This document shows, piece after piece, positions 1 to 64,000 of a DNA stretch of 64,000 bases (position 1 is its first letter; each line of letters begins with the position of its first letter). The notes below the pieces were generated by a model. That model was not told the origin of the DNA, did no database searches, and worked only from the letters and a program-made list of their open reading frames with translations. The position numbers were made by a program, and so were the translations under genes. This stretch comes from an uncultured Eubacteriales bacterium. Its GTDB lineage: Bacteria; Bacillota; Clostridia; Oscillospirales; Oscillospiraceae. The DNA is taken from positions 1 to 64,000 of the forward strand of contig UQUO01000005.1 in the NCBI GenBank assembly GCA_900544295.1, read 5' to 3'.

Positions 1-119
1 TCGCCTCCCTAAAAATCTGAAATTTCTACTTGACTTTTATTAGCAGGTCTTTCACTCTTCACTACTAGATAATAACCAGTAGTCGATTAAATGTCAATAG
101 CTAATTTGAAATTTTCCTC

Positions 120-147
120 TTGACTTTCAGACGCGCGGCACTATAAT
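120..147 (+). promoter_or_regulatory. Sigma-A-type promoter for the MATE gene
   Basis: TTGACT at 120-125 and TATAAT at 142-147 are separated by 16 bases, close to the vegetative consensus. Transcription would begin near 154, leaving a leader of about 50 bases before the ATG at 205. A related stretch (GAAATTT followed by CTTGACTTT) also occurs near 20-38, so the -35 region is imperfectly duplicated about 88 bases upstream. Confidence 0.75.
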
Positions 148-204
148 AAGTTGGCTAAATTCAAAGATGGTATTTTGTGCAGATTATGCAATCAAGGAGC
201 AACT

Positions 205-1548
205 ATGTCTAAGCGTGAGAATAACATCCTGAGCCTGACCTGGCCAATTTTCATAGAACTGGTGCTGCAAATGCTGGTGGGCAATGCGGACCAGATTATG
301 GTCGGCTGGTACGACCACAATCTTGTCGGCGCGATCGGCAACGCCAACCAAATCGTTAACCTGCTGCTCATCGTCTTCTCGGTGATATGCACGGCGGCAA
401 CAATACTAATATCGCAATACCTGGGCGCGAAGAGCACGGACCGCCTGCGCGAGACCTACACCGTATCGCTGCTGGCAAACTCCATCTTCGGCCTGGCCGT
501 GAGCGCCATATTGGTCCTCCTCTGCGGTCCGATTTACCGCCTTATGAACGTGCCGGAGGAGATATTCGACGAGGCTGTGCTCTACATCCGCATAATCGGC
601 GCGGGCATGGTGTTCCAGGCTGTGTATCTGACCTTCACGGCCTTTTTCAGGAGCAGCCAGCTCATGAAGCAGACGATGCTCGTCTCGGTGCTTGTGAACG
701 TGCTGAATATTGGCTGTAATGCGCTGCTCATAAACGGCCTCTTCGGCCTGCCCGCCCTGGGCGTCGCGGGCGCTGCCATTTCGAGCGGCCTGTCCCGAGT
801 CGTGGGCGTCGTGGTCATCGCGCTGATGTTCCGCCGCTATTTCGGCAAGGGGGCGGTGAGCGCCGCCTGCCTGCGGCCTTTTCCGAAAAAACAGTTCCGC
901 GGCCTGCTGCACATAGGAATACCCTCCGGCGGCGAATCCGTGTCCTATAATCTCTCGCAGATCTGCATACAGGCCGTCTGCAACCGCTTTGAGCTCTTCG
1001 TCATCAACACCCGCGTGTACGTGAACATGTTTGCCATGCTGTCCTATATTTTCGCCTCGGCCGTGGCCCAAGCGGCGCAGGTGGTGGTCGCGCGCTATAT
1101 GGGCGGGGGTGATACGGAGTCCACGGACCGCTGTGTCCGCCGCACGATGTACGCCTCCGTCGCCATCTCCGGACTGGTATCTGTGCTGCTTTTTATCTTT
1201 GCGGAGCCCCTTTGCGGCCTTTTCACGAAGGACGCCCAGGTCATAGCCCTGGCCAAGACCATCATGTTCATCGAGATACCCCTTGAGCTGGGCCGCGCCG
1301 TGAATATGGTCATGTGCCGCGCGCTGCAAGCCTGCGGGGATATCCGCTTCCCGATAACCATCTGCGTTATCAGCGCCTGGCTGACCGCTTTCGGCGGGGG
1401 AGTGCTGCTCTCCGGTCCGCTTGGCATGGGGCTCGCGGGCATCTGGATAGCCATGGCCTGCGACGAGTGCCTGCGTGCCGGGCTCTTCCTCTGGCGCTGG
1501 CACACCCGCACATGGAGCCACATCCGCCTCGCAGCTGCGTACAACTGA
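205..1548 (+). CDS. MATE family multidrug/Na+ antiporter
   Basis: An integral membrane exporter of the MATE (MatE/DinF/NorM) superfamily, 447 residues, expected to use Na+ or H+ gradients to extrude organic cations or drugs. About twelve hydrophobic segments span the protein and the N-terminal MATE signature (PIFIELVLQMLVGNADQIMVG) is clear. A longer frame is open from a TTG at 151, but the ATG at 205 has AAGGAG a few bases upstream and begins at the conserved region, so it is preferred. The gene stands alone between its own promoter and a terminator at 1557-1586. Substrate cannot be read from sequence. Confidence 0.9.
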   Translation: MSKRENNILSLTWPIFIELVLQMLVGNADQIMVGWYDHNLVGAIGNANQIVNLLLIVFSVICTAATILISQYLGAKSTDRLRETYTVSLLANSIFGLAVSAILVLLCGPIYRLMNVPEEIFDEAVLYIRIIGAGMVFQAVYLTFTAFFRSSQLMKQTMLVSVLVNVLNIGCNALLINGLFGLPALGVAGAAISSGLSRVVGVVVIALMFRRYFGKGAVSAACLRPFPKKQFRGLLHIGIPSGGESVSYNLSQICIQAVCNRFELFVINTRVYVNMFAMLSYIFASAVAQAAQVVVARYMGGGDTESTDRCVRRTMYASVAISGLVSVLLFIFAEPLCGLFTKDAQVIALAKTIMFIEIPLELGRAVNMVMCRALQACGDIRFPITICVISAWLTAFGGGVLLSGPLGMGLAGIWIAMACDECLRAGLFLWRWHTRTWSHIRLAAAYN

Positions 1549-1556
1549 GAGAAAAG

Positions 1557-1586
1557 CAAAATGCCAGCCAAACGGCTGGCATTTTT
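1557..1586. terminator. Bidirectional terminator between MATE gene and rnpB
   Basis: A 9-bp perfect stem (ATGCCAGCC with GGCTGGCAT, 1561-1582) is followed by a T-run on the plus strand and by TTTTGCTTTT on the minus strand. It can end both the MATE transcript and the converging RNase P RNA transcript. Confidence 0.85.
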
Positions 1587-1591
1587 GCTGT

Positions 1592-1937
1592 GCGAGTGGG
1601 CCTGTAAGCCGGGTTCTGTGATCGACGGCCATCTATCTGGGACGCACGTTGCCGCACGCCTCAAGCCACCTCCTCGGGACGGCCGGGCAGGCCGCATGTC
1701 CCTCCACGGTGTTGCTCCGGATAGAGTTTACAGCATCCACCTGTCTCCAGGCGATGGGCGGGCGCTTATCTCCGCCTTTCCACCCTTACCGGGCGCAAAG
1801 CCCGGCGGTATATCTCTGTTGCACTTGTCCGAGGGTCGCCCCTGGCGGGTGTTACCCGTTATCCTTGCCCTGTGGAGCCCGGACTTTCCTCACGTGACAG
1901 CTTTCGCTCGGCACGCGCGGCCGTCCGGCCCGCTCGC
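1592..1937 (-). ncRNA. rnpB: RNase P RNA, bacterial class A
   Basis: The catalytic RNA of ribonuclease P, which matures tRNA 5' ends. Read on the minus strand, the hallmark GAGGAAAGTCCGGGCTCC block lies near the 5' end, and ACAGAACCCGGCTTACAGG lies near the 3' end. The 5' terminus GCGAGCGGG can pair with CCCACTCGC at the 3' terminus, closing helix P1 and setting the ends at 1937 and 1592, about 346 nt. A good promoter lies just upstream and a hairpin terminator just downstream. Open frames in this interval on either strand are not genes. Confidence 0.95.
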
Positions 1938-1943
1938 CGGAAT

Positions 1944-1972
1944 ATTTTAACCTCCGCAGCGTCCCGCGTCAA
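1944..1972 (-). promoter_or_regulatory. rnpB promoter
   Basis: On the minus strand TTGACG (1972-1967) and TAAAAT (1949-1944) are separated by 17 bases. The predicted start falls about seven bases downstream at 1937, which agrees with the RNase P 5' end deduced from P1 pairing. Confidence 0.85.
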
Positions 1973-1992
1973 GCCTCGGCACTATAAAATTG

Positions 1993-2021
1993 TTGTATTC
2001 GGGGGTGATTGAGGTTATAAT
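1993..2021 (+). promoter_or_regulatory. murD promoter
   Basis: TTGTAT (1993-1998) and a perfect TATAAT (2016-2021) are separated by 17 bases. The start point would be near 2028, only a few bases before the Shine-Dalgarno sequence AGGTGA at 2033-2038. This favours the TTG at 2044 over the GTG at 2035 as the murD start. Confidence 0.75.
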
Positions 2022-2043
2022 CATGGGTTGAGAGGTGATTATT

Positions 2044-3444
2044 TTGACACTTCAGGAATACGTTGACTCCCTTAAGGGCCGGCGCATAGCCGTGCTCGGC
2101 ATAGGCGTGAGCAATACTCCGCTCATCGACCTGCTGCTCAAAAACGAACTGCCGCTGACCGTCTGCGACATGCGCAGCGAGGAGGCACTAGGAGATACCG
2201 CGGCGCAGCTGCGTGCTCACGGCGCCGAGCTGCGCCTCGGCCCGGGTTATCTGGACGACCTCGAAGGCTTTGACTACATCTTCCGCACACCGGGCCTGCT
2301 GCCCATAGACCCCGCCCTCGTCGCCGCAAAAGAGCGCGGCGCGGTCGTGACGAGCGAGATGGAGGTCTTTTTCCAGCTCTGCCCCTGCCGTACCATAGGC
2401 ATAACAGGCTCGGACGGCAAGACCACGACCTCCTCCATCATCGCGGAGCTGCTGAAGGCCGCGGGCCTGCGCGTCCATCTGGGCGGCAACATAGGCAAGC
2501 CTCTGCTGACCGAGATACCCGACTTTCGTCCCGAGGACATAGCCGTCCTCGAATTGTCGAGCTTCCAGCTGCACAGCATCAACATACGCCCGGACGTCGC
2601 CGTCGTCACCAACGTCTCGCCCAACCACCTCGACAAGCACCCGGACTTTGACGACTACGTGGATGCCAAGCGCCGCATCTTTGCCAACCAGACGAAGGAC
2701 GACGTGCTCATCGTGAATCGCGACAACGCCTGTACGGCACGTTTTGGGGAAGAAGCGCCCTCCCGCGTGCTCTGGTTCAGCCGAAAGGAGACCCTGCGCG
2801 ACGGCGTGTTCTGCCGTCACGACATGATATATTCCAGCCACAACTACGAGGTCGAGAGTATCATCCCCGCCTCGGAAATACTGCTGCCCGGCGTCCATAA
2901 TGTTGAGAACTACATGGCCGCCTTTGCCGCGGTTGACGGTCTAGTCTCGCCGGAGATGTGCCGCAAGGTGGCGCGCAGCTATGGCGGCGTGACGCACCGG
3001 CTGGAGCTCATCCGCAAGCTAGGCGGCGTGTCGTATTTAAACGACTCCATTGCAACCAGCCCGACCCGCACGATAGCTGGCCTGCGCGCCATGCGGGCAA
3101 AGCCCATCCTCATCGCCGGAGGCCATGACAAGCATGTGAGCTTCGACGGCCTGGCGGACGAGATATGCGAGCGCGTCCGCGCCCTGCTGCTCACCGGCGA
3201 CACGGCGGAGCAGATAGCCATCGCCGTGCGCAGGAGCGTGTTTTATGACCCGATGCGCCTGCCCATCAAGATAGTCCCCGACCTCACCACGGCCGTGCTG
3301 GAGGCCAGGGCCATGGCCACTGCGGGGGATATAGTGCTGCTTTCACCGGCCTGCTCGTCATTCGACAGGTTCCGGAACTTTGCCGAGCGCGGCGATAAAT
3401 TCAGAGAAATAGTAATGGGGTTCAAAGACGATGAAGCTGAGTGA
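2044..3444 (+). CDS. murD: UDP-N-acetylmuramoyl-L-alanine--D-glutamate ligase
   Basis: Adds D-glutamate to UDP-MurNAc-L-Ala in cytoplasmic peptidoglycan synthesis. The protein has about 466 residues, normal for MurD. The N-terminal nucleotide-binding motif GIGVSNTPL, the Mur-ligase ATP loop GSDGKTTT near residue 122, a central N-V-S-P-N-H-L-D-K-H segment, and the C-terminal GGHDKH and SPACSSFDRF motifs are all in the expected order. The TTG at 2044 is chosen because it is correctly spaced from AGGTGA and fits the promoter position. It overlaps the next gene by 14 bases. The gene stands outside any dcw cluster. Confidence 0.95.
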   Translation: MTLQEYVDSLKGRRIAVLGIGVSNTPLIDLLLKNELPLTVCDMRSEEALGDTAAQLRAHGAELRLGPGYLDDLEGFDYIFRTPGLLPIDPALVAAKERGAVVTSEMEVFFQLCPCRTIGITGSDGKTTTSSIIAELLKAAGLRVHLGGNIGKPLLTEIPDFRPEDIAVLELSSFQLHSINIRPDVAVVTNVSPNHLDKHPDFDDYVDAKRRIFANQTKDDVLIVNRDNACTARFGEEAPSRVLWFSRKETLRDGVFCRHDMIYSSHNYEVESIIPASEILLPGVHNVENYMAAFAAVDGLVSPEMCRKVARSYGGVTHRLELIRKLGGVSYLNDSIATSPTRTIAGLRAMRAKPILIAGGHDKHVSFDGLADEICERVRALLLTGDTAEQIAIAVRRSVFYDPMRLPIKIVPDLTTAVLEARAMATAGDIVLLSPACSSFDRFRNFAERGDKFREIVMGFKDDEAE

Positions 3445-4681
3445 CATACCGACGGAAATCGAGCGCCTCGCGGAGGACTGCGAGGCGCAGCTGGCCGCGC
3501 GCTTCGCGGAGATAGACCGCGTCGCGCGAGGTAATACAAAGCGCGTTATGGAGGCCTTCCAGGAGTTCCGCGTCTCGGAGGCCTGCTTTGCCGGGACCAC
3601 GGGCTACGGCTATGACGACCTGGGCCGTGAGACGCTGGATAAGATTTGGGCGCGCGTATTTGGCGCGGAGGCCGCGCTGGTGCGTACGGGCTTCGTGAAC
3701 GGCACGCACGCCATAGCCTCGGCGCTCTTTGCCGCTGTTGGCCCCGGCGAACTGCTGATGCCGCTCATGGGCGCGCCATATGATACGCTCAGGACGGCCA
3801 TAGGCATCACCGGCGACGCCTACGGCTCCCTGGCCTTCTACGGCGTAAAATACGCCGAGGTGCCGACAAAGGACGGCGGCCCCGACCTCGCCGCTATCGA
3901 GCGAGAGGTGGGGGAGAAGCGCCCCCGCGCCGTCCTCATCCAACGCTCGCGCGGCTACGACAGCCGCCGCGCCCTCTCCGCGGAGGAGGTGGGTGAGCTC
4001 TGCCGCCTTGTGAAGCGCGTCTCACCGGATACGGTCTGCGTCGTGGACAACTGCTACGGCGAATTCACCGAGCTGGCCGAGCCCACGATGCTGGGCGCGG
4101 ACCTCGCAGCGGGCTCGCTCATCAAGAACCCCGGAGGCGGCCTTGCCCCGACGGGCGGCTACATCGCGGGCCGCGCCGACCTCGTGGAGCGCGCGGCCTA
4201 TCGCCTCACCGTCCCCGGCATCGGCGGCGAATGCGGCTGCACTCTGGGTACGAACCGTCAGCTCTACCAGGGCCTTTTCCTCGCCCCGCACACTACGGCC
4301 CAGGCGCTGAAAACCGCCGCGCTCTGTGCAGCTATGCTGGAGAAGCTGGGCTTTGACACGGAGCCGGGCCCGCAGGAACCGAGGTACGACATCATCCAGA
4401 CCGTAGCGCTCAAAACGCCGGCGAACCTGAAACGCTTCTGCCGCGGCATCCAGGCCGGGTCGCCGGTGGATTCCTACGTCACGCCGGAGCCCTGGCAGAT
4501 GCCGGGATACGAGGACGAGGTCATCATGGCCGCTGGCGCGTTTATCCAGGGCTCGTCCATAGAACTCTCCGCCGACGGTCCCATGCGCGCGCCCTATCGC
4601 GCCTTCCTCCAGGGTGGTCTGACCTATGAATCCGGCCGCCTTGGCATAATGAACGCCATCGCGGAAATGCTGGAGAAGTGA
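3431..4681 (+). CDS. Methionine gamma-lyase-like PLP enzyme (YnbB / aluminium-resistance family)
   Basis: A cytoplasmic fold-type I pyridoxal-phosphate enzyme of the YnbB/Met_gamma_lyase family, 416 residues. The predicted PLP lysine is in SLIKNPGGGLAPTGGYIAG, after the aspartate of VVDNCYGEF. Homologues are annotated as aluminium-resistance proteins or methionine gamma-lyases; the physiological substrate is poorly established. The ATG overlaps the 3' end of murD, so the two are probably cotranscribed and translationally coupled. No disruptions are seen. Confidence 0.88.
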   Translation: MKLSDIPTEIERLAEDCEAQLAARFAEIDRVARGNTKRVMEAFQEFRVSEACFAGTTGYGYDDLGRETLDKIWARVFGAEAALVRTGFVNGTHAIASALFAAVGPGELLMPLMGAPYDTLRTAIGITGDAYGSLAFYGVKYAEVPTKDGGPDLAAIEREVGEKRPRAVLIQRSRGYDSRRALSAEEVGELCRLVKRVSPDTVCVVDNCYGEFTELAEPTMLGADLAAGSLIKNPGGGLAPTGGYIAGRADLVERAAYRLTVPGIGGECGCTLGTNRQLYQGLFLAPHTTAQALKTAALCAAMLEKLGFDTEPGPQEPRYDIIQTVALKTPANLKRFCRGIQAGSPVDSYVTPEPWQMPGYEDEVIMAAGAFIQGSSIELSADGPMRAPYRAFLQGGLTYESGRLGIMNAIAEMLEK

Positions 4682-4709
4682 GCCTCCGGAGCCGCCTGGG
4701 CTTTTGTAC

Positions 4710-4747
4710 AGGCATCCCCTCATATACATAGTATGGGGGTGATGCCT
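4710..4747 (+). promoter_or_regulatory. Long hairpin covering the yunB ribosome-binding site
   Basis: AGGCATC (4710-4716) pairs with GATGCCT (4741-4747). CCCTCATA (4717-4724) pairs with TATGGGGG (4732-4739) with one G-T wobble and a single bulged T. The loop has seven bases. The Shine-Dalgarno GGGGGTGATG lies inside the 3' arm and the ATG follows at 4749, so the folded RNA should hide the ribosome site. There is no U-tract, which argues against a simple terminator. Confidence 0.65.
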
Positions 4748-4748
4748 C

Positions 4749-7389
<2,641 letters not shown>

Positions 7390-7403
7390 AACGGGGGTAT
7401 CCC

Positions 7404-8162
7404 ATGACCGGGCGCGGCAAAAGTGAATATTCCCAGTCTGTGACGAACGCCCTGCGCCTGCTGGGCTGCTTTGTCGAGCGGGAGGAGCGGGGCATTTCGG
7501 AGCTCTCCCGGGAGTTGGGGCTGTCGAAATCCGCCGTGGCGCGGCTCGTCGCCTCGCTGGAGGCGGGCAGGTTACTCATGCAGAACGCCGAAACGGGCAA
7601 ATACCGCCTCGGCGCGGGCTTCCTGCTCTACGGCGACCTAGTGAGGGAGCGCAGCGAGCTCTCACGAGCCCTCGCGCCCGCGCTGACGCTGCTGGCTGAG
7701 GAATATCAGGCCACGGCCCACCTCGCCGTACTTTCGGGCGGGGAGCTGACAATCGCCGCCAAGGTCTCGGCGGGGCCGTTCGTGTATATGTCCTCCCGCG
7801 TGGGCGGCACGCTGCCCATCCACGCCTCGGCCACGGGCAAATGCCTGCTGGCCTGGATGCCAATGGAGCAGCGCCGCGCGCTGCTCGACAAGGCCGAACT
7901 GCGCCGCTTCACGGACAGCACCATCACGAGCCGCGAGGCCCTGGAGGCGGAGCTTTCCGCTATCCTCGCGCGCGGCTACGCCCTGGACGATGGCGAGACG
8001 CACGAGGGCCTCTACTGCATCGGCTGCCCGGTGCTCGATGCCGCTGGCCGCGCCGTCGCCGCCGTCTCGGTGAGCGGCAGCCGCGGCGCGCTTGAACCGC
8101 GCCGGGACGAGGCCGTGAAATTCATCCGAAACCTCCTGAGAGAATATGGCGCCGGCGCTTGA
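7404..8162 (+). CDS. IclR family transcriptional regulator
   Basis: A one-component DNA-binding regulator, 252 residues. The N-terminal winged helix (SVTNALRLLGCF, then a helix-turn-helix in GLSKSAVARLVASLE) is followed by the IclR effector domain, with the typical SSRVGGTLPIHASATGKCLLAW signature shortened here to its core. IclR proteins bind small acids or their derivatives. It lies immediately upstream of a strong promoter and a palindromic element (8202-8216) that precede a lipoprotein and the 2-oxoacid oxidoreductase operon, which are its likely targets. The target assignment is inferred from position only. Confidence 0.88.
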   Translation: MTGRGKSEYSQSVTNALRLLGCFVEREERGISELSRELGLSKSAVARLVASLEAGRLLMQNAETGKYRLGAGFLLYGDLVRERSELSRALAPALTLLAEEYQATAHLAVLSGGELTIAAKVSAGPFVYMSSRVGGTLPIHASATGKCLLAWMPMEQRRALLDKAELRRFTDSTITSREALEAELSAILARGYALDDGETHEGLYCIGCPVLDAAGRAVAAVSVSGSRGALEPRRDEAVKFIRNLLREYGAGA

Positions 8163-8187
8163 CAAAGTTCAGGCCCGGTGCCATAAT
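8159..8187 (+). promoter_or_regulatory. Promoter for the lipoprotein / oxidoreductase operon
   Basis: TTGACA (8159-8164) and CATAAT (8182-8187) are separated by exactly 17 bases. The -35 overlaps the end of the IclR gene. Transcription would begin near 8194. Confidence 0.75.
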
Positions 8188-8195
8188 CTAATTGA

Positions 8196-8240
8196 GGTAT
8201 TCGGTACGATGTTCCGATAATAGGCACAAAGGTGAATACC
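8196..8240 (+). promoter_or_regulatory. Operator-like and RBS-spanning inverted repeats
   Basis: Two nested elements lie in the leader. CGGTAC-gat-GTTCCG (8202-8216) is an inverted repeat with one mismatch, placed just after the start site, and could bind the neighbouring IclR protein. GGTATTC (8196-8202) can pair with GAATACC (8234-8240), and the right arm adjoins the AAAGGTG ribosome site for the ATG at 8243. Function is inferred from position. Confidence 0.4.
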
Positions 8241-8242
8241 GC

Positions 8243-9922
8243 ATGAAAAGAAAGCATTTTAGCGCCGCCCTGAGCTTGGCTCTGGCCGCCGCCCTGACGC
8301 TGTCCGCCTGCGGCGAGGCGGTCCCGCCGGAGCCGTCGCCCGAGACGGTATATGAGCCGCGCTATGTCGCGCAGGCCGAGCTGTACGCCTATTCCGGCGA
8401 GCTTTTGGCGAGCGTCGAGCTGGACGAGTACAGAGCGGACCTCGAATACCCCTTTGTCGGCGGCCTCGCCGCCGACGCGGAGCATGTCTATTTCGACTGT
8501 TTAAGCGTGGTATTCATTTTTGACAACACCGGGGCCTATACCGGCTCCGTGCCGTTTGAAGACAGGGCCGCTGTCCTGGGCATCGCCGCGGCAGAGGGGG
8601 AGGCGGTGCTGCTGCTGAAGAGCGGCAACGGCTTCTCGCGCCTCGCGCGCGTCTCGCCGGAGGAGCTTGCCGTCACCGGGGAGTTTGAGCTGGATTTCAA
8701 GCTGGAATACATTTACGGCGGCGGGGGCGTATACGACTTCGTGGGCTACACAGGCTCGGGTGTCTGTGCCTGCACGCTCGAAGGCGGGGCGGAACAGCTC
8801 TTCGACTACGCGGAGCTGGGCTTCGACATGAGCGGGCCGATGCAACCCTGCCCCCTGGCCGAGGAGGATCTTCTCGTCGTCGATGCCTTCGGTGCTTCCG
8901 GCGTGGGCCTCTGGCGCTGACGCATGTCGGAGGAGCCGCTGCCCGCGCGCAAAAAGCTCAGCCTGGAGCTGTTGGGCGGTGCCGTGGGGGACATCTCAGG
9001 CTGTGTCGCGCGCTTTAACGCGCAGAGCGCGGAGTATTACGTCGAGTTTTCGCGCGAGGACTTTGTGGCCCTGCGCGCCTTTGAGAGCGGCGGCGCGCTC
9101 TATTCCGTCGCGCCCTGCTTCGATGTCTCCACCTACGTTGGCCTCGAGCGCCTTGTGGGCGAGGGCACCGGCTGGACCTTCGAGGACTATTCCGCCCTCG
9201 CGGCGTCCCTCTCGCCGGGGCAGAAGCTCTTTGAGCTCATGTCTCCGGAAATATTCCTCAAAAACTCCCTGAACAGCTTCCTGCCCACGGTGATGGACTA
9301 CTCCGCCGCCGAGTGCAGCTTCACCGACGGGCGCTTTGAGGCCCTTCTGGAGCAGGCCGCCTCGGCGAAAACGGCGGAGCAGACGGATGTCGCCGGCCTC
9401 GTGGGCCGCTTCACCTCGGGCGAGACCGTCCTGATGGACAGCGTCCTGCGCGGCGTCTACAACCTCGCAGCCCTCGAAAACACCGCGGGCGGGTCCGTGA
9501 CGGCCATAGGCTGGCCCACCCAGGGCGGCGAGTGCGGCTCCGAGCTGCTTGCAAGCTCGGACATCGCCATATGCGCGACCGGCGACACGGCCGGGGCCTG
9601 GGCCTTCCTGAAATTCTGCCTTAGCGACGCGCAGCTGCAGGAGCAGTTAGCCACCACGAGCTTCCCCATCTCCCGCGCGGCGCTGGAAGCCCGGCTGGCC
9701 GAGTGCCAGGCCCGGCAGGAGGACGCCATGAGCGCGGCCCAGGCGGAAAAGCTCCGCGCGCTGCTGGACGCCCTCGTCTATAAGAGCTCCGCGGACTACT
9801 CAGTGACCGGCATAGTCCTGGAAGAAGCCGGGGCCTATTTCGCCGGCGAGCGCAGCGCCGCCGAGACGGCGGAGCTGGTGCAGGACCGGATAAACACCTA
9901 TCTCTCTGAACGCTATGGATAA
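8243..9922 (+). pseudogene. Solute-binding-like lipoprotein interrupted by in-frame TGA
   Basis: Signal peptide with lipobox (LTLSAC) at residues 1-24, then a beta-rich, propeller-like region to about residue 225, then a domain like family 1 extracellular solute-binding proteins. A TGA at 8918-8920 splits one continuous frame: the stretch before it ends LWR and the same frame resumes directly after it to TAA at 9922. Read through, the product would be about 559 residues. The downstream half has an ATG at 8924 but no ribosome site. A single-base substitution or a sequencing error explains it best; no selenocysteine context is evident. The ferredoxin oxidoreductase operon follows after 12 bases. 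Confidence 0.75.
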
Positions 9923-9934
9923 GGAGTTGGTAAA

Positions 9935-10489
9935 ATGAAAGAGATACGCCTCCACGGCAGGGGCGGCCAGGGCGTGGTCAAGGCATCACAAATGGTCGTC
10001 GCCGCCGCGGTGAAGGGCGGGCTGCACGGGCAGTTCATCCCCTTCTTCGGTGTGGAGCGCAAGGGCTCGCCCGTGTTCGGCTATCTGCGCCTGAGCGGGG
10101 AGGAGATACGCCGCAAGACGCAGATCTACGAGCCGGACGTCATCGTCGTCATGGACGACACGCTCACGGCCATGCCCCAGACCTGGGCTGGCCTCAAACC
10201 CGGCGGCACGGTGCTCATAAACAGCCGGAAGCCGCTCACGGAGCTGGGCGTGCCGGACTGCGCGGGCCTCGTCGCGGAGGTGGACGCCTCCGGCATCTCG
10301 GAGCGGCTCTTCGGCCAGAACCTGCCTAACACCGCCGTGCTCGGCGCCTTTGCAAAGGCCGTCGGCCTCGTGGAGCGCGGCCTGCTCTTCGACGAGATAG
10401 AGGCCACCTTCGGCCCAGAGAACCGCCGCGCGGCGGAGCTGGCCTATGAGAGCGTGGAATATCTGAAAGGGGGCGCGGCTGATGTATAA
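9935..10489 (+). CDS. 2-oxoacid:ferredoxin oxidoreductase, gamma subunit
   Basis: The gamma subunit of a heterotetrameric pyruvate/2-ketoisovalerate-type ferredoxin oxidoreductase, 184 residues. It starts with the diagnostic HGRGGQGVVKAS motif that helps bind CoA, and has FFGVERKGSPVFGYLR, typical of the POR_gamma domain. The complex decarboxylates 2-oxoacids oxidatively to acyl-CoA, reducing ferredoxin. It overlaps the delta gene by eight bases, so the four subunits form one translationally coupled operon. Which 2-oxoacid is used cannot be decided from sequence. Confidence 0.93.
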   Translation: MKEIRLHGRGGQGVVKASQMVVAAAVKGGLHGQFIPFFGVERKGSPVFGYLRLSGEEIRRKTQIYEPDVIVVMDDTLTAMPQTWAGLKPGGTVLINSRKPLTELGVPDCAGLVAEVDASGISERLFGQNLPNTAVLGAFAKAVGLVERGLLFDEIEATFGPENRRAAELAYESVEYLKGGAADV

Positions 10490-10760
10490 CAGGGAATATG
10501 TGACCCCCGTGGGCAACCGTGGCATGTACGTGCTCGACACGGCCAGCTGGCGCACGCACCGGCCCGTCATGGACAAGGCCCTGTGCATAAACTGCGGCAT
10601 CTGCCTGGGCTACTGTCCCGTGAACTCGATAAAGTGGGATGAGGCGCAGGGCTATTACATAAGCTACGACTTCTGCAAGGGCTGCGGCATCTGCGCCGCA
10701 GAGTGCCCGAAAAATGCCATCAGCATGGTCCACGAGGGAGGTGCGCACGATGGGGAATAA
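10482..10760 (+). CDS. 2-oxoacid:ferredoxin oxidoreductase, delta (ferredoxin-like) subunit
   Basis: A 92-residue bacterial-type dicluster ferredoxin subunit. Two canonical 4Fe-4S motifs, CINCGICLGYCP and CKGCGICAAECP, carry electrons from the TPP site to free ferredoxin. It overlaps gamma by 8 bases and alpha by 11 bases. Confidence 0.94.
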   Translation: MYNREYVTPVGNRGMYVLDTASWRTHRPVMDKALCINCGICLGYCPVNSIKWDEAQGYYISYDFCKGCGICAAECPKNAISMVHEGGAHDGE

Positions 10761-11928
10761 GTTGGTGCTGACCGGCAACTACGCCGCGGCCGAGGCCGCC
10801 GCCCTGTGCAGCCCGGACCTCATCGCGGCCTATCCCATCACGCCGCAGAGCTCCGTCGTCGAGCACCTGGCAGAGCTGGTGCACGGCGGAAAGCTGGACG
10901 CGGAGCTCGTGCAGGTCGAGTCCGAGCACTCGGCCATGAGCGTCGTGCAGGGCGCGGCGGCTGGCGGCGGGCGAGTGTTCACCGCAACGAGCGCCCAGGG
11001 CCTCGCGCTGATGTACGAGCCGTATTTCCGCATGTCCACCCTGCGCCTGCCCATGGTCATGGCCATCGCCACGCGCGAGATGACCTCGCCGGAGAGCATC
11101 TGGAGCGGCCAGCAGGACGTCATGTCCGTCCGCGACGCGGGCTGGATACAGCTCTTCTGCGACAGCAACCAGGAGATAGCGGATATGATCATCCAGGGCT
11201 ATATGATAGCCGAGCACCCGGAGGTAAGCATCCCTGTGAACGTCTGCTACGACGGCTTTTACAGCTCGCACCTCACCTCGGGAGTGGATATGCCCACGCA
11301 GGAGGAGGTGGACGCCTTCCTGCCGCCGCATGAGCTGAACTGCCCCGCGCTGCTCGACCCCGCCGCGCCGCTGGCCCTCGACCCCATGACTCCCGGCGAG
11401 CTGCTCATGCGCTACCGTGAGAACCACCTGGCCGCCATGCAGCGCGCGCTGGAGGTCATAGACGAGACGGACGCGAAGTTCGCCGCCGCCTTCGGACGCA
11501 GCTACGGCGGAGTGCTGAGCGAATACCGCATGGAGGACGCTGAGGTCGCCCTCATAACCACCGGCGGCATGACCGGCGCGGGCATGGACGCCGTGGACGA
11601 GGCGCGGGAGCGCGGAGTGCGCGCGGGCCTCGTAAAGCTCCGGGCCATCCGGCCCTTCCCGGCGGCGCGGCTGCGCGCGGCGCTCTCGGGCGTCCGGGCC
11701 TTCTGCGTCGTGGACAGGAGCGTCTCCTTTGGCTGGAACTGCGGGCCAATGTTTGTCGAGGCGCGCGCCGCGCTCGGCGGGGTGGACGAGAGGGCCTGCT
11801 TCTCCGCCATAGGCGGCCTCGGCGGGGCTGATATCTCCGTCGCGGACTTCTCCTCAGCTATAGCCAGGCTGGATAGCATAAAAGATGCGCCGGGCGTGTA
11901 CGACACGCTCTGGTTCATGAAGGATTGA
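10750..11928 (+). CDS. 2-oxoacid:ferredoxin oxidoreductase, alpha subunit
   Basis: The alpha subunit (pyrimidine-binding TPP domain and transketolase C-terminal domain), 392 residues. AYPITPQSS near residue 30 and the ES-E-H-S-A segment (QVESEHSAMSVVQGAA) are the family hallmarks, and the C-terminal domain has the KLRAIRPFP motif. The frame is open further upstream, but the ATG at 10750 follows GGGAGGTG and starts at the conserved region. The gene order gamma-delta-alpha-beta is the usual one. Confidence 0.94.
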   Translation: MGNKLVLTGNYAAAEAAALCSPDLIAAYPITPQSSVVEHLAELVHGGKLDAELVQVESEHSAMSVVQGAAAGGGRVFTATSAQGLALMYEPYFRMSTLRLPMVMAIATREMTSPESIWSGQQDVMSVRDAGWIQLFCDSNQEIADMIIQGYMIAEHPEVSIPVNVCYDGFYSSHLTSGVDMPTQEEVDAFLPPHELNCPALLDPAAPLALDPMTPGELLMRYRENHLAAMQRALEVIDETDAKFAAAFGRSYGGVLSEYRMEDAEVALITTGGMTGAGMDAVDEARERGVRAGLVKLRAIRPFPAARLRAALSGVRAFCVVDRSVSFGWNCGPMFVEARAALGGVDERACFSAIGGLGGADISVADFSSAIARLDSIKDAPGVYDTLWFMKD

Positions 11929-11941
11929 GGGGGGTGCTGAT

Positions 11942-12847
11942 ATGGGTTATATCGAAACACTGAGACAGCGCCCGGATATGGTTTCCCCCGGCGTTTCCGC
12001 CTGTCAGGGCTGCGGCGGCGAACTGGTGCTGCGCCGCGTCCTGCAGATCGCGGGGCCGGACACCATCGTCTGCGTCCCGCCCGGCTGCATGGCCGGCAGC
12101 GGCGCCATAGGCTGGAGCCACGACACGGGTATGAAAGTTCCCGTCCACATCCCGCTGTTGGACAACACCGCCTCCTTCCTGAGCGGCCTCAGCCACATCT
12201 ACGAGCGCCGCGGCAGGGGAGAGGTAAACATTGTTGCCGTCGCGGGCGACGGGGCCACGGCGGACTGCGGTTTCCAGAGCTTATCCGGCGCGGCGGAGCG
12301 CGGAGAGAAAATGCTCTACGTCTGCTATGACAACGAGGGCTACATGAACACCGGCTATCAGCGCAGCTCCACGACGACGGAGGGCTCCCGCACCTCGACA
12401 ACGCCCCTGGGCAGCGCTATATCCGGAAAGCAGCAAGCGCAGAAATATGTCCCGCTCATCCTGGCCATGCACGGCGTCGAATACTGCGCCACGGCGACGC
12501 CCTGGAATATGCGCGATATGGTGGAAAAGATCGAAAAGGGCCTTGCCGCCTCGAAGCGCGGCTTTGCGTATCTCCATGTCTTTACCCCTTGCCCGACAGG
12601 CTGGAGCTTCCCACCCGACCAGACCATAGAGGTCTCGAAACTGGCGGTGAAGAGCAACATGTTCCCACTCTGGGAGTGCTCGGGCGGCAAATACACGCTG
12701 AACTATAAGAACCCGGAGCCGATGCCGGTATCCGAGTTTGTAAAGGGCATAGGCAAATTCAAGAAGCTCAGCGCGGAGCAGCTGGCATCTGTCCAGCACG
12801 CGGCTGACGAGCGCTACGCCGTAGTTAGCGCCCTGGCAGCTATCTGA
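11942..12847 (+). CDS. 2-oxoacid:ferredoxin oxidoreductase, beta subunit
   Basis: The TPP/Mg-binding beta subunit, 301 residues. GDGATADCGFQSL followed by YDNEGYMNTGYQ is the thiamine-diphosphate motif (GDG...N), and cysteines in CQGCGG near residue 20, plus later cysteines, would hold the proximal 4Fe-4S cluster. AWS-like and CPTGW motifs are present. It closes the operon before the terminator at 12861-12896. Confidence 0.94.
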   Translation: MGYIETLRQRPDMVSPGVSACQGCGGELVLRRVLQIAGPDTIVCVPPGCMAGSGAIGWSHDTGMKVPVHIPLLDNTASFLSGLSHIYERRGRGEVNIVAVAGDGATADCGFQSLSGAAERGEKMLYVCYDNEGYMNTGYQRSSTTTEGSRTSTTPLGSAISGKQQAQKYVPLILAMHGVEYCATATPWNMRDMVEKIEKGLAASKRGFAYLHVFTPCPTGWSFPPDQTIEVSKLAVKSNMFPLWECSGGKYTLNYKNPEPMPVSEFVKGIGKFKKLSAEQLASVQHAADERYAVVSALAAI

Positions 12848-12860
12848 GCACAAAAATGCA

Positions 12861-12896
12861 GAGCCGGACGGTCATCTTTAACCGCCCGGCTCTTTT
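12861..12896. terminator. Bidirectional terminator, oxidoreductase operon / LysR
   Basis: GAGCCGG-A-CGGT pairs with ACCG-C-CCGGCTC (12861-12892), followed by TTTT on the plus strand and by GCATTTTTG on the minus strand. It serves the converging beta-subunit and LysR genes. Confidence 0.85.
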
Positions 12897-13531
12897 CATG
12901 CCAGCAGCCGGTTGCGGGCGTAGGGACCGAATGGCTCCCAGGCATAGGGGACGATAAGTGTCTCGCCCGCCAGCTGGTGCAGGGCGATAAGCGACTTCGT
13001 CATAAGCGCGTGGCCCGGCGGCAGGACGGCATAGGTGCCGTGACTGTATATGAGCCGCCGCACGACGCCCGTTGGCAGTTGGGCATATTCGCAGGGCGTG
13101 AACACCAGATCATATCTCGTGCAGAGCGAGGGTGGAGTGTTCTCAGCGATGACGTCAAAGACGAGCTCAATGTCCGGATAGCGCTCCGAAAAGCGCGCCG
13201 TAAACTCCCGAATCTGCGCCGCGCAGGATATTTCCAGCTCGCAGGCTATCCTGACGCTGCCCTGGACGGGCATGTTGCGCTCCCGCATGAGGCTGAGCGC
13301 CCTGTCGCACTTCTCAAGCAGGCCCTCGGCCTGATTTGAGAGCAGCCGCCCGGCCTCGGTCAGCGTCACGCCGTGGGTCGTGCGGCGGAAGAGCGGCACG
13401 CCCAGCTCCGCCTCCAGCGCCTGAATGTGCCGCGTCAGGATGGGCTGAGAGATGTACAGCGCTTTTGCCGCGCGAGTGTAGTTCAACACATGGGATAGGA
13501 CGAGGAACTCATAAAGCCGCTCTGTGTTCAC
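12896..13531 (-). CDS. LysR family regulator, C-terminally short
   Basis: An N-terminal LysR winged helix (LNYTRAAKALYISQPILTRHIQALEAELGVPLF, here given in part) is clear. The effector domain starts normally but the reading frame ends at residue 211, about 90 residues short of the family length, inside the second effector subdomain. The stop abuts the shared terminator, so no lost coding remnant is seen beyond it. The GTG start at 13531 follows AAGGAGGTG with good spacing, and a longer upstream open frame is only the overlap with the neighbouring LysR. It may be a truncated or atypical regulator. Confidence 0.75.
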   Translation of the reverse strand: MNTERLYEFLVLSHVLNYTRAAKALYISQPILTRHIQALEAELGVPLFRRTTHGVTLTEAGRLLSNQAEGLLEKCDRALSLMRERNMPVQGSVRIACELEISCAAQIREFTARFSERYPDIELVFDVIAENTPPSLCTRYDLVFTPCEYAQLPTGVVRRLIYSHGTYAVLPPGHALMTKSLIALHQLAGETLIVPYAWEPFGPYARNRLLA

Positions 13532-14425
13532 GCCTGTGCACCTCCTTTGCAAAGATGACGTAGTCGCGGACAAAGGCCTCGGCCTCCTCGTTGAGAGAGG
13601 CGCGGTCGTAGAAGAAGCAGGGCGCAGCCGGATACGGCACATCGCTGACCGAGATGCAGACCGTGTTCGGCGGCAGATCCATCACGTCGCGCGGGGAAAG
13701 GATTACGCCCTTGCCAATGGGTACGAGCAGCTTGTAAAAGAGCGGGGAAGTTTCGCTTTCGTAAATACGGCAGCTTATACCGGAGGCTTCGAGGCTGCGG
13801 AACTGGAAATCACGAAGGCAGTTTTCCCGGGTGCGGGGGTAGGGTATAAAGCACTCCCGTCGAGCTCGCGCAGCGAGACAGTGGTGCGGTTCGCCAGACG
13901 ATGGAAGCGTGGCAGCAACAGGTATTGGCTTGAAGCAGTGACCGTTGTCTTGGTAAGGCCGGGTATTTCGAAATCACGCATGACTGAGGCGAAATAGATG
14001 TCTACCTCACCGGAGCGCAGGCCCTCCTCGATGGAATAGCGCGAGTCGTCCAGCAGTTCGAGGCTGATGTCCGGATATTTGAGGTTCAGCTCGTCCAGGA
14101 ACGGCCCGAGGTAGAGCGGCAGTCCGGAGCCGGTAATGCCGATGCGCAGGCGGCTGTAACGATGCCGTTCCGCCTCTTTTAGCTCTCCGCGCAGCTGACG
14201 CAGGCTTGCCAGAATTTCCTCCGCGCTGGGCAGCAGCCGTTCTCCGGCCTCGGTGAGCGCCAGACCGCCGGCAACGCGCCTGAAGAGCTCCATACCGAGC
14301 TCTTTCTCAAATCCACGCAGCCGCGCCGACAGCGTAGCTGGCGGCACTCCAAGCTCCTGCGCTACCGCCTTAATATTTCCGCCCCGCGCCACAGCGGCAA
14401 ATTCTGAAAGCCTGTCGAGGTCCAC
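13509..14425 (-). pseudogene. LysR family regulator, frameshifted
   Basis: The DNA-binding domain and first part of the effector domain run from 14425 to a G-run at 13835-13839 (C-run on the coding strand). There the frame is lost and a stop follows soon after. One extra base in that run restores a continuous protein (YPTPRTRENCLRDF across the joint) that continues to a stop at 13511-13509. The repaired product has about 305 residues, exactly normal for LysR, and overlaps the start of the next LysR gene. A one-base deletion in a homopolymer, real or technical, is the simplest explanation. Confidence 0.82.
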
Positions 14426-14440
14426 TGGCAGCCACCCCTC

Positions 14441-15568
14441 CTATTTTTGTCCCTGAGTGTATCCGAGTCCCATCCTGTCGGAGGGCGGATAACCAAAGTA
14501 GCTCTTGTAGCACTTGCTGAAGTAGGAGGCGTCTTCAAAACCGACCCGCCTTGCAATCTGCTGTATTTGCAGCTCACCGGCGTCTATCAGTTTTTTGGCC
14601 TCCGACATTCTGATGTCCCTGAGCGCGGCGTTGGGAGCTTTTCCGTAGGCCTCCTTGAAAATGCGTCTGAGATAGCCCTCATGAAAGTGCATCAGCTTGG
14701 CAAGTTCAGATATGTTGAAATTTGGCTCAGGGTAGTGCCGCATCAGCTGGTCATATATCTCCGCGGCGGTCTGACGGCCTTTTGGAGGCGCCTTGAGCGC
14801 CTGAGACGTCTTGCGGCATACCTCAAAGAGCGCCGCGCCCGCGCGGCCCTGAAGAAAACCGTCACGCATATAATTAAGCAGGTTCAGCTTGCTGTCAAAA
14901 GGCGCGGCAAGCTCCCGTTCACTTTCAAGCAGCCGCTGCATGCAGACCAGAGCGGGGAAGATATAAAGCCAAATATTTCTTCCCTGGGAAATGCCGTGGT
15001 TTTCAATGCAGTGGGCATATTGCATAACGATGTCGTGTACGCCCTCGTCCGCGCCATCCAGGAGTTTTGCCAGGAGCTTTTTGCACAGGCCCAGCACGGA
15101 TTGCTCAGGCGCGTCCTCCTCCAGCAGATATAGGACGTCGATGGCCGGAGAGGTGTCGGTCACGCTCCTTATGGCAGCCTGAGACAGACGGTCCATCCAG
15201 TGCTCATTCACGGTGCGGTAGAGAGCCAGATCAAGACTGGAGCGCGTGATGGGTTTGAGCAGAATGTCTGTAATGCCGAAGCGCGCTCCACTCTGGGCGT
15301 ATTTAAATTTCTCATGGCCCGTCACCAGAATGAACTGGCAGCGGCCTGAATTTGCACGGATGCGCTCAATGCTTTCAAGTCCGCTCATGCCGGGCATTTC
15401 CACGTCCATGATGACAATGTCCGGCTCCAGCTCAGAAACCATCTCCACTGCCTGTGCACCGTTTCGGGCATGGCCGAGCAGTTGGGTGTGCAGGCCGTCC
15501 CAGTCAATGCACTTTTTGACGTATCTCGCAAATATCTCGTCATCGTCCACTATTAAAGCCCTGAGCAT
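14441..15568 (-). CDS. Response regulator, YesN-like with AraC-type HTH
   Basis: A two-component response regulator of about 375 residues. The receiver domain begins ALIVDDDE and has the phospho-acceptor aspartate in VIMDVEMPG near residue 55 and a conserved lysine in LLKPI. The C-terminal 100 residues form an AraC/XylS double helix-turn-helix (IQQIARRVGFEDASYFSKCYK). The ATG at 15568 is better spaced from AGGTG than the GTG nine bases upstream. It follows its sensor kinase by about 24 bases, and YesM/YesN pairs typically control carbohydrate transporters, here probably the importer at 22.3-25.4 kb. Confidence 0.9.
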   Translation of the reverse strand: MLRALIVDDDEIFARYVKKCIDWDGLHTQLLGHARNGAQAVEMVSELEPDIVIMDVEMPGMSGLESIERIRANSGRCQFILVTGHEKFKYAQSGARFGITDILLKPITRSSLDLALYRTVNEHWMDRLSQAAIRSVTDTSPAIDVLYLLEEDAPEQSVLGLCKKLLAKLLDGADEGVHDIVMQYAHCIENHGISQGRNIWLYIFPALVCMQRLLESERELAAPFDSKLNLLNYMRDGFLQGRAGAALFEVCRKTSQALKAPPKGRQTAAEIYDQLMRHYPEPNFNISELAKLMHFHEGYLRRIFKEAYGKAPNAALRDIRMSEAKKLIDAGELQIQQIARRVGFEDASYFSKCYKSYFGYPPSDRMGLGYTQGQK

Positions 15569-15592
15569 TTTCAGCACCTGCCTGTCAGTATT

Positions 15593-17332
15593 TCAATCAT
15601 GCTCACGACCGTTTGCGCTGATACAGCCCGCGTTGTACCTGAGAATGATTTCTGTTCCCTTCATTTTTTCACTTATTGCCTCTATTGAGTACTGACCTCC
15701 GCACAGCAGCTCCATGCAGCGGCGAACGCTGTATAGTCCAAAGTGCCCCTCGCAGCGTCCGCTGAGCACCTCTTCAAAATGTGCGGTGTCCATACCGACG
15801 CCATTGTCCGCGACGATTATTGTGACCTCTTGACCTCCACGGACGGATACGCTCACGTCCAGCTTGTTGCCTCCGGGCCTGAAAAATGCATGTTTCACGG
15901 CGTTTTCGACAAGGGGCTGTATGGTCATTTTGGGAATGGGCAGGCGTGCAGCCTCAGGCTCGCAGCAGAGGGTGTATTCTATTTTGTCGCTGCGGCTGTG
16001 TGAAGTAATGTCGAAGTAGAGCTGTACGTGCTCCAACTCCTGTTCAATGCTGACAATATCCTGACCATCGCTCAGTACGCTGCGGTAGTATTCGGCGGCC
16101 ATGTGGGAAATGCGGCTTGCGTCCTCACCCTGCTCCATCTCACACATGGCGCTTATTGTGTTGAGCACGTTATAGAGGAAATGCGGCTGAATCTTGTTTT
16201 GCTGCACAGCCAGCTCCGTTCTGAGCTTTTCGCGGTGGACAGTGTCAAGCCTGGATATAAGCTGCTCTATTCTGTCCAGCATGCTGTTAAAGCTTTTGGA
16301 AAGGACGGCGATTTCAGTGCTCTCAGAGCTCTCGTCGCAGCGCACCTGCATATTTCCCTCATTTATCTCATTGGCAGTGTTTGTCAGCGCCGTGAGCGGG
16401 GCAAGGGTGCGCTTGGTGATGCTTCCGGCCTGGACCATGGCCACAGCAAGGCCAATGAGCAGCGCGGCAAGCACGGCTATTGCGGAAATACCGCTGCTTT
16501 TGTAAAGCTCCAGCGCCGGAATCAGCAGTATCAGCTCGGCGTGGAGAGATTCGACGACTTTTCTCTGGCAAAGCCACAGGTTCCCGTCAAACCAGTCCAG
16601 CACCCTGTCGTTATATGAAATGTCGAGCGAGGTACCAAGCGCGTCGGACTCAGTGGAGGACAGGACGGTGCCGTTTTCGTCGCAGAGGTAAATGCGCTGT
16701 CCGGCGCATATCATCTGCTCTTCGTACAGCTTTTGAAGCGTGCTGCTTTCGGCGCAGGCATAGATGTAGCCAATTTTTCTGATGTTGTCGATATACCGGA
16801 GCATCTTGCCCACCAGCAGCACCGGCTCGCCCTCCTCTGAGAGCGGCAGCTCACGCAGGCCGAAGCTGTATGTTTTCCCGCGCTTGTCCTCGAGCACATT
16901 GTGGTACTCAGAGTCGAAGCTGCTGCCCAGTTCGGCCTCCAGCAGCGAGTTGTCGGCGTAGACAATCCCGTCCGTGTCAAACAGGAACATCATAAGCACG
17001 CCGTCGTACATTTGCCGGGTCAGGTAGAGAACGTTGTTTATGCTGTTGTATTTTTGAAGGCTGCCGCCGCTTTCCGGAAAGAGGACGGAGCTGTCAAGGT
17101 TGTTCAAGCTGAGGAAGGCCGAGTCAACGGCGGTCATAAGGTATGAGCACTGCTCGTCCAGACGGTTGCTGAGCTCATTGGTTTTGCTCTGCATCGTGAT
17201 GCGCATGCTTGGCAGCACACTGAACCAAACTGTCAGCACAAACCCCAGCAGCATGATTGCGGCTACGGCCGCAAGCAAATAGATATAGGACGCCGTCAGC
17301 TTCTTGTGGAAGGACTTGCTCTTCACGGCCAC
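15593..17332 (-). CDS. Sensor histidine kinase, YesM-like
   Basis: A membrane sensor kinase, 579 residues. The first membrane helix is at about residues 14-36, an extracytoplasmic sensor region follows, then a second helix near 280-303, a HAMP linker, and the His_kinase (LytS/YesM-type) domain with the phospho-acceptor histidine in IQPHFLYN near residue 383. The C-terminal ATPase has the N box (PLVENAVKHA) and G box (VADNGVGM). It is encoded 23 bases after the GntR gene, in the same direction. Confidence 0.92.
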   Translation of the reverse strand: MAVKSKSFHKKLTASYIYLLAAVAAIMLLGFVLTVWFSVLPSMRITMQSKTNELSNRLDEQCSYLMTAVDSAFLSLNNLDSSVLFPESGGSLQKYNSINNVLYLTRQMYDGVLMMFLFDTDGIVYADNSLLEAELGSSFDSEYHNVLEDKRGKTYSFGLRELPLSEEGEPVLLVGKMLRYIDNIRKIGYIYACAESSTLQKLYEEQMICAGQRIYLCDENGTVLSSTESDALGTSLDISYNDRVLDWFDGNLWLCQRKVVESLHAELILLIPALELYKSSGISAIAVLAALLIGLAVAMVQAGSITKRTLAPLTALTNTANEINEGNMQVRCDESSESTEIAVLSKSFNSMLDRIEQLISRLDTVHREKLRTELAVQQNKIQPHFLYNVLNTISAMCEMEQGEDASRISHMAAEYYRSVLSDGQDIVSIEQELEHVQLYFDITSHSRSDKIEYTLCCEPEAARLPIPKMTIQPLVENAVKHAFFRPGGNKLDVSVSVRGGQEVTIIVADNGVGMDTAHFEEVLSGRCEGHFGLYSVRRCMELLCGGQYSIEAISEKMKGTEIILRYNAGCISANGREHD

Positions 17333-17355
17333 ACCTCCTTGCGGCTCCGGGCCGC

Positions 17356-18135
17356 TCAGTTCATCGTGCTTTTCCTCCGGATCTTCACTCCATCGTGGTA
17401 CATTGTGATTTCAAACATTGAGCGCTGGCTTGGCATGACTGAGGTCGTGTACTCAATAAGCAGCTCGTTTTGATCCCACGTGGAGCGTTTGAGCAGAAAA
17501 GCGGGCTGGCCTTCGCCGCATTCCAGCAGTTTGCTCTCCTCGCGGCTCATTATTATCGCCTCATAAGTCTCAACAGCACGGCTGGGCTGCAGACCGTAAT
17601 GCTCGGAGAGAATGGAATAAAGGGCATTGTTCTCAAGCCGTTCCCAGGAGAGGTCGGGGCACAAATCAACCGGCAGGAAGGTCTTTTCTATGAGCAGAGG
17701 TGTGCCGTCAGCCAGCCTCAGCCTGACGACTTCTATCAGCCGCTCGGATGTGAAGCGCTGGAGCGGGGAGGAACATTCGTCGCGGTATACCAGCCGGTAG
17801 CTGAGTATTTTTGAAGACGGGGTCATACCAATCCTTTTCATGTCCTCCGTAAAGCTGTAGAGGTTTCCGAGGCGGCGGGCCACCTTCTGCTCTGCGACGA
17901 AGGTGCCGAGTCCCTGCTTGCGGACAATAAGCCCTTGCTGTTCAAGCTCATGAAATGCCTGCCGCACGGTAGTGCGGCTGATGTGATAGGCGTCGCAAAA
18001 CTCGTTTTCAGACGGAAGCATCTCGCCCGGCGCCAGCTTTTTTGCGCCAATCTGTTCCTCAATGATATCAAGAAGCTGGAGATAAATCGCTCTGGGCGCA
18101 TTTGGGTTTACCTGGGAAGTAAAATCAAAGCCCAT
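17356..18135 (-). CDS. GntR family regulator (HutC/UTRA type)
   Basis: A one-component sugar-responsive regulator of 259 residues. The N-terminal winged helix contains LPSENEFCDAYHISRTTVRQ, and the UTRA effector domain occupies about residues 95-250. HutC-type proteins bind short palindromes and release them on binding a sugar phosphate or related ligand. The palindrome TTGTATCATACAA (22246-22258) and a related half-degenerate copy (22012-22024) upstream of the divergent deoC and ABC operons fit this family, so it is a candidate repressor of both. Confidence 0.9.
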   Translation of the reverse strand: MGFDFTSQVNPNAPRAIYLQLLDIIEEQIGAKKLAPGEMLPSENEFCDAYHISRTTVRQAFHELEQQGLIVRKQGLGTFVAEQKVARRLGNLYSFTEDMKRIGMTPSSKILSYRLVYRDECSSPLQRFTSERLIEVVRLRLADGTPLLIEKTFLPVDLCPDLSWERLENNALYSILSEHYGLQPSRAVETYEAIIMSREESKLLECGEGQPAFLLKRSTWDQNELLIEYTTSVMPSQRSMFEITMYHDGVKIRRKSTMN

Positions 18136-18172
18136 AAATCACAACTCCTATTCCCAACCAAACGTAATAATA

Positions 18173-21223
<3,051 letters not shown>

Positions 21224-21937
21224 TCATTTGGAGCTTATACCAAGTACGACGGGCGTGGACTTGTAGCCTATGCCCATGCGGTCTATGCCCATGTCGATGA
21301 GCTTGAGGAAATGCTCGCGCGTCCTTATGCAGCCGGAGCCCTTGATCTTGGCCTTGCCCTCGGCGTTCTCGAGCATTATTGCGACAACCTCCTCCGTGGC
21401 GCCAACGCAGGGCCCGCCGGTGTAGAAGCCGGTGGAGCTCTTTACAAAATCGGCTCCAGCAGCAACGGCGACGCGGGTGGCCTCGGCAATCTGCTGCGCG
21501 TCAAGCGCGTCGGTTTCAAGAATGACCTTGAGCGCCGTGCCGTACTTGTGGCAGACCTCGGCAACTGCGCGTATGTCCGCGCCGACCTCGTCCCACATAC
21601 CGCTGCGTATCCAGCCGTAATTTGCGACCACGTCAAGCTCAAAGATGTCTCCGCGACGGCAGTATTCCTCAGCCTGGAGGCACTTGGAGCGCGTGGTGGA
21701 GAGCCCGAAGGGGAAATCGCAAACGACGCATATTTTCGTATCCGTGCCTGCGCAGAGCTCGGCCGCAATGTCGAGGGAGGCCGGGTTTACGCACACGGTA
21801 CGGCAGCCGTAGTCAATGCCCTCCTGAATGTATTTGCGGATGTCGTCCTGAGTGAACTCAGGCTTAAGAACGGACTGGTCAATGTAGCTGGCCAGCTCCT
21901 TGACAGACATATCTGCCGCTTTTTTTCTTGTTTCCAT
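21224..21937 (-). CDS. deoC: Deoxyribose-phosphate aldolase (DeoC family)
   Basis: A class I aldolase of 237 residues. The Schiff-base lysine is in ADFVKSSTG and a second active-site lysine is in KIKGSGC, both normal. DeoC cleaves 2-deoxyribose 5-phosphate to glyceraldehyde 3-phosphate and acetaldehyde. Being first in an operon with beta-galactosidase and facing a sugar importer, this copy might act on another sugar phosphate; that is inference. The ATG at 21937 follows GGTGAAG. Confidence 0.88.
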   Translation of the reverse strand: METRKKAADMSVKELASYIDQSVLKPEFTQDDIRKYIQEGIDYGCRTVCVNPASLDIAAELCAGTDTKICVVCDFPFGLSTTRSKCLQAEEYCRRGDIFELDVVANYGWIRSGMWDEVGADIRAVAEVCHKYGTALKVILETDALDAQQIAEATRVAVAAGADFVKSSTGFYTGGPCVGATEEVVAIMLENAEGKAKIKGSGCIRTREHFLKLIDMGIDRMGIGYKSTPVVLGISSK

Positions 21938-22011
21938 TTCTTCACCGTACACCGCGAAGGATGTGCGCTCCTTTCCAAGATTGGGCGATGGGTAATTCCC
22001 TCACGCCTGTG

Positions 22012-22044
22012 TTGTATGATAATGTATTGATAATTGTCTGTCAA
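22012..22044 (-). promoter_or_regulatory. deoC-lacZ promoter with overlapping operator-like site
   Basis: On the minus strand TTGACA (22044-22039) and TATCAT (22021-22016) are separated by 17 bases. The -10 overlaps TTGTATGATAATG (22012-22024), which resembles the perfect palindrome on the other side of the intergenic region. Confidence 0.7.
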
Positions 22045-22089
22045 CAGCAATACAAGCAAGCATCCTGGTGTACACATCTAATATAGCAA

Positions 22090-22103
22090 AAGGAAATTTC
22101 CTT
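22090..22103. promoter_or_regulatory. Perfect 14-bp palindrome between divergent sugar operons
   Basis: AAGGAAATTTCCTT is exactly self-complementary. It sits in the AT-rich centre of the 356-base interval 21938-22293, away from both start codons, and could be an activator site, for example for the YesN-type regulator. No experimental link is implied. Confidence 0.45.
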
Positions 22104-22245
22104 GAAAACTGGCTGATTGCATAATATTGAGCAACATTATTTGAATAATCACACAAAAATGACAATATACCTGGAATTAGGTTCGTTTTTTCCAAGTCAT
22201 AAACACAATTTCCATGTACAAGCGGCCGTCTTGCCACTATGCTAA

Positions 22246-22258
22246 TTGTATCATACAA
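22246..22258. promoter_or_regulatory. GntR-type operator candidate
   Basis: TTGTATCATACAA is a perfect inverted repeat around a central C, about 35 bases before the ATG of the solute-binding protein. It closely resembles operators of HutC/TreR-type GntR regulators, and a GntR gene of that class lies in the divergent operon. Confidence 0.6.
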
Positions 22259-22293
22259 CCGTATGAAATCCAAAAACAGAGGAGCAGAGGAGA

Positions 22294-23625
22294 ATGAAAA
22301 AACTTTTGGCGCTGTTGCTTGTTCTTGCAATGACGTTTGGCCTGGCTGCATGCGGGCAGGAGAGCGCACAGCCGTCCGCCGCACCTTCCCAGAGTTCGGA
22401 CCCCGCAGCTGAGCAGACGGGAGACGCAGAACACGAGCCCGTAACGCTTAGGATTTACGTCAGATACTCCGATGACGACACAATACTTCCGTATGACTAC
22501 GCGGTAGAGTGCCTTAAGGAGGATATGCCCTGGGTCACGTTGGAGCTTGAGGCTATGCCCGCCGATGACAGCGTCAAGCTCAAGTCCATGGTTGCGACCG
22601 GCGACCTTCCGGACATTTTCTCCCTCCAGGGCTCTGACCTCATAGACTCCATGATACAGGCCGGAGCAGTCGCCGACCTCACGGAGGATATAGAGGCAAA
22701 CGGCTTCTTTGACAAGGTCCTGCCCGCCGCTTACAGCAAGCTGTATCACACTGACGGCAAGATCTACACTCTGCCTTACACCAGCACTGAGGTTGCCCTG
22801 CTCTTTGTGAACAAGACCATATTTGAGGAAAACAACGTTGCCATCCCGACCACCATTGACGAGTGGGTGGCGGCCGCCGAGACGCTTTCCGCGAACGGCG
22901 TCACCGTTCTGCCCATCTTCGGCAAGGAGCAGTGGATATGCAACACCTTCTATGACGCGCTTGTCACGCGTTATATCCCCGAGGGTCTGACCGGCCTCCA
23001 GGAGGGGACGACCAGCATCCGCGACGAGGGCTATCTCAAGGCCGCGCAGGATTTGAAGCGCCTTGCTGACGCCGGCGCTTTCCCCGCGGGCGTGACCACG
23101 CTCAACTATGAGCAGGCCACCAACATGTGGTACAACAACGAGGCTGCCATGTTCTTCAACGGCCAGTGGGAGATCACCACCTCCGATGCCTATCTCGGTG
23201 AAAGCGCTGACTGGATCCCCATCCCCGCCGCTACCGAGGAGGACATTGAGACTTCGCAGTATGCCTTCGTAGGCGGCACCGGCACGGCCGCGGGCCTGGG
23301 TGTCTCCGCATGGAGCGAGAACTACGACGTAGCCGTTGAAGTCGCCTGCTATCTGGCGGAGAAGTACGCCGAGTACAACTTCACTCAGCGCGGCGCCGCC
23401 ACGGTTGCCGTGCAGTGCGACAAGCCTGTTGAGGTCGAACCTCCTGCAATGATGTCCAAGCTGGGCGAGTGGATGCCCAAGATCACCAGCACCACCGTTC
23501 TCGCCGGCAGCGGCGGCAACATGGAGCTCTACACCGTGCTCGGAGAGGGCACGCAGAGCCTGCTTGCCGGGGTAATGACGCCGGAAGAGTTTATCGAGAG
23601 CATCGCTTTTGTGCTCGGTGAGTAA
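22294..23625 (+). CDS. ABC sugar transporter, solute-binding lipoprotein
   Basis: A family 1 extracellular solute-binding protein, 443 residues. A signal peptide ends in the lipobox GLAAC at residue 20, followed by an acidic, serine-rich linker and the two-lobed binding domain. It would be lipid-anchored outside the membrane and deliver an oligosaccharide or glycoside to the permeases encoded next. No ATPase is encoded here, as is common for CUT1 importers sharing one MsmK-like ATPase. Confidence 0.92.
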   Translation: MKKLLALLLVLAMTFGLAACGQESAQPSAAPSQSSDPAAEQTGDAEHEPVTLRIYVRYSDDDTILPYDYAVECLKEDMPWVTLELEAMPADDSVKLKSMVATGDLPDIFSLQGSDLIDSMIQAGAVADLTEDIEANGFFDKVLPAAYSKLYHTDGKIYTLPYTSTEVALLFVNKTIFEENNVAIPTTIDEWVAAAETLSANGVTVLPIFGKEQWICNTFYDALVTRYIPEGLTGLQEGTTSIRDEGYLKAAQDLKRLADAGAFPAGVTTLNYEQATNMWYNNEAAMFFNGQWEITTSDAYLGESADWIPIPAATEEDIETSQYAFVGGTGTAAGLGVSAWSENYDVAVEVACYLAEKYAEYNFTQRGAATVAVQCDKPVEVEPPAMMSKLGEWMPKITSTTVLAGSGGNMELYTVLGEGTQSLLAGVMTPEEFIESIAFVLGE

Positions 23626-23642
23626 AAATCAGGCGTTAGCAG

Positions 23643-23674
23643 CACAAGGAGAGGCCCGCGGGCCTCTCCTTGTG
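23643..23674 (+). promoter_or_regulatory. Perfect hairpin between binding protein and permease
   Basis: CACAAGGAGAGGCCCG (23643-23658) is followed without spacer by its exact complement (23659-23674), giving a very stable stem of up to 14 pairs after a minimal loop. No U-run follows, so it is unlikely to be a strong terminator. Its place after the binding-protein gene fits a 3' stabiliser or processing site that yields more binding protein than permease. Confidence 0.7.
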
Positions 23675-23700
23675 GGTAGGCAGAAAGGGGTGCCCATTCC

Positions 23701-24582
23701 ATGAAGAAGTATCTGGGGAACAAGCGCGTGATAATCTTCCTTATTGCGCCTACCATGATACTCATATCGGTGATGGTTCTGTATCCCATGCTTGTGCTAG
23801 TGGTGCACAGCTTTACTGAATGGGATGGATTGAATCCGGCGACCTTCAACGGTATAAGCAACTACATCAAGCTTTTCAAAGACCCAATATTCTACACAGG
23901 TCTCAAAAACGGCCTGATATTTGCAGGGCTTCAAGCCCTCATACAGATACCGCTTGCAACCCTGCTGGCATTTGCCGTCAAGCACTCTGGCCGTATTGAG
24001 AAAAAATTCTTCCGCATTTCCTACTATATTCCCGCCGTGCTCTCAATTACAGTCGTCTCTCAGCTCTGGCTGTCCATGTACAACGCCGACAACGGCCTTA
24101 TAAATAAACTCTTTGAGCTTCTTGGCATCTCGTACAGGCAGAATTGGCTCGGGGACGAACACTGGGCCATTGTTGCCATAACCATGGTAAATATCTGGCA
24201 GTTCACGGGTTATCAGTTTATTCTGCTGCTTTCTGCCGCGAATTCCATACCCGACCATTATTTCGAGGCGGCGAGGATCGACGGCTGTACCAAGGCCCAG
24301 GCGCACATCAAGATAACCATCCCGCTCATGCAGGAGACGTATAAATACTGCCTCATTATAGCAATAACCGGCGGCCTTAACGCCTTTGCCAGCATGAACA
24401 TAATGACTGGCGGCGGCCCCGGCACCTCTACGTATACGCTGACATACCTCATGTATCGGTCGGCGTTCAAGATCGGCAACTACGGCTACGGCTGCACATC
24501 GGCAGTCATGCTGGTCGTCCAGTGCCTGATCGTTTCGATCATCATAAACAGGCTTGTAGCGCGAGAGCGCATAGTTTACTGA
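23701..24582 (+). CDS. ABC sugar transporter, permease 1
   Basis: A CUT1-family inner-membrane permease (MalF-like), 293 residues with six hydrophobic helices. The cytoplasmic EAA loop (YFEAARIDGCTKAQAHIKITIPLM, shown in part) that docks the ATPase is intact. It is followed by the second permease after 16 bases. Confidence 0.92.
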   Translation: MKKYLGNKRVIIFLIAPTMILISVMVLYPMLVLVVHSFTEWDGLNPATFNGISNYIKLFKDPIFYTGLKNGLIFAGLQALIQIPLATLLAFAVKHSGRIEKKFFRISYYIPAVLSITVVSQLWLSMYNADNGLINKLFELLGISYRQNWLGDEHWAIVAITMVNIWQFTGYQFILLLSAANSIPDHYFEAARIDGCTKAQAHIKITIPLMQETYKYCLIIAITGGLNAFASMNIMTGGGPGTSTYTLTYLMYRSAFKIGNYGYGCTSAVMLVVQCLIVSIIINRLVARERIVY

Positions 24583-24598
24583 CAAGGGGCTGAGAGAT

Positions 24599-25441
24599 AT
24601 GAAACATCATAAAAGGCTATCTGTCGGCTCGCTGCTTTTCAAGGTCATTCTCTACGTCTACGCGGTCGTGAACCTGTATCCGCTCATTTGGATGCTGTTC
24701 TATTCCTTCAAGGACAACCTGGAGATATTCGCGACGAACCCCTTCGGCCCGCCTACAGTGCTGCACTACGAAAACTACGTCAAGGCATGGAATACCTTCA
24801 ACCTGCCGACATATTTCATGAACAGCGTAAAGGTGACTGTAGCAGTCATAGTATTCGTTGTCGTATTCGCCACTATGTTTGCGTATGCAACGGCTCGTAT
24901 GAGGTTCAAGGGCCAGGGCTTTCTGCGGATGCTGACGCTCATCGGGCTTTTCCTCCCGCTTCAGTGCATCATGATACCCATAGCCGTCCTCGTGCGCGAC
25001 CTGCACATAAACAACACGCTCTGGGCGGTCATAGTGCCGTATACAGCGTTTAACCTCTCATTTTCGATAATGGTGCTGTACGGCTATATGCGTAGCCTGC
25101 CGTTCGAGCTTGAGGAATCAGCCTGCATAGACGGGGCTTCGATACTCACGTGCTTTCTGCGCGTGATCGTTCCAAATGTCAAGTCGGCAATAGCAACTGT
25201 GTCGATATTTATTTTCATGAGCGTATGGAACGAGTATAACCTCGCCCTTATCCTGCTCACTCGCGAGGAGCTTAAGACCCTGCCGCTGGGCCTTCTGTTC
25301 TTCCAGGGCGAGTACACCACAGACTGGGGCGCCATGGGCGCGACAATGGTCATTGCCAGCATACCCACCGTGCTGGTGTACACGCTTTTCAGCTCGCAGG
25401 TAGAAAAGGCCATGACGGTATCCGGTGCGGTAAAGGGTTAA
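24599..25441 (+). CDS. ABC sugar transporter, permease 2
   Basis: A CUT1-family MalG-like permease, 280 residues, with six hydrophobic helices and an EAA loop (LEESACIDGASILTCFLRVI) docking an ATPase encoded elsewhere. It is cotranscribed with permease 1 and followed after 27 bases by the TIM-barrel gene. Confidence 0.92.
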   Translation: MKHHKRLSVGSLLFKVILYVYAVVNLYPLIWMLFYSFKDNLEIFATNPFGPPTVLHYENYVKAWNTFNLPTYFMNSVKVTVAVIVFVVVFATMFAYATARMRFKGQGFLRMLTLIGLFLPLQCIMIPIAVLVRDLHINNTLWAVIVPYTAFNLSFSIMVLYGYMRSLPFELEESACIDGASILTCFLRVIVPNVKSAIATVSIFIFMSVWNEYNLALILLTREELKTLPLGLLFFQGEYTTDWGAMGATMVIASIPTVLVYTLFSSQVEKAMTVSGAVKG

Positions 25442-25468
25442 ACCGTCGAGGTGTTAAGGAGGGTAAAT

Positions 25469-26455
25469 ATGCACAACAGCTTTGAATTCAAAGTCGGTTT
25501 TCAGCAATTTGCAAACAGATGCCCTGAGAGCCTGAAGCCCGGGCGTGAGTCCTTCGTGTGGTACATAGAGGAGTGCAAGCGCATGGGCGCGCACTCGCTC
25601 TCCATGATGCCCGTAGCCAGGATACCGGAGTCGGAAAAATACGACGCGGGATACCTGGAGTTCTCGGATATGGGCTACGTGCGGGAGATGGCCGCCCTTG
25701 CAAAGGAGGCGGACGTGCACTTTGTAGTGTATTGCATCCCGCTTATGAGCCTGGCCGGACTAAAGCATCCGGTGACCGGCCAAGTTGGCATGGAGCCCGC
25801 TGCGGCCAGGAAGTATCTTGACAAGATAATCGAGATCTGCGACATCTTCGGCGCTGACACCCTGGGCGGCGGTTATGGCAAGCTTGAGGTAAAGTACAGC
25901 CGCTATAACCGGGCCGTGAGCTACGATACAGTCAAGGCTTTCGTGAAAGCGAACCTGAAAGAGCTGGGCAGTGCGCTCGAAGGCACGAATATAATGATGG
26001 CCTACGAGAACCACTGCGATTTTACCGGCCGCGAGATAGCGCAGATCTTGGAGGAGACGGACCACCCCAACATAGGCGGAATGTTCGACATAGGAAACGG
26101 CGCGGTCATATGCTGCGACCCGATGGCGGACGTGGAGTATCTGGCGCCCTGGGCCGTAGCCGCGCATTTCAAGGACTTCAAGGTCGTTGACAACCCGGTT
26201 TTCGAGCACCTCTGGCAGGACATGCCCATGATATTCAAAGGCTGCTGCCTCGGTGAAGGGATAATTGATTTTGACGTAATAATGCGCGCCATCTGCGAGA
26301 AGGCAAAGCGCAAAAACGGGATGATACTCATGGCTGAGCCGGCGTTTATACTCCCGGAACAGCACTACAACTGCCTTGAAGAGATGCACGAGTTTGACAG
26401 GAAGTGCACGCGTCAGTTTGTGAGCTTCATGCAGGAGCTCGTTGAAAAGTATTGA
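25469..26455 (+). CDS. Sugar phosphate isomerase/epimerase-like TIM barrel protein
   Basis: A xylose-isomerase-like TIM barrel (AP endonuclease 2 family), 328 residues. Metal-ligand candidates are the glutamate in MAYENHCDF, the aspartate and asparagine in MFDIGNGAV, the histidine in AAHFKDF and a C-terminal glutamate in MAEPAF. Related proteins act as hydroxypyruvate, inosose or 3-keto-sugar isomerases/dehydratases. Here it is placed between an importer and three Gfo/Idh oxidoreductases, which suggests action on an oxidised sugar. The ATG at 25469 follows AAGGAGG. Confidence 0.85.
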   Translation: MHNSFEFKVGFQQFANRCPESLKPGRESFVWYIEECKRMGAHSLSMMPVARIPESEKYDAGYLEFSDMGYVREMAALAKEADVHFVVYCIPLMSLAGLKHPVTGQVGMEPAAARKYLDKIIEICDIFGADTLGGGYGKLEVKYSRYNRAVSYDTVKAFVKANLKELGSALEGTNIMMAYENHCDFTGREIAQILEETDHPNIGGMFDIGNGAVICCDPMADVEYLAPWAVAAHFKDFKVVDNPVFEHLWQDMPMIFKGCCLGEGIIDFDVIMRAICEKAKRKNGMILMAEPAFILPEQHYNCLEEMHEFDRKCTRQFVSFMQELVEKY

Positions 26456-26473
26456 GATTTGGAGGGCTGAAAA

Positions 26474-27625
26474 ATGAGGAAAATGGGTATCGGCGTCGCG
26501 GGATGCGGCTCAACAGGCATACAGTCAGTCTGCCAGCACACGGTGTTCCCAGACGAGTGCGAGCTGGTTTATACTGCGGCGGTAATGGACCCCGTGCCGG
26601 GCAGGGCGAAATACGTCGCTGAGAAATTCAGTGTTCCCAAATACTACGAGGACTACGATGAGCTGCTGGCCGACCCCGACGTGGAGCTCGTGACCCTGGC
26701 GTCGCCAATAGGCGTGCATTTTGAGCAGGGCATGAAGGCCATACGCGCAGGCAAGCACGTACATTTCAACAAGACCATGTGCCTTACCGCCGAAGAGGCT
26801 ACGGCTATGATAGATGAGGCGGCGAAATACGGCGTGAAGCTGGTATCGTCCCCCGGCCAGATGACTTCCCCCGCGCTCCGCCGCATGAGGAAAGCAATAC
26901 TCACCGGCGAGATCGGCATACCGAGCTGGACCATCGGCGGCTCGGAAGGCGTGCTTTATTGGCACTGCTGGCAGCCCAACCGCGACTTCGGCAACGGCAT
27001 GGAGAAAATAGACCCCACCTGGTACTTTAAGCAGCCGGCGGGCGGGCCTATCTGGGACTGCACCGTCTACGCCCTGCACGCCATGACCGGCATCTACGGT
27101 CCAGCCAAGCGAGTGACCGCATTCTCCGGCCAGCGGGTCAAGGAGTTCGAGTTTGACGGCCGCAAGATAGAGTCTGAGGTTGACGACTCCACGCAGATGA
27201 TACTGGACTTCGGCGACGCGTTTTACGGAGTGATATACACCTCGCTGAAGGGCGACTTCGGCAATTATAACGGTTTCGGCACCATTACCTTCGGCACCGA
27301 GGGCCGGATCATGGACGGAAAAATCGTGGGCAAAAACGGAGAAGTCCAGCTCTACGACCCGAGCAAAATGGATTTGAACTTTGTGCGCGCCAATATGGGG
27401 CTGCCTCACCTGAACGACCACCAGGTCACCCTGGGCGAATCGCATATCTTCGAGGACATAAACCAGCTCTCCGAGTGGGCGCAGGGCGGAAAGCCCGCAG
27501 CCGGCACGGCGGAGCACGCCAGGCACGTCATAGAGATAATAGGCGCGGCCTATGAATCGGCCAGAACAGGCAGGGCAGTGGAGCTCAAGACGGGCTTCGA
27601 GCCCATTCCGCTGGAAGAGCTGTAA
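26474..27625 (+). CDS. Gfo/Idh/MocA family oxidoreductase 1
   Basis: An NAD(P)-dependent sugar oxidoreductase-like protein, 383 residues. The N-terminal Rossmann motif GVAGCGSTG is clear. The usual EKP motif carrying the catalytic lysine is replaced by FNKTMCL, keeping the lysine but losing the flanking Glu and Pro. The C-terminal alpha/beta domain is complete. Of the three paralogues it is the most divergent from the classical signature and may have a different cofactor role or substrate. Confidence 0.87.
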   Translation: MRKMGIGVAGCGSTGIQSVCQHTVFPDECELVYTAAVMDPVPGRAKYVAEKFSVPKYYEDYDELLADPDVELVTLASPIGVHFEQGMKAIRAGKHVHFNKTMCLTAEEATAMIDEAAKYGVKLVSSPGQMTSPALRRMRKAILTGEIGIPSWTIGGSEGVLYWHCWQPNRDFGNGMEKIDPTWYFKQPAGGPIWDCTVYALHAMTGIYGPAKRVTAFSGQRVKEFEFDGRKIESEVDDSTQMILDFGDAFYGVIYTSLKGDFGNYNGFGTITFGTEGRIMDGKIVGKNGEVQLYDPSKMDLNFVRANMGLPHLNDHQVTLGESHIFEDINQLSEWAQGGKPAAGTAEHARHVIEIIGAAYESARTGRAVELKTGFEPIPLEEL

Positions 27626-27649
27626 AGAGGCGCCGGAGGGAGCAGGACA

Positions 27650-28681
27650 ATGATAAGAGTTATCCAAGTCGGCTATGGCTATTGGGGAGAGAGCTGGGTC
27701 CAGTACCTGCGGGACGACCCTAACTTTGAACTTGCGGCCCTGGTCGTCCGAACCGAGGAAACTCTGCAAAAAGCCAGAGTTAAGTGGAAACTGCCGAATT
27801 CAATCTGCTTTACGGACTATGACGAGGCGCTGAAACTGGACGCTGACCTTGTCATCATAGTCATGCCGCATTATGCTCACATCGAATTTGCGTGCAAGGC
27901 AGTGGAGGCGGGCAAGAACGTGCTCATAGAAAAGCCGCTTTGCGACGATATGGATGAGGCGAAGGAGTTCGCGAAGTGGATGCGCGGACGCAGTGAGCGC
28001 GTTTTTGTGAGCCATAACTACCGATATCGTGAGGAGCTTTGGCGCGTCCGCAGCGGAATAGAGAGCGGTGAGCTGGGGCAGCTTGAATTTGTGGAGCTGG
28101 ACTATCGCGCCGGAATGACCACAGACCCCAACGAACACATCTGGAATATCCAGGGCTGGAGAGGCAGGCAGGTCTGTATGCAGGTCTATGAGGTCTGTAT
28201 ACACCACTTTGATATGTTCCGTTTCCTGACGCGTTCAAACGCGAAGTCGGTCTATGCCCTGGGCTGGAATCCGGAATGGGCCGTGACCCGCGGGCCAGAG
28301 TCGCTTTTCATAGTTATCGAGTTTGAAAACGGCGTGAAAGTGCAGTTTTCAAGCCACATGAGCTCAGTGGGCGCTCCCACCGAGTTCCAGGGCGACTGGA
28401 AGATACAGTGCAGCCGCGGTCTTGTGAGCTGGAGCTCGGGCGTCGGGCTGAACATAGCCCCGGCGGCGGATAAGCCCGGCGAGCTGCCCGGTCCCGACAA
28501 GGTCGATTTCCCGGGCACTGACAGAAAGGGCGTGCTGCACGACCTTTACCTGGAGCTGTGCGGGGAGGGCGGGACAGACCTGCCCAGCCTGGAGGACAAC
28601 CTCAACAGTCTGGCCATAGCGGCCGCGGTTCTGCTTTCCGCCAAGGAAAAGCGCGTTGTTCAGCTCAGCGAGCTGCTTTGA
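27650..28681 (+). CDS. Gfo/Idh/MocA family oxidoreductase 2
   Basis: An NAD(P)-binding oxidoreductase, 343 residues, with a Rossmann motif (QVGYGYWGESW) and the classical catalytic EKP (VLIEKPLCDD). The active-site region contains VCIHHFDMFRFL, the expected D/H-containing helix. It is 24 bases after paralogue 1 and 9 bases before paralogue 3, in one operon. Confidence 0.9.
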   Translation: MIRVIQVGYGYWGESWVQYLRDDPNFELAALVVRTEETLQKARVKWKLPNSICFTDYDEALKLDADLVIIVMPHYAHIEFACKAVEAGKNVLIEKPLCDDMDEAKEFAKWMRGRSERVFVSHNYRYREELWRVRSGIESGELGQLEFVELDYRAGMTTDPNEHIWNIQGWRGRQVCMQVYEVCIHHFDMFRFLTRSNAKSVYALGWNPEWAVTRGPESLFIVIEFENGVKVQFSSHMSSVGAPTEFQGDWKIQCSRGLVSWSSGVGLNIAPAADKPGELPGPDKVDFPGTDRKGVLHDLYLELCGEGGTDLPSLEDNLNSLAIAAAVLLSAKEKRVVQLSELL

Positions 28682-28690
28682 GGTGCGTAA

Positions 28691-29749
28691 ATGAGAGTTG
28701 CGGTAATAGGTGCCGGTCTGGTGGCAAAGACCTTTCATGTCCCCGCTTTTCTGGCTTGCCCCGGGGTCGAGATAAGCGCAGTATACGACAGGCGTCTGGA
28801 AAAAGCGGAAGCCCTGGCAGCGCCGCTGGGCGCAAAGGCGTTTACAGATTACGGCGAGCTTTTGCGCTCCGGCGCGGCGGATGCCGTCACGATATGTACC
28901 CGCACGGATATGCACTGCTCCATGGCGGTGCAGGCCGCAAAGGCCGGCAAGCACATCTTCCTGGAAAAGCCCATGGCCACAAGCGCCGCAGAGGCCAAGG
29001 AGATATGCGAGGAAACTGAGCGCGCGGGCGTTACGTTCATGCTGGGGATGCTCAACCGGTTCAGGACGGAGAGCCTTATCCTGACCGAGCGCCGCGAGGC
29101 CGGGTTGATGGGCGATATTTACCACGCCGACGCACGCTGGATAAGGCGGCGCGGCATACCCTCAAACGGCTGGTTCGTGCAGAAGGCGCTGTCCGGTGGA
29201 GGAGCAGGCATAGACATAGGCGTCCACGCAATAGACACTGCCTGGTACCTCATGGGCAGTCCCGAACCTGTGGCGGTCAGCGCCGTAACGCACAGCCGCC
29301 TGGGGGATGCCGGAGCCCGCGGCCTGAGCAGCTGGGGAACGGAAGCGCCCGCAGGCAGGCCTATGGACGTGGAAGAGGCGGCGGCCGCTCTGATACGTTT
29401 TGAAAACGGCAAGAGCATGACCCTTACGGTCAGCTGGGCAATAAACGGCCCGGAGGAAGACTTCAATCTTAAAATATACGGCACCAGGGAGGGCGCAAGC
29501 TTAAATCCTTTCGTAATTTACGGCATGGAGCAGGGCTATTGCGCCGACATACAACCGAAGTTCGTGCGTGATGACGCGTGGAAAGAGGGCTTCAAAAACG
29601 AAATAGCGCACTTCGTACACTGCGTTGAGAGCGGGAAGCAGCCTGTGAGCTCGGCGCGCAGCTGCTACACTGTGCAGCGAATGATAGACGCTATTTATGA
29701 ATCCGCTTCCCGAGCTGAGGAAATACGTTTGGATCGAGGTGAGGTATAG
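28691..29749 (+). CDS. Gfo/Idh/MocA family oxidoreductase 3
   Basis: An NAD(P)-binding oxidoreductase, 352 residues. GAGLVAKTFHVPAF starts the Rossmann fold, IFLEKPMAT carries the EKP lysine and GIDIGVHAIDTAWYLMG carries the D-x(3)-H active-site helix. It most resembles the myo-inositol dehydrogenase/3-ketoglucose-forming branch in motif layout. Its TAG stop overlaps the GTG start of the next gene by one base. Confidence 0.9.
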   Translation: MRVAVIGAGLVAKTFHVPAFLACPGVEISAVYDRRLEKAEALAAPLGAKAFTDYGELLRSGAADAVTICTRTDMHCSMAVQAAKAGKHIFLEKPMATSAAEAKEICEETERAGVTFMLGMLNRFRTESLILTERREAGLMGDIYHADARWIRRRGIPSNGWFVQKALSGGGAGIDIGVHAIDTAWYLMGSPEPVAVSAVTHSRLGDAGARGLSSWGTEAPAGRPMDVEEAAAALIRFENGKSMTLTVSWAINGPEEDFNLKIYGTREGASLNPFVIYGMEQGYCADIQPKFVRDDAWKEGFKNEIAHFVHCVESGKQPVSSARSCYTVQRMIDAIYESASRAEEIRLDRGEV

Positions 29750-31428
29750 TGGAGCTTGACAGGCATTGGTGGAAGGAATGCGTTTTCTACCAGATATATC
29801 CACGCAGCTTCCAGGACTCGAACGGCGACGGTATAGGCGACCTGCGCGGAATAATAGACCGCGTGGATTACCTCGCAGACCTGGGAATAGGCGGTATCTG
29901 GCTGGGCCCGGTTTTTGAGTCCCCTGGAGACGACATGGGCTACGATATATCCGATTATCGCCGTATCCTGGACATCTTCGGCACCATGGAGGACTGGGAG
30001 GAGCTCAGAGACAAGCTGCACTCTCGCGGTATCAGGATACTTGTGGACCTCGTGGTGAACCACACCTCGGACGAGCACCCCTGGTTTGTAAGTGCCCGCA
30101 GCAGCCGTGACGACCCGAAGCACGACTATTATATCTGGAGAGAGGGCAGGGAAGGGAAGGAGCCCAACAATTGGGCGTCCTTTTTCACCCCTTCCGCGTG
30201 GGAGTATAACCCGCAGACGGACGAATACTACCTGCACCTCTTCTCCAAAAAGCAGCCGGACCTCAACTGGCATAACGAAGCCGTGCGCAAAGAGGTATAT
30301 GAAATGATGTCCTGGTGGCTTGACAAGGGCGCGGACGGCTTCAGGATGGACGTTATAAACCTGCTGTGCAAAACCGACGGCCTGCCGGATGCCTCCGGGC
30401 CGACGGACATGAACGGCTATGTTTTCCCGGTTGAGCACATGTGCGACGTTCCGCCCATACACGAGTACCTACAGGAGATGGCGGAGCAGGTATACGCGGA
30501 CAAGGACATCTTCACCGTAGGCGAGTGCATAGCGCTGAACACCGAAGAGGGGAAGAAGTATACTGCCGGAAAAAAGCGCGAATTGGACGCCGTGTTCTCC
30601 TTCGAGCACATAGACATGGACGGCCAGCCGCTTGGCAAGTGGTATTACAGGCCCTGGGAGCTGCCTGAGCTCAAGGAGCGCCTGACCCGCTGGCAGAGCG
30701 AACTGCACGACGGCTGGCTCGGCCTTTTCTGGTCCAATCAGGATCAGCCACGGGCGCTCTCGCGCTTCGGCACCACGGGCAAGTACAGAGAGCGCTGCGC
30801 AAAAATGCTGGCGATGGTCCTGCATACGCTGCGCGGTACTCCGTTCGTCTATCAGGGCGAGGAATTGGGCATGGTAAACGTCCCGTGGACCGACGTGAGC
30901 CAACTCCGGGACATCGAGAGCCGCACTTTTGCAGAAAACTGTCGCCGAACCGGGGCGGGCGAGGAGTTTATGTGGGATGCAATACACCGCAAGGCCCGTG
31001 ACAACGCCCGGACGCCCATGCCCTGGGACGGCAGCCCCAACGGTGGCTTCACCAGCGGAACGCCCTGGATAATGCTCAACCCGGACAACGACGAGATAAA
31101 CGTTGAAAAGGCTCTGGCAGACCCTGACTCCGTCCTGCACTTTTACCGTCGCATCATAGCAATGCGCAAGGAAAACCTCATCATGCCATACGGCGAAGTA
31201 GAGCTGATATGGCCGGAGGACAAGCAGGTCTTTGCGTATTTTAAGCGCTTGGAGGGAGAGACCTGGCTTGTCGCCGCTAATTTCAGCGAAAACGAAGTTG
31301 TTCGCAGCTTCCCAGAGGGCGCCGCAGCCCCGGAACTGATACTCACGAACGCGGAAGACTGCGAGTGGCAAAGCGAAGGCCGCCTGAAACTTGCGCCGTA
31401 TCAGGCCGTCATATTGCGCCTTTCATAG
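29749..31428 (+). CDS. Alpha-glucosidase, glycoside hydrolase family 13
   Basis: A cytoplasmic GH13 enzyme of the oligo-1,6-glucosidase/trehalose-6-P hydrolase group, 559 residues. Region I is DLVVNHTSDEHPWF, region II is GFRMDVINLL with the nucleophile Asp, and region III has the acid/base Glu in VGECIAL. Region IV, usually NHDQPR, reads NQDQPR near residue 331: the conserved His is replaced by Gln while the transition-state Asp is kept. It would cut an alpha-glucoside taken up by the ABC importer. The start is GTG, coupled to the preceding stop. Confidence 0.9.
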   Translation: MELDRHWWKECVFYQIYPRSFQDSNGDGIGDLRGIIDRVDYLADLGIGGIWLGPVFESPGDDMGYDISDYRRILDIFGTMEDWEELRDKLHSRGIRILVDLVVNHTSDEHPWFVSARSSRDDPKHDYYIWREGREGKEPNNWASFFTPSAWEYNPQTDEYYLHLFSKKQPDLNWHNEAVRKEVYEMMSWWLDKGADGFRMDVINLLCKTDGLPDASGPTDMNGYVFPVEHMCDVPPIHEYLQEMAEQVYADKDIFTVGECIALNTEEGKKYTAGKKRELDAVFSFEHIDMDGQPLGKWYYRPWELPELKERLTRWQSELHDGWLGLFWSNQDQPRALSRFGTTGKYRERCAKMLAMVLHTLRGTPFVYQGEELGMVNVPWTDVSQLRDIESRTFAENCRRTGAGEEFMWDAIHRKARDNARTPMPWDGSPNGGFTSGTPWIMLNPDNDEINVEKALADPDSVLHFYRRIIAMRKENLIMPYGEVELIWPEDKQVFAYFKRLEGETWLVAANFSENEVVRSFPEGAAAPELILTNAEDCEWQSEGRLKLAPYQAVILRLS

Positions 31429-31441
31429 AGAATCGCGCGGC

Positions 31442-31475
31442 AAAAAAAGCACGCCTCCCCGGCAGGGGAGGCGTG
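31442..31475 (-). terminator. Terminator of the CNNM/CorC gene
   Basis: An 11-bp perfect stem (CACGCCTCCCC with GGGGAGGCGTG, 31450-31475) is followed on the minus strand by a run of seven Ts. On the plus strand only TTGTCATT follows, so it is a weaker stop for the GH13 operon. Confidence 0.88.
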
Positions 31476-31478
31476 TTG

Positions 31479-32738
31479 TCATTCCTTTTCTTCTTCCTCT
31501 TCAACAGGAGGGAGCTTTTTTATTTCCACCTCGGTGACGCGGCGGCTGTCCACTGAGAGGACGGTGAAGCTGAGGCCGTCAAAGCTGAAGCTGTCTCCGG
31601 GCTTGGGGATGCGGCCGAGCTGTTCCATGACCCAGCCGCTGAGAGTGACGCTTTCACTCTCGCAGGCGATGTCGAAGCGCTCGAACACCTCGTCCAGTTC
31701 AGCCGAGCCGCTTACGCGATAGCTGTCCTCACCGGTTTGCCTGAGCTCTTCCACGACCTCGTCGTGTTCATCCCAGATGTCGCCAACCAGCTCTTCCAGG
31801 ATGTCCTCCATAGTTACGATGCCCAAAGTACCGCCGTACTCATCCGTGACGACTGCCATGTGTGCCTTGGCCCTTTGCAGAGTCTTGAGCAGGGCGCTTA
31901 TTTTTATGCTGGGCGGGACGTACACAGGCTGAGACATGATGGCGGCGAGTCCGCCGTCCGCTATGCCGCGGTCATAGAAATCCTTCTGGTGAACAACGCC
32001 GACTATGTTGTCTATGCTGCCGTCGTAAACAGGCAGGCGTGAAAAGCGCGAGCTGCGGAAGGCGGCCGCGACGGTCTCCTCGTCCGCGTCGAGCTGGACA
32101 GCCACAAGGTCCACGCGAGGGGTGAGCACGTCGCCGGCCTCCTGCTCAGTGAATTCAAGCGCGCTGCGCAGCAGTTCGACCTCGTCGCTGTCTATGCCGC
32201 CGCCCTCTCCTGCCTCGTCCACGATGACAGAGAGCTCCTCCTGCGTCATGCTCCGGTCGCCCTTCACGCGGAAGAGTTTGGCGACGAGCTTTTTCCAGAG
32301 CCCGAAAACCCAGCTCAGGGGCATCAGCACCCACATGAACACGCGCAGCAGCGGCGCAGAGAAGCGCGCGAAGCTCTCCGGCGCCTCCTTGGCGACGCTT
32401 TTCGGGGTTATTTCGCCAAAAATAAGCACAACAACGGTCACAACGACGGTGGATACCGAGGCGCCCTTGTCCGAGTCGTTCAGCAGTCTGATAAATGTGA
32501 CCGTACCGATGGACGACGCCGCGATGTTGACTATGTTGTTGCCGATGAGCAGGGTGGAGAGCAGCTTGTCAAAATCCGAGACGAGCTTCAGCACCTCTGC
32601 GGAGCGCTTGTCGCCCCTGTCGGCCTCCGCCTTCAGGCGCGCACGGTTGAGCGATGAGAACGCTGTCTCTGTGGCTGAGAAATACGCCGAGAACAGCACC
32701 AGGACCGCCATTATGACGATGCTTGTAAGATAATCCAT
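31479..32738 (-). CDS. CNNM/CorC (hemolysin family) membrane protein
   Basis: A 419-residue protein with an N-terminal DUF21/CNNM membrane domain (four hydrophobic segments within residues 1-150), two CBS domains (from about 185 to 320, starting DVLTPRVDLVAVQLD) and a C-terminal CorC_HlyC domain. Homologues are Mg2+/Co2+ efflux or homeostasis proteins; hemolysin is a historical name. It is transcribed from a strong promoter with an unusually long leader (32739-32946), which suggests RNA-level control. Confidence 0.9.
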   Translation of the reverse strand: MDYLTSIVIMAVLVLFSAYFSATETAFSSLNRARLKAEADRGDKRSAEVLKLVSDFDKLLSTLLIGNNIVNIAASSIGTVTFIRLLNDSDKGASVSTVVVTVVVLIFGEITPKSVAKEAPESFARFSAPLLRVFMWVLMPLSWVFGLWKKLVAKLFRVKGDRSMTQEELSVIVDEAGEGGGIDSDEVELLRSALEFTEQEAGDVLTPRVDLVAVQLDADEETVAAAFRSSRFSRLPVYDGSIDNIVGVVHQKDFYDRGIADGGLAAIMSQPVYVPPSIKISALLKTLQRAKAHMAVVTDEYGGTLGIVTMEDILEELVGDIWDEHDEVVEELRQTGEDSYRVSGSAELDEVFERFDIACESESVTLSGWVMEQLGRIPKPGDSFSFDGLSFTVLSVDSRRVTEVEIKKLPPVEEEEEKE

Positions 32739-32946
32739 AGTTTATGTATGACCTCCAAAAATCATATCTATACGGATGAAAGCCATTTCAGGGCGCAAAA
32801 AAGCGCACCTGTGCCCGGCTTGGGTACAGATATGCGCAACATATGGCGGTCACAGCAGGGGTATGCCAGTTTCCGTCGCTACTATCGCTGTCCTCCATGG
32901 GACCGGGCTCGCTCCTTTCCTGATTCCGCGCCTGGGCGCAGTCAAT
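32739..32946 (-). ncRNA. Structured leader or small RNA upstream of CNNM/CorC
   Basis: About 208 bases separate a consensus promoter from the ATG. On the minus strand GCCCGG and CCGGGC can close a long helix. Inside it GGTC/GACC and ACAGC/GCTGT can pair, and ATATG/CATAT can form a side hairpin. Near the 3' part GCGC-TTTTTT-GCGC forms another stem, followed by GGAGG before the gene. I could not match it to a riboswitch class I know (M-box, yybP-ykoY, ydaO checked by eye). A 6S-like or metal-sensing leader are possibilities only. Confidence 0.45.
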
Positions 32947-32952
32947 AGCGGG

Positions 32953-32981
32953 ATTATACACCACTAATTGCGCTTTGTCAA
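32953..32981 (-). promoter_or_regulatory. Consensus promoter for CNNM/CorC leader
   Basis: On the minus strand a perfect TTGACA (32981-32976) and perfect TATAAT (32958-32953) are separated by 17 bases. It is the best vegetative promoter in the window. Start is predicted near 32946. Confidence 0.9.
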
Positions 32982-33153
32982 CCGCACGCGCGGCGAATAT
33001 GCAGTTATTGCCATGCGGAGAGTGATATGACGAGTTCAGAGAAAAACTAAAAATCAGCATAAACGCTGAGGGAGGCGGCGAAAGAACGCCGGTCAAATTT
33101 GCTGCGGCAGAGCTTATGGGATTGTTAATAATGCTGAATTAATGGCAATAAGC

Positions 33154-33240
33154 ACAAAGCGGGCTTCGACGCTTTGTAGATATTGTGTTATGAAGATTAA
33201 AAAATATAGAATAACAAAAGCGCTTGAGCTAATTCTCAAG
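33154..33240. promoter_or_regulatory. AT-rich regulatory region with two inverted repeats
   Basis: ACAAAGCG (33154-33161) pairs with CGCTTTGT (33170-33177), and CTTGAG (33223-33228) with CTCAAG (33235-33240). They lie in a markedly AT-rich stretch upstream of the broken lipoprotein at 33323. No gene is seen between 32982 and 33322. They may be remnants of its control region. Confidence 0.4.
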
Positions 33241-33322
33241 TGTGAATATTGAAGTTAAAATTGAATCAGAAAAGGGCGAAAGCCACGTGTATTTAAAAAG
33301 ATGATATGGAGGAGAAAACGAA

Positions 33323-34064
33323 GTGAAAAAGCTATTTAGTCTTTTGCTTGTCGCAGCGCTGCTCATCGGTCTGCTCGCCGCCTGCGGAGAGCAGAAGGCG
33401 GCGCCCACCGGGGGCGAAAGCGGAGAGGGCAGTGGCCTTATCGGAGTTTGTATGCAGAACATGTCCACATGGGCGAGGTCGTCTCCGAGGCTGAGCGCAT
33501 CGAAAACCCCGTCTACTGCGAGATGATAGCCGAGCGCGTGACAAATCTGGCTGACTGCACCACTGAGATGGACATCTCCGGCGACAACCGCTCCGTCGTT
33601 GCGGGCGTGCTGACCGACGACCCGAACGTGCGTGTTATCATTGCGTATAACTCCCTTGTTTCCACGGCCTGGACTACGGCAAGTCCAACCCCAACAGCAT
33701 CGGCCTGTATTTCCCGATAGACGCGGAGCTGAACGGCGGCAACGCTGCCCTCGTCTGCTTTGACACCTCGCCCTACATTGAGAGCTTCACCTATGAAGAA
33801 GTGCTTGCCCGCGAAAACCTGATGGTCTACTGGGATGAGCAGAACGGCTACAACGACACCATGCAGGAGAATCAGGGAAGCGGGGAGGCCCCGGCCACCG
33901 CTGGCGGTGAATTCGAAGGCGGCACGAGCTACGTCGCCATGATGGAGGGCATAGGCGGCCAGGAGGCTCATCTGTTGGCCATAGGCTTTGATGCCATCAA
34001 AAACTATCCCAAGCCTGTCGTGCGCATACACAAGGACAAGGTCGGCGCCGGCAAGGCCTCCTGA
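33323..34064 (+). pseudogene. Secreted lipoprotein of unknown family, two frameshifts
   Basis: A GTG start after GGAGGAG gives a clean signal peptide and lipobox (LLAAC). The frame is then lost near 33466, where one missing base would join QNMS to HMGEVVSEAERIENP. It is lost again near 33658, where one missing base would join AYNSLV to FHGLDYGKSNPNSIG. The third segment runs to TGA at 34064. Repaired, the protein would have about 247 residues. The start resembles sugar-binding lipoproteins, but the rest matches no family I can name. It precedes three esterase-like genes on the same strand. Confidence 0.65.
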
Positions 34065-34077
34065 GGGGGTGGGTCCC

Positions 34078-35004
34078 ATGAATGAGCCTAAAACCTCGCC
34101 CGGCCTTGGCGCGCCGCCACCGGGCTGGACTCCGCCCATGGCAGATATCAGCTGGGTACGCCGGAAGTACCTTGACATTCCATATGCAGGGCAGAGCCCG
34201 AACCAGCGGCTAGACATCTATCTGCCGCAAGAGGGGGAGGGGCCGTTCCCTCTGCTCATACACGTCCACGGCGGCGGTTTCGCCTTTGGCGACAAGCGCG
34301 ACGACCACATGAACGCCTACCTAAAGGCCCTCGGCTGGGGCTGGGCCGCCGCTTCTGTGGAGTACCGCCTGAGCGGCGAAGCGCCCTTCCCGGCAGCCGT
34401 GCTGGACTGTCGCAGCGCCGTGCGCTATCTGCGTGAAAATGCGGCTGAATACCACCTTGACCCTTCGCGCTTTGCGGCGATCGGCGGCTCTGCGGGCGGG
34501 AACCTCGCAGCCATGCTGGGCATGAATGTGCCTAACGGCGCCTTCCCGGGCGAGGGCGACTCCGGGAGCTATGCAGCAGAACCCAGTGTCGGCGCCGCTG
34601 TGGCACAGTTCGGACCCATGAACTTCCGCACTATGGACGAGCAGGCGCGCCGCAACGGCGTCAGCAATGTGGACCATGACGAGCCCTTTTCGCCCGAGTC
34701 CCGCTATCTCGGCTGCCCAATACCTGGCGCCTCCGAGGCGCTCTGTGCAGCGGCTGACCCAGCGAGTTACGCCGGGCCGCGGATGTGCCCCATCTATGTG
34801 CAGCACGGCACCAGAGACAGGCTCGTCCCCTATGAACAGTCTGTAGAATTCGTCCGCGCGCTGCGCGAGAGGGGAGTTGGCGAGCGCGTGAGCTTCCAGC
34901 CACTAGAGGGCGCGGACCACGAGGACAAGGCGTTCTTCACAGATGAAAATCTAAACCATGTCAGGGCCTTCTTGGAGGCCATTTTGGGGGAGGGAAACAA
35001 ATGA
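34078..35004 (+). CDS. Alpha/beta hydrolase, BD-FAE-like esterase
   Basis: A cytoplasmic (no signal peptide) alpha/beta hydrolase of 308 residues. The oxyanion-hole motif HVHGGGF and the nucleophile elbow GGSAGG are typical of the hormone-sensitive-lipase/BD-FAE (feruloyl esterase-like) family; the acid Asp is probably in HGTRDRLVP and the His in GADHED. It likely cleaves small carboxyl esters. The ATG at 34078 follows GAGGGGGTGGG. It overlaps the next gene by four bases (ATGA). Confidence 0.88.
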   Translation: MNEPKTSPGLGAPPPGWTPPMADISWVRRKYLDIPYAGQSPNQRLDIYLPQEGEGPFPLLIHVHGGGFAFGDKRDDHMNAYLKALGWGWAAASVEYRLSGEAPFPAAVLDCRSAVRYLRENAAEYHLDPSRFAAIGGSAGGNLAAMLGMNVPNGAFPGEGDSGSYAAEPSVGAAVAQFGPMNFRTMDEQARRNGVSNVDHDEPFSPESRYLGCPIPGASEALCAAADPASYAGPRMCPIYVQHGTRDRLVPYEQSVEFVRALRERGVGERVSFQPLEGADHEDKAFFTDENLNHVRAFLEAILGEGNK

Positions 35005-36269
35005 CGAAGCGTATACCGGCCCTGCTCCTTGCGTTCTGTCTGCTGCTGAGCCTTGCCGCCTGCGGCAGCGAAGCGGAGCAGCCAAGCGCAGAGCCCACGC
35101 CGGAGCCTACGCCTTCGGCTCCGGCCCTGCCCGCGGGCAGCTACAGCTTTTCTGAAGCCGCGATGGGCGGCGCCTTCACAGTCGAGTGGGAGCTGGAGCT
35201 GCGCGAGGACGGCACATATACCATCATCGAGCACAACCCCTTCATGGGCGACCTCAGCTACGAGGGCGAGTACACCGTGGACGCCGACGGCGTGGTCACG
35301 ACCCTGCCCTTTGAGGGCGAACCGCCCATGGCCGAGTTTTTCGAGGCCGACAAGAGCTGCAAATGGACGCTCGACGGCGAAAACTGCAAGCCTGTCAACT
35401 ATGTAGAGAGCGGAGACGCCCCGGCGGAAGAGGGCGGCCTTGCAGGCATAAAATACGCCTCCAATTCCGAGGTCCAGGTGCTGGATATCCACCTGCCGGA
35501 GGGTGAGGGGCCGTTTCCGGTCATCGTGCTCGTCCACGGCGGCGGCTTTCTCTTCGGTGACCAGGCCATGCCCATTATCCAGCCGGTCATAGACGCCGGA
35601 ACGGCTGCGGGCTGGGCTGTTGTGAGCGTGGACTACCGCAAGTCGGGCGAGACCGAGTTCCCGGCGGCGCTGGCCGACGTAAAGGCCGCCGTGCGCTTCG
35701 TGCGCGCCAACGCAGAGCAGTACGGTTTTGATGCAGAGCGCCTCGCCATCTGGGGCGAGTCCGCGGGCGCTTACCTTGCGCTTATGACCGCCCTAACCCC
35801 CGAGGTCGCTGAGCTCAACGGCGACGTGACGGAGAATCTGGAGTGCTCCTCCGCAGTCTCGGCCCTCGTGGACTTTTATGGACCCGTGGAGTTCTGGACG
35901 ATGGACGCCGAATACGCCGCGCTGGGCAGGGAGGATACGAATTTCGCCACCTCCGAGAGCTTTGAGAGCAAATTCCTCGGCTTCCCCGTGGGGGAGGATG
36001 AGGCCGCGACCTACGCCTCCTACTGGGTTAGTTACACCTACGCCCTGCCTGCCGATTTCGCCCTTAGCGCCTGGATACAGGTGGGCGACGCCGACCAGAA
36101 CGTCCCGTATACCCAGTCCGTGAACTTTGCAGAGCGCCTTAGCGCGCTGCTGGGCGAGGACAGAGTCAGCTTCAGCATCATCGAAGGCGCGGCGCACGAG
36201 AACGCGCAGTTCTACACCGAAGAAAATCTTGCCGCTGTACTGGAATTCCTCAGCGGCGCGATAGGATGA
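35001..36269 (+). CDS. Lipoprotein alpha/beta hydrolase, BD-FAE-like esterase
   Basis: A surface-anchored esterase of 422 residues. Signal peptide and lipobox (LSLAAC) at residues 1-21, Pro/Glu/Thr linker to about 38, an N-terminal beta-rich domain of about 100 residues, then the hydrolase. HVHGGG-type motif VLVHGGGFLFGD, elbow IWGESAGAYLAL, acid Asp in VGDADQNVP and His in GAAHENA complete the triad. With the cytoplasmic paralogue next door it could release an ester group outside the cell and again inside. The preferred ester is unknown. Confidence 0.88.
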   Translation: MTKRIPALLLAFCLLLSLAACGSEAEQPSAEPTPEPTPSAPALPAGSYSFSEAAMGGAFTVEWELELREDGTYTIIEHNPFMGDLSYEGEYTVDADGVVTTLPFEGEPPMAEFFEADKSCKWTLDGENCKPVNYVESGDAPAEEGGLAGIKYASNSEVQVLDIHLPEGEGPFPVIVLVHGGGFLFGDQAMPIIQPVIDAGTAAGWAVVSVDYRKSGETEFPAALADVKAAVRFVRANAEQYGFDAERLAIWGESAGAYLALMTALTPEVAELNGDVTENLECSSAVSALVDFYGPVEFWTMDAEYAALGREDTNFATSESFESKFLGFPVGEDEAATYASYWVSYTYALPADFALSAWIQVGDADQNVPYTQSVNFAERLSALLGEDRVSFSIIEGAAHENAQFYTEENLAAVLEFLSGAIG

Positions 36270-36275
36270 CAAAAA

Positions 36276-37734
36276 ATGATCACAGGCACTTGGTTTTTCG
36301 ACGAAAAATACAACTGCTGGTGCCTTGAGGATGTGCCGTACACCGAGAGGCCAACCTCTCCAAGATACCAGCAGCTGAGCATCTTCGTCCCCGCGCCCTA
36401 CATGAGCGCGCCGGGCGTCGTGGATGAGCAGGGCCGCTTTGGCCCTTACACTTCCCGCACAGTCCCGGTTGTATTTGAGAACAACTCCGCCGGCTATATG
36501 CAGATGCCCCACACCTGGCTCGGCGGCCCGCGCTGCTACGCGGAGCAATATTTGGAGCGTGGCTTTGTGTATGTCACCTGCGGCTGCCGCGGCCGCGAGT
36601 CGAGGGACGCGGAAGGCAGGCTGACAGGCAAGTCCCCGGCGGCGCTAGTGGACCTCAAAACTGCCCTGCGCTTTTTGAGGCACCACCGCGCTCAACTGCC
36701 CGGCGACTGGGAACGCGTCGTCTCTGCGGGCTGGAGCGCAGGAGGGGCCATGAGCACATTGCTGGCCGTATCCGGCGACAACGCCGTCTTTGACGCCTAT
36801 CTAAAAGAAAATGGCGCATATATGGACGAGAGCGACGCCGTCTGGGCAGCGCAGATCTATTGCCCTATAGTGGATCTGCAGCACGCGGACATGGCCTACG
36901 AGTGGTTTTTCCACGCTGACAAGACCTGCGAGGACTCTCCCGCCGGCCCCGCAGAGACGATGACGCCATTTAAGGAAGCGCTTTCCGCGCTGCTGGCGAA
37001 GAGGTACGCGGAGTATTTTAACTCCCTTGGCCTGCGCGCACCCGGCTCTGGTGAGACGCTGAGTATAGAGGACGGGCGAGGCGGCTCCGCCCCCGCCTGT
37101 GCCTCCGGACGCTCCGCCCCCGCCTCCGCTTGGCGAGCTGATGCTCCGCCCGCCTAAGGGCGTTGACGCGCCGCACTTTGAACCGCCCATGCTGCCCGTC
37201 AAGGGCACGGACAAGCGCGCCTGGCTAAACTGGGACGGTGAGAGGGCACATATCAGTGGAATAGACGACTACGTCCTTAACCACCGCCGCCGCATGAAGC
37301 CCTGCACCTCCTTCGATAAACTCAGCCGCGACAGCGGCGAGAACGAAGAATTTGGCTCCCCGGAGCAGAACCTGCGCCATTTCAGCCGCGATGTTGCAGA
37401 AGCGCTCTCAGAAATGTCTGCAGAATATCCCGAGGCAAAAGCGCTTGCCGCAGAATACGCCCGCGACATAGCGCAGCCGGGCCTGGAGGACATTGTGCGG
37501 CTCATAGACCCCTACAGCTATATCGGCCAGCCCGGCAGCAAGCAGGCTCGGAGCCTCCGCATAAGAGTAGGCGCCCGAGACGCCGACACCTCACCGATGA
37601 TAGGCTTGACCCTGGCGCTCAGCCTGAGCGCCGCCGGCATTGACACCGACTACGCCCTGGTCTGGGACCAGCCTCACAGCGAAGCCGACTATCCCGGCGA
37701 AGTCTGTGACTGGATAGACTCACTGAGCAAATAA
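36276..37734 (+). pseudogene. Subtype B tannase-like hydrolase, frameshifted
   Basis: The first frame (from ATG 36276) has an alpha/beta hydrolase fold with elbow SAGWSAGGAMSTLL and a strong resemblance to tannase-like proteins. It breaks in a proline-coding, C-rich linker. Removing one C from the five-C run at 37090-37094 continues the protein as GSAPPVPPDAPPPPPLGEL and then the C-terminal part with AWLNWDG and the acid/His segments (ALVWDQPHSEADYPGE). The repaired length is about 485 residues. Tannases hydrolyse gallate esters; the assignment is by motif memory and moderate. A homopolymer indel, real or technical, is likely. Confidence 0.7.
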
Positions 37735-37735
37735 A

Positions 37736-37770
37736 ACACAGGCCCCGAATACTCGGGGCCTGTGTTTTTA
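37736..37770. terminator. Bidirectional terminator, esterase cluster / SDR operon
   Basis: A 13-bp perfect stem (ACACAGGCCCCGA with TCGGGGCCTGTGT, 37736-37765) with a 4-base loop is followed by TTTTTA on the plus strand and by TTTTATTT on the minus strand. It separates the two converging operons. Confidence 0.9.
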
Positions 37771-37782
37771 ATTTATTCAGGC

Positions 37783-38556
37783 TCAGTTGCAGGTGAGCCA
37801 GCCGCCGTCGGTGGGCAGAACCACGCCGTTTATGTACTTTGCCTCGTCGGAGCAGAGGTAAACCATAGCCTAGGCGGAGTCCTCGGGCATACCCAGGGTG
37901 GGGAAGGGGGTAACGCTCTTGAACCAGGCGCTGATGCGAGGGTCCTCGTACAGATAGGCCGTCTTGGGCGTCCAGACAAAGTTGGGCGCGAGGCAGTTGA
38001 AGCGGATGCCGGTCTTCGGGCTGACCTTCTTGACCATGTTCAGCGTTCCGTTCTGGATGGCGGCCTTGGATATGGGGTAGCTGCTGAAGCCGCTGCCGTT
38101 CCAGGAGAGGGCGGTGGAGGAGGAGAAGTTGAGGAAGTTGCCGCGGATCTCGTTGTCGATCATGTACTTGAGCACGGTCTGGTAGGAGTGCAGGACGGCG
38201 TCGAGGTTCATATCGAGCACCGCGTGCAGCTTTTCCACGGTGAGCGTATCCCAGTCGCCCGCATACTCGCCGACGGCAAAGCGGGCAGCGCCGTTTACGC
38301 AGATATCGACCGTGCCGTAGTTTTCGAGGGCGGTGGCGAGCAGCTTGTCCCAGGTCTCGCGCTGGGAGGCATCGCCGACAACGGCGACGGCCTGGCCGCC
38401 GGCGGCCACTATCTCGGCGCACTTTTCCTCGACATGGGGGTCAATGTCGCACATCACGATTTTCGCGCCCTCCTGGCAGAAGAGCTCGCTGGCCTTGCCG
38501 CAGATGCCGCCGTCGGCGCCGGTGATTATAGCAACTTTATTGAGAAGACGATTCAT
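37783..38556 (-). pseudogene. Short-chain dehydrogenase/reductase with in-frame TAG
   Basis: A Rossmann-fold SDR with TGADGGICG cofactor loop, NGA motif in CVNGAARF, catalytic Ser in NFSSSTAL and the Tyr/Lys pair in SYPISKAAI. A TAG at 37872-37870 falls 28 codons before the natural end. The frame continues beyond it as AMVYLCSDEAKYINGVVLP and TDGGWLTCN, the usual SDR C-terminus, to a TGA at 37785-37783. A CAG-to-TAG change is the simplest cause. TAG is used as a normal stop elsewhere here. The catalytic core is intact, so the short product might keep some function. It closes the BaiE/OYE-like operon. Confidence 0.8.
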
Positions 38557-38572
38557 TTGTATTTCCTCCTTA

Positions 38573-39112
38573 TCAGCCCTTATTGCGGTTCTTTATGCAG
38601 CGAAGCTGGTTTTCCATGACGCCGTAGGACAGGCGAACATAGGAGATGCGCCACACGCCATCGCTGCACTTGAGCATGTCGTCAACATAGAAGCCCCAGC
38701 CAGCGTAGACTTCTCCATTGTCCTTGTAGGTGTGCCTGTCGTTCATGCGGGTGAGGACGCGGGCGTGGGTATCGTCTATGAACTGAACGATTTGGTTGTG
38801 ACCGAAGTGCATGGGGACCATGTTCTCCTGCGGCCCGATCGACCACTGATTGAGGCCAACCTGCTCGTCAGGCGTGAGGTGCTTTTCACCGCCGCCCATG
38901 CTCACGCGGAAGCCCTCGGGGGCCTCGTCCGTGTAGACATCCTTGAAGACCTCCCAGTCGTTGAGGTCGTTGGCCCAGAAATAGCGCGCCTTGGTAGCAA
39001 GGATGGCAGGGATCTCCGCAAGCTGCTCCGGAGTATACGGACGGACGTCGCGTATGATCTCACGGGCCAGGGCGAGGGTCTCCTCGTTGTAAGGAATGGT
39101 GATGTTCTGCAT
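38573..39112 (-). CDS. SnoaL/NTF2-like protein, BaiE-type
   Basis: A 179-residue SnoaL_4-like (NTF2-fold) protein. The pattern of residues around MPMHFGHNQ, the YAGWGFYVDD strand and the final WRISYVRLSYG strand resembles bile acid 7-alpha dehydratase BaiE and related steroid isomerase/dehydratase-like proteins. It may catalyse a dehydration or isomerisation, or bind a ring substrate. Genes on each side are an SDR and an old-yellow-enzyme reductase, a combination also seen in bai operons. The substrate is not known. Confidence 0.75.
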   Translation of the reverse strand: MQNITIPYNEETLALAREIIRDVRPYTPEQLAEIPAILATKARYFWANDLNDWEVFKDVYTDEAPEGFRVSMGGGEKHLTPDEQVGLNQWSIGPQENMVPMHFGHNQIVQFIDDTHARVLTRMNDRHTYKDNGEVYAGWGFYVDDMLKCSDGVWRISYVRLSYGVMENQLRCIKNRNKG

Positions 39113-39146
39113 GGCGATTTCCTTTCTATATGATATTTTGTTGCGC

Positions 39147-41063
39147 TCAGATGGAGGCTACGGCCTCGTAGGCCTCAGTGGTGGCGGCCAGAATGTTGCG
39201 GCACTTGGAGCTGTCGCCCACGGGGATGACGCGGCAGATGTCGGAGAGCTCCTCGCCCCTGGAGGCGTCGGGGGACCAGCCCATGGCCAACAGGACGGTG
39301 TCGCAGTCTATGTGCCGCCTGCCCTCGGCGGTCTCGACGATTATGCCCCCGGCGTCCACCTCGACGAGCTTTGTGCCGGTGAGGTAGGTCCCGGTGCCGG
39401 CGGCCATGAGTTCCTTGAGTACATTCGCGTTCTGAACAAAGGGCGGGTCGGGCATGAGCTTGTCGGCCATTTCAACCACGGTCACGTCATGGCCGACGGT
39501 GTTGAAGTGAATAGCTGCCTCTATACCAACCTGTCCGCCGCCGATTATTGCAAGGTGTTTTCCAAGCGGCACGTAGTTGCGCAGGGCTTCCTCGCAGGAG
39601 TAGACATTGCTGCGGTCGAGGCCGGGGATGCTCTTCGGGCGCACAACGTCGCCTCCGGCGGCCCAGATGAGCACGTCGGGCGCAAACTCCGCCACAGTCT
39701 CGCGGTTGGCCTCCTTGAAGAAGCGGACAGGTACCCCTGCCTTGATGAGCTGGACGTTGTAGTAGTTCGGCAGGCGGAGCATGTCGGCCTTCATGTACGG
39801 CGCGGAGGCCGCGAGCGTCTTGCCGCCGATGGTCCCGCTGCGCTCCCAGAGCTCGACCTCATGTCCGGCCTGCTTGGCGAGCAGCGCCGCAGTGCAGCCG
39901 CCGGGGCCGCCGCCGACCACCAGAACGCGCTTCGGCGTCTCTGCTGCGGGGGCCTTGCGCTCGTCCTCGAAACCGGCGTAGGGGTTCAGCGCGCAGCGCA
40001 GGTGTACGCCCTTGAGCACGCTGCCAATGCAGCCCTCGTTGCAGGAGATGCAGGGGAGGATGTCCTCGGGCCTGCCCTCGGCGAGCTTGTTCGGCATGTC
40101 GGGGTCGGCAATGAGGCCGCGGCCGATGACGGCGAAGTCGCAGATGCCGTCGCGCAGGGCGGCGGAGGCCTTTTCGTAGTTGGAGAGGCGGCCGTGGGTC
40201 AGCACGGGGATGGAGACGGCCTCGCGCACGGCCTTGGCGCTGTGCAGCTGCAAAACGGCCTCCTGATAGAACACCGCGGGCATGGAGAGCTGCCACTTCT
40301 CATAACAGCCCGCGTCCACGTGGAGGGCGTTCACGCCGTTCTCCTCGAGGTATTTGGCCAGCTCCAGGCCCTCGGGCAGTTGGCGGAAGCCGGGGTAGGG
40401 CACGCCGTGGTCGGGGCAGAACTTGACGAGGATGGGCGTGTCCTCGCCCGCGCACCTGCGCACGGCCGCGATCTGCTCGAGCAGGAAGGTGGCGCGGCCC
40501 TTGACGTCGCCGCCGTATTTGTCGGTGCGGGTGTTCCAGGCGGCGGTCAGGAACTGGTCGTTCAGGTAGCCGCCGTAGGCGTGCATCTCAAAGGCGTCCG
40601 CCCCGGCTGCGGCGCAGAGCCTGGCGGAGCGCTCGGTCTCCGCGATGAGGCGCTCTATCTCCTCAACGCTCAGCTCGTGACACTTGACGTTGGGAGCGTA
40701 GAGCCAGCCGCAGGCCGAGGCGCTTATCGGCACGGGGTAGAGCTTGCTGGGCCCGGCCATGCGCCCGCAGCCAGGCATGAGCTGGACGCAGACCTTGCAG
40801 CCGACCTCGTGCGCGCGGTCGCATATCTCCTTGAAGTACTTGAAGTTGTCCTCGTTGATGACCAGGGAAGCGCTGGTGTCCTCAAAGTAGTCCGTAACGG
40901 TCATGTTGACCAGTATCATAGCGGCTCCGCCGCGAGCACGAGCCGCGAAGTACTCCACGGCTTTTCGGTTTATATCACCGAAATGTGGCCCCATTGGCGC
41001 CATGATGATGCGGTTTTTGAGTTTCAGCGAGCCAATCTCGCCGGGTGACATCAGGTTAAGCAT
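39147..41063 (-). CDS. Old-yellow-enzyme family Fe-S flavin oxidoreductase (BaiCD/BaiH-like)
   Basis: A 638-residue enoate/2,4-dienoyl-CoA reductase-type enzyme. The N-terminal FMN TIM barrel (NRIIMAPMGPH) is followed by the 4Fe-4S motif CISCNEGC with a fourth Cys in RCALNP, then FAD-binding (VVGGGPGGCTAAL) and NAD(P)-binding (IIGGGQVGIEAAI) domains. Such enzymes reduce C=C bonds next to carbonyls, for example in bile acids, cinnamates and flavones. The ATG at 41063 is better spaced from GGAGAG than the ATG six bases upstream. It shares an operon with MFS, SnoaL and SDR genes. Confidence 0.9.
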   Translation of the reverse strand: MLNLMSPGEIGSLKLKNRIIMAPMGPHFGDINRKAVEYFAARARGGAAMILVNMTVTDYFEDTSASLVINEDNFKYFKEICDRAHEVGCKVCVQLMPGCGRMAGPSKLYPVPISASACGWLYAPNVKCHELSVEEIERLIAETERSARLCAAAGADAFEMHAYGGYLNDQFLTAAWNTRTDKYGGDVKGRATFLLEQIAAVRRCAGEDTPILVKFCPDHGVPYPGFRQLPEGLELAKYLEENGVNALHVDAGCYEKWQLSMPAVFYQEAVLQLHSAKAVREAVSIPVLTHGRLSNYEKASAALRDGICDFAVIGRGLIADPDMPNKLAEGRPEDILPCISCNEGCIGSVLKGVHLRCALNPYAGFEDERKAPAAETPKRVLVVGGGPGGCTAALLAKQAGHEVELWERSGTIGGKTLAASAPYMKADMLRLPNYYNVQLIKAGVPVRFFKEANRETVAEFAPDVLIWAAGGDVVRPKSIPGLDRSNVYSCEEALRNYVPLGKHLAIIGGGQVGIEAAIHFNTVGHDVTVVEMADKLMPDPPFVQNANVLKELMAAGTGTYLTGTKLVEVDAGGIIVETAEGRRHIDCDTVLLAMGWSPDASRGEELSDICRVIPVGDSSKCRNILAATTEAYEAVASI

Positions 41064-41093
41064 TGACATCTCTCCTTAATTAGATTCACATAC

Positions 41094-42344
41094 TCAGGCG
41101 CGGAGCTTCTTGGAGGAAGAGAGCGCCGTGAAAGTACAGACGGCTATGAGCGCGTAAGCCGCCATGCAGGCGTACCAGGCCACCTGGTAGCTGCCAAGGG
41201 CGTCACGCAGCCCGGAGGTGAGCATTGGGCCTATCATGCATCCGGCCATGAACGCCGTGTTGCCAAGCCCATAGATGGGGCCGAAATCCCTGTGTCCGAA
41301 ACACATGCCGGTGAGCAGCGGCGGCGCGAGGGCGGTTATGGCCGAACCGAAGGGGAGGATTATCATGGACGCATAGCTGGACCACTCGCCCAGGCCCGGC
41401 ACCAACACAAGGAACACGAGGGCGCCGATTCCGAGAATCGCCGTAATAAGAGAGCCGCGGCCAAGCCCCAGTTTGTCGATTATAGGTCCGACAATGAGTT
41501 TCGCCGCTATACCGACGCCGCTGTATACGGCGAATACAGGCGCATAGTCAATGCCGTTTTCGATGAGATAGGTAGGAATCTGCGTAGCAACGCCGGCGGC
41601 GACTATGCCGCAGCACACAAGGCAAAGCACGTAGAGCCAGAAGGCGCCGGTTTTGACGGCCTCGCCGCGGCTCAGCCCGGCCCAGCCGGAGGAAGCTGCA
41701 GCGCTCTTAGCGGCGTTTTCAGTTACGCCGGACTTCCTATAGGGTTCAAGCCCCATATCTTCGGGAGCCTTTCGAACAAACAGCAGCACGAGCAGCGCAG
41801 TACCGAATACTATGGCTGCGGTCACGCGGAAGCCGACTCGCCAGCCCATATTCTCAATGATGCCCGACGCCAGCCCGGAGAAGAGCACACCGCCAAGGCC
41901 GGAGCCGGTGAAAACAATGCTGGTTACCAGGGCCTTTTTGTCCACAAACCAGCGGGAAATTATGTAGTTTATAGGTACATAGGTCATTGCCGAGAGCGAA
42001 AAGTTTGCTACAAAAAAAGTTATGTACAGCTGCCAAAGACTCGTGATGTAGCTTTGTGCCAGCATTGCCAGCGCTGCAACCGCGCCGCCAATGAACATCC
42101 AGAGCTTGGTGTTGCCTTTGGTCACAAATCCGGCGGCAAACAGACTGAAGACCATTCCGGCAATTGTAGAGGCGATGTTAGAGATGTTGAACTCAACATA
42201 GCTGCTCCCGAACTCGGTGCAGATGGGTACCTGGTAGTAGGAGTAGAAGTTGCTGATAAAGACCATCGGCAGCATCGTCACCAGGAACAGCGTTATAACA
42301 ACGACCCAGCCGTAAAAGAATTTCCCACCTCGTTTTGCTTGCAT
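41094..42344 (-). CDS. MFS transporter
   Basis: A major facilitator superfamily protein, 416 residues, with twelve hydrophobic helices and the family linker (RWFVDKKALVTSI) after helix 4. It begins the operon with the OYE-like reductase, SnoaL-like protein and SDR, and so probably imports or exports their substrate or product, like BaiG in bile acid operons. The start has AAGGAGGA upstream. Direction and substrate are unknown. Confidence 0.9.
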   Translation of the reverse strand: MQAKRGGKFFYGWVVVITLFLVTMLPMVFISNFYSYYQVPICTEFGSSYVEFNISNIASTIAGMVFSLFAAGFVTKGNTKLWMFIGGAVAALAMLAQSYITSLWQLYITFFVANFSLSAMTYVPINYIISRWFVDKKALVTSIVFTGSGLGGVLFSGLASGIIENMGWRVGFRVTAAIVFGTALLVLLFVRKAPEDMGLEPYRKSGVTENAAKSAAASSGWAGLSRGEAVKTGAFWLYVLCLVCCGIVAAGVATQIPTYLIENGIDYAPVFAVYSGVGIAAKLIVGPIIDKLGLGRGSLITAILGIGALVFLVLVPGLGEWSSYASMIILPFGSAITALAPPLLTGMCFGHRDFGPIYGLGNTAFMAGCMIGPMLTSGLRDALGSYQVAWYACMAAYALIAVCTFTALSSSKKLRA

Positions 42345-42585
42345 TTTTATCCTCCTTGCGCGGAGCGGTACCCCGCCGCCGCAGCGTATTTTGACCTTGG
42401 GGCGGCCGGCTCGTCCCTGGTCTATGTCTGTTAAAAGGTTATCAGATTAAATGACTTGCCACAAATGAACGAGAATGACAAAAGGTGCCGCCATTGCCTG
42501 TGAGTGCTTAAAATTGCAGCAACATGAATCAATGAAAATACACAATTTAATATCAAAGTATCCGGCAATACGCCCGCTGTAAGAC

Positions 42586-42614
42586 TTGTAATCTCAGATA
42601 GAAATGTTTATAAT
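42586..42614 (+). promoter_or_regulatory. Promoter of the HTH regulator at 42668
   Basis: TTGTAA (42586-42591) and TATAAT (42609-42614) are separated by 17 bases. It is in the 323-base AT-rich interval 42345-42667 between the MFS operon and the divergent regulator. A minus-strand promoter for the MFS gene near 42430-42460 (TTGTGG, TAACCT) is much weaker, as expected if it needs activation. Confidence 0.75.
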
Positions 42615-42667
42615 CAATAAATAGTTAAACAATTAGCATTATATCTTTCGGAGGGTCGGAGGACGCC

Positions 42668-44089
42668 ATGACGTTTGGTCAAACATTGAAGCAATTATTG
42701 ACCCTGAGCGGCATCAAGTCCGCGCACCTGGCGGACGCACTTGGATATGACACGAGCTATATAAGCCGCTGGGTAAACGATATCAAGTTGCCGTCGCTAA
42801 AGAACAATGAAGACCTGTTTTCTAAAATATCCCGCACGATAGTAGACGGCAGCGATGAGGACGCGATAGAGCGGCTCTGTCTGGCGTGCGGCTCCGAGCA
42901 CGCCTGGCTTGAGGAGTCGCTTGAAGCGGCGCTGAAGACCGCCTACGACAATGCGAGCAAGCAGGCACAGGGGCCGAGCCTGACCCCAAACGCCTTGCTG
43001 CTGATGGGAGGCAGGCTTCCAGAGCTCACATCCGTGTTTGCCGACGCCATCATTCGCTCAGCGGAGGAGAAAGGCAGCAGCTCGGTAAACGTCACCGTTA
43101 ACGTCCCGCTGCACATTTACAGCAACCGCAACATGGATTTTTGGCAGGACATACTGGCAAACCCCAAGGTCGGCGGAAACCTGTCTATAACAGTCGAGCA
43201 AGTTGTAGAGATGTCCTCTTTTGAGGCAAATATAGACAGCTACTGCGCCGCGATAATGACGCTGTTGCGCTTTGACAAGGGCGTGCGCTACGAGTTTCTG
43301 CTTGGTGACACCGTATCAAACGCTGGCTGCAGCTTTATAACTATAGAGAATACCCTCGTTTGTAACGTTCTCGAAAACTGGCTGACGCACGAGGAGGATC
43401 TTTTGATATGTTCAGACCCTGGCGTTGTGCGTCAACTGAGCTCAAAGCTCAGCAGTGCGCTGAAATTTTTTCAGCCGCTCATCAGCTATTCGGATAAAGA
43501 CAACCTGGAGTCTAGTCATTTCCTGTATGACTTTGTCATGTCCGGCTCTCTGCGATATTTACTCACTGTTATGCACCCGATATATATGGATGACGACTTT
43601 CTCGCCAAGCTTGCCGTACGCTACCTTACCGACCCGCCTGACAGCGACTTTCACAACTATTACAATAGCCTCTGCTCTAACATGGAGCGCGAGGTAATAC
43701 TATACCGCACCGCGCTGCTTGAGTACATCTACAGTGGGCGCATCTATCTCTTCGGACGTGAGATGCAGTTGGATAAAGCGGACCGCACGGCGCATTTAAA
43801 GCAGCTGTTGGAGAACATACGCTCAGGAGCGTGCACGCTGAAAATTCTCAATGACGACAACCCGCTGCTCTGCCGCAAGGATGCGCGGCTGTCGGTATAC
43901 CTGAGCCGTAGCGCGGGCTTTATGGCTTCAAACGAAAGCGACTGGTACTCCTCCTTCCGCTTCTGCTCGCACAGGGTTGTGGAGCTGTTCAACACCTTTT
44001 TCACTCACCTGTGGCAGCTGGATGACGAATATTTGCTGACAGGTTCTGACGCTGAGGAATTTATTCAACGCGGCCTTATGCTTATGTAA
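42668..44089 (+). CDS. HTH (XRE-like) regulator with large C-terminal domain
   Basis: A 473-residue protein. The N-terminus is an XRE/Cro-type helix-turn-helix (SGIKSAHLADALGYDTSYISRW, shown in part). The remaining 400 residues have no motif I recognise; there are mixed alpha/beta stretches and no membrane helix. Its place directly opposite the MFS-OYE-SnoaL-SDR operon makes it the likely regulator of that operon, with the C-terminal part as a ligand or partner-binding domain. The ATG follows GGAGG. Confidence 0.8.
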   Translation: MTFGQTLKQLLTLSGIKSAHLADALGYDTSYISRWVNDIKLPSLKNNEDLFSKISRTIVDGSDEDAIERLCLACGSEHAWLEESLEAALKTAYDNASKQAQGPSLTPNALLLMGGRLPELTSVFADAIIRSAEEKGSSSVNVTVNVPLHIYSNRNMDFWQDILANPKVGGNLSITVEQVVEMSSFEANIDSYCAAIMTLLRFDKGVRYEFLLGDTVSNAGCSFITIENTLVCNVLENWLTHEEDLLICSDPGVVRQLSSKLSSALKFFQPLISYSDKDNLESSHFLYDFVMSGSLRYLLTVMHPIYMDDDFLAKLAVRYLTDPPDSDFHNYYNSLCSNMEREVILYRTALLEYIYSGRIYLFGREMQLDKADRTAHLKQLLENIRSGACTLKILNDDNPLLCRKDARLSVYLSRSAGFMASNESDWYSSFRFCSHRVVELFNTFFTHLWQLDDEYLLTGSDAEEFIQRGLMLM

Positions 44090-44114
44090 GGCGTGAACGC
44101 CATTAAAGCTGAGA

Positions 44115-44139
44115 AAGCGCCGGCCTTGGGCCGGCGCTT
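44115..44139. terminator. Terminator between HTH regulator and cotJC
   Basis: AAGCGCCGGCC and GGCCGGCGCTT form an 11-bp stem around TTG (44115-44139). The flanking T-rich stretches are short on both strands, so it is a moderate bidirectional terminator. Confidence 0.65.
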
Positions 44140-44152
44140 CTTGAACAGCAGC

Positions 44153-44749
44153 TTATTTGTCGAAAGCGGGATTAATTGCGTATACGTTTTTCTGGTCAAG
44201 CTTCTCCGTGGCTATGCGGAGGGCTTCGCCGAAGCGCTGGTAGTGTACGACCTCGCGCTCGCGCAGGAAGCGGATGACGTCGCTGACGTCTGGGTCGTCG
44301 CAGAGTCGGAGGATGTTGTCGTAGGTCACCCTGGCCTTCTGCTCGGCCGCCATATCCTCGGTGAGGTCGGCAATGACGTCGCCCTTGATGCCTATGGCGG
44401 CGGCGTTCCAGGGAGCGCCGGACGCAGCGGTGGGGTAGACGCCTGCGGTGTGGTCCACAAAAAAGGCTTCGTAACCGGCCTTTTTGATTTGCTCTGGCGT
44501 CATGCTGCGCGTCAGCTGGTGTACGATGGCGCCTATCATCTCGAGATGCCCCAGCTCCTCCGTGCCGATGTCCGTGAGCAGCCCCTTGAGCTCGGGATAG
44601 GGCATGGAGTAGCGCTGGCTCAGGTACCGCAGGGAAGCGCCCAGCTCGCCGTCCGGCCCGCCGTACTGGCTGATTATAAACTTGGCCAGGGCCGGGTTGG
44701 TGTTTTTGATTTTAACGGGGTATTGCAGCTTCTTCTCATATACGAACAT
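44153..44749 (-). CDS. cotJC: Spore coat protein CotJC, manganese catalase-like
   Basis: A 198-residue di-manganese catalase-family protein of the CotJC group. Metal-binding Glu and His are in TDIGTEELGHLEMIG and in AAEQKARVTYDNIL with REREVVHYQRFG. In B. subtilis CotJC is a coat protein produced in the mother cell. It starts three bases after the CotJA/B gene, so the two are coupled. Confidence 0.9.
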   Translation of the reverse strand: MFVYEKKLQYPVKIKNTNPALAKFIISQYGGPDGELGASLRYLSQRYSMPYPELKGLLTDIGTEELGHLEMIGAIVHQLTRSMTPEQIKKAGYEAFFVDHTAGVYPTAASGAPWNAAAIGIKGDVIADLTEDMAAEQKARVTYDNILRLCDDPDVSDVIRFLREREVVHYQRFGEALRIATEKLDQKNVYAINPAFDK

Positions 44750-44752
44750 TTT

Positions 44753-45205
44753 TCAGCCCTCCTTGACGTCGCTGTAATCCCAGGGCCAGGGGTCGTTCAG
44801 CCAGGTGTAGCTCTTGGCGCCCGAGAGGTCGGAGAGGCCGAGAGGCCCGAAGCGGGCGACGTATTCCTTGCGGCCCTCCTCGTAGAGCTTGAGGAAGGAC
44901 TTGAACGTTTCAAAAGCCTGGGTATCCGAAGCGTGCGTGTCCAGATAGAGCCCCAGCTCCTTGGTCACGAAGCCGAGCGCCATCAGTTCGCGCAGCTCAG
45001 TGGTGTCGGCGGGCATCTGGTTCACGATGTTTTTAAAGGGCAGATCGAGGCCCGGGAACAGCGTGCCGCGGGAGAGCGCCTCGGCGCTCTTGTAGGCGGG
45101 CTCGCTGCTCTGCTGCGCAGGTATCTGCGACAGCGCGAGGGGCGCGCACGCGGGCAGGCTGCCCTGCTTGTAGGTGCAGGAGCCCTGTGTATCAGTCTTT
45201 TCCAA
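44753..45205 (-). CDS. Spore coat protein, CotJA-CotJB fusion
   Basis: One 150-residue frame joins both small coat proteins. Residues 1-60 look like CotJA (LAL-S-Q--Q, then EALSRGTLFPGLDLPF), and residues 65-150 like CotJB (LRELMALGFVTKELGLYLDTHASD, in part, then FGPL and the end WLNDPWPWDYS). In most spore formers these are two genes. The order before CotJC is preserved, which supports the reading. They may form a catalase-bearing coat layer. Confidence 0.8.
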   Translation of the reverse strand: MEKTDTQGSCTYKQGSLPACAPLALSQIPAQQSSEPAYKSAEALSRGTLFPGLDLPFKNIVNQMPADTTELRELMALGFVTKELGLYLDTHASDTQAFETFKSFLKLYEEGRKEYVARFGPLGLSDLSGAKSYTWLNDPWPWDYSDVKEG

Positions 45206-45289
45206 TTTACCTTGCCTCCTAAATGTCGTCGGGTGGGGGATAGGACCCTCAAACCATGTTATGCGCGCGCAGCCCGAGCCGTGAAACGC

Positions 45290-45321
45290 AAAAACAGCGC
45301 CGGCCTCACGGGCCGGCGCTG
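45290..45321 (-). terminator. Terminator of the phosphofructokinase gene
   Basis: CAGCGCCGGCC (45295-45305) and GGCCGGCGCTG (45311-45321) form an 11-bp stem, followed on the minus strand by five Ts. It also separates pfk from the cotJ operon. Confidence 0.88.
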
Positions 45322-45346
45322 TTCGGATGTCGTGTTGAAGCAGGGG

Positions 45347-46588
45347 TTATTTCGCCAGGACCTTCTTGAGCCTGGCGTAGCGGGGCAGGGAGTTCTCGGT
45401 GGGGCGCTCGGGCTCGCCCTGGATGAGGGGCAGGGCGTAGTCGATGAAGTCCTGCGTGACGCCCTTGCCGTCGGGGAGTATCCACTCGGCCGGGACCTTC
45501 TTCTCGAAGTTGGCAACGCTGGTCAGCGGAACGAGCTTCGGGACGCAGTTGTACTGACCATCAACATACTCACGGGCAAAGGCGACCATCTTACCGGTCT
45601 CGCCGCCGACGGCGGAGAGGACGGCAACTTCGCCGGCCATGAAAGCCTCGCTGACGTCGGCCTTGGAGGCGAGGTGGGCGCCGCAGCGCTGGAGGAGGGA
45701 GAGCTCGATGCCGCGGACCTTGGCGCCGGTCTTTTCTTTCACGACGGAGGCCAGCAGAGAAGCCAGACCGCCGAGCTGGGCATGGCCGAAGCCGTCGGTA
45801 GCGCTGGTCTTGGCTTCAGAGACGAAGCTGCCGTCAGCGTAGTGGATACCCTCGGAGACTGCGACTATGCAGTTGCCCTTCTCCTTATATATACGGGAGG
45901 CGTCGGCAAGGAACTTGTCCATGTCGAAGTCAGTCTCAGGCAGGTAAATGAGGTCGGGCCCGCAGCCGACGAGGCCGGCAAGAGCGGCGCTGGCCGCGAG
46001 CCAGCCGGCGTGGCGGCCCATGATCTCAATTATGACTATCATGCCTGTGTCGTAGACATGCGCGTCCTTGTAGACCTCGGCGCAGGAGGTGGCGATGTAC
46101 TTCGCCGCGCTGCCGAAGCCGGGGCAGTGGTCGGTGTTGTAGAGGTCATTGTCGATGGTCTTGGGCACGCCCATGACGCGGCATTCATAACCGCTCTTCT
46201 CCATGAAACGGCTTATCTTGTCGCAGGTGTCCATGGAGTCGTTGCCGCCGTTATAGAAGAAGTAGCGCACGTCATACTTCTTGAATATCTCAAGAATACG
46301 CTTGTAGTCGGTGTCATCTTTTTCGGGATCGGCCATCTTGTAGCGGCAGGAGCCGAGCTCGGAGGAGGGGGTGTTCATGAGCAGGCTGAGCTCGTAGGCA
46401 TCCTCCTCGCCCATGTCGTAGAGCTTGTCCTCGAGCACGCCCTTGATGCCGTGGGCGGCGCCGTAGACCTTCGTGATGCAGTCTGTGTCAAGCGCAGTCC
46501 TGATGACGCCGTAGGCGCTGGCGTTGATGACGGAGGTCGGACCTCCGGACTGACCTATGACACAGGCTCCCCTGAGTGTTTTTTCCAT
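45347..46588 (-). CDS. Phosphofructokinase, probably PPi-dependent type
   Basis: Phosphorylates fructose 6-phosphate at C1. It has 413 residues, longer than the 320 of bacterial ATP enzymes. The phosphoryl-donor loop reads GGNDS, with Asp where ATP enzymes have Gly, and the catalytic motif reads PKTIDND, with Lys where ATP enzymes have Gly. These two changes are the known signature of pyrophosphate-dependent enzymes, which work reversibly. MGRHAGW and the C-terminal substrate loops are intact. It is divergent from fructose-bisphosphate aldolase, the next enzyme of glycolysis. Confidence 0.88.
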   Translation of the reverse strand: MEKTLRGACVIGQSGGPTSVINASAYGVIRTALDTDCITKVYGAAHGIKGVLEDKLYDMGEEDAYELSLLMNTPSSELGSCRYKMADPEKDDTDYKRILEIFKKYDVRYFFYNGGNDSMDTCDKISRFMEKSGYECRVMGVPKTIDNDLYNTDHCPGFGSAAKYIATSCAEVYKDAHVYDTGMIVIIEIMGRHAGWLAASAALAGLVGCGPDLIYLPETDFDMDKFLADASRIYKEKGNCIVAVSEGIHYADGSFVSEAKTSATDGFGHAQLGGLASLLASVVKEKTGAKVRGIELSLLQRCGAHLASKADVSEAFMAGEVAVLSAVGGETGKMVAFAREYVDGQYNCVPKLVPLTSVANFEKKVPAEWILPDGKGVTQDFIDYALPLIQGEPERPTENSLPRYARLKKVLAK

Positions 46589-46620
46589 GCTGATACCTCC
46601 AAATTCTTATAAAGGTGTTA

Positions 46621-46649
46621 TTGATTATATCATACGTTTGGGATATAAT
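46621..46649 (+). promoter_or_regulatory. fba promoter, overlapping divergent pfk promoter
   Basis: TTGATT (46621-46626) and TATAAT (46644-46649) are separated by 17 bases. On the minus strand a TATAAT at 46627-46622 lies inside the same segment and could serve pfk, so the two promoters overlap face to face. Confidence 0.75.
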
Positions 46650-46696
46650 AAATAAGCAATAGCATAAATTTACCGCTTGCAAAGGAGATAATTTTT

Positions 46697-47635
46697 ATGA
46701 GCATCGTAACATCCAAAGAAATGTTCCGCAAAGCCTACAACGGTGGGTACGCCATTGGCGCGTTCAACGTGAACAACATGGAGATCGTCCAGGGCATTAC
46801 CGAGGCCGCCGCTGAGCTTCGCGCCCCGCTCATCCTCCAGGTCTCCAAGGGTGCCCGTGCTTACGCGAATCATACTTACCTCATGAAGCTGGTCGAGGCC
46901 GCCGTTATCGAGACCGGCCTGCCCATCTGCCTGCACCTCGACCATGGCGACAGCTTTGAGCTCTGCAAGAGCTGCATCGACGGCGGCTTCACATCCGTCA
47001 TGATAGACGCCAGCTCCAAGCCCTTTGAGGAGAACATAGCCATTACGAAGCAGGTCGTCGAGTACGCGCACGATCACGGCGTTGTCGTCGAGGCCGAGCT
47101 CGGCACTCTCGCCGGCATAGAGGACGAGGTTAAGGTCGAGGAAGGCCACGCCTCCTACACCCGCCCCGAGGAGGTCCAGGAGTTTGTTGAGCGCACCGGC
47201 TGCGACTCCCTGGCCATCGCCATCGGCACCAGCCACGGCGCATACAAGTTCAAGCCCGGCACGAAGCCGCAGCTCCGCTTCGACGTGCTTGAGGCCGTTG
47301 AGAAGAACCTGCCCGGCTTCCCGATAGTCCTGCACGGCTCTTCCTCCGTCCCCCAGAACTTTGTCGATGAGATAAACAAGTACGGCGGCAATATGCCCGG
47401 CGCCATCGGCGTGCCCGAGGACCAGCTCCGTCAGGCTGCCCGCAGCGCCGTCTGCAAGATAAACATAGACTCCGACCTCCGCCTGGCCATGACCGCAACC
47501 ATCCGCAAGTACTTTGCCGAGCATCCCGCCGACTTTGACCCGCGTCAGTACCTGAAGCCGGCCCGCGCCGCCATCAAGGAGATGGTCAAGCATAAGATAG
47601 TTGATGTTCTCGGCTGCGACGGCAAGGCCGACTGA
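46697..47635 (+). CDS. fba: Class II fructose-bisphosphate aldolase
   Basis: A zinc-dependent ketose-bisphosphate aldolase of 312 residues that interconverts fructose 1,6-bisphosphate with dihydroxyacetone phosphate and glyceraldehyde 3-phosphate. Catalytic Asp and zinc His are in LHLDHGDS near residue 80, EAELGTLAG holds further ligands, and later His are in GTSHGAYKF and VLHGSSSVP. Strong codon bias toward C-ending codons and a good AAAGGAGA site suggest high expression. Confidence 0.94.
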   Translation: MSIVTSKEMFRKAYNGGYAIGAFNVNNMEIVQGITEAAAELRAPLILQVSKGARAYANHTYLMKLVEAAVIETGLPICLHLDHGDSFELCKSCIDGGFTSVMIDASSKPFEENIAITKQVVEYAHDHGVVVEAELGTLAGIEDEVKVEEGHASYTRPEEVQEFVERTGCDSLAIAIGTSHGAYKFKPGTKPQLRFDVLEAVEKNLPGFPIVLHGSSSVPQNFVDEINKYGGNMPGAIGVPEDQLRQAARSAVCKINIDSDLRLAMTATIRKYFAEHPADFDPRQYLKPARAAIKEMVKHKIVDVLGCDGKAD

Positions 47636-47677
47636 GCTGTTCCTGGCGCAAACCCAAAGTCTTAAGGAGGGGGTTCG

Positions 47678-49657
47678 ATGAACTTTACCGAAATCCTCGA
47701 AAAGTCTGTCGGGAGGCGATATAGCTGCTCCGGCGTCTGTGCCGGGCCGGCCAGCGGTCCCGGCGGCTCTGACGAGCTTGGACTTGAGATAGTCTTTATA
47801 GTAAGGCTCATCGTATCCTGTGCCGCGTTTGCGGTGTCCCTGCTCGTTTCGTCTATCCCGGCGCCCTGGCCGGTAGTACTGCTTATACTCGCTGTGCTTA
47901 TAGCGGGCTGGGACATCGCCGCGGGGGCTGTGTTGAGCATCCTCAAGGGACGCTATCTGGATAAAACGGTCCTCGTCACGCTCTCGGTCGTACTTGCGCT
48001 CATCTTCGGCTTCTCAGTTGAGGGAACGGCGCTGGTGCTGCTGTATCAAATCGGCTGCATCTTCGTCGAGTATGCGTACATAAGGACCTATCGCTCCGTG
48101 CTCGATGAAATACATTGCGAGCCGGACGACGCCCGCGTTTTCAGCGACGGGGAGGAGAGCATAGTCCCTGCGAACAGCGTTGAGGTGGGAGACACCATCA
48201 TCATCCTGCCCGGCGAGCGCGTCCCCTGCGACTGCATCGTGCTTGAGGGTACATCCAGCCTTGACAAATCCCCACTCGGGGATTACTCCGGCGCAGTCAT
48301 GGTGAAGGAAGGGGACGAGATACTCTCAGGCTGCATAAACCGCGAGGGCCAGCTCCGCTGCGAAGTCACGTCCACATCGACCGATTCTGCCGCCGCAGCG
48401 CTCTATTCTGCGGTGGAGAACGGCGCGAAGAGGGGAGACGTTGTACCAGGCACCTTCGCCTGGATACAGACCTATCTTACGCCCATCATAACCGTCGCCG
48501 CCATCCTCGTGCTGGTGCTGCTGCCGCTCATCTTTGACATTCCCATTGATGAAGCCGTCCGCCGCGCCGCTATGCTGCTGGTGCTGGCGAGCCCCTGCGC
48601 GCTCAATGTGGCAATGCCGCTCATCCGGCTGTGCGCCATGTGCGGCGCCGCGAAAAACGGCGTGCTCTATGACGGCTGCAGCGCCATGGACAGCGCAGCC
48701 TCCGTCGGCACCGTCGCCTTTGACAAGGCCGGCACCCTCAGCGAGGGCAGCCCCAAGGTCACGGCGATAAAGTCCGAGCGTATGGAGCCGGAAGTCCTGC
48801 TCAAAATCGCCGCGCACGCTCTGGCCTATTCCAACACGCCTCAGGCGCGCTCCGTCATCGCCTGCTATGGCGACACCATCTACATAGACCTCATTGAAAA
48901 CTTCGTCGAGATCCCCGGCAGCGGGGTGGAGGTCAAGGTGGACGGTATACGCATCTGCGTGGGCAGCCGCGACCTCATGATGATAAAGGGCGTCTCCGTC
49001 CCCGAGGCGGACGTCACGGACGACTACTCCTATTATATCTCCATCGGCGACGAATACGCGGGCCGCATAGTCATGGCGGATGCCCTGCGCGCCGACGCCG
49101 CCAAGGGCGTGGCCGAGCTGCGTGCCTGCGGCATGGATGGCATTATCATGTTCACGGACGAGAGCCGCGACGCAGCGGCCCGCGCTGCCTCGGCACTCAG
49201 CATCTCCGAATACTACTCCGAGTGCGACAGGGAGAAGATGCGTGGCACACTGGCCGACATAAAGCAGGGCTGCGTGCGCGGCCGCCTGCTCGCCTTCGTC
49301 GGCAGCGGCGAGGTCTTCGGAGGCTCGCACAGCGCCGCGGACGTGGATATTGCCATGACCGGCGTTGAGGCGCTGACTATGCCCGTCGGCACCGACATCA
49401 CCATCTTCGGCGGCAGCGTGGACAAGGTTTCCCAGGCAATAGCCGTCTCGCGCTATGCAAGGATGCTATCAACCGCCGTTGTAGGCGGGGCCGCCCTTGT
49501 AAAGCTTGTGCTCATAGTCATAGCGGCGCTCGGCTTCTCGACGCTGTGGTTCTCCGTGTTCCTGGACGCTATCGCCACCGTGGGCGCCTCGCTTGTCTCC
49601 ATCCTCGCCTTTGGCGGTGAGATAAGGCAGCCCAATGGCAAGCACGAGGCAAAGTGA
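47678..49657 (+). CDS. P1B-type ATPase homologue with degenerate catalytic motifs
   Basis: A 659-residue intact frame with the full P-type ATPase layout: membrane helices, actuator, SPC motif in helix 4 (S305-P306-C307), phosphorylation and nucleotide domains, and terminal helices. The key motifs are altered. DKTGT reads DKAGT (D349). The actuator TGES region reads LDKSPLGDYS. The nucleotide-domain SEHPLA reads SNTPQA. The TGD hinge reads TDES. GDGxND reads GSGEVF (542-547). Only the phospho-acceptor Asp clearly survives. No N-terminal metal-binding domain. It is probably a pseudoenzyme: a metal or other sensor, or a passive membrane partner. Confidence 0.85.
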   Translation: MNFTEILEKSVGRRYSCSGVCAGPASGPGGSDELGLEIVFIVRLIVSCAAFAVSLLVSSIPAPWPVVLLILAVLIAGWDIAAGAVLSILKGRYLDKTVLVTLSVVLALIFGFSVEGTALVLLYQIGCIFVEYAYIRTYRSVLDEIHCEPDDARVFSDGEESIVPANSVEVGDTIIILPGERVPCDCIVLEGTSSLDKSPLGDYSGAVMVKEGDEILSGCINREGQLRCEVTSTSTDSAAAALYSAVENGAKRGDVVPGTFAWIQTYLTPIITVAAILVLVLLPLIFDIPIDEAVRRAAMLLVLASPCALNVAMPLIRLCAMCGAAKNGVLYDGCSAMDSAASVGTVAFDKAGTLSEGSPKVTAIKSERMEPEVLLKIAAHALAYSNTPQARSVIACYGDTIYIDLIENFVEIPGSGVEVKVDGIRICVGSRDLMMIKGVSVPEADVTDDYSYYISIGDEYAGRIVMADALRADAAKGVAELRACGMDGIIMFTDESRDAAARAASALSISEYYSECDREKMRGTLADIKQGCVRGRLLAFVGSGEVFGGSHSAADVDIAMTGVEALTMPVGTDITIFGGSVDKVSQAIAVSRYARMLSTAVVGGAALVKLVLIVIAALGFSTLWFSVFLDAIATVGASLVSILAFGGEIRQPNGKHEAK

Positions 49658-49658
49658 T

Positions 49659-49895
49659 ATGAAGTGCGCGATCTGCGGCGGCGAGCTTGTGGAAGGCGCG
49701 CTGTGTTCCACCTATGCCATTTGGTTTTACCCGCTGGGAGCCGACGGCAAGCCTGGTTATGACGGCAGGTTCCGCCTGCGCAGGACCGAAGAGGGCTTTT
49801 GGTCCGACTTTTTCACGGTCGCCAAGGCCCGCGCACAATACTGCCCGTCATGCAAAATGGTATTTGCCCCGGTGGTCCGGACAGATGAAGATTAA
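49659..49895 (+). CDS. Small zinc-ribbon protein
   Basis: A 78-residue protein with two CxxC pairs, CAICGG near the start and CPSC near residue 63, which probably bind one zinc. It starts at ATG 49659, one base after the ATPase-homologue stop. Function is not known; the tight spacing suggests it is expressed with the ATPase homologue. Confidence 0.75.
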   Translation: MKCAICGGELVEGALCSTYAIWFYPLGADGKPGYDGRFRLRRTEEGFWSDFFTVAKARAQYCPSCKMVFAPVVRTDED

Positions 49896-49903
49896 ACAAG
49901 GCA

Positions 49904-49932
49904 AACGGCACGGCCCAATGGGCCGTGCCGTT
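49904..49932. terminator. Terminator between zinc-ribbon gene and DHHW operon
   Basis: A 13-bp perfect stem (AACGGCACGGCCC with GGGCCGTGCCGTT) around a 3-base loop. T-rich bases follow on both strands (ATTCTAAT; TTGCCTTGTTT), so it can serve both converging units. Confidence 0.8.
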
Positions 49933-49965
49933 ATTCTAATATTAACTTTCACTGACAGCGAGTGT

Positions 49966-51090
49966 TTACCTGCTGAGCGGGAAGATGTTCGAGTCCGTGC
50001 TGAAGTTCGAGACGCTGTAACAGACGAGGACGCTGTCAAAATCGTTCTGCTCGATGTACGATTTGAGGCTGGCGCGGTAGTAGCGCAGGTCGAGGACATG
50101 TATCTCGGAAAAGTCGTCGAGCAGGAGAGGGAGGAGGCTGTCCGTGTAGCTGTCGCGGATAATGAGCAGACTGGGCTTGCCCTCAGTGCCGGTGACGATC
50201 TCATGCAGGGGGCAGTTGCCGCCCATAAAGGTGGAGTACTTGTCCTTTTTCTCAAGGAAGCTGAAGTCATAGAGCTTGCCCTCGACGGGGCTGCCCTCGG
50301 GGTAGCTCGTGACCTTGAGACCCTCGGGCTCGTTCACGAAAATCTCCATCGTGTCCGGCCCGACCCAGGAAAAGCCGGAGGAAGACCAGGTCGTGCCGTA
50401 AAACTCCTCAGAGATCACGTGCCTGTCGGCGTAGGAGTCGAGGGCAGGGCAGTCAAAGCCCATGCTCTCGGCCAGGGCGGAAAAGCCATAATATGCGCCG
50501 AGGCTCGTCCAGTGGTGGTCGGTGCGGTAGAAGATGTACTCGTCCGTGTGCGCGCCGAGGGCTGAGTACATGTCCACATTCGTCGCGTTCGACTGCGCGT
50601 AGCAGTAGTCGATTACCTCTTTTTCGCTGTCATTGGGGGCATTTTTCGGCAAAAGCGAGGCGTAGAGGTCGGATTTATCGGGAATCAGCGCGAAATAGAC
50701 CTGCGCGTCCGTGTTCTCGACCAGGGCGTTGAGCGCGGACATGTTGGCGTCGAGCGCCGAGCTTTCCGGCCTCTCGTAGCCCTCTATGAGCGTGCCGTTC
50801 TCGCAGAGATGCACGTCGTTGTTCTCCTGCTTGCCCAGAGCCAGCTCACTGGCAGCCTTGAGGGTTATCCACTCGTCGCGGAAGGTGAACTGGTCTGTGG
50901 TGTAGGTCTCAAATTTCGAGGTGTAGTCGCCGAAAAAGAGGCTCTTGAAGCTGAATTCCGGCTTCATTTGCAGATAGCGGTTCTCCTGCTCGGAAAACTG
51001 CCGGTCGGGCAGCACGAGGTTCAGGATGAAGAACACGCCGATGAAGGCGAGGAAGATGAGGGCCTCGGCCCAAAGCGCTTTTTTGCTCAT
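49966..51090 (-). CDS. DHHW family (AlgX/AlgJ-like) extracytoplasmic protein
   Basis: A 374-residue protein with an N-terminal membrane anchor (residues 7-27) and an SGNH-like hydrolase domain. The diagnostic motif FYRTDHHWT is present, and RDSYTDSLLPLL carries the probable catalytic Ser and Asp. Such proteins act with MBOAT acyltransferases to transfer acyl groups to cell-surface polymers. The ATG at 51090 follows AAAGGAGGG and is preferred to an upstream start. It ends the operon with MBOAT and DUF4358 genes. Confidence 0.88.
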   Translation of the reverse strand: MSKKALWAEALIFLAFIGVFFILNLVLPDRQFSEQENRYLQMKPEFSFKSLFFGDYTSKFETYTTDQFTFRDEWITLKAASELALGKQENNDVHLCENGTLIEGYERPESSALDANMSALNALVENTDAQVYFALIPDKSDLYASLLPKNAPNDSEKEVIDYCYAQSNATNVDMYSALGAHTDEYIFYRTDHHWTSLGAYYGFSALAESMGFDCPALDSYADRHVISEEFYGTTWSSSGFSWVGPDTMEIFVNEPEGLKVTSYPEGSPVEGKLYDFSFLEKKDKYSTFMGGNCPLHEIVTGTEGKPSLLIIRDSYTDSLLPLLLDDFSEIHVLDLRYYRASLKSYIEQNDFDSVLVCYSVSNFSTDSNIFPLSR

Positions 51091-51103
51091 GTCAGGCCCT
51101 CCT

Positions 51104-52501
51104 TTAGAAGTTGAAGTAGATGAACGGATTGTAGGTCGCGTCCACAAGGTAAGCCGTGCAGATGACCAGCGCGAGCACTATGAGCGCAGGCGCTGCAAAG
51201 CGCCTGGCCTTGGCCGGGAGCTTGCCAAAAAGCTTGCTGCCCAGCGGCGTGGATGCGACGATGGAAATGACAAAGGTTATGGCGTAGCTGCTGAGGTAAT
51301 AGACGTCCGCAGACGTGGCGAACTCTGAAGCGCCAAAGCCGAGCATCGCGCTTGTATAGGTGCCGATGGCGCCCAGGCTGTCCAGCTGGAAGATGACCCA
51401 GCCGAACATGACGATGATAATGGTATAAATATGCCCGAAAACGCGGCTTTTCTCCAGCGCCCGGAGGAAAAACAGCTTTTCAAACATGAGAAATACCGCG
51501 TAATAAAGGCCCCAGAGCAGGAAAGTCCAGTTTGCGCCGTGCCAAATGCCGGTCAGAGCCCAGACCACGAAGATGTTGAAAAGCTGCCTGCCGCGTCCGC
51601 AGCGGTTGCCGCCGATGGGGATGTACACATAATCGCGGAACCAGGTGCCGAGCGACATGTGCCAGCGCCTCCAGAATTCCGTCACGCTGGTGGAGATGTA
51701 TGGGTAGTTGAAGTTTTCCTTGAACTCGAAACCTATCATCCGCCCGAGGCCGATGGCCATGTCGGAATAGCCGGAGAAGTCAAAGTAGATCTGCAGCGTG
51801 AAGGCCGCAATGCCTAGCCAGGAGCCGAGGAAGGTGAGCTCCCCGGGCCCCATAGCGGCGTAGTAGTCCCAGAGCTTGCCGAGGCTGTTGGCTATGAGCA
51901 CCTTCTTAGCCACACCCACCATAAAGCGCTCGACGCCGGAGGAGAACTGGTCGATGCTGCTTGCCCGGAAGCCCAGCTGGTCGGCCACGTCCTTGTAGCG
52001 CACGATGGGACCGGCGATGAGCTGAGGAAAGAGCGCGACGAAAGTACCGAAGCTGACAAAGTTGCGCTGTACGTCCGCATCGCCGCGGTAGACGTCGATG
52101 GGGTAGCTCATGGTCTGGAAGGTGTAGAAGGAGATGCCGATGGGCAGGGCTATACCCAGGGGCTTGATGTCCAGGAAGGGCAGCAGGCTCAGCGTCTCTG
52201 CGATGAGGTCGTAATACTTGAAAAAGCCGAGCAGGGCAAGATTTATCACAACGTTCAAAACGAGGACAGTCTTGGCCTTTTTCTGCTGCGTCAGGCGCCA
52301 GCGGCCTATCAGCATACCATTAATATAGTTTACGGTAATGGAAAACAGCATGAGGACGATGAAAACCGGCTCGCCCCAGCCGTAAAACACCAGGTTTGCA
52401 ACAAAAAGTATTGGGTTGCGCCACCTGACCGGGGCGATGTAATACAGCGCCAGCACCACGGGCAGGTATATGAACATAAATAGTATGCTGGAAAAGACCA
52501 T
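51104..52501 (-). CDS. MBOAT family O-acyltransferase
   Basis: An integral-membrane O-acyltransferase of the AlgI/DltB family, 465 residues with about eleven hydrophobic helices. The MBOAT active-site His is in TGIWHGANWTFLLWG, and RRWHMSLGTWFRDYVYIP holds the conserved second motif. It would pass an acyl group (often acetyl) across the membrane to the DHHW partner encoded 13 bases downstream. The acceptor polymer is unknown. Confidence 0.92.
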   Translation of the reverse strand: MVFSSILFMFIYLPVVLALYYIAPVRWRNPILFVANLVFYGWGEPVFIVLMLFSITVNYINGMLIGRWRLTQQKKAKTVLVLNVVINLALLGFFKYYDLIAETLSLLPFLDIKPLGIALPIGISFYTFQTMSYPIDVYRGDADVQRNFVSFGTFVALFPQLIAGPIVRYKDVADQLGFRASSIDQFSSGVERFMVGVAKKVLIANSLGKLWDYYAAMGPGELTFLGSWLGIAAFTLQIYFDFSGYSDMAIGLGRMIGFEFKENFNYPYISTSVTEFWRRWHMSLGTWFRDYVYIPIGGNRCGRGRQLFNIFVVWALTGIWHGANWTFLLWGLYYAVFLMFEKLFFLRALEKSRVFGHIYTIIIVMFGWVIFQLDSLGAIGTYTSAMLGFGASEFATSADVYYLSSYAITFVISIVASTPLGSKLFGKLPAKARRFAAPALIVLALVICTAYLVDATYNPFIYFNF

Positions 52502-52529
52502 CAGCGGTTACCCTCCGGCAGTCAGATTT

Positions 52530-53312
52530 TTAAGCAAAGAGCGCGTAGAAACTGTCAGCGATGTCGGACGCGTTCTGGTGGGCGACGAGCATGAGATAGT
52601 TGCCGGAGACGCAGATCTCGGCGCTCTCCCAGAGCGCCACACTCTCGGGATACCACGCGCCGCCGTCTACCTGGGCCTGCTTGCGCGCCTCAAGTATGGC
52701 CTGAACAGTGGCCACGTCGTCGGAATTCTCACACTGAATGAGAACGATCTCATTGGCAGAGGCAGTTATCATGGCCATCTTGGCAATGAGCTGGAGCGTG
52801 GAAACGGCGGTCAGGCCGGGATAGAAGTTGTCCAGGACGGTGCTGTCCATGTCGGTGAGGGAGGAAAACTCGTAAGTAGAGGTAACGGTGGTGTAAAACG
52901 CGCCCAAATCGACGCTGCCGTCCTCGGAACCGCCCTCAGCAGGCTCGGAAGGCTGGGCGGAGGGGTCGCTCGGGGTCTCGCTGGGTGCAGCGGGAGTTTC
53001 AGAGGGCGCAGCGGGCGTCTCGCTCGGCTGTTCCGGGGTAGGAGTCGGCGCGGTAGTGGGGGCTGGAGTGGGGGTGGGCTGCACCGTCTGCTCCGGCGTG
53101 GGCTCGGGGCTGGGCTCTTCGGTCTGCTCCGGGCTGGGACTGGGGCTATGGCTGGCCTCAGGGGTCTCGGTCGGCGCAGCGCTGGAAGCGATGTCGCCTA
53201 TGACCTCGTCGCTGGGGCTGGCGCCATCCTCGGCGGAGCTGCCGCAGGCCGCAAGCGCAGCAAGCATGAGCACGGAAAGGGTGAGGGCAAGAATACGTTT
53301 GGATGTCTTCAT
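52530..53312 (-). CDS. DUF4358-type lipoprotein with Pro/Ser/Thr-rich linker
   Basis: A 260-residue lipoprotein. Signal peptide and lipobox (LAALAAC) end near residue 23, a low-complexity linker of Pro, Thr, Ser and Glu fills about 40-135, and a C-terminal globular domain resembles DUF4358. The linker includes near-repeats of SETPAAP, which could vary in length. It heads the MBOAT-DHHW operon and may sit beside the acyltransferase on the cell surface. Confidence 0.8.
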   Translation of the reverse strand: MKTSKRILALTLSVLMLAALAACGSSAEDGASPSDEVIGDIASSAAPTETPEASHSPSPSPEQTEEPSPEPTPEQTVQPTPTPAPTTAPTPTPEQPSETPAAPSETPAAPSETPSDPSAQPSEPAEGGSEDGSVDLGAFYTTVTSTYEFSSLTDMDSTVLDNFYPGLTAVSTLQLIAKMAMITASANEIVLIQCENSDDVATVQAILEARKQAQVDGGAWYPESVALWESAEICVSGNYLMLVAHQNASDIADSFYALFA

Positions 53313-53360
53313 CTTTTTTCTCTCCTAAGCTGTAAAGTTGGTCACGCAATGCCAACAGAC

Positions 53361-53438
53361 GAAAAATCCCCGGAAAAGTTCTATAAAATTCTGCGGAATT
53401 TTTTGTGCAAAACGGTTTATTCCTTCTTTTCGGGGATA
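53361..53438 (-). terminator. Composite terminator after the tyrosine recombinase gene
   Basis: CTTTTCGGGGAT (53426-53437, inside the recombinase 3' end) can pair with ATCCCCGGAAAAG (53366-53378) with one bulged base. A smaller hairpin AAAATTC/GAATTTT (53385-53402) lies inside, and TTTTTC follows on the minus strand. The outer arm thus overlaps coding sequence. Confidence 0.6.
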
Positions 53439-54421
53439 TAACTGCTCAGAGGGTTGGCCTCAGCTGCAATGTGGAGCTCCGAGTTGTCTACGTGCGTGTA
53501 TATCTGCGTCGTGTTCAGGTGCTCGTGGCCCAGGACCTCCTGTACGGTGCGCACATCCACGCCGTTTTGGATCATCAGGGTCGCAGCCGTGTGCCGCAGC
53601 TTGTGGGAGGAGTATTTGCTGGGGTCAAGCCCGGCCTTCAGGATGGTCTTTTTCACCATGGCGTGTACGCTCTCGCGCCCCATACGCTGGCGGCGGTTGG
53701 AGACGAAAAAGGCTTTCTCCGTGCTGCCCACCATCTGTGCGCGCACAGGCTTATAAGCCTCGACTGCAGCCTGACAGGCTTCGTTGAGGTAAACAATGCG
53801 CTCCTTGCTGCCCTTGCCAAGAACACGGAGGCTGTCCTCGCGTACATCCCCAACATTTAGTCCTACTATCTCCGATATACGCAGCCCACAGTTGAGAAAC
53901 AGACATATTATACAGTAATCGCGCTCTCTGTTCACACCATCTACGGCGTCCAGCAGGCGGCGCGATTCCTCAAGCGTCAAGTAGCGGGGGAGAGTCTTGG
54001 TCGTCTTTGGCGTGTCAAGCCCCTCGACGGGGTTTACATCCAGCTGCTTGGTCTTGATGGTCAGATATTTGTAAAAGCTGCGAATCGTGGCGATTTTTCT
54101 GGCGCGCGAAGAGGCCAGCAAACCGTGTTCCGGCTCGCGGCTGCGCTCGTTCTTGACCTTGTCGCGGGAGAGAAAGGCCATGTAGTCGTAGACATCGTTA
54201 AGCGTAACGGAGGCGATAAAGTCCAGGTCGATGTCCTTAATTGAAATCTCGTCCAGCTCGGTAGAGCGCGGAACGAGACCGCGTTCAATTTTAAGGTAAC
54301 GGAAAAAATTCCGCAGATCCAGAAAGTATTCGTCAACGGTAGCGCGCGAATGGCCCTTGATTGTTTCGTGATAGCTAAGAAAATCCCGGAGTACAGCCGG
54401 CGCCTCGCTGCGGTAGTCCAA
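53417..54421 (-). CDS. Tyrosine recombinase, XerC/XerD-like
   Basis: A 334-residue site-specific recombinase. An N-terminal SAM-like core-binding domain precedes the catalytic domain. The catalytic residues are in place: Arg in CGLRISE, Lys in GKGSKER, His/Arg in HKLRHTAA, His in LGHEHLNTTQ and nucleophilic Tyr in QIYTHVD. The start is TTG after GGAGGTG. No phage or integrative-element genes surround it, so a chromosomal Xer role is more likely than a mobile one. Confidence 0.88.
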   Translation of the reverse strand: MDYRSEAPAVLRDFLSYHETIKGHSRATVDEYFLDLRNFFRYLKIERGLVPRSTELDEISIKDIDLDFIASVTLNDVYDYMAFLSRDKVKNERSREPEHGLLASSRARKIATIRSFYKYLTIKTKQLDVNPVEGLDTPKTTKTLPRYLTLEESRRLLDAVDGVNRERDYCIICLFLNCGLRISEIVGLNVGDVREDSLRVLGKGSKERIVYLNEACQAAVEAYKPVRAQMVGSTEKAFFVSNRRQRMGRESVHAMVKKTILKAGLDPSKYSSHKLRHTAATLMIQNGVDVRTVQEVLGHEHLNTTQIYTHVDNSELHIAAEANPLSSYIPEKKE

Positions 54422-54490
54422 AACGCTTCACCTCCAGCTACCTTATTGTAAGGCAAGGGGAGCAAATTGTAAACCGTCTAATTACACATA

Positions 54491-54556
54491 AAATTAAACA
54501 AAATAAAAATTTTGTTTAATTTAGGGGAGTCCAAAAGCGTCCCGGAAGTCTTCCGG
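54491..54556. repeat. Perfect AT-rich palindrome and adjacent GC-rich palindrome
   Basis: AAATTAAACAAAAT (54491-54504) and its exact complement (54509-54522) flank four As. Close by, CCGGAAG-T-CTTCCGG (54542-54556) is also perfect. They lie between the recombinase and the epimerase gene. The GC-rich one, with TTTTGG beyond it on the minus strand, could end the epimerase transcript; the AT-rich one may be an operator. Confidence 0.55.
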
Positions 54557-54571
54557 CCTCCGGGTAAGCTC

Positions 54572-55660
54572 TTATATAATGTATTTGAGCCCGTCGATAC
54601 CCGTGATGCCCAGGCCTGGCGCTTCCGTAAGGCTGATTGTGCTGCCCTCAAAAATTGCGCCGCCCTCGACCGGGTCCTCGCTGCACAGCGCCGGCCCGTC
54701 CAAATCTATGCGCGTTATCGCGCTCCGCGCGCATGCCAGATGTGCCGCCGCCGTCACGCTGACCTTGGCCTCCAACATACAGCCCATCATGCACTCCACA
54801 CTGTAGACCTCAGCTGCCGAGACTATCCTCAGCGCGTTTGTCAGCCCGCCGCACTTCATCAGCTTGATGTTCACCATGTCCGCCGCGCGCTCCTGCATTA
54901 TGCGCAGCGCGTCCCGCGGCGAAAACACGCTCTCGTCAGCCAGCACAGGCACCGGCGAGTTAGCCGTTACAAACTTTAGTCCTTCGAGGTCGTGAGCTTT
55001 CACCGGCTGCTCGACCAGCTCGATATCAAGCCCGGCGTCCTGCATACGGTTCAGCAGCCGTACTGCCTGTTTGGGTGTCCAGGCCTGGTTGGCGTCGATG
55101 CGGATTTTGGCGGTTTTCGCCGCCCCACGCACGGCCGCCAGGCGCGCAAAATCGAGTTCAGGGTCAATGCCAACCTTGATTTTTAAAACATTATAACCGT
55201 TATTAACGCCATATTCGGCGTCTTTCGCCATGATATCGGGACTATTCACGCTGATAGTGAGGTCCGTCTCCAGCCTCGGCGTCCCACCGCCGAGCAGCTT
55301 GTACAGCGGCAGCCCGCAGTATTGCGCGTAGAGGTCCCAGAGCGCGATGTCCGCCGCAGCTTTGGCGCTGGGGTTGCCGACCATGGCCTCCTGCACCTCG
55401 TCCAGCAGCGCGCGAAATTCTTCAATGTCCCTCCCGACGAGCCTGGGGCAAATGCAGTCTCTCAGGGCAGCTATCAGGGAATCCAGCGTCTCGCCTGTTA
55501 TGGCCGCTGTCGGCGGGGCCTCCCCCCTGCCCGTCCGCCCGTCCAAGGTCTGCAGCTCCACCACAACATCCTCAAGCCTGCGCACCTCGCGCAGGGCCGT
55601 CCTGAACGGCACTCTCAGCCCGGCAGAGAGCAGGCCGATACGAAAACCCGTGATTTTCAA
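54572..55660 (-). CDS. L-Ala-D/L-Glu epimerase (enolase superfamily)
   Basis: A muconate-lactonizing/mandelate racemase-type enzyme of 362 residues. General bases and metal ligands are present: Lys-x-Lys in LKIKVG near residue 164, Asp in RIDANQAW, Glu in LVEQPV, Asp in LADES and Lys in NIKLMKCGG. The pattern fits dipeptide epimerases that turn L-Ala-D-Glu from murein into L-Ala-L-Glu. It follows the RpiR gene and neighbours nagZ/murQ-like genes, which strongly supports a murein-recycling role. Confidence 0.88.
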   Translation of the reverse strand: MKITGFRIGLLSAGLRVPFRTALREVRRLEDVVVELQTLDGRTGRGEAPPTAAITGETLDSLIAALRDCICPRLVGRDIEEFRALLDEVQEAMVGNPSAKAAADIALWDLYAQYCGLPLYKLLGGGTPRLETDLTISVNSPDIMAKDAEYGVNNGYNVLKIKVGIDPELDFARLAAVRGAAKTAKIRIDANQAWTPKQAVRLLNRMQDAGLDIELVEQPVKAHDLEGLKFVTANSPVPVLADESVFSPRDALRIMQERAADMVNIKLMKCGGLTNALRIVSAAEVYSVECMMGCMLEAKVSVTAAAHLACARSAITRIDLDGPALCSEDPVEGGAIFEGSTISLTEAPGLGITGIDGLKYII

Positions 55661-55672
55661 GGCCGCCCCCCT

Positions 55673-56533
55673 TCAAGCGTGGTGCTTGCTGCACTGAGAA
55701 TAGCTCTCCGCAAGCGGCTTTGCCACGGTGGAGTAGTTTTTGTTGCAGAGCGTTGTGAAGAGCACGTCCACGACAAAGAGGGCCGCAAGGCGGCTGCTGG
55801 TAGCGCCGCTGCGGAATTGCAGTTCAGGAGAGGACGTGGGCAGCACAAAGTCCGCCAGCTCCGAGAGCTGGTTCGCGCCGTACTTCGTGACGGCGACGAC
55901 GCAGGCCCCGCGCTCCCTGGCTGCGCGCGCAAGTTCGAGTATCTCAGTGGTGTTGCCGGAGTTGGAAAAGAGTATCGCCACGTCGCTGGGCTTGGCGGCC
56001 GTGATATAGGTGAGCTGCACGTGCAGGTCGGTACAAAAAACCGCGTTCACATCAACACGCAGCAGCTTGTAGTAGAGGTCGTTGGCCACAAGGCCGGATG
56101 CTCCCACGCCAAAGAGCCGCACCGTGTCAGCCGCCGCGATTTTTGCAGCTACCTCCTCGATGACGGACGCATCCTGAATTTGCGCCGTGCTGCGTATGGC
56201 CTCAAGCGAGCCGGCCTCGATACCGCTGATGATGCCGTCCACGCTGGAGTAGGTGCGCGTGTCCAAAAAATCCATGCTTGGCGCGGAGACCTCCGCGCGC
56301 TGCTGGCTGAGCTGGAAGAACAGGTTTTTCTTCATGTCCTTCAATCCGGAAAAGCCCAGCGCCTTGCAGAAGCGCACCCACATGACCTGGCTGACTCCGC
56401 TCTTCTCCGCAAGAACGGCAATGGGGTCGTCAAAAACCGAACCGAGATTCTGAAGAAAATACCAGGCCACCTTCTGTTCTGCGGGGCTCAGCTCGTCGTA
56501 AATGCTCCTTGTTTTGATTTCTATGTCCGTCAT
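55673..56533 (-). CDS. RpiR/MurR family regulator
   Basis: A 286-residue regulator with an N-terminal RpiR helix-turn-helix (AVLAEKSGVSQVMWVRFCKALG, shown in part) and a C-terminal SIS sugar-phosphate domain (VRLFGVGASGLVANDL). MurR-type members sense MurNAc 6-phosphate, the substrate of MurQ, which is encoded in the same locus. It starts about 66 bases after the acyltransferase gene. Confidence 0.9.
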   Translation of the reverse strand: MTDIEIKTRSIYDELSPAEQKVAWYFLQNLGSVFDDPIAVLAEKSGVSQVMWVRFCKALGFSGLKDMKKNLFFQLSQQRAEVSAPSMDFLDTRTYSSVDGIISGIEAGSLEAIRSTAQIQDASVIEEVAAKIAAADTVRLFGVGASGLVANDLYYKLLRVDVNAVFCTDLHVQLTYITAAKPSDVAILFSNSGNTTEILELARAARERGACVVAVTKYGANQLSELADFVLPTSSPELQFRSGATSSRLAALFVVDVLFTTLCNKNYSTVAKPLAESYSQCSKHHA

Positions 56534-56599
56534 GTAAACCCTCCGACGCCATTATAGACACAGTATAACACACGAACTAAAAAGCGGAAAGTTTCTTTC

Positions 56600-57427
56600 T
56601 CAGAAACTATCATACAGACCGAAGCCGCGCCCCGGCATGCCCCCGGACAGCAAATGCTCGCGCCAGATGCGGCGCAGGGACGTATCCGCGGGCAGTTTTT
56701 CGGCATCTCCTTCCCAGGCGACGCCGAAGATGTTCCAGACGTCCAGAAATTGGGGGTCATCCGTTATAAATTGCAGCTCATAGTCGGCCATGAACTGCCT
56801 GATACCCGAGTCCGGCCTCAGTTTCAGGCAGACGGGGTGCAGCAGCCAGGAATCCACCACGAAACGTCCCAGTCCGAAGAACTCCCGCGCCCGCACGTAG
56901 GAATCCAGGCACTCCGCGTGAATGAGCGGCCTGGACGAAGGTATGTGTACGTTGAGTGCAGGCTTTCCGGCGTAATCCAGCGGCTCGAATTGCAGCCGGC
57001 CAATCCCGAAAATGCGCAGCTCAAAAAAGCCCCAGTCCCACGCGGCCGCCGCCGAGCCCCAAACGCCGAAGCGCCGGAAGCACTCCCGAGTCTTCCACAG
57101 CAGGTCGGCAAAGGAGTCGCGGAACATTTCCCCGGAAAGCCCCAGCGCACGGTAGCGCGCCTCCGCCGCATCCAGCGAGGCAATAAGAGGCAGCTGCCTC
57201 AGCGTTTGTGAAGGCACGCCACACTCCTCGGAGAGCGCGCCCAGCGCGTCAAGCAGAGCGCGGATGTCCGTTTTTTCGCCCGCTTCACAATTATCCACAG
57301 CCTTCTCTATGAGCTCCCACGCCCCCGGATGGCCGAAGGCGGCGGTCATAGCCGTGGAATAGGCCTCGACCGCCGCTTCGGGATATGGCCAGCGCGCGAG
57401 TATTCTTTTGACGTTCGGCGCGCCCAT
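56600..57427 (-). CDS. Acyltransferase-domain protein (NAT_N/GNAT_C-like)
   Basis: A cytoplasmic protein of 275 residues without membrane helices. The central IFGIGRLQFEPLDYAG and NVHIPSSRPLIHAE segments match my memory of the NAT_N/GNAT_C acyltransferase-domain family, which is common in Clostridia and has no known substrate. Its ATG overlaps the permease stop (TGATG), so it belongs to the ABC operon. It might N-acylate an amino sugar or peptide from murein; this is inference. Confidence 0.65.
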   Translation of the reverse strand: MGAPNVKRILARWPYPEAAVEAYSTAMTAAFGHPGAWELIEKAVDNCEAGEKTDIRALLDALGALSEECGVPSQTLRQLPLIASLDAAEARYRALGLSGEMFRDSFADLLWKTRECFRRFGVWGSAAAAWDWGFFELRIFGIGRLQFEPLDYAGKPALNVHIPSSRPLIHAECLDSYVRAREFFGLGRFVVDSWLLHPVCLKLRPDSGIRQFMADYELQFITDDPQFLDVWNIFGVAWEGDAEKLPADTSLRRIWREHLLSGGMPGRGFGLYDSF

Positions 57428-58251
57428 CAGCCTTTGACGCCGCCTAGCGCTATGCCCTCAACAAACTGCTTCTGCATGAAGCAGTACAGAATGAAGGGTA
57501 CAAGGAAGGATATAGTTGCCGCGGCCATGGGATAGCCGTAATTCGTCGCCAGATGACTCGTCAGAGACGAGGTGGCTAGCGTCAGTGTCTGCATCTCGTT
57601 TTTCGTTGTAGCGATCAGCGGCCAGAGGAACATGTTCCAGGCCGAATTGAAGGTGAAGACCGCAAGCGTGATGCGCGCTGGCTTCACCATGGGCAGCACC
57701 ACCTGGAAAAAGATGCGCAGCTCAGAGCAGCCGTCGATTTGCGCGGCCTCTATAAAGTCGTTCGGCACGCCGCGGATAAACTGCCGCATCATGAATACGC
57801 CGAAGGCGCCTATGAGCGGGATTACGAGGGCGACGTAGCTATTCATCAAGTTCGCTTTGCGTATCATGACGTACAGCGAGATGAAAACGACCTGCGTAGG
57901 TATCATCATCGTAGCCAGTACCATGTTGAAGAGAGGCTTCTTGCCCGGGATGGGCTTCTTCTCAAAGCCATAGGCCATGGTGCAGGATACGATATCGACC
58001 AGAATGACGCTCGCCACGACGACTATAAGGCTGTTGAGCAGCGGGCGGCCGAAATTCTTGTTGACAAAGAGATACACATAGTTCGAGAAATCGGTGAAGT
58101 CGATGTCGTCGAACTTGATGTACATGGTGGAGGTCTGCGCAAAGGAGACGCAAATCATGTAGATGAGCGGAATCACACACAACAGCGCGAACAGCGTGAC
58201 TAACACTACACCGATGTAATAGCGCGGCTTTTTCTTGTCCGATTTAGTCAT
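57427..58251 (-). CDS. ABC sugar transporter, permease 2 (MurNAc locus)
   Basis: A MalG-like CUT1 permease of 274 residues with six hydrophobic helices and an EAA loop (FIEAAQIDGCSELRIFFQVVL, in part). It begins two bases after the other permease and needs a shared ATPase encoded elsewhere. Likely cargo is a muropeptide sugar, from context. Confidence 0.92.
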   Translation of the reverse strand: MTKSDKKKPRYYIGVVLVTLFALLCVIPLIYMICVSFAQTSTMYIKFDDIDFTDFSNYVYLFVNKNFGRPLLNSLIVVVASVILVDIVSCTMAYGFEKKPIPGKKPLFNMVLATMMIPTQVVFISLYVMIRKANLMNSYVALVIPLIGAFGVFMMRQFIRGVPNDFIEAAQIDGCSELRIFFQVVLPMVKPARITLAVFTFNSAWNMFLWPLIATTKNEMQTLTLATSSLTSHLATNYGYPMAAATISFLVPFILYCFMQKQFVEGIALGGVKG

Positions 58252-58253
58252 GC

Positions 58254-59150
58254 TCAGTCCTCCTTCCCCTCAAAGAACTGCTGCTGAATAAGGTGTATAA
58301 AGAGTATGACTAGCAGCAGCATGATCGCTACGGCGCAGGCATAGCCGATGCGGTAGTCCTGATATGCGTAGGCGTATATTATGTAGGCGATCGTGGACGT
58401 GGCATTGAACGGCCCGCCCCCGGTCAGCTTGTAGACGATGTCAAAGGCCTGGAATGACCAGATTATGCCCAGGGTCACGTTCATGTAGGTGATGGGCTTA
58501 AGGAGCGGCACAGTTATGCGCCAGAAGCGCTGCCGCGGAGTCGCGCCGTCGATTATCGAGGCCTCGCGCACATCGACGGAGATGTTCATGATGCCCGCGT
58601 AAAAGATAATCGTGAAGTAGCCGACGCTCTTCCAAACGGCGACCAGCGAGACACAGATAAGCGCCGTTTTCGGGTCGCCCAGCCAGTTCATGCCCTTGAT
58701 TCCCAGAAGGCCGAGGAACTCGTTGAGCAGTCCGCCCTTGTCGGCATAGATTATCTCCCACACCGTCGCCGCCGCGACGTAGCTCACCAGAGTCGGGATG
58801 AAGATGACGCTGCGCAGGAAGCGGCCATAGCGGTTGTTGAGATACTCCGCCAGGAAGTTCGCCACAAACATGGCGAGCAGCGTTTGGAGTGGCACGGTTA
58901 TGATGACGTAGATGACCGTGTTCCACAGCGCCTTGCGGAGCTGGGTGTTCGTAAAAAGCTTCTGATAGTTATCAAGGAACACGAACTTAGGCTCCTGCGC
59001 CAGATTGTAGCTAGTGAAGCTGTAATAGAGCGTCATAAAAATAGGCAGGATGCAGAAAGCCAGGACAATAAACATGCCCGGAGTTATATAGGCAATGCCG
59101 TAGGCCGCCTGCCGCCGCATCAGAGGGGAACGCCGCCTCGCGTTGTTCAT
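58254..59150 (-). CDS. ABC sugar transporter, permease 1 (MurNAc locus)
   Basis: A MalF-like CUT1 permease of 298 residues. It has six hydrophobic helices and an EAA loop (VREASIIDGATPRQRFWRI). Encoded between the binding protein and permease 2. Confidence 0.92.
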   Translation of the reverse strand: MNNARRRSPLMRRQAAYGIAYITPGMFIVLAFCILPIFMTLYYSFTSYNLAQEPKFVFLDNYQKLFTNTQLRKALWNTVIYVIITVPLQTLLAMFVANFLAEYLNNRYGRFLRSVIFIPTLVSYVAAATVWEIIYADKGGLLNEFLGLLGIKGMNWLGDPKTALICVSLVAVWKSVGYFTIIFYAGIMNISVDVREASIIDGATPRQRFWRITVPLLKPITYMNVTLGIIWSFQAFDIVYKLTGGGPFNATSTIAYIIYAYAYQDYRIGYACAVAIMLLLVILFIHLIQQQFFEGKED

Positions 59151-59181
59151 ACTGTCACCACGCCTTGCAAAAAGATAAGGA

Positions 59182-59220
59182 GAAACCGGGCATAGTCTTT
59201 ATCCGGCCATGCCCGGTTTC
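59182..59220 (-). promoter_or_regulatory. Hairpin between binding protein and permease (MurNAc locus)
   Basis: GAAACCGGGCAT (59182-59193) pairs perfectly with ATGCCCGGTTTC (59209-59220) around a 15-base loop. On the minus strand CTCC follows, not a U-run. It is in the same position as the hairpin in the other importer operon and may serve the same purpose. Confidence 0.7.
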
Positions 59221-59233
59221 AGGTGTCAAACGT

Positions 59234-60481
59234 TTACTGCTTTATCTGCTCGTTGTAATAGGTCGTCGTCTCAGAAATGACCTGCTCCGGAGTCAGCTGG
59301 CCCATGAGCATGCCCTGCACGTTCTGCTGGAAGGTGTCCATGAAGGAAGCGCTGCCCTCAAAGGACGGCACGGCGAACATATCGTCGGCGTGATCGACGT
59401 ACATGCTCTGGAACGGCTCAGGCTCGGTGTAGGTGGCGTCGGTAGTCAGGGACGGCATACCGTAGATCTCGTTGTGGAAGTCGTCCATGCACGCGGCGCT
59501 GGTGATGTACTTGATGAGCTTCGCGGCCAGCTCAGGGTTCTCGCAGAACTTGCTGATGGCCAGGGAGTCAACGGAGAAGTTGGTGGCAGCGCCGGCAGGG
59601 CCTTCAAGCGCGAAGATGCACTCCCAGTTGATGCCCGCCTCGGTGAAGCTGCCGCTGGTGCCGGTGCCGACAATGACTATGGCGGCCTCACCGTTCACGA
59701 ACTTGCCGCCCGGGTCGTCCATGGAGACGGCGCTCTCGTCGAGGATGTCGGCGTCGCGGAGCTTCTTGATGAAGTTGAGGGCCTCAAGCGTGGCCTCGCT
59801 GTCCATGTTGAGCTCGCCCGTCTCGGTGAGGACGGAGCCGCCGGCCTGGAAGAAGAAGGGCCAGAAGCTGGTCAGCAGCGCGGAAACGCCGTTGGAAGCG
59901 CCCCAGGAGGAGGTGAAGGGCATGACGTCGGGGTTGGCCTCCTTGAGCTTGAGGCAGACCTCGTAAAACTCGTCCCAGGTCGTGGGCAGCTCAGTGACTC
60001 CGGCGGCCTCAAGCATATCCATATTGAAGTACATGACGCAGGGGTTGCCCGGCATCATCGGGAAGGTGCACAGCTCGCCGTTGGAGTTGTAGGCGCCCTG
60101 GGTGAGGTACAGGTAAAGGTCATAGTCCTCCTCGGTCAGATAGGCGTCCAGGGGGACAATGAGCTCGGAGGTGATGATGTCGTAATACTCGGTGACGTAA
60201 ACGACGTCCGGACCCTCGGCGGAGAGCAGGCCGGTGTAGATGTTGGTGGCGTAGTCGGTCCAGCCCTGGATCTCGACCTTGATGGTGCAGTTGTTCTCAG
60301 CCTCAAAGGCGTCGAACTTCTCGTTCCAGAAGTCCTCGTCGCTGATGCCGTCGCCGAATTGGTAGACAGGCAGCCAGACGGTCAGCTCAGTGGCGGCATT
60401 GCCGCCGCTGGGGTTCTCTTCCCCACCCGCGTCGGTGGCGGGACCATGCGCTATATCCTTTGTAAAGAAATAAAAGTTCAA
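59234..60481 (-). CDS. ABC sugar transporter, solute-binding protein lacking its signal peptide
   Basis: The mature part of a family 1 solute-binding protein (from about residue 30, ELTVWLPVYQFGDG) is complete. In place of the expected lipoprotein signal there are about 15 AT-rich-coded residues (MNFYFFTKDIAHGP) from a TTG, no lipobox and no ribosome site. The frame begins 11 bases after the nagZ stop. The Gly/Asn-rich stretch before the domain looks like the usual post-lipobox linker, so the first 20-25 codons appear to have been lost. As read, the protein would stay in the cytoplasm. Confidence 0.8.
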   Translation of the reverse strand: MNFYFFTKDIAHGPATDAGGEENPSGGNAATELTVWLPVYQFGDGISDEDFWNEKFDAFEAENNCTIKVEIQGWTDYATNIYTGLLSAEGPDVVYVTEYYDIITSELIVPLDAYLTEEDYDLYLYLTQGAYNSNGELCTFPMMPGNPCVMYFNMDMLEAAGVTELPTTWDEFYEVCLKLKEANPDVMPFTSSWGASNGVSALLTSFWPFFFQAGGSVLTETGELNMDSEATLEALNFIKKLRDADILDESAVSMDDPGGKFVNGEAAIVIVGTGTSGSFTEAGINWECIFALEGPAGAATNFSVDSLAISKFCENPELAAKLIKYITSAACMDDFHNEIYGMPSLTTDATYTEPEPFQSMYVDHADDMFAVPSFEGSASFMDTFQQNVQGMLMGQLTPEQVISETTTYYNEQIKQ

Positions 60482-60492
60482 TATAACAAAAA

Positions 60493-62043
60493 TTATGGAT
60501 TGATTCTTTCGAGAGGGAAATATGCCAGCGGCATACGCCCGGTAAACTCAAAGTCCCCAGACAGGCAGTGGCCCAGCGCGGCGATCGAGCGTGTGCTGTA
60601 TTCCCAGGCCGCTATGCCCGCAGCGTGCTTGGGCAGATAGCGCAGCTCGTAAGGCTCGCGCATGGCTATGACGAGCATGGGCTTTTTGAGCTTCCCCAGC
60701 GTCAGCATGAGGATGAGCTGGCCGCTGTTTCTCAATGCGCCGCTGGTGTTCAATACAATGCAGCTGGCATTCCGGGCCTTTCTTGCTATTGCGGCTATCT
60801 CCTCGGAATCAGGGTCATCTGAGCAGACGGCGCAGCCGCCTCCAAAACGACGGGCCATTACAGTCGGCAGGGCCGGAACGCCGTTTGCTGCGCTGGAGGC
60901 CTGGCTTGCGCGGCTGTTGGCGCAGCCTGTGAAAAACGGGCTATCCCCCAGTGGAGGTATAGGTCCGTTCATAAGCACGAAGCTCTCCTCCAGCATGTCC
61001 CTGGCCTGTGCGCGGAGCTTGAAAATCTGCGTTTCAGCCTTTGGCACGGCGGTGAAGCGGCGCTTTGCCTCGGCGATCCGCTCGCCGGAGCGCTCCAGCT
61101 CGCGTCTCTCCTCCCCCTCTGCGGCCTCATAGCGCTGCCAAAGCCTTTCAGCGGTCTCGCGCGCGAGTGCGGCAGTGTGGGAGATGCATACGATGTCCGC
61201 TCCGGCTTTGAGCGCAGCCGCAGCGCCGTTTACGGTGCCGTAGAATTTCGCAACGGCGTCCATCTCCATGCAGTCGCTGATTATCACGCCGCCAAAGCCC
61301 AGCTCTTCGCGGAGAAGTCCCGTGAGTATGCGCCGCGACATAGTGGCGGGCAGCTTTTCGGGTTCGAGGGCCGGGAACAGCACATGACTGGACATTATGG
61401 CGGGTATACCGGCCTCAATGGCGCGGCGGAAAGGCAGCAGTTCGCATTCTTCCAGCTGTTCGCGGCTCTTATCCACGCGCGGCAGGCCGATGTGCGAGTC
61501 CGTGTCGGTGTCGCCGTGACCCGGGAAATGTTTGCCGCAGGCCATGACGCCCCCGTCAAGCAGGCCGCGCATAAAACCCATTGCCCTCTCCGCGGCCTCC
61601 TCAGGCAAATCTCCAAAGCTGCGCACACCGATAACAGGGTTGAGCGGGTTGGAGTTCACGTCAAGCACCGGCGCGAGGTCAAAATTCACACCTGCGGCGC
61701 AAAGCTGTGCCGCCGTGAGCCTCGCCGCTCTGTAAGGCGCATCCCCTCCCGCGGCTGCCAGGGCCATGGCTCCCGGCGTAGTGGCCATGTCTGGTGAAAA
61801 GCGCGAAACTACTCCGCCCTCCTGGTCTATGGCGATGAAGGGCTCCATGCCCGTTTCAGAGACTATGAGCTCACGCAAGGAGGCGCAGAGCCTGGCAAGC
61901 TGCGCGGCGTTTTTAACGTTGCGGCGGAACAGGATAACGTTACCTACCTTGCATTCCCGCACCAGCGCGGCGAAGGCGGGGTCGATCTCGGTGCCTGGCA
62001 GGCCGGCCATTATGTGCTGGCCGGCGGCGGTTTTTACGTCCAT
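60493..62043 (-). CDS. nagZ: Beta-N-acetylhexosaminidase, glycoside hydrolase family 3
   Basis: A GH3 NagZ-type enzyme of 516 residues with no signal peptide. KHFPGHGDTDTDSHIGLP carries the His-Asp acid/base pair characteristic of NagZ, and VIISDCMEMDAV holds the nucleophile Asp. A C-terminal domain of about 160 residues follows, as in Firmicute NagZ proteins. It removes GlcNAc from GlcNAc-MurNAc. The ATG at 62043 follows GAGGAGG, so a longer open frame upstream is not used. It starts two bases after murQ. Confidence 0.9.
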   Translation of the reverse strand: MDVKTAAGQHIMAGLPGTEIDPAFAALVRECKVGNVILFRRNVKNAAQLARLCASLRELIVSETGMEPFIAIDQEGGVVSRFSPDMATTPGAMALAAAGGDAPYRAARLTAAQLCAAGVNFDLAPVLDVNSNPLNPVIGVRSFGDLPEEAAERAMGFMRGLLDGGVMACGKHFPGHGDTDTDSHIGLPRVDKSREQLEECELLPFRRAIEAGIPAIMSSHVLFPALEPEKLPATMSRRILTGLLREELGFGGVIISDCMEMDAVAKFYGTVNGAAAALKAGADIVCISHTAALARETAERLWQRYEAAEGEERRELERSGERIAEAKRRFTAVPKAETQIFKLRAQARDMLEESFVLMNGPIPPLGDSPFFTGCANSRASQASSAANGVPALPTVMARRFGGGCAVCSDDPDSEEIAAIARKARNASCIVLNTSGALRNSGQLILMLTLGKLKKPMLVIAMREPYELRYLPKHAAGIAAWEYSTRSIAALGHCLSGDFEFTGRMPLAYFPLERINP

Positions 62044-62045
62044 GC

Positions 62046-62948
62046 TCAATCCTCCTCGTCGAGAGCCCGGGCAACTATGCCTCCGTTTTCGGCCAGCCTG
62101 CGCTCGGCTTCCTGCGCCGGCAAGCCCTTTGTCAACATGACGATGGCCGTTTTGGCCGAAAAGCTGCACTGCTCCAGGGCCTGCCTGGACTCATCCTCAC
62201 TGACATTTGCAGCCGTTGAGACAATGCTTATCGCCCGGCGCACGAGCTTTTCATTCGTGGGCTTTACATCCACCATGAGATTGCCATATACTTTCCCCAG
62301 GCGTATCATCGCGCCAGTGGATAGCATGTTGAGCACCATTTTCTGCGCCGTTCCGGATTTGAGCCGCGTGGAGCCGGTTATGACCTCCGGACCGGGTTCC
62401 ACGCCTATTGCGATGTCCGCGGCGGCGTTCATCTGTGAGTGCTTGTTGCAGGTGACGGCGACGGTGCGTGCGCCTATTTCTTTGGCGTAGGCCATGGCGC
62501 CGAGCACATATGGCGTCCGGCCGCTGGCCGCGATGCCCACCAGTATGTCCTTAGCGCAGAGCCCGAGCTCAATCATGTCCTCTTTACCGGCCGACATATT
62601 GTCCTCCGCACCCTCAACGGCGCGGAAGAGCGCCGGTTCTCCGCCAGCAATGACGCCCTGCACCATTTCCGGATCTGTTGAGAAGGTGGGCGGACATTCG
62701 ACGGCGTCGAGTATGCCAAGCCGGCCAGAGGTGCCGCAGCCGCAGTATATGAGCCTGCCGCCGTCTTTCAGCGCGGCGTATATGGCATCCACGGCCTCGG
62801 CTATGTTATCAAGCTCCTTCTCCACAGCGTAGGCGACCTTTTTGTCCTCGTCATTTATCCTGCGCACCATTTCGAGCGTGGAGAGCCTGTCAATGCAGGC
62901 GGTTTTGGGGTTGCGCTGCTCGGTCGGGAGCTGGTCGAGCTGTATCAT
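62046..62948 (-). CDS. murQ: N-acetylmuramic acid 6-phosphate etherase
   Basis: A 300-residue SIS-domain lyase that splits MurNAc 6-phosphate into GlcNAc 6-phosphate and D-lactate. The N-terminal signature TEQRNPKT is present, then the SIS fold ([15 protein letters not shown]) with catalytic Glu in VECPPTF and the [12 protein letters not shown] segment. It is in one operon with the NagZ-type enzyme. Its substrate implies a MurNAc kinase or PTS that is not in this window. Confidence 0.95.
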
Positions 62949-62970
62949 TCAGATTCCTACCCGCTTTCTC

Positions 62971-63966
62971 TCAATTTCTTTCTTCCAGAATCGCCTCGTG
63001 CACGGCGAGACGGAAGGCGTTCATGTCTGCCCGGGGCAGATGGTCATAGCAGAGGCGGTTCGTCAGCAGGGCAAGGCCGAGGCCCGCTTCGCGGTCTATC
63101 CATAAGCTGGTGCCTGTAAATCCGGTGTGCCCGCAGCCCGTCGGGAAAGCGCCCCCGGTGTGAAAGACAAGGCAGCGCCCCTCACAGCCCGGCTGGGGCG
63201 TAACGCCGCCGAGATACGGCTGCTCCGACGCAGCGAGATAGAACTCTCCCAGCCTCGCCACGGCCAGCGCCGTGCCGAAAAGCCCCGCGTGGCCGCTCAC
63301 ATCGTTCCAGAAGTAGTGAGCGTTGCCGTCGTTCGGCTCGCCCGTTACATCCCGGATGTGCGCCCGAAAGCCTGAAAATGTGAAGCCCCTCTCGGCGCAC
63401 ATCCCCTCCTCCACCGCGTTGTCGCGGCATGAGGGCACAAGATCCGGTCCGGGTCCTGGTTTGTACGCTGCGCCGAAGCCAAAGGGGTCTGTCACCTCTT
63501 CCAGCGGCCTGCCGTTCACACGGCTGAGCACAAGTCCAAGCAGCATGAAGCCGATGTCGCTGTAAACCATGCCTTCTTCCGGCCCCTGCGCATCCAGCAG
63601 CGCCTCCAGAGCCTCAAAAAAGGGCCGCCCGTCGGCGTAAAAGGGATACCAGGCCGGCAGGCCCGCCGTGTGCGTCATGAGCCTGTATAGACTCATCTGT
63701 CCTAGATAGTCCCTCAGCCTCGGCGAGGGCGGCTCCAGAATTGAGGCTGCGTCGTCCTCCAGGCGGAGTTTTCCCTCTGATATGAGCCTCAGCAGCGCCG
63801 TGGCCGTGAAGGTCTTGGTCAGCGAGGCAAGGTCAAAGCGGCGTCCGCCCTCCCCCGCCGTTGCGCCGCGGCTGAATATGCCGTCCTTGTCAAAAGCCGC
63901 CCACTCGGCATAGGGAAAGACTCCATTTTCCACCCCGCGCCGGATGAGCTTTTCCGCGGCAAGCAT
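62971..63966 (-). CDS. Beta-lactamase family serine hydrolase
   Basis: A class C beta-lactamase/DD-peptidase-fold protein of 331 residues. The nucleophile Ser and Lys are in LASLTKTFTA near residue 48, the Tyr motif is in VYSDIGFMLL, and HTGGAF stands at the KTG position. No signal peptide is evident, so it is probably an intracellular esterase or peptidase, possibly acting on muropeptides given the murQ-nagZ context. A further upstream gene may lie beyond the window edge. Confidence 0.88.
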   Translation of the reverse strand: MLAAEKLIRRGVENGVFPYAEWAAFDKDGIFSRGATAGEGGRRFDLASLTKTFTATALLRLISEGKLRLEDDAASILEPPSPRLRDYLGQMSLYRLMTHTAGLPAWYPFYADGRPFFEALEALLDAQGPEEGMVYSDIGFMLLGLVLSRVNGRPLEEVTDPFGFGAAYKPGPGPDLVPSCRDNAVEEGMCAERGFTFSGFRAHIRDVTGEPNDGNAHYFWNDVSGHAGLFGTALAVARLGEFYLAASEQPYLGGVTPQPGCEGRCLVFHTGGAFPTGCGHTGFTGTSLWIDREAGLGLALLTNRLCYDHLPRADMNAFRLAVHEAILEERN

Positions 63967-64000
63967 AAAATTCCCCTTTTCTTTTGCGTGGAAATATTGT

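Follow-up and report, generated by a model that had tools for sequence, protein, structure and literature searches.

A recurring SnoaL and ene-reductase gene module with a divergent XRE/PLD-like regulator in an uncultured Oscillospiraceae bacterium: possible dehydroxylation of free steroids

The 64,000-nucleotide stretch analyzed here (the window; positions 1 to 64,000 of contig UQUO01000005.1, assembly GCA_900544295.1) carries a genuine, rare and recurring gene module, characterized by its genes, the predicted fold and residues of their products, the clades to which these belong and a conserved neighbourhood. It comprises genes for a major facilitator (MFS) carrier, an ene-reductase of the old yellow enzyme (OYE) type, a SnoaL_4 protein and a short-chain dehydrogenase (SDR), with a regulator gene facing away from them. 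The best reading is that it represents a further clade of steroid dehydratase and ene-reductase, lacking adjoining CoA genes. That it is a self-contained anaerobic module which strips a hydroxyl from a free steroid, of the bile-acid or steroid-hormone type, has in our estimate a probability of about 0.5.

Layout of the module

The features of the module and of its neighbourhood are as follows.

41094-42344, minus strand: MFS transporter, 416 aa (ORF; Pfam MFS_1, 109 bits)
39147-41069, minus strand: Fe-S flavin OYE-type ene-reductase, 640 aa (Pfam Oxidored_FMN, 166 bits, and Pyr_redox_2, 88 bits)
38573-39112, minus strand: SnoaL_4 (NTF2-fold) dehydratase-like protein, 179 aa (Pfam SnoaL_4, 48 bits)
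37870-38556, minus strand: SDR alcohol dehydrogenase, 228 aa, truncated at an in-frame TAG (Pfam adh_short, 111 bits)
37783-37869, minus strand: rest of the SDR frame past the TAG, up to a TGA (frame read through)
42345-42667, no strand: divergent intergenic region of 323 bases, presumed operator
42668-44089, plus strand: divergent XRE/PLD-like regulator, 473 aa (Pfam HTH_3; structure model)
33988-35004 and 35001-36269, plus strand: two adjacent esterases of the BD-FAE family (Pfam)
36276-37157 and 37099-37734, plus strand: tannase-type (subtype B) gene over two frames (NCBIfam model positions 20-283, then 311-463)

Between the four minus-strand genes lie 24, 34 and 16 bases, and a purine-rich stretch, read as a ribosome site, precedes every ATG; this suggests that MFS, OYE, SnoaL_4 and SDR form a single operon. 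The positions and enzyme classes given by the first-pass annotation to these genes and to the divergent 473-aa frame are borne out by the ORFs and by Pfam. The same is true of its statement that no CoA ligase or transferase is present: a Pfam scan of 40 window proteins revealed none, nor any protein of the BaiB or BaiF type, both of which belong to the Clostridium scindens-type bai operon. The genes also sit within the extent originally assigned to them, but the SDR ORF ends at a TAG (37870-37872, minus strand) and not at 37783, a stop that is reached when the frame is followed past the TAG. The SDR is intact at this position in all eight aligned relatives. TAG also terminates two more window ORFs that look like real genes (14441-15577 and 29749-31428, both with Pfam matches), and it is therefore read here either as a stop or as an error in the sequence. 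It adjoins a second interrupted gene, the split tannase-type gene, itself either broken or affected by sequence error, and this juxtaposition suggests local decay or sequence errors. Beyond the regulator (44153-45205, minus strand) lie a Mn-catalase-like ORF (44153-44749) and, three bases off, a second small ORF.

The unusual regulator has a helix-turn-helix of the XRE type (Pfam HTH_3 at 20.6 bits, below the cut-off of 23), and the structure model indicates that it is joined to a phospholipase-D-like domain. A PLD-like domain on a DNA-binding head is also a property of the TrmB/TrmBL2 regulators; by comparison, the bai operon of C. scindens type has the AraC-type BarB. An operator is presumed to lie in the 323-base region. 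Comparison of ten such intergenic regions, without L020 (no start motif) and L005 and with some downstream edges being unproven ORF starts, revealed no 9-mer common to at least four of them, and no common palindrome was seen.

Relationship of the enzymes to Bai proteins

The reference proteins were those of a C. scindens-type bai operon (genome G345, L087), whose BaiE is 100% identical over its core to that of C. scindens (PDB 4leh). The window module resembles this operon in possessing an OYE, an NTF2-fold dehydratase, an SDR and an MFS carrier, and in its logic of dehydration followed by ene-reduction. This bai-like logic, proposed in the first-pass annotation, is supported, whereas the one-to-one equivalence with BaiG, BaiCD/BaiH, BaiE and BaiA is not. 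Direct comparison of the SDR with BaiA2 gives 23% identity (E 1e-8), and a BLAST comparison of the MFS protein with BaiG gave no match up to E 10; the best NCBIfam matches of the MFS protein, an L-lactate carrier (120/320 bits) and a conjugated bile salt carrier (101/400 bits), are both below cut-off.

The SnoaL protein had been described as BaiE-like. Its fold and Pfam model place it in the SnoaL_4/NTF2-fold group, and it retains, as Y44, D49 and H102, the Tyr-Asp-His common to BaiE and BaiI, which we take to be the active-site residues of BaiE. Its BLAST match to BaiE, however, has an E value of 0.056, as against 2e-19 (29% identity) for BaiI, the nearest named relative among those tested. 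In a 59-row tree a long branch (support 100/99, length 1.84) separates BaiE from the family, which groups on the side of BaiI, and the window protein lies beside, but outside, the nine-row BaiI clade (99/96). The deepest fork of the family itself (86/94) is not strongly supported, and L102 and L052 sit on long branches. A BaiI-clade protein and a SnoaL of the window family occur together in G011 and G016, from which it follows that these are not simply one gene. A further comparison is provided by Hsh2 and Hsh3 of Sphingobium, which in the part of PMC12175502 consulted are also concerned with hydroxysteroid dehydration, Hsh2 being called an NTF2-like BaiE homologue; they belong to another group of organisms and to a degradation pathway, and Hsh3 is of the EthD type.

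Phylogeny places the OYE in neither the BaiCD nor the BaiH group with which it had been matched. Its identity to BaiH is 31% and to BaiCD 29%, and in a 67-row tree the window family forms a clade of 18 rows (support 100/100), separate from both the BaiH clade and that of BaiCD and its relatives. It scores 364/825 bits on the NCBIfam BaiCD model. Assignment to BaiCD by NCBIfam score was itself abandoned; most of eight annotated regions round proteins exceeding the cut-off lay outside bai operons, and reliance was placed instead on phylogeny, on the arrangement of genes and on the N/S residues described below. The window clade carries a HAYGGY-type motif, in which the second His of HxxH is Gly in 18 of 18 proteins; this position is His in all 32 BaiCD-type and all nine BaiH rows, which indicates that substrate anchoring differs. 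The 5β-reductase, Δ6-3-ketosteroid reductase and 3β-HSDH/isomerase families, in the text of PMC12238238 consulted, resemble the window enzyme as OYE relatives acting on free steroids. In the steroid-hormone 5β-reductases described there, N166 and S171 flank the catalytic Tyr. The window clade is separate from these families, and counting from the catalytic Tyr, Y168 in the window enzyme, reveals G167 and Q172 at the two positions.

Recurrence and steroid context

A search of approximately 5.8 billion proteins (E ≤ 0.001), which requires shared words and therefore misses distant kin, returned 74 SnoaL homologues among 95 candidates and 35 regulator homologues among 7996 candidates scored. One homologue is labelled Paenibacillus polymyxa, which is not an obvious gut organism. 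A single scan of species genomes yielded 22 related loci (L001-L022), so that the search for the same genes elsewhere, suggested in the first-pass annotation, found a set that recurs more than by chance. An OYE of the window type (at least 47%) lies no more than two genes from the SnoaL gene in 18 of the 22, the exceptions being L002, L003, L008 and L022; in L013 two ORFs intervene. A window-type SDR (at least 39%) is present in 13 loci, the divergent regulator in ten and a window-type MFS gene (at least 41%) in five. All five genes occur in four loci, namely L004, L006 and L021, where they are in the window order, and L020 (Blautia parvula, a complete genome), where the order is different; L005 matches the window up to the point where its stretch ends. 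Absences in L001, L008, L017 and L019 mean little since these are short contigs.

Variations on this arrangement were also seen. In L002 (4212-6632) and L003 (9869-12048) a SnoaL protein with an export-type N-terminus is followed by an exported-looking FAD_binding_2 protein in place of the OYE, with a MerR regulator upstream of the pair; judged from the sequences, this may be a counterpart of the dehydratase/reductase pairing that works outside the cell. L013 possesses an additional SnoaL_4 protein between SDR and OYE (11288-11800). A distant parallel module in L052 (4900-12318; G018:C150) consists of SnoaL, MFS, SDR, a BaiCD-type OYE and SDR. Its regulator belongs to the same family as that of the window, to which it is 25% identical, its SnoaL is on the BaiI side and its OYE exceeds the BaiCD cut-off.

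Several relatives reside among steroid genes. L012 (G012:C2) contains a bai operon, all on one strand, with BaiB (56% identity), BaiCD (67%), a second BaiCD-like OYE (48%), BaiE (71%) and BaiA2 (73%), and onward with further SDRs, BaiF (82%), an FMN_bind/FAD_binding_2 protein, BaiH (79%) and BaiG (49%); a BarB-like gene (44%) is divergent from it. Approximately 40 bases past this operon, close to the end of the contig, are a SnoaL and then an OYE of the window family. Within the operon, 3246-6404 holds an SDR near to 7α-HSDH (333/350 bits) together with the FMN_bind/FAD_binding_2 protein. In L015 some 10 kb of the same contig separate the SnoaL-OYE pair from a bai cluster. L011 is Firmicutes bacterium CAG:103, named in the consulted part of PMC9426597 as a candidate for bile-acid dehydroxylation, with the module on contig C89 and bai genes on C134.

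The operons of L018 and L019 include SnoaL, OYE, a second OYE and a PF01073 protein, downstream, in L018, of a divergent AraC-type gene (34% to BarB). The first OYE shares with that of the window an eight-row sub-clade (support 100/99), to which the OYE of L007 also belongs. The second has the motif HCAHNYLPHS, with the N and S found in the steroid-hormone type. The PF01073 protein matches the C-terminal half of L067, a fused OYE protein of 1165 aa, at 46-47% identity. By sequence the PF01073 protein is 3β-HSD/isomerase-like and the neighbouring OYE is of the steroid-hormone 5β-reductase type; members of the window family share operons with both protein types of PMC12238238. Fusions of 5β-reductase with 3β-HSDH/isomerase, and their activity, are treated in the consulted text of Arp et al. 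2025 (PMC12238238). They are resembled by OYE ORFs of approximately 1160 aa (L055, L056, L057 and L067) from three genomes of G018's family, the C-terminal halves of which match the L018 PF01073 protein. L007 also possesses an isomerase-like PF01073 protein, 39% to the fused part of L067; its source is titled goat reticulum, where a supply of steroid is doubtful.

On account of the context in L012, L018, L019, L007, L015 and L052, a steroid is the likeliest substrate of the window module, and rather probably the true one. Among the classes originally suggested, steroids are thus favoured by context, though without proof, and flavonoids and phenolic acids are less favoured.

Proposed function and alternatives

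The following scheme of reactions and their sequence is our inference, as are the steroid as substrate, the lack of CoA activation and the part assigned to the regulator. The MFS carrier would import the substrate, and the SDR would convert a ring hydroxyl to a ketone or the reverse. Water would be eliminated by the SnoaL protein, which has the Tyr-Asp-His, to give a new C=C conjugated to the ketone, and the Fe-S OYE would reduce this C=C; the XRE/PLD-like regulator would sense the substrate or an intermediate and control the operon. In L018 and L019 the chain may start with conversion of a 3β-hydroxy-5-ene to a 3-oxo-4-ene by the isomerase; a ring hydroxyl such as that at C7 would then be lost through SnoaL and the C=C reduced by the family OYE, followed by 5β-reduction. 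The window unit would cover the middle part of this chain, its SDR performing the hydroxyl/ketone step. The position, such as C7, is a guess by analogy with BaiE and with what is hypothesized for BaiI in the consulted parts of PMC10382948 and PMC12175502. According to the latter, BaiI homologues of Sphingobium, when expressed, lacked 7β-dehydratase activity, which weakens a 7β role without excluding it. Dehydroxylation of a free steroid must also be weighed against the loci closest to the window type (L004, L006, L021 and the window itself), where no bai or 5β-reductase gene lies beside the set, against the goat reticulum and Paenibacillus polymyxa homologues, and against the Gly of the OYE motif and the truncated SDR. 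Furthermore, the four genes alone would not convert a saturated 3-hydroxysteroid to a 4-ene-3-ketone unless the OYE also runs oxidatively.

The same dehydration and ene-reduction may act on a free cyclic ketone or enoate other than a steroid, such as a plant triterpenoid, a flavonoid, or a compound of the quinate or phenolic acid type, which we consider possible but somewhat unlikely. The two BD-FAE esterases directly precede the tannase ORFs, with which they possibly form, from their sequences, a plant-ester hydrolysis unit, and these genes directly adjoin the module; the goat reticulum source and an active-site motif unlike those of the BaiCD-type and BaiH rows point the same way. Among L001-L022, however, an esterase match was found only in L003 and a tannase in none, so a conserved link was rejected, and relatives occur in bai and steroid-hormone-type operons. 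The gene beyond the SDR of L001 reads as a sensor kinase rather than a tannase.

It is improbable that the module works on CoA esters, relying on a ligase or transferase encoded at another site in the genome, as an accessory arm of bai metabolism, for example in 7β-dehydroxylation. This is favoured by L016 and L017, where a CoA_transf_3 gene (38% and 34% to BaiF, respectively) precedes SnoaL-OYE-SDR, such that a free substrate is our inference for the window type and not a rule of the family. It is also favoured by the pair in the bai operon of L012 and by that of L015, roughly 10 kb away from bai genes. Among 300 genomes of G001's family, eight possess a family SnoaL, six a BaiE-clade protein and four both; BaiE-clade genes are present in four of the eight genomes that have the family, as against 2 of the 292 that lack it (Fisher p 3e-6, kinship ignored). 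Conversely, loci of the window type, which have the regulator and MFS genes, carry no adjacent CoA gene, and no BaiE-type match (E ≤ 0.001) was found in G001, G004, G005, G006, G007 and G021, genomes of unstated completeness whose loci are near the window's clade. Least probable of all is that SnoaL, instead of acting as a dehydratase, shifts a double bond as a ketosteroid isomerase, in a module that reduces Δ5-3-hydroxy steroids.

No earlier description of this dehydratase/ene-reductase clade was found in the portions of the literature searched, and neither "SnoaL" nor "dehydratase" occurs in the text of PMC12238238 that was searched. According to the consulted parts of PMC12175502 and PMC10382948, 7β-dehydroxylation takes place in gut Clostridia without a verified gene. 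Tentatively, and with the odds against it, SnoaL-OYE could make up a third dehydratase/ene-reductase system, not assigned until now, that dehydroxylates free steroids independently of CoA, is controlled by a new class of steroid sensor with an XRE/PLD fold, and supplies the gene still missing for a removal of different stereochemistry (such as that of the 7β-OH). Gut bacteria shape the bile acids and steroid hormones that reach the host. A dehydratase clade accompanied by its own ene-reductase, which occurs within a bai operon and steroid-hormone-type operons and also stands alone as a regulated unit, offers a small, directly testable set of genes, and the module may help to explain gut steroid conversions that are without a proven gene.
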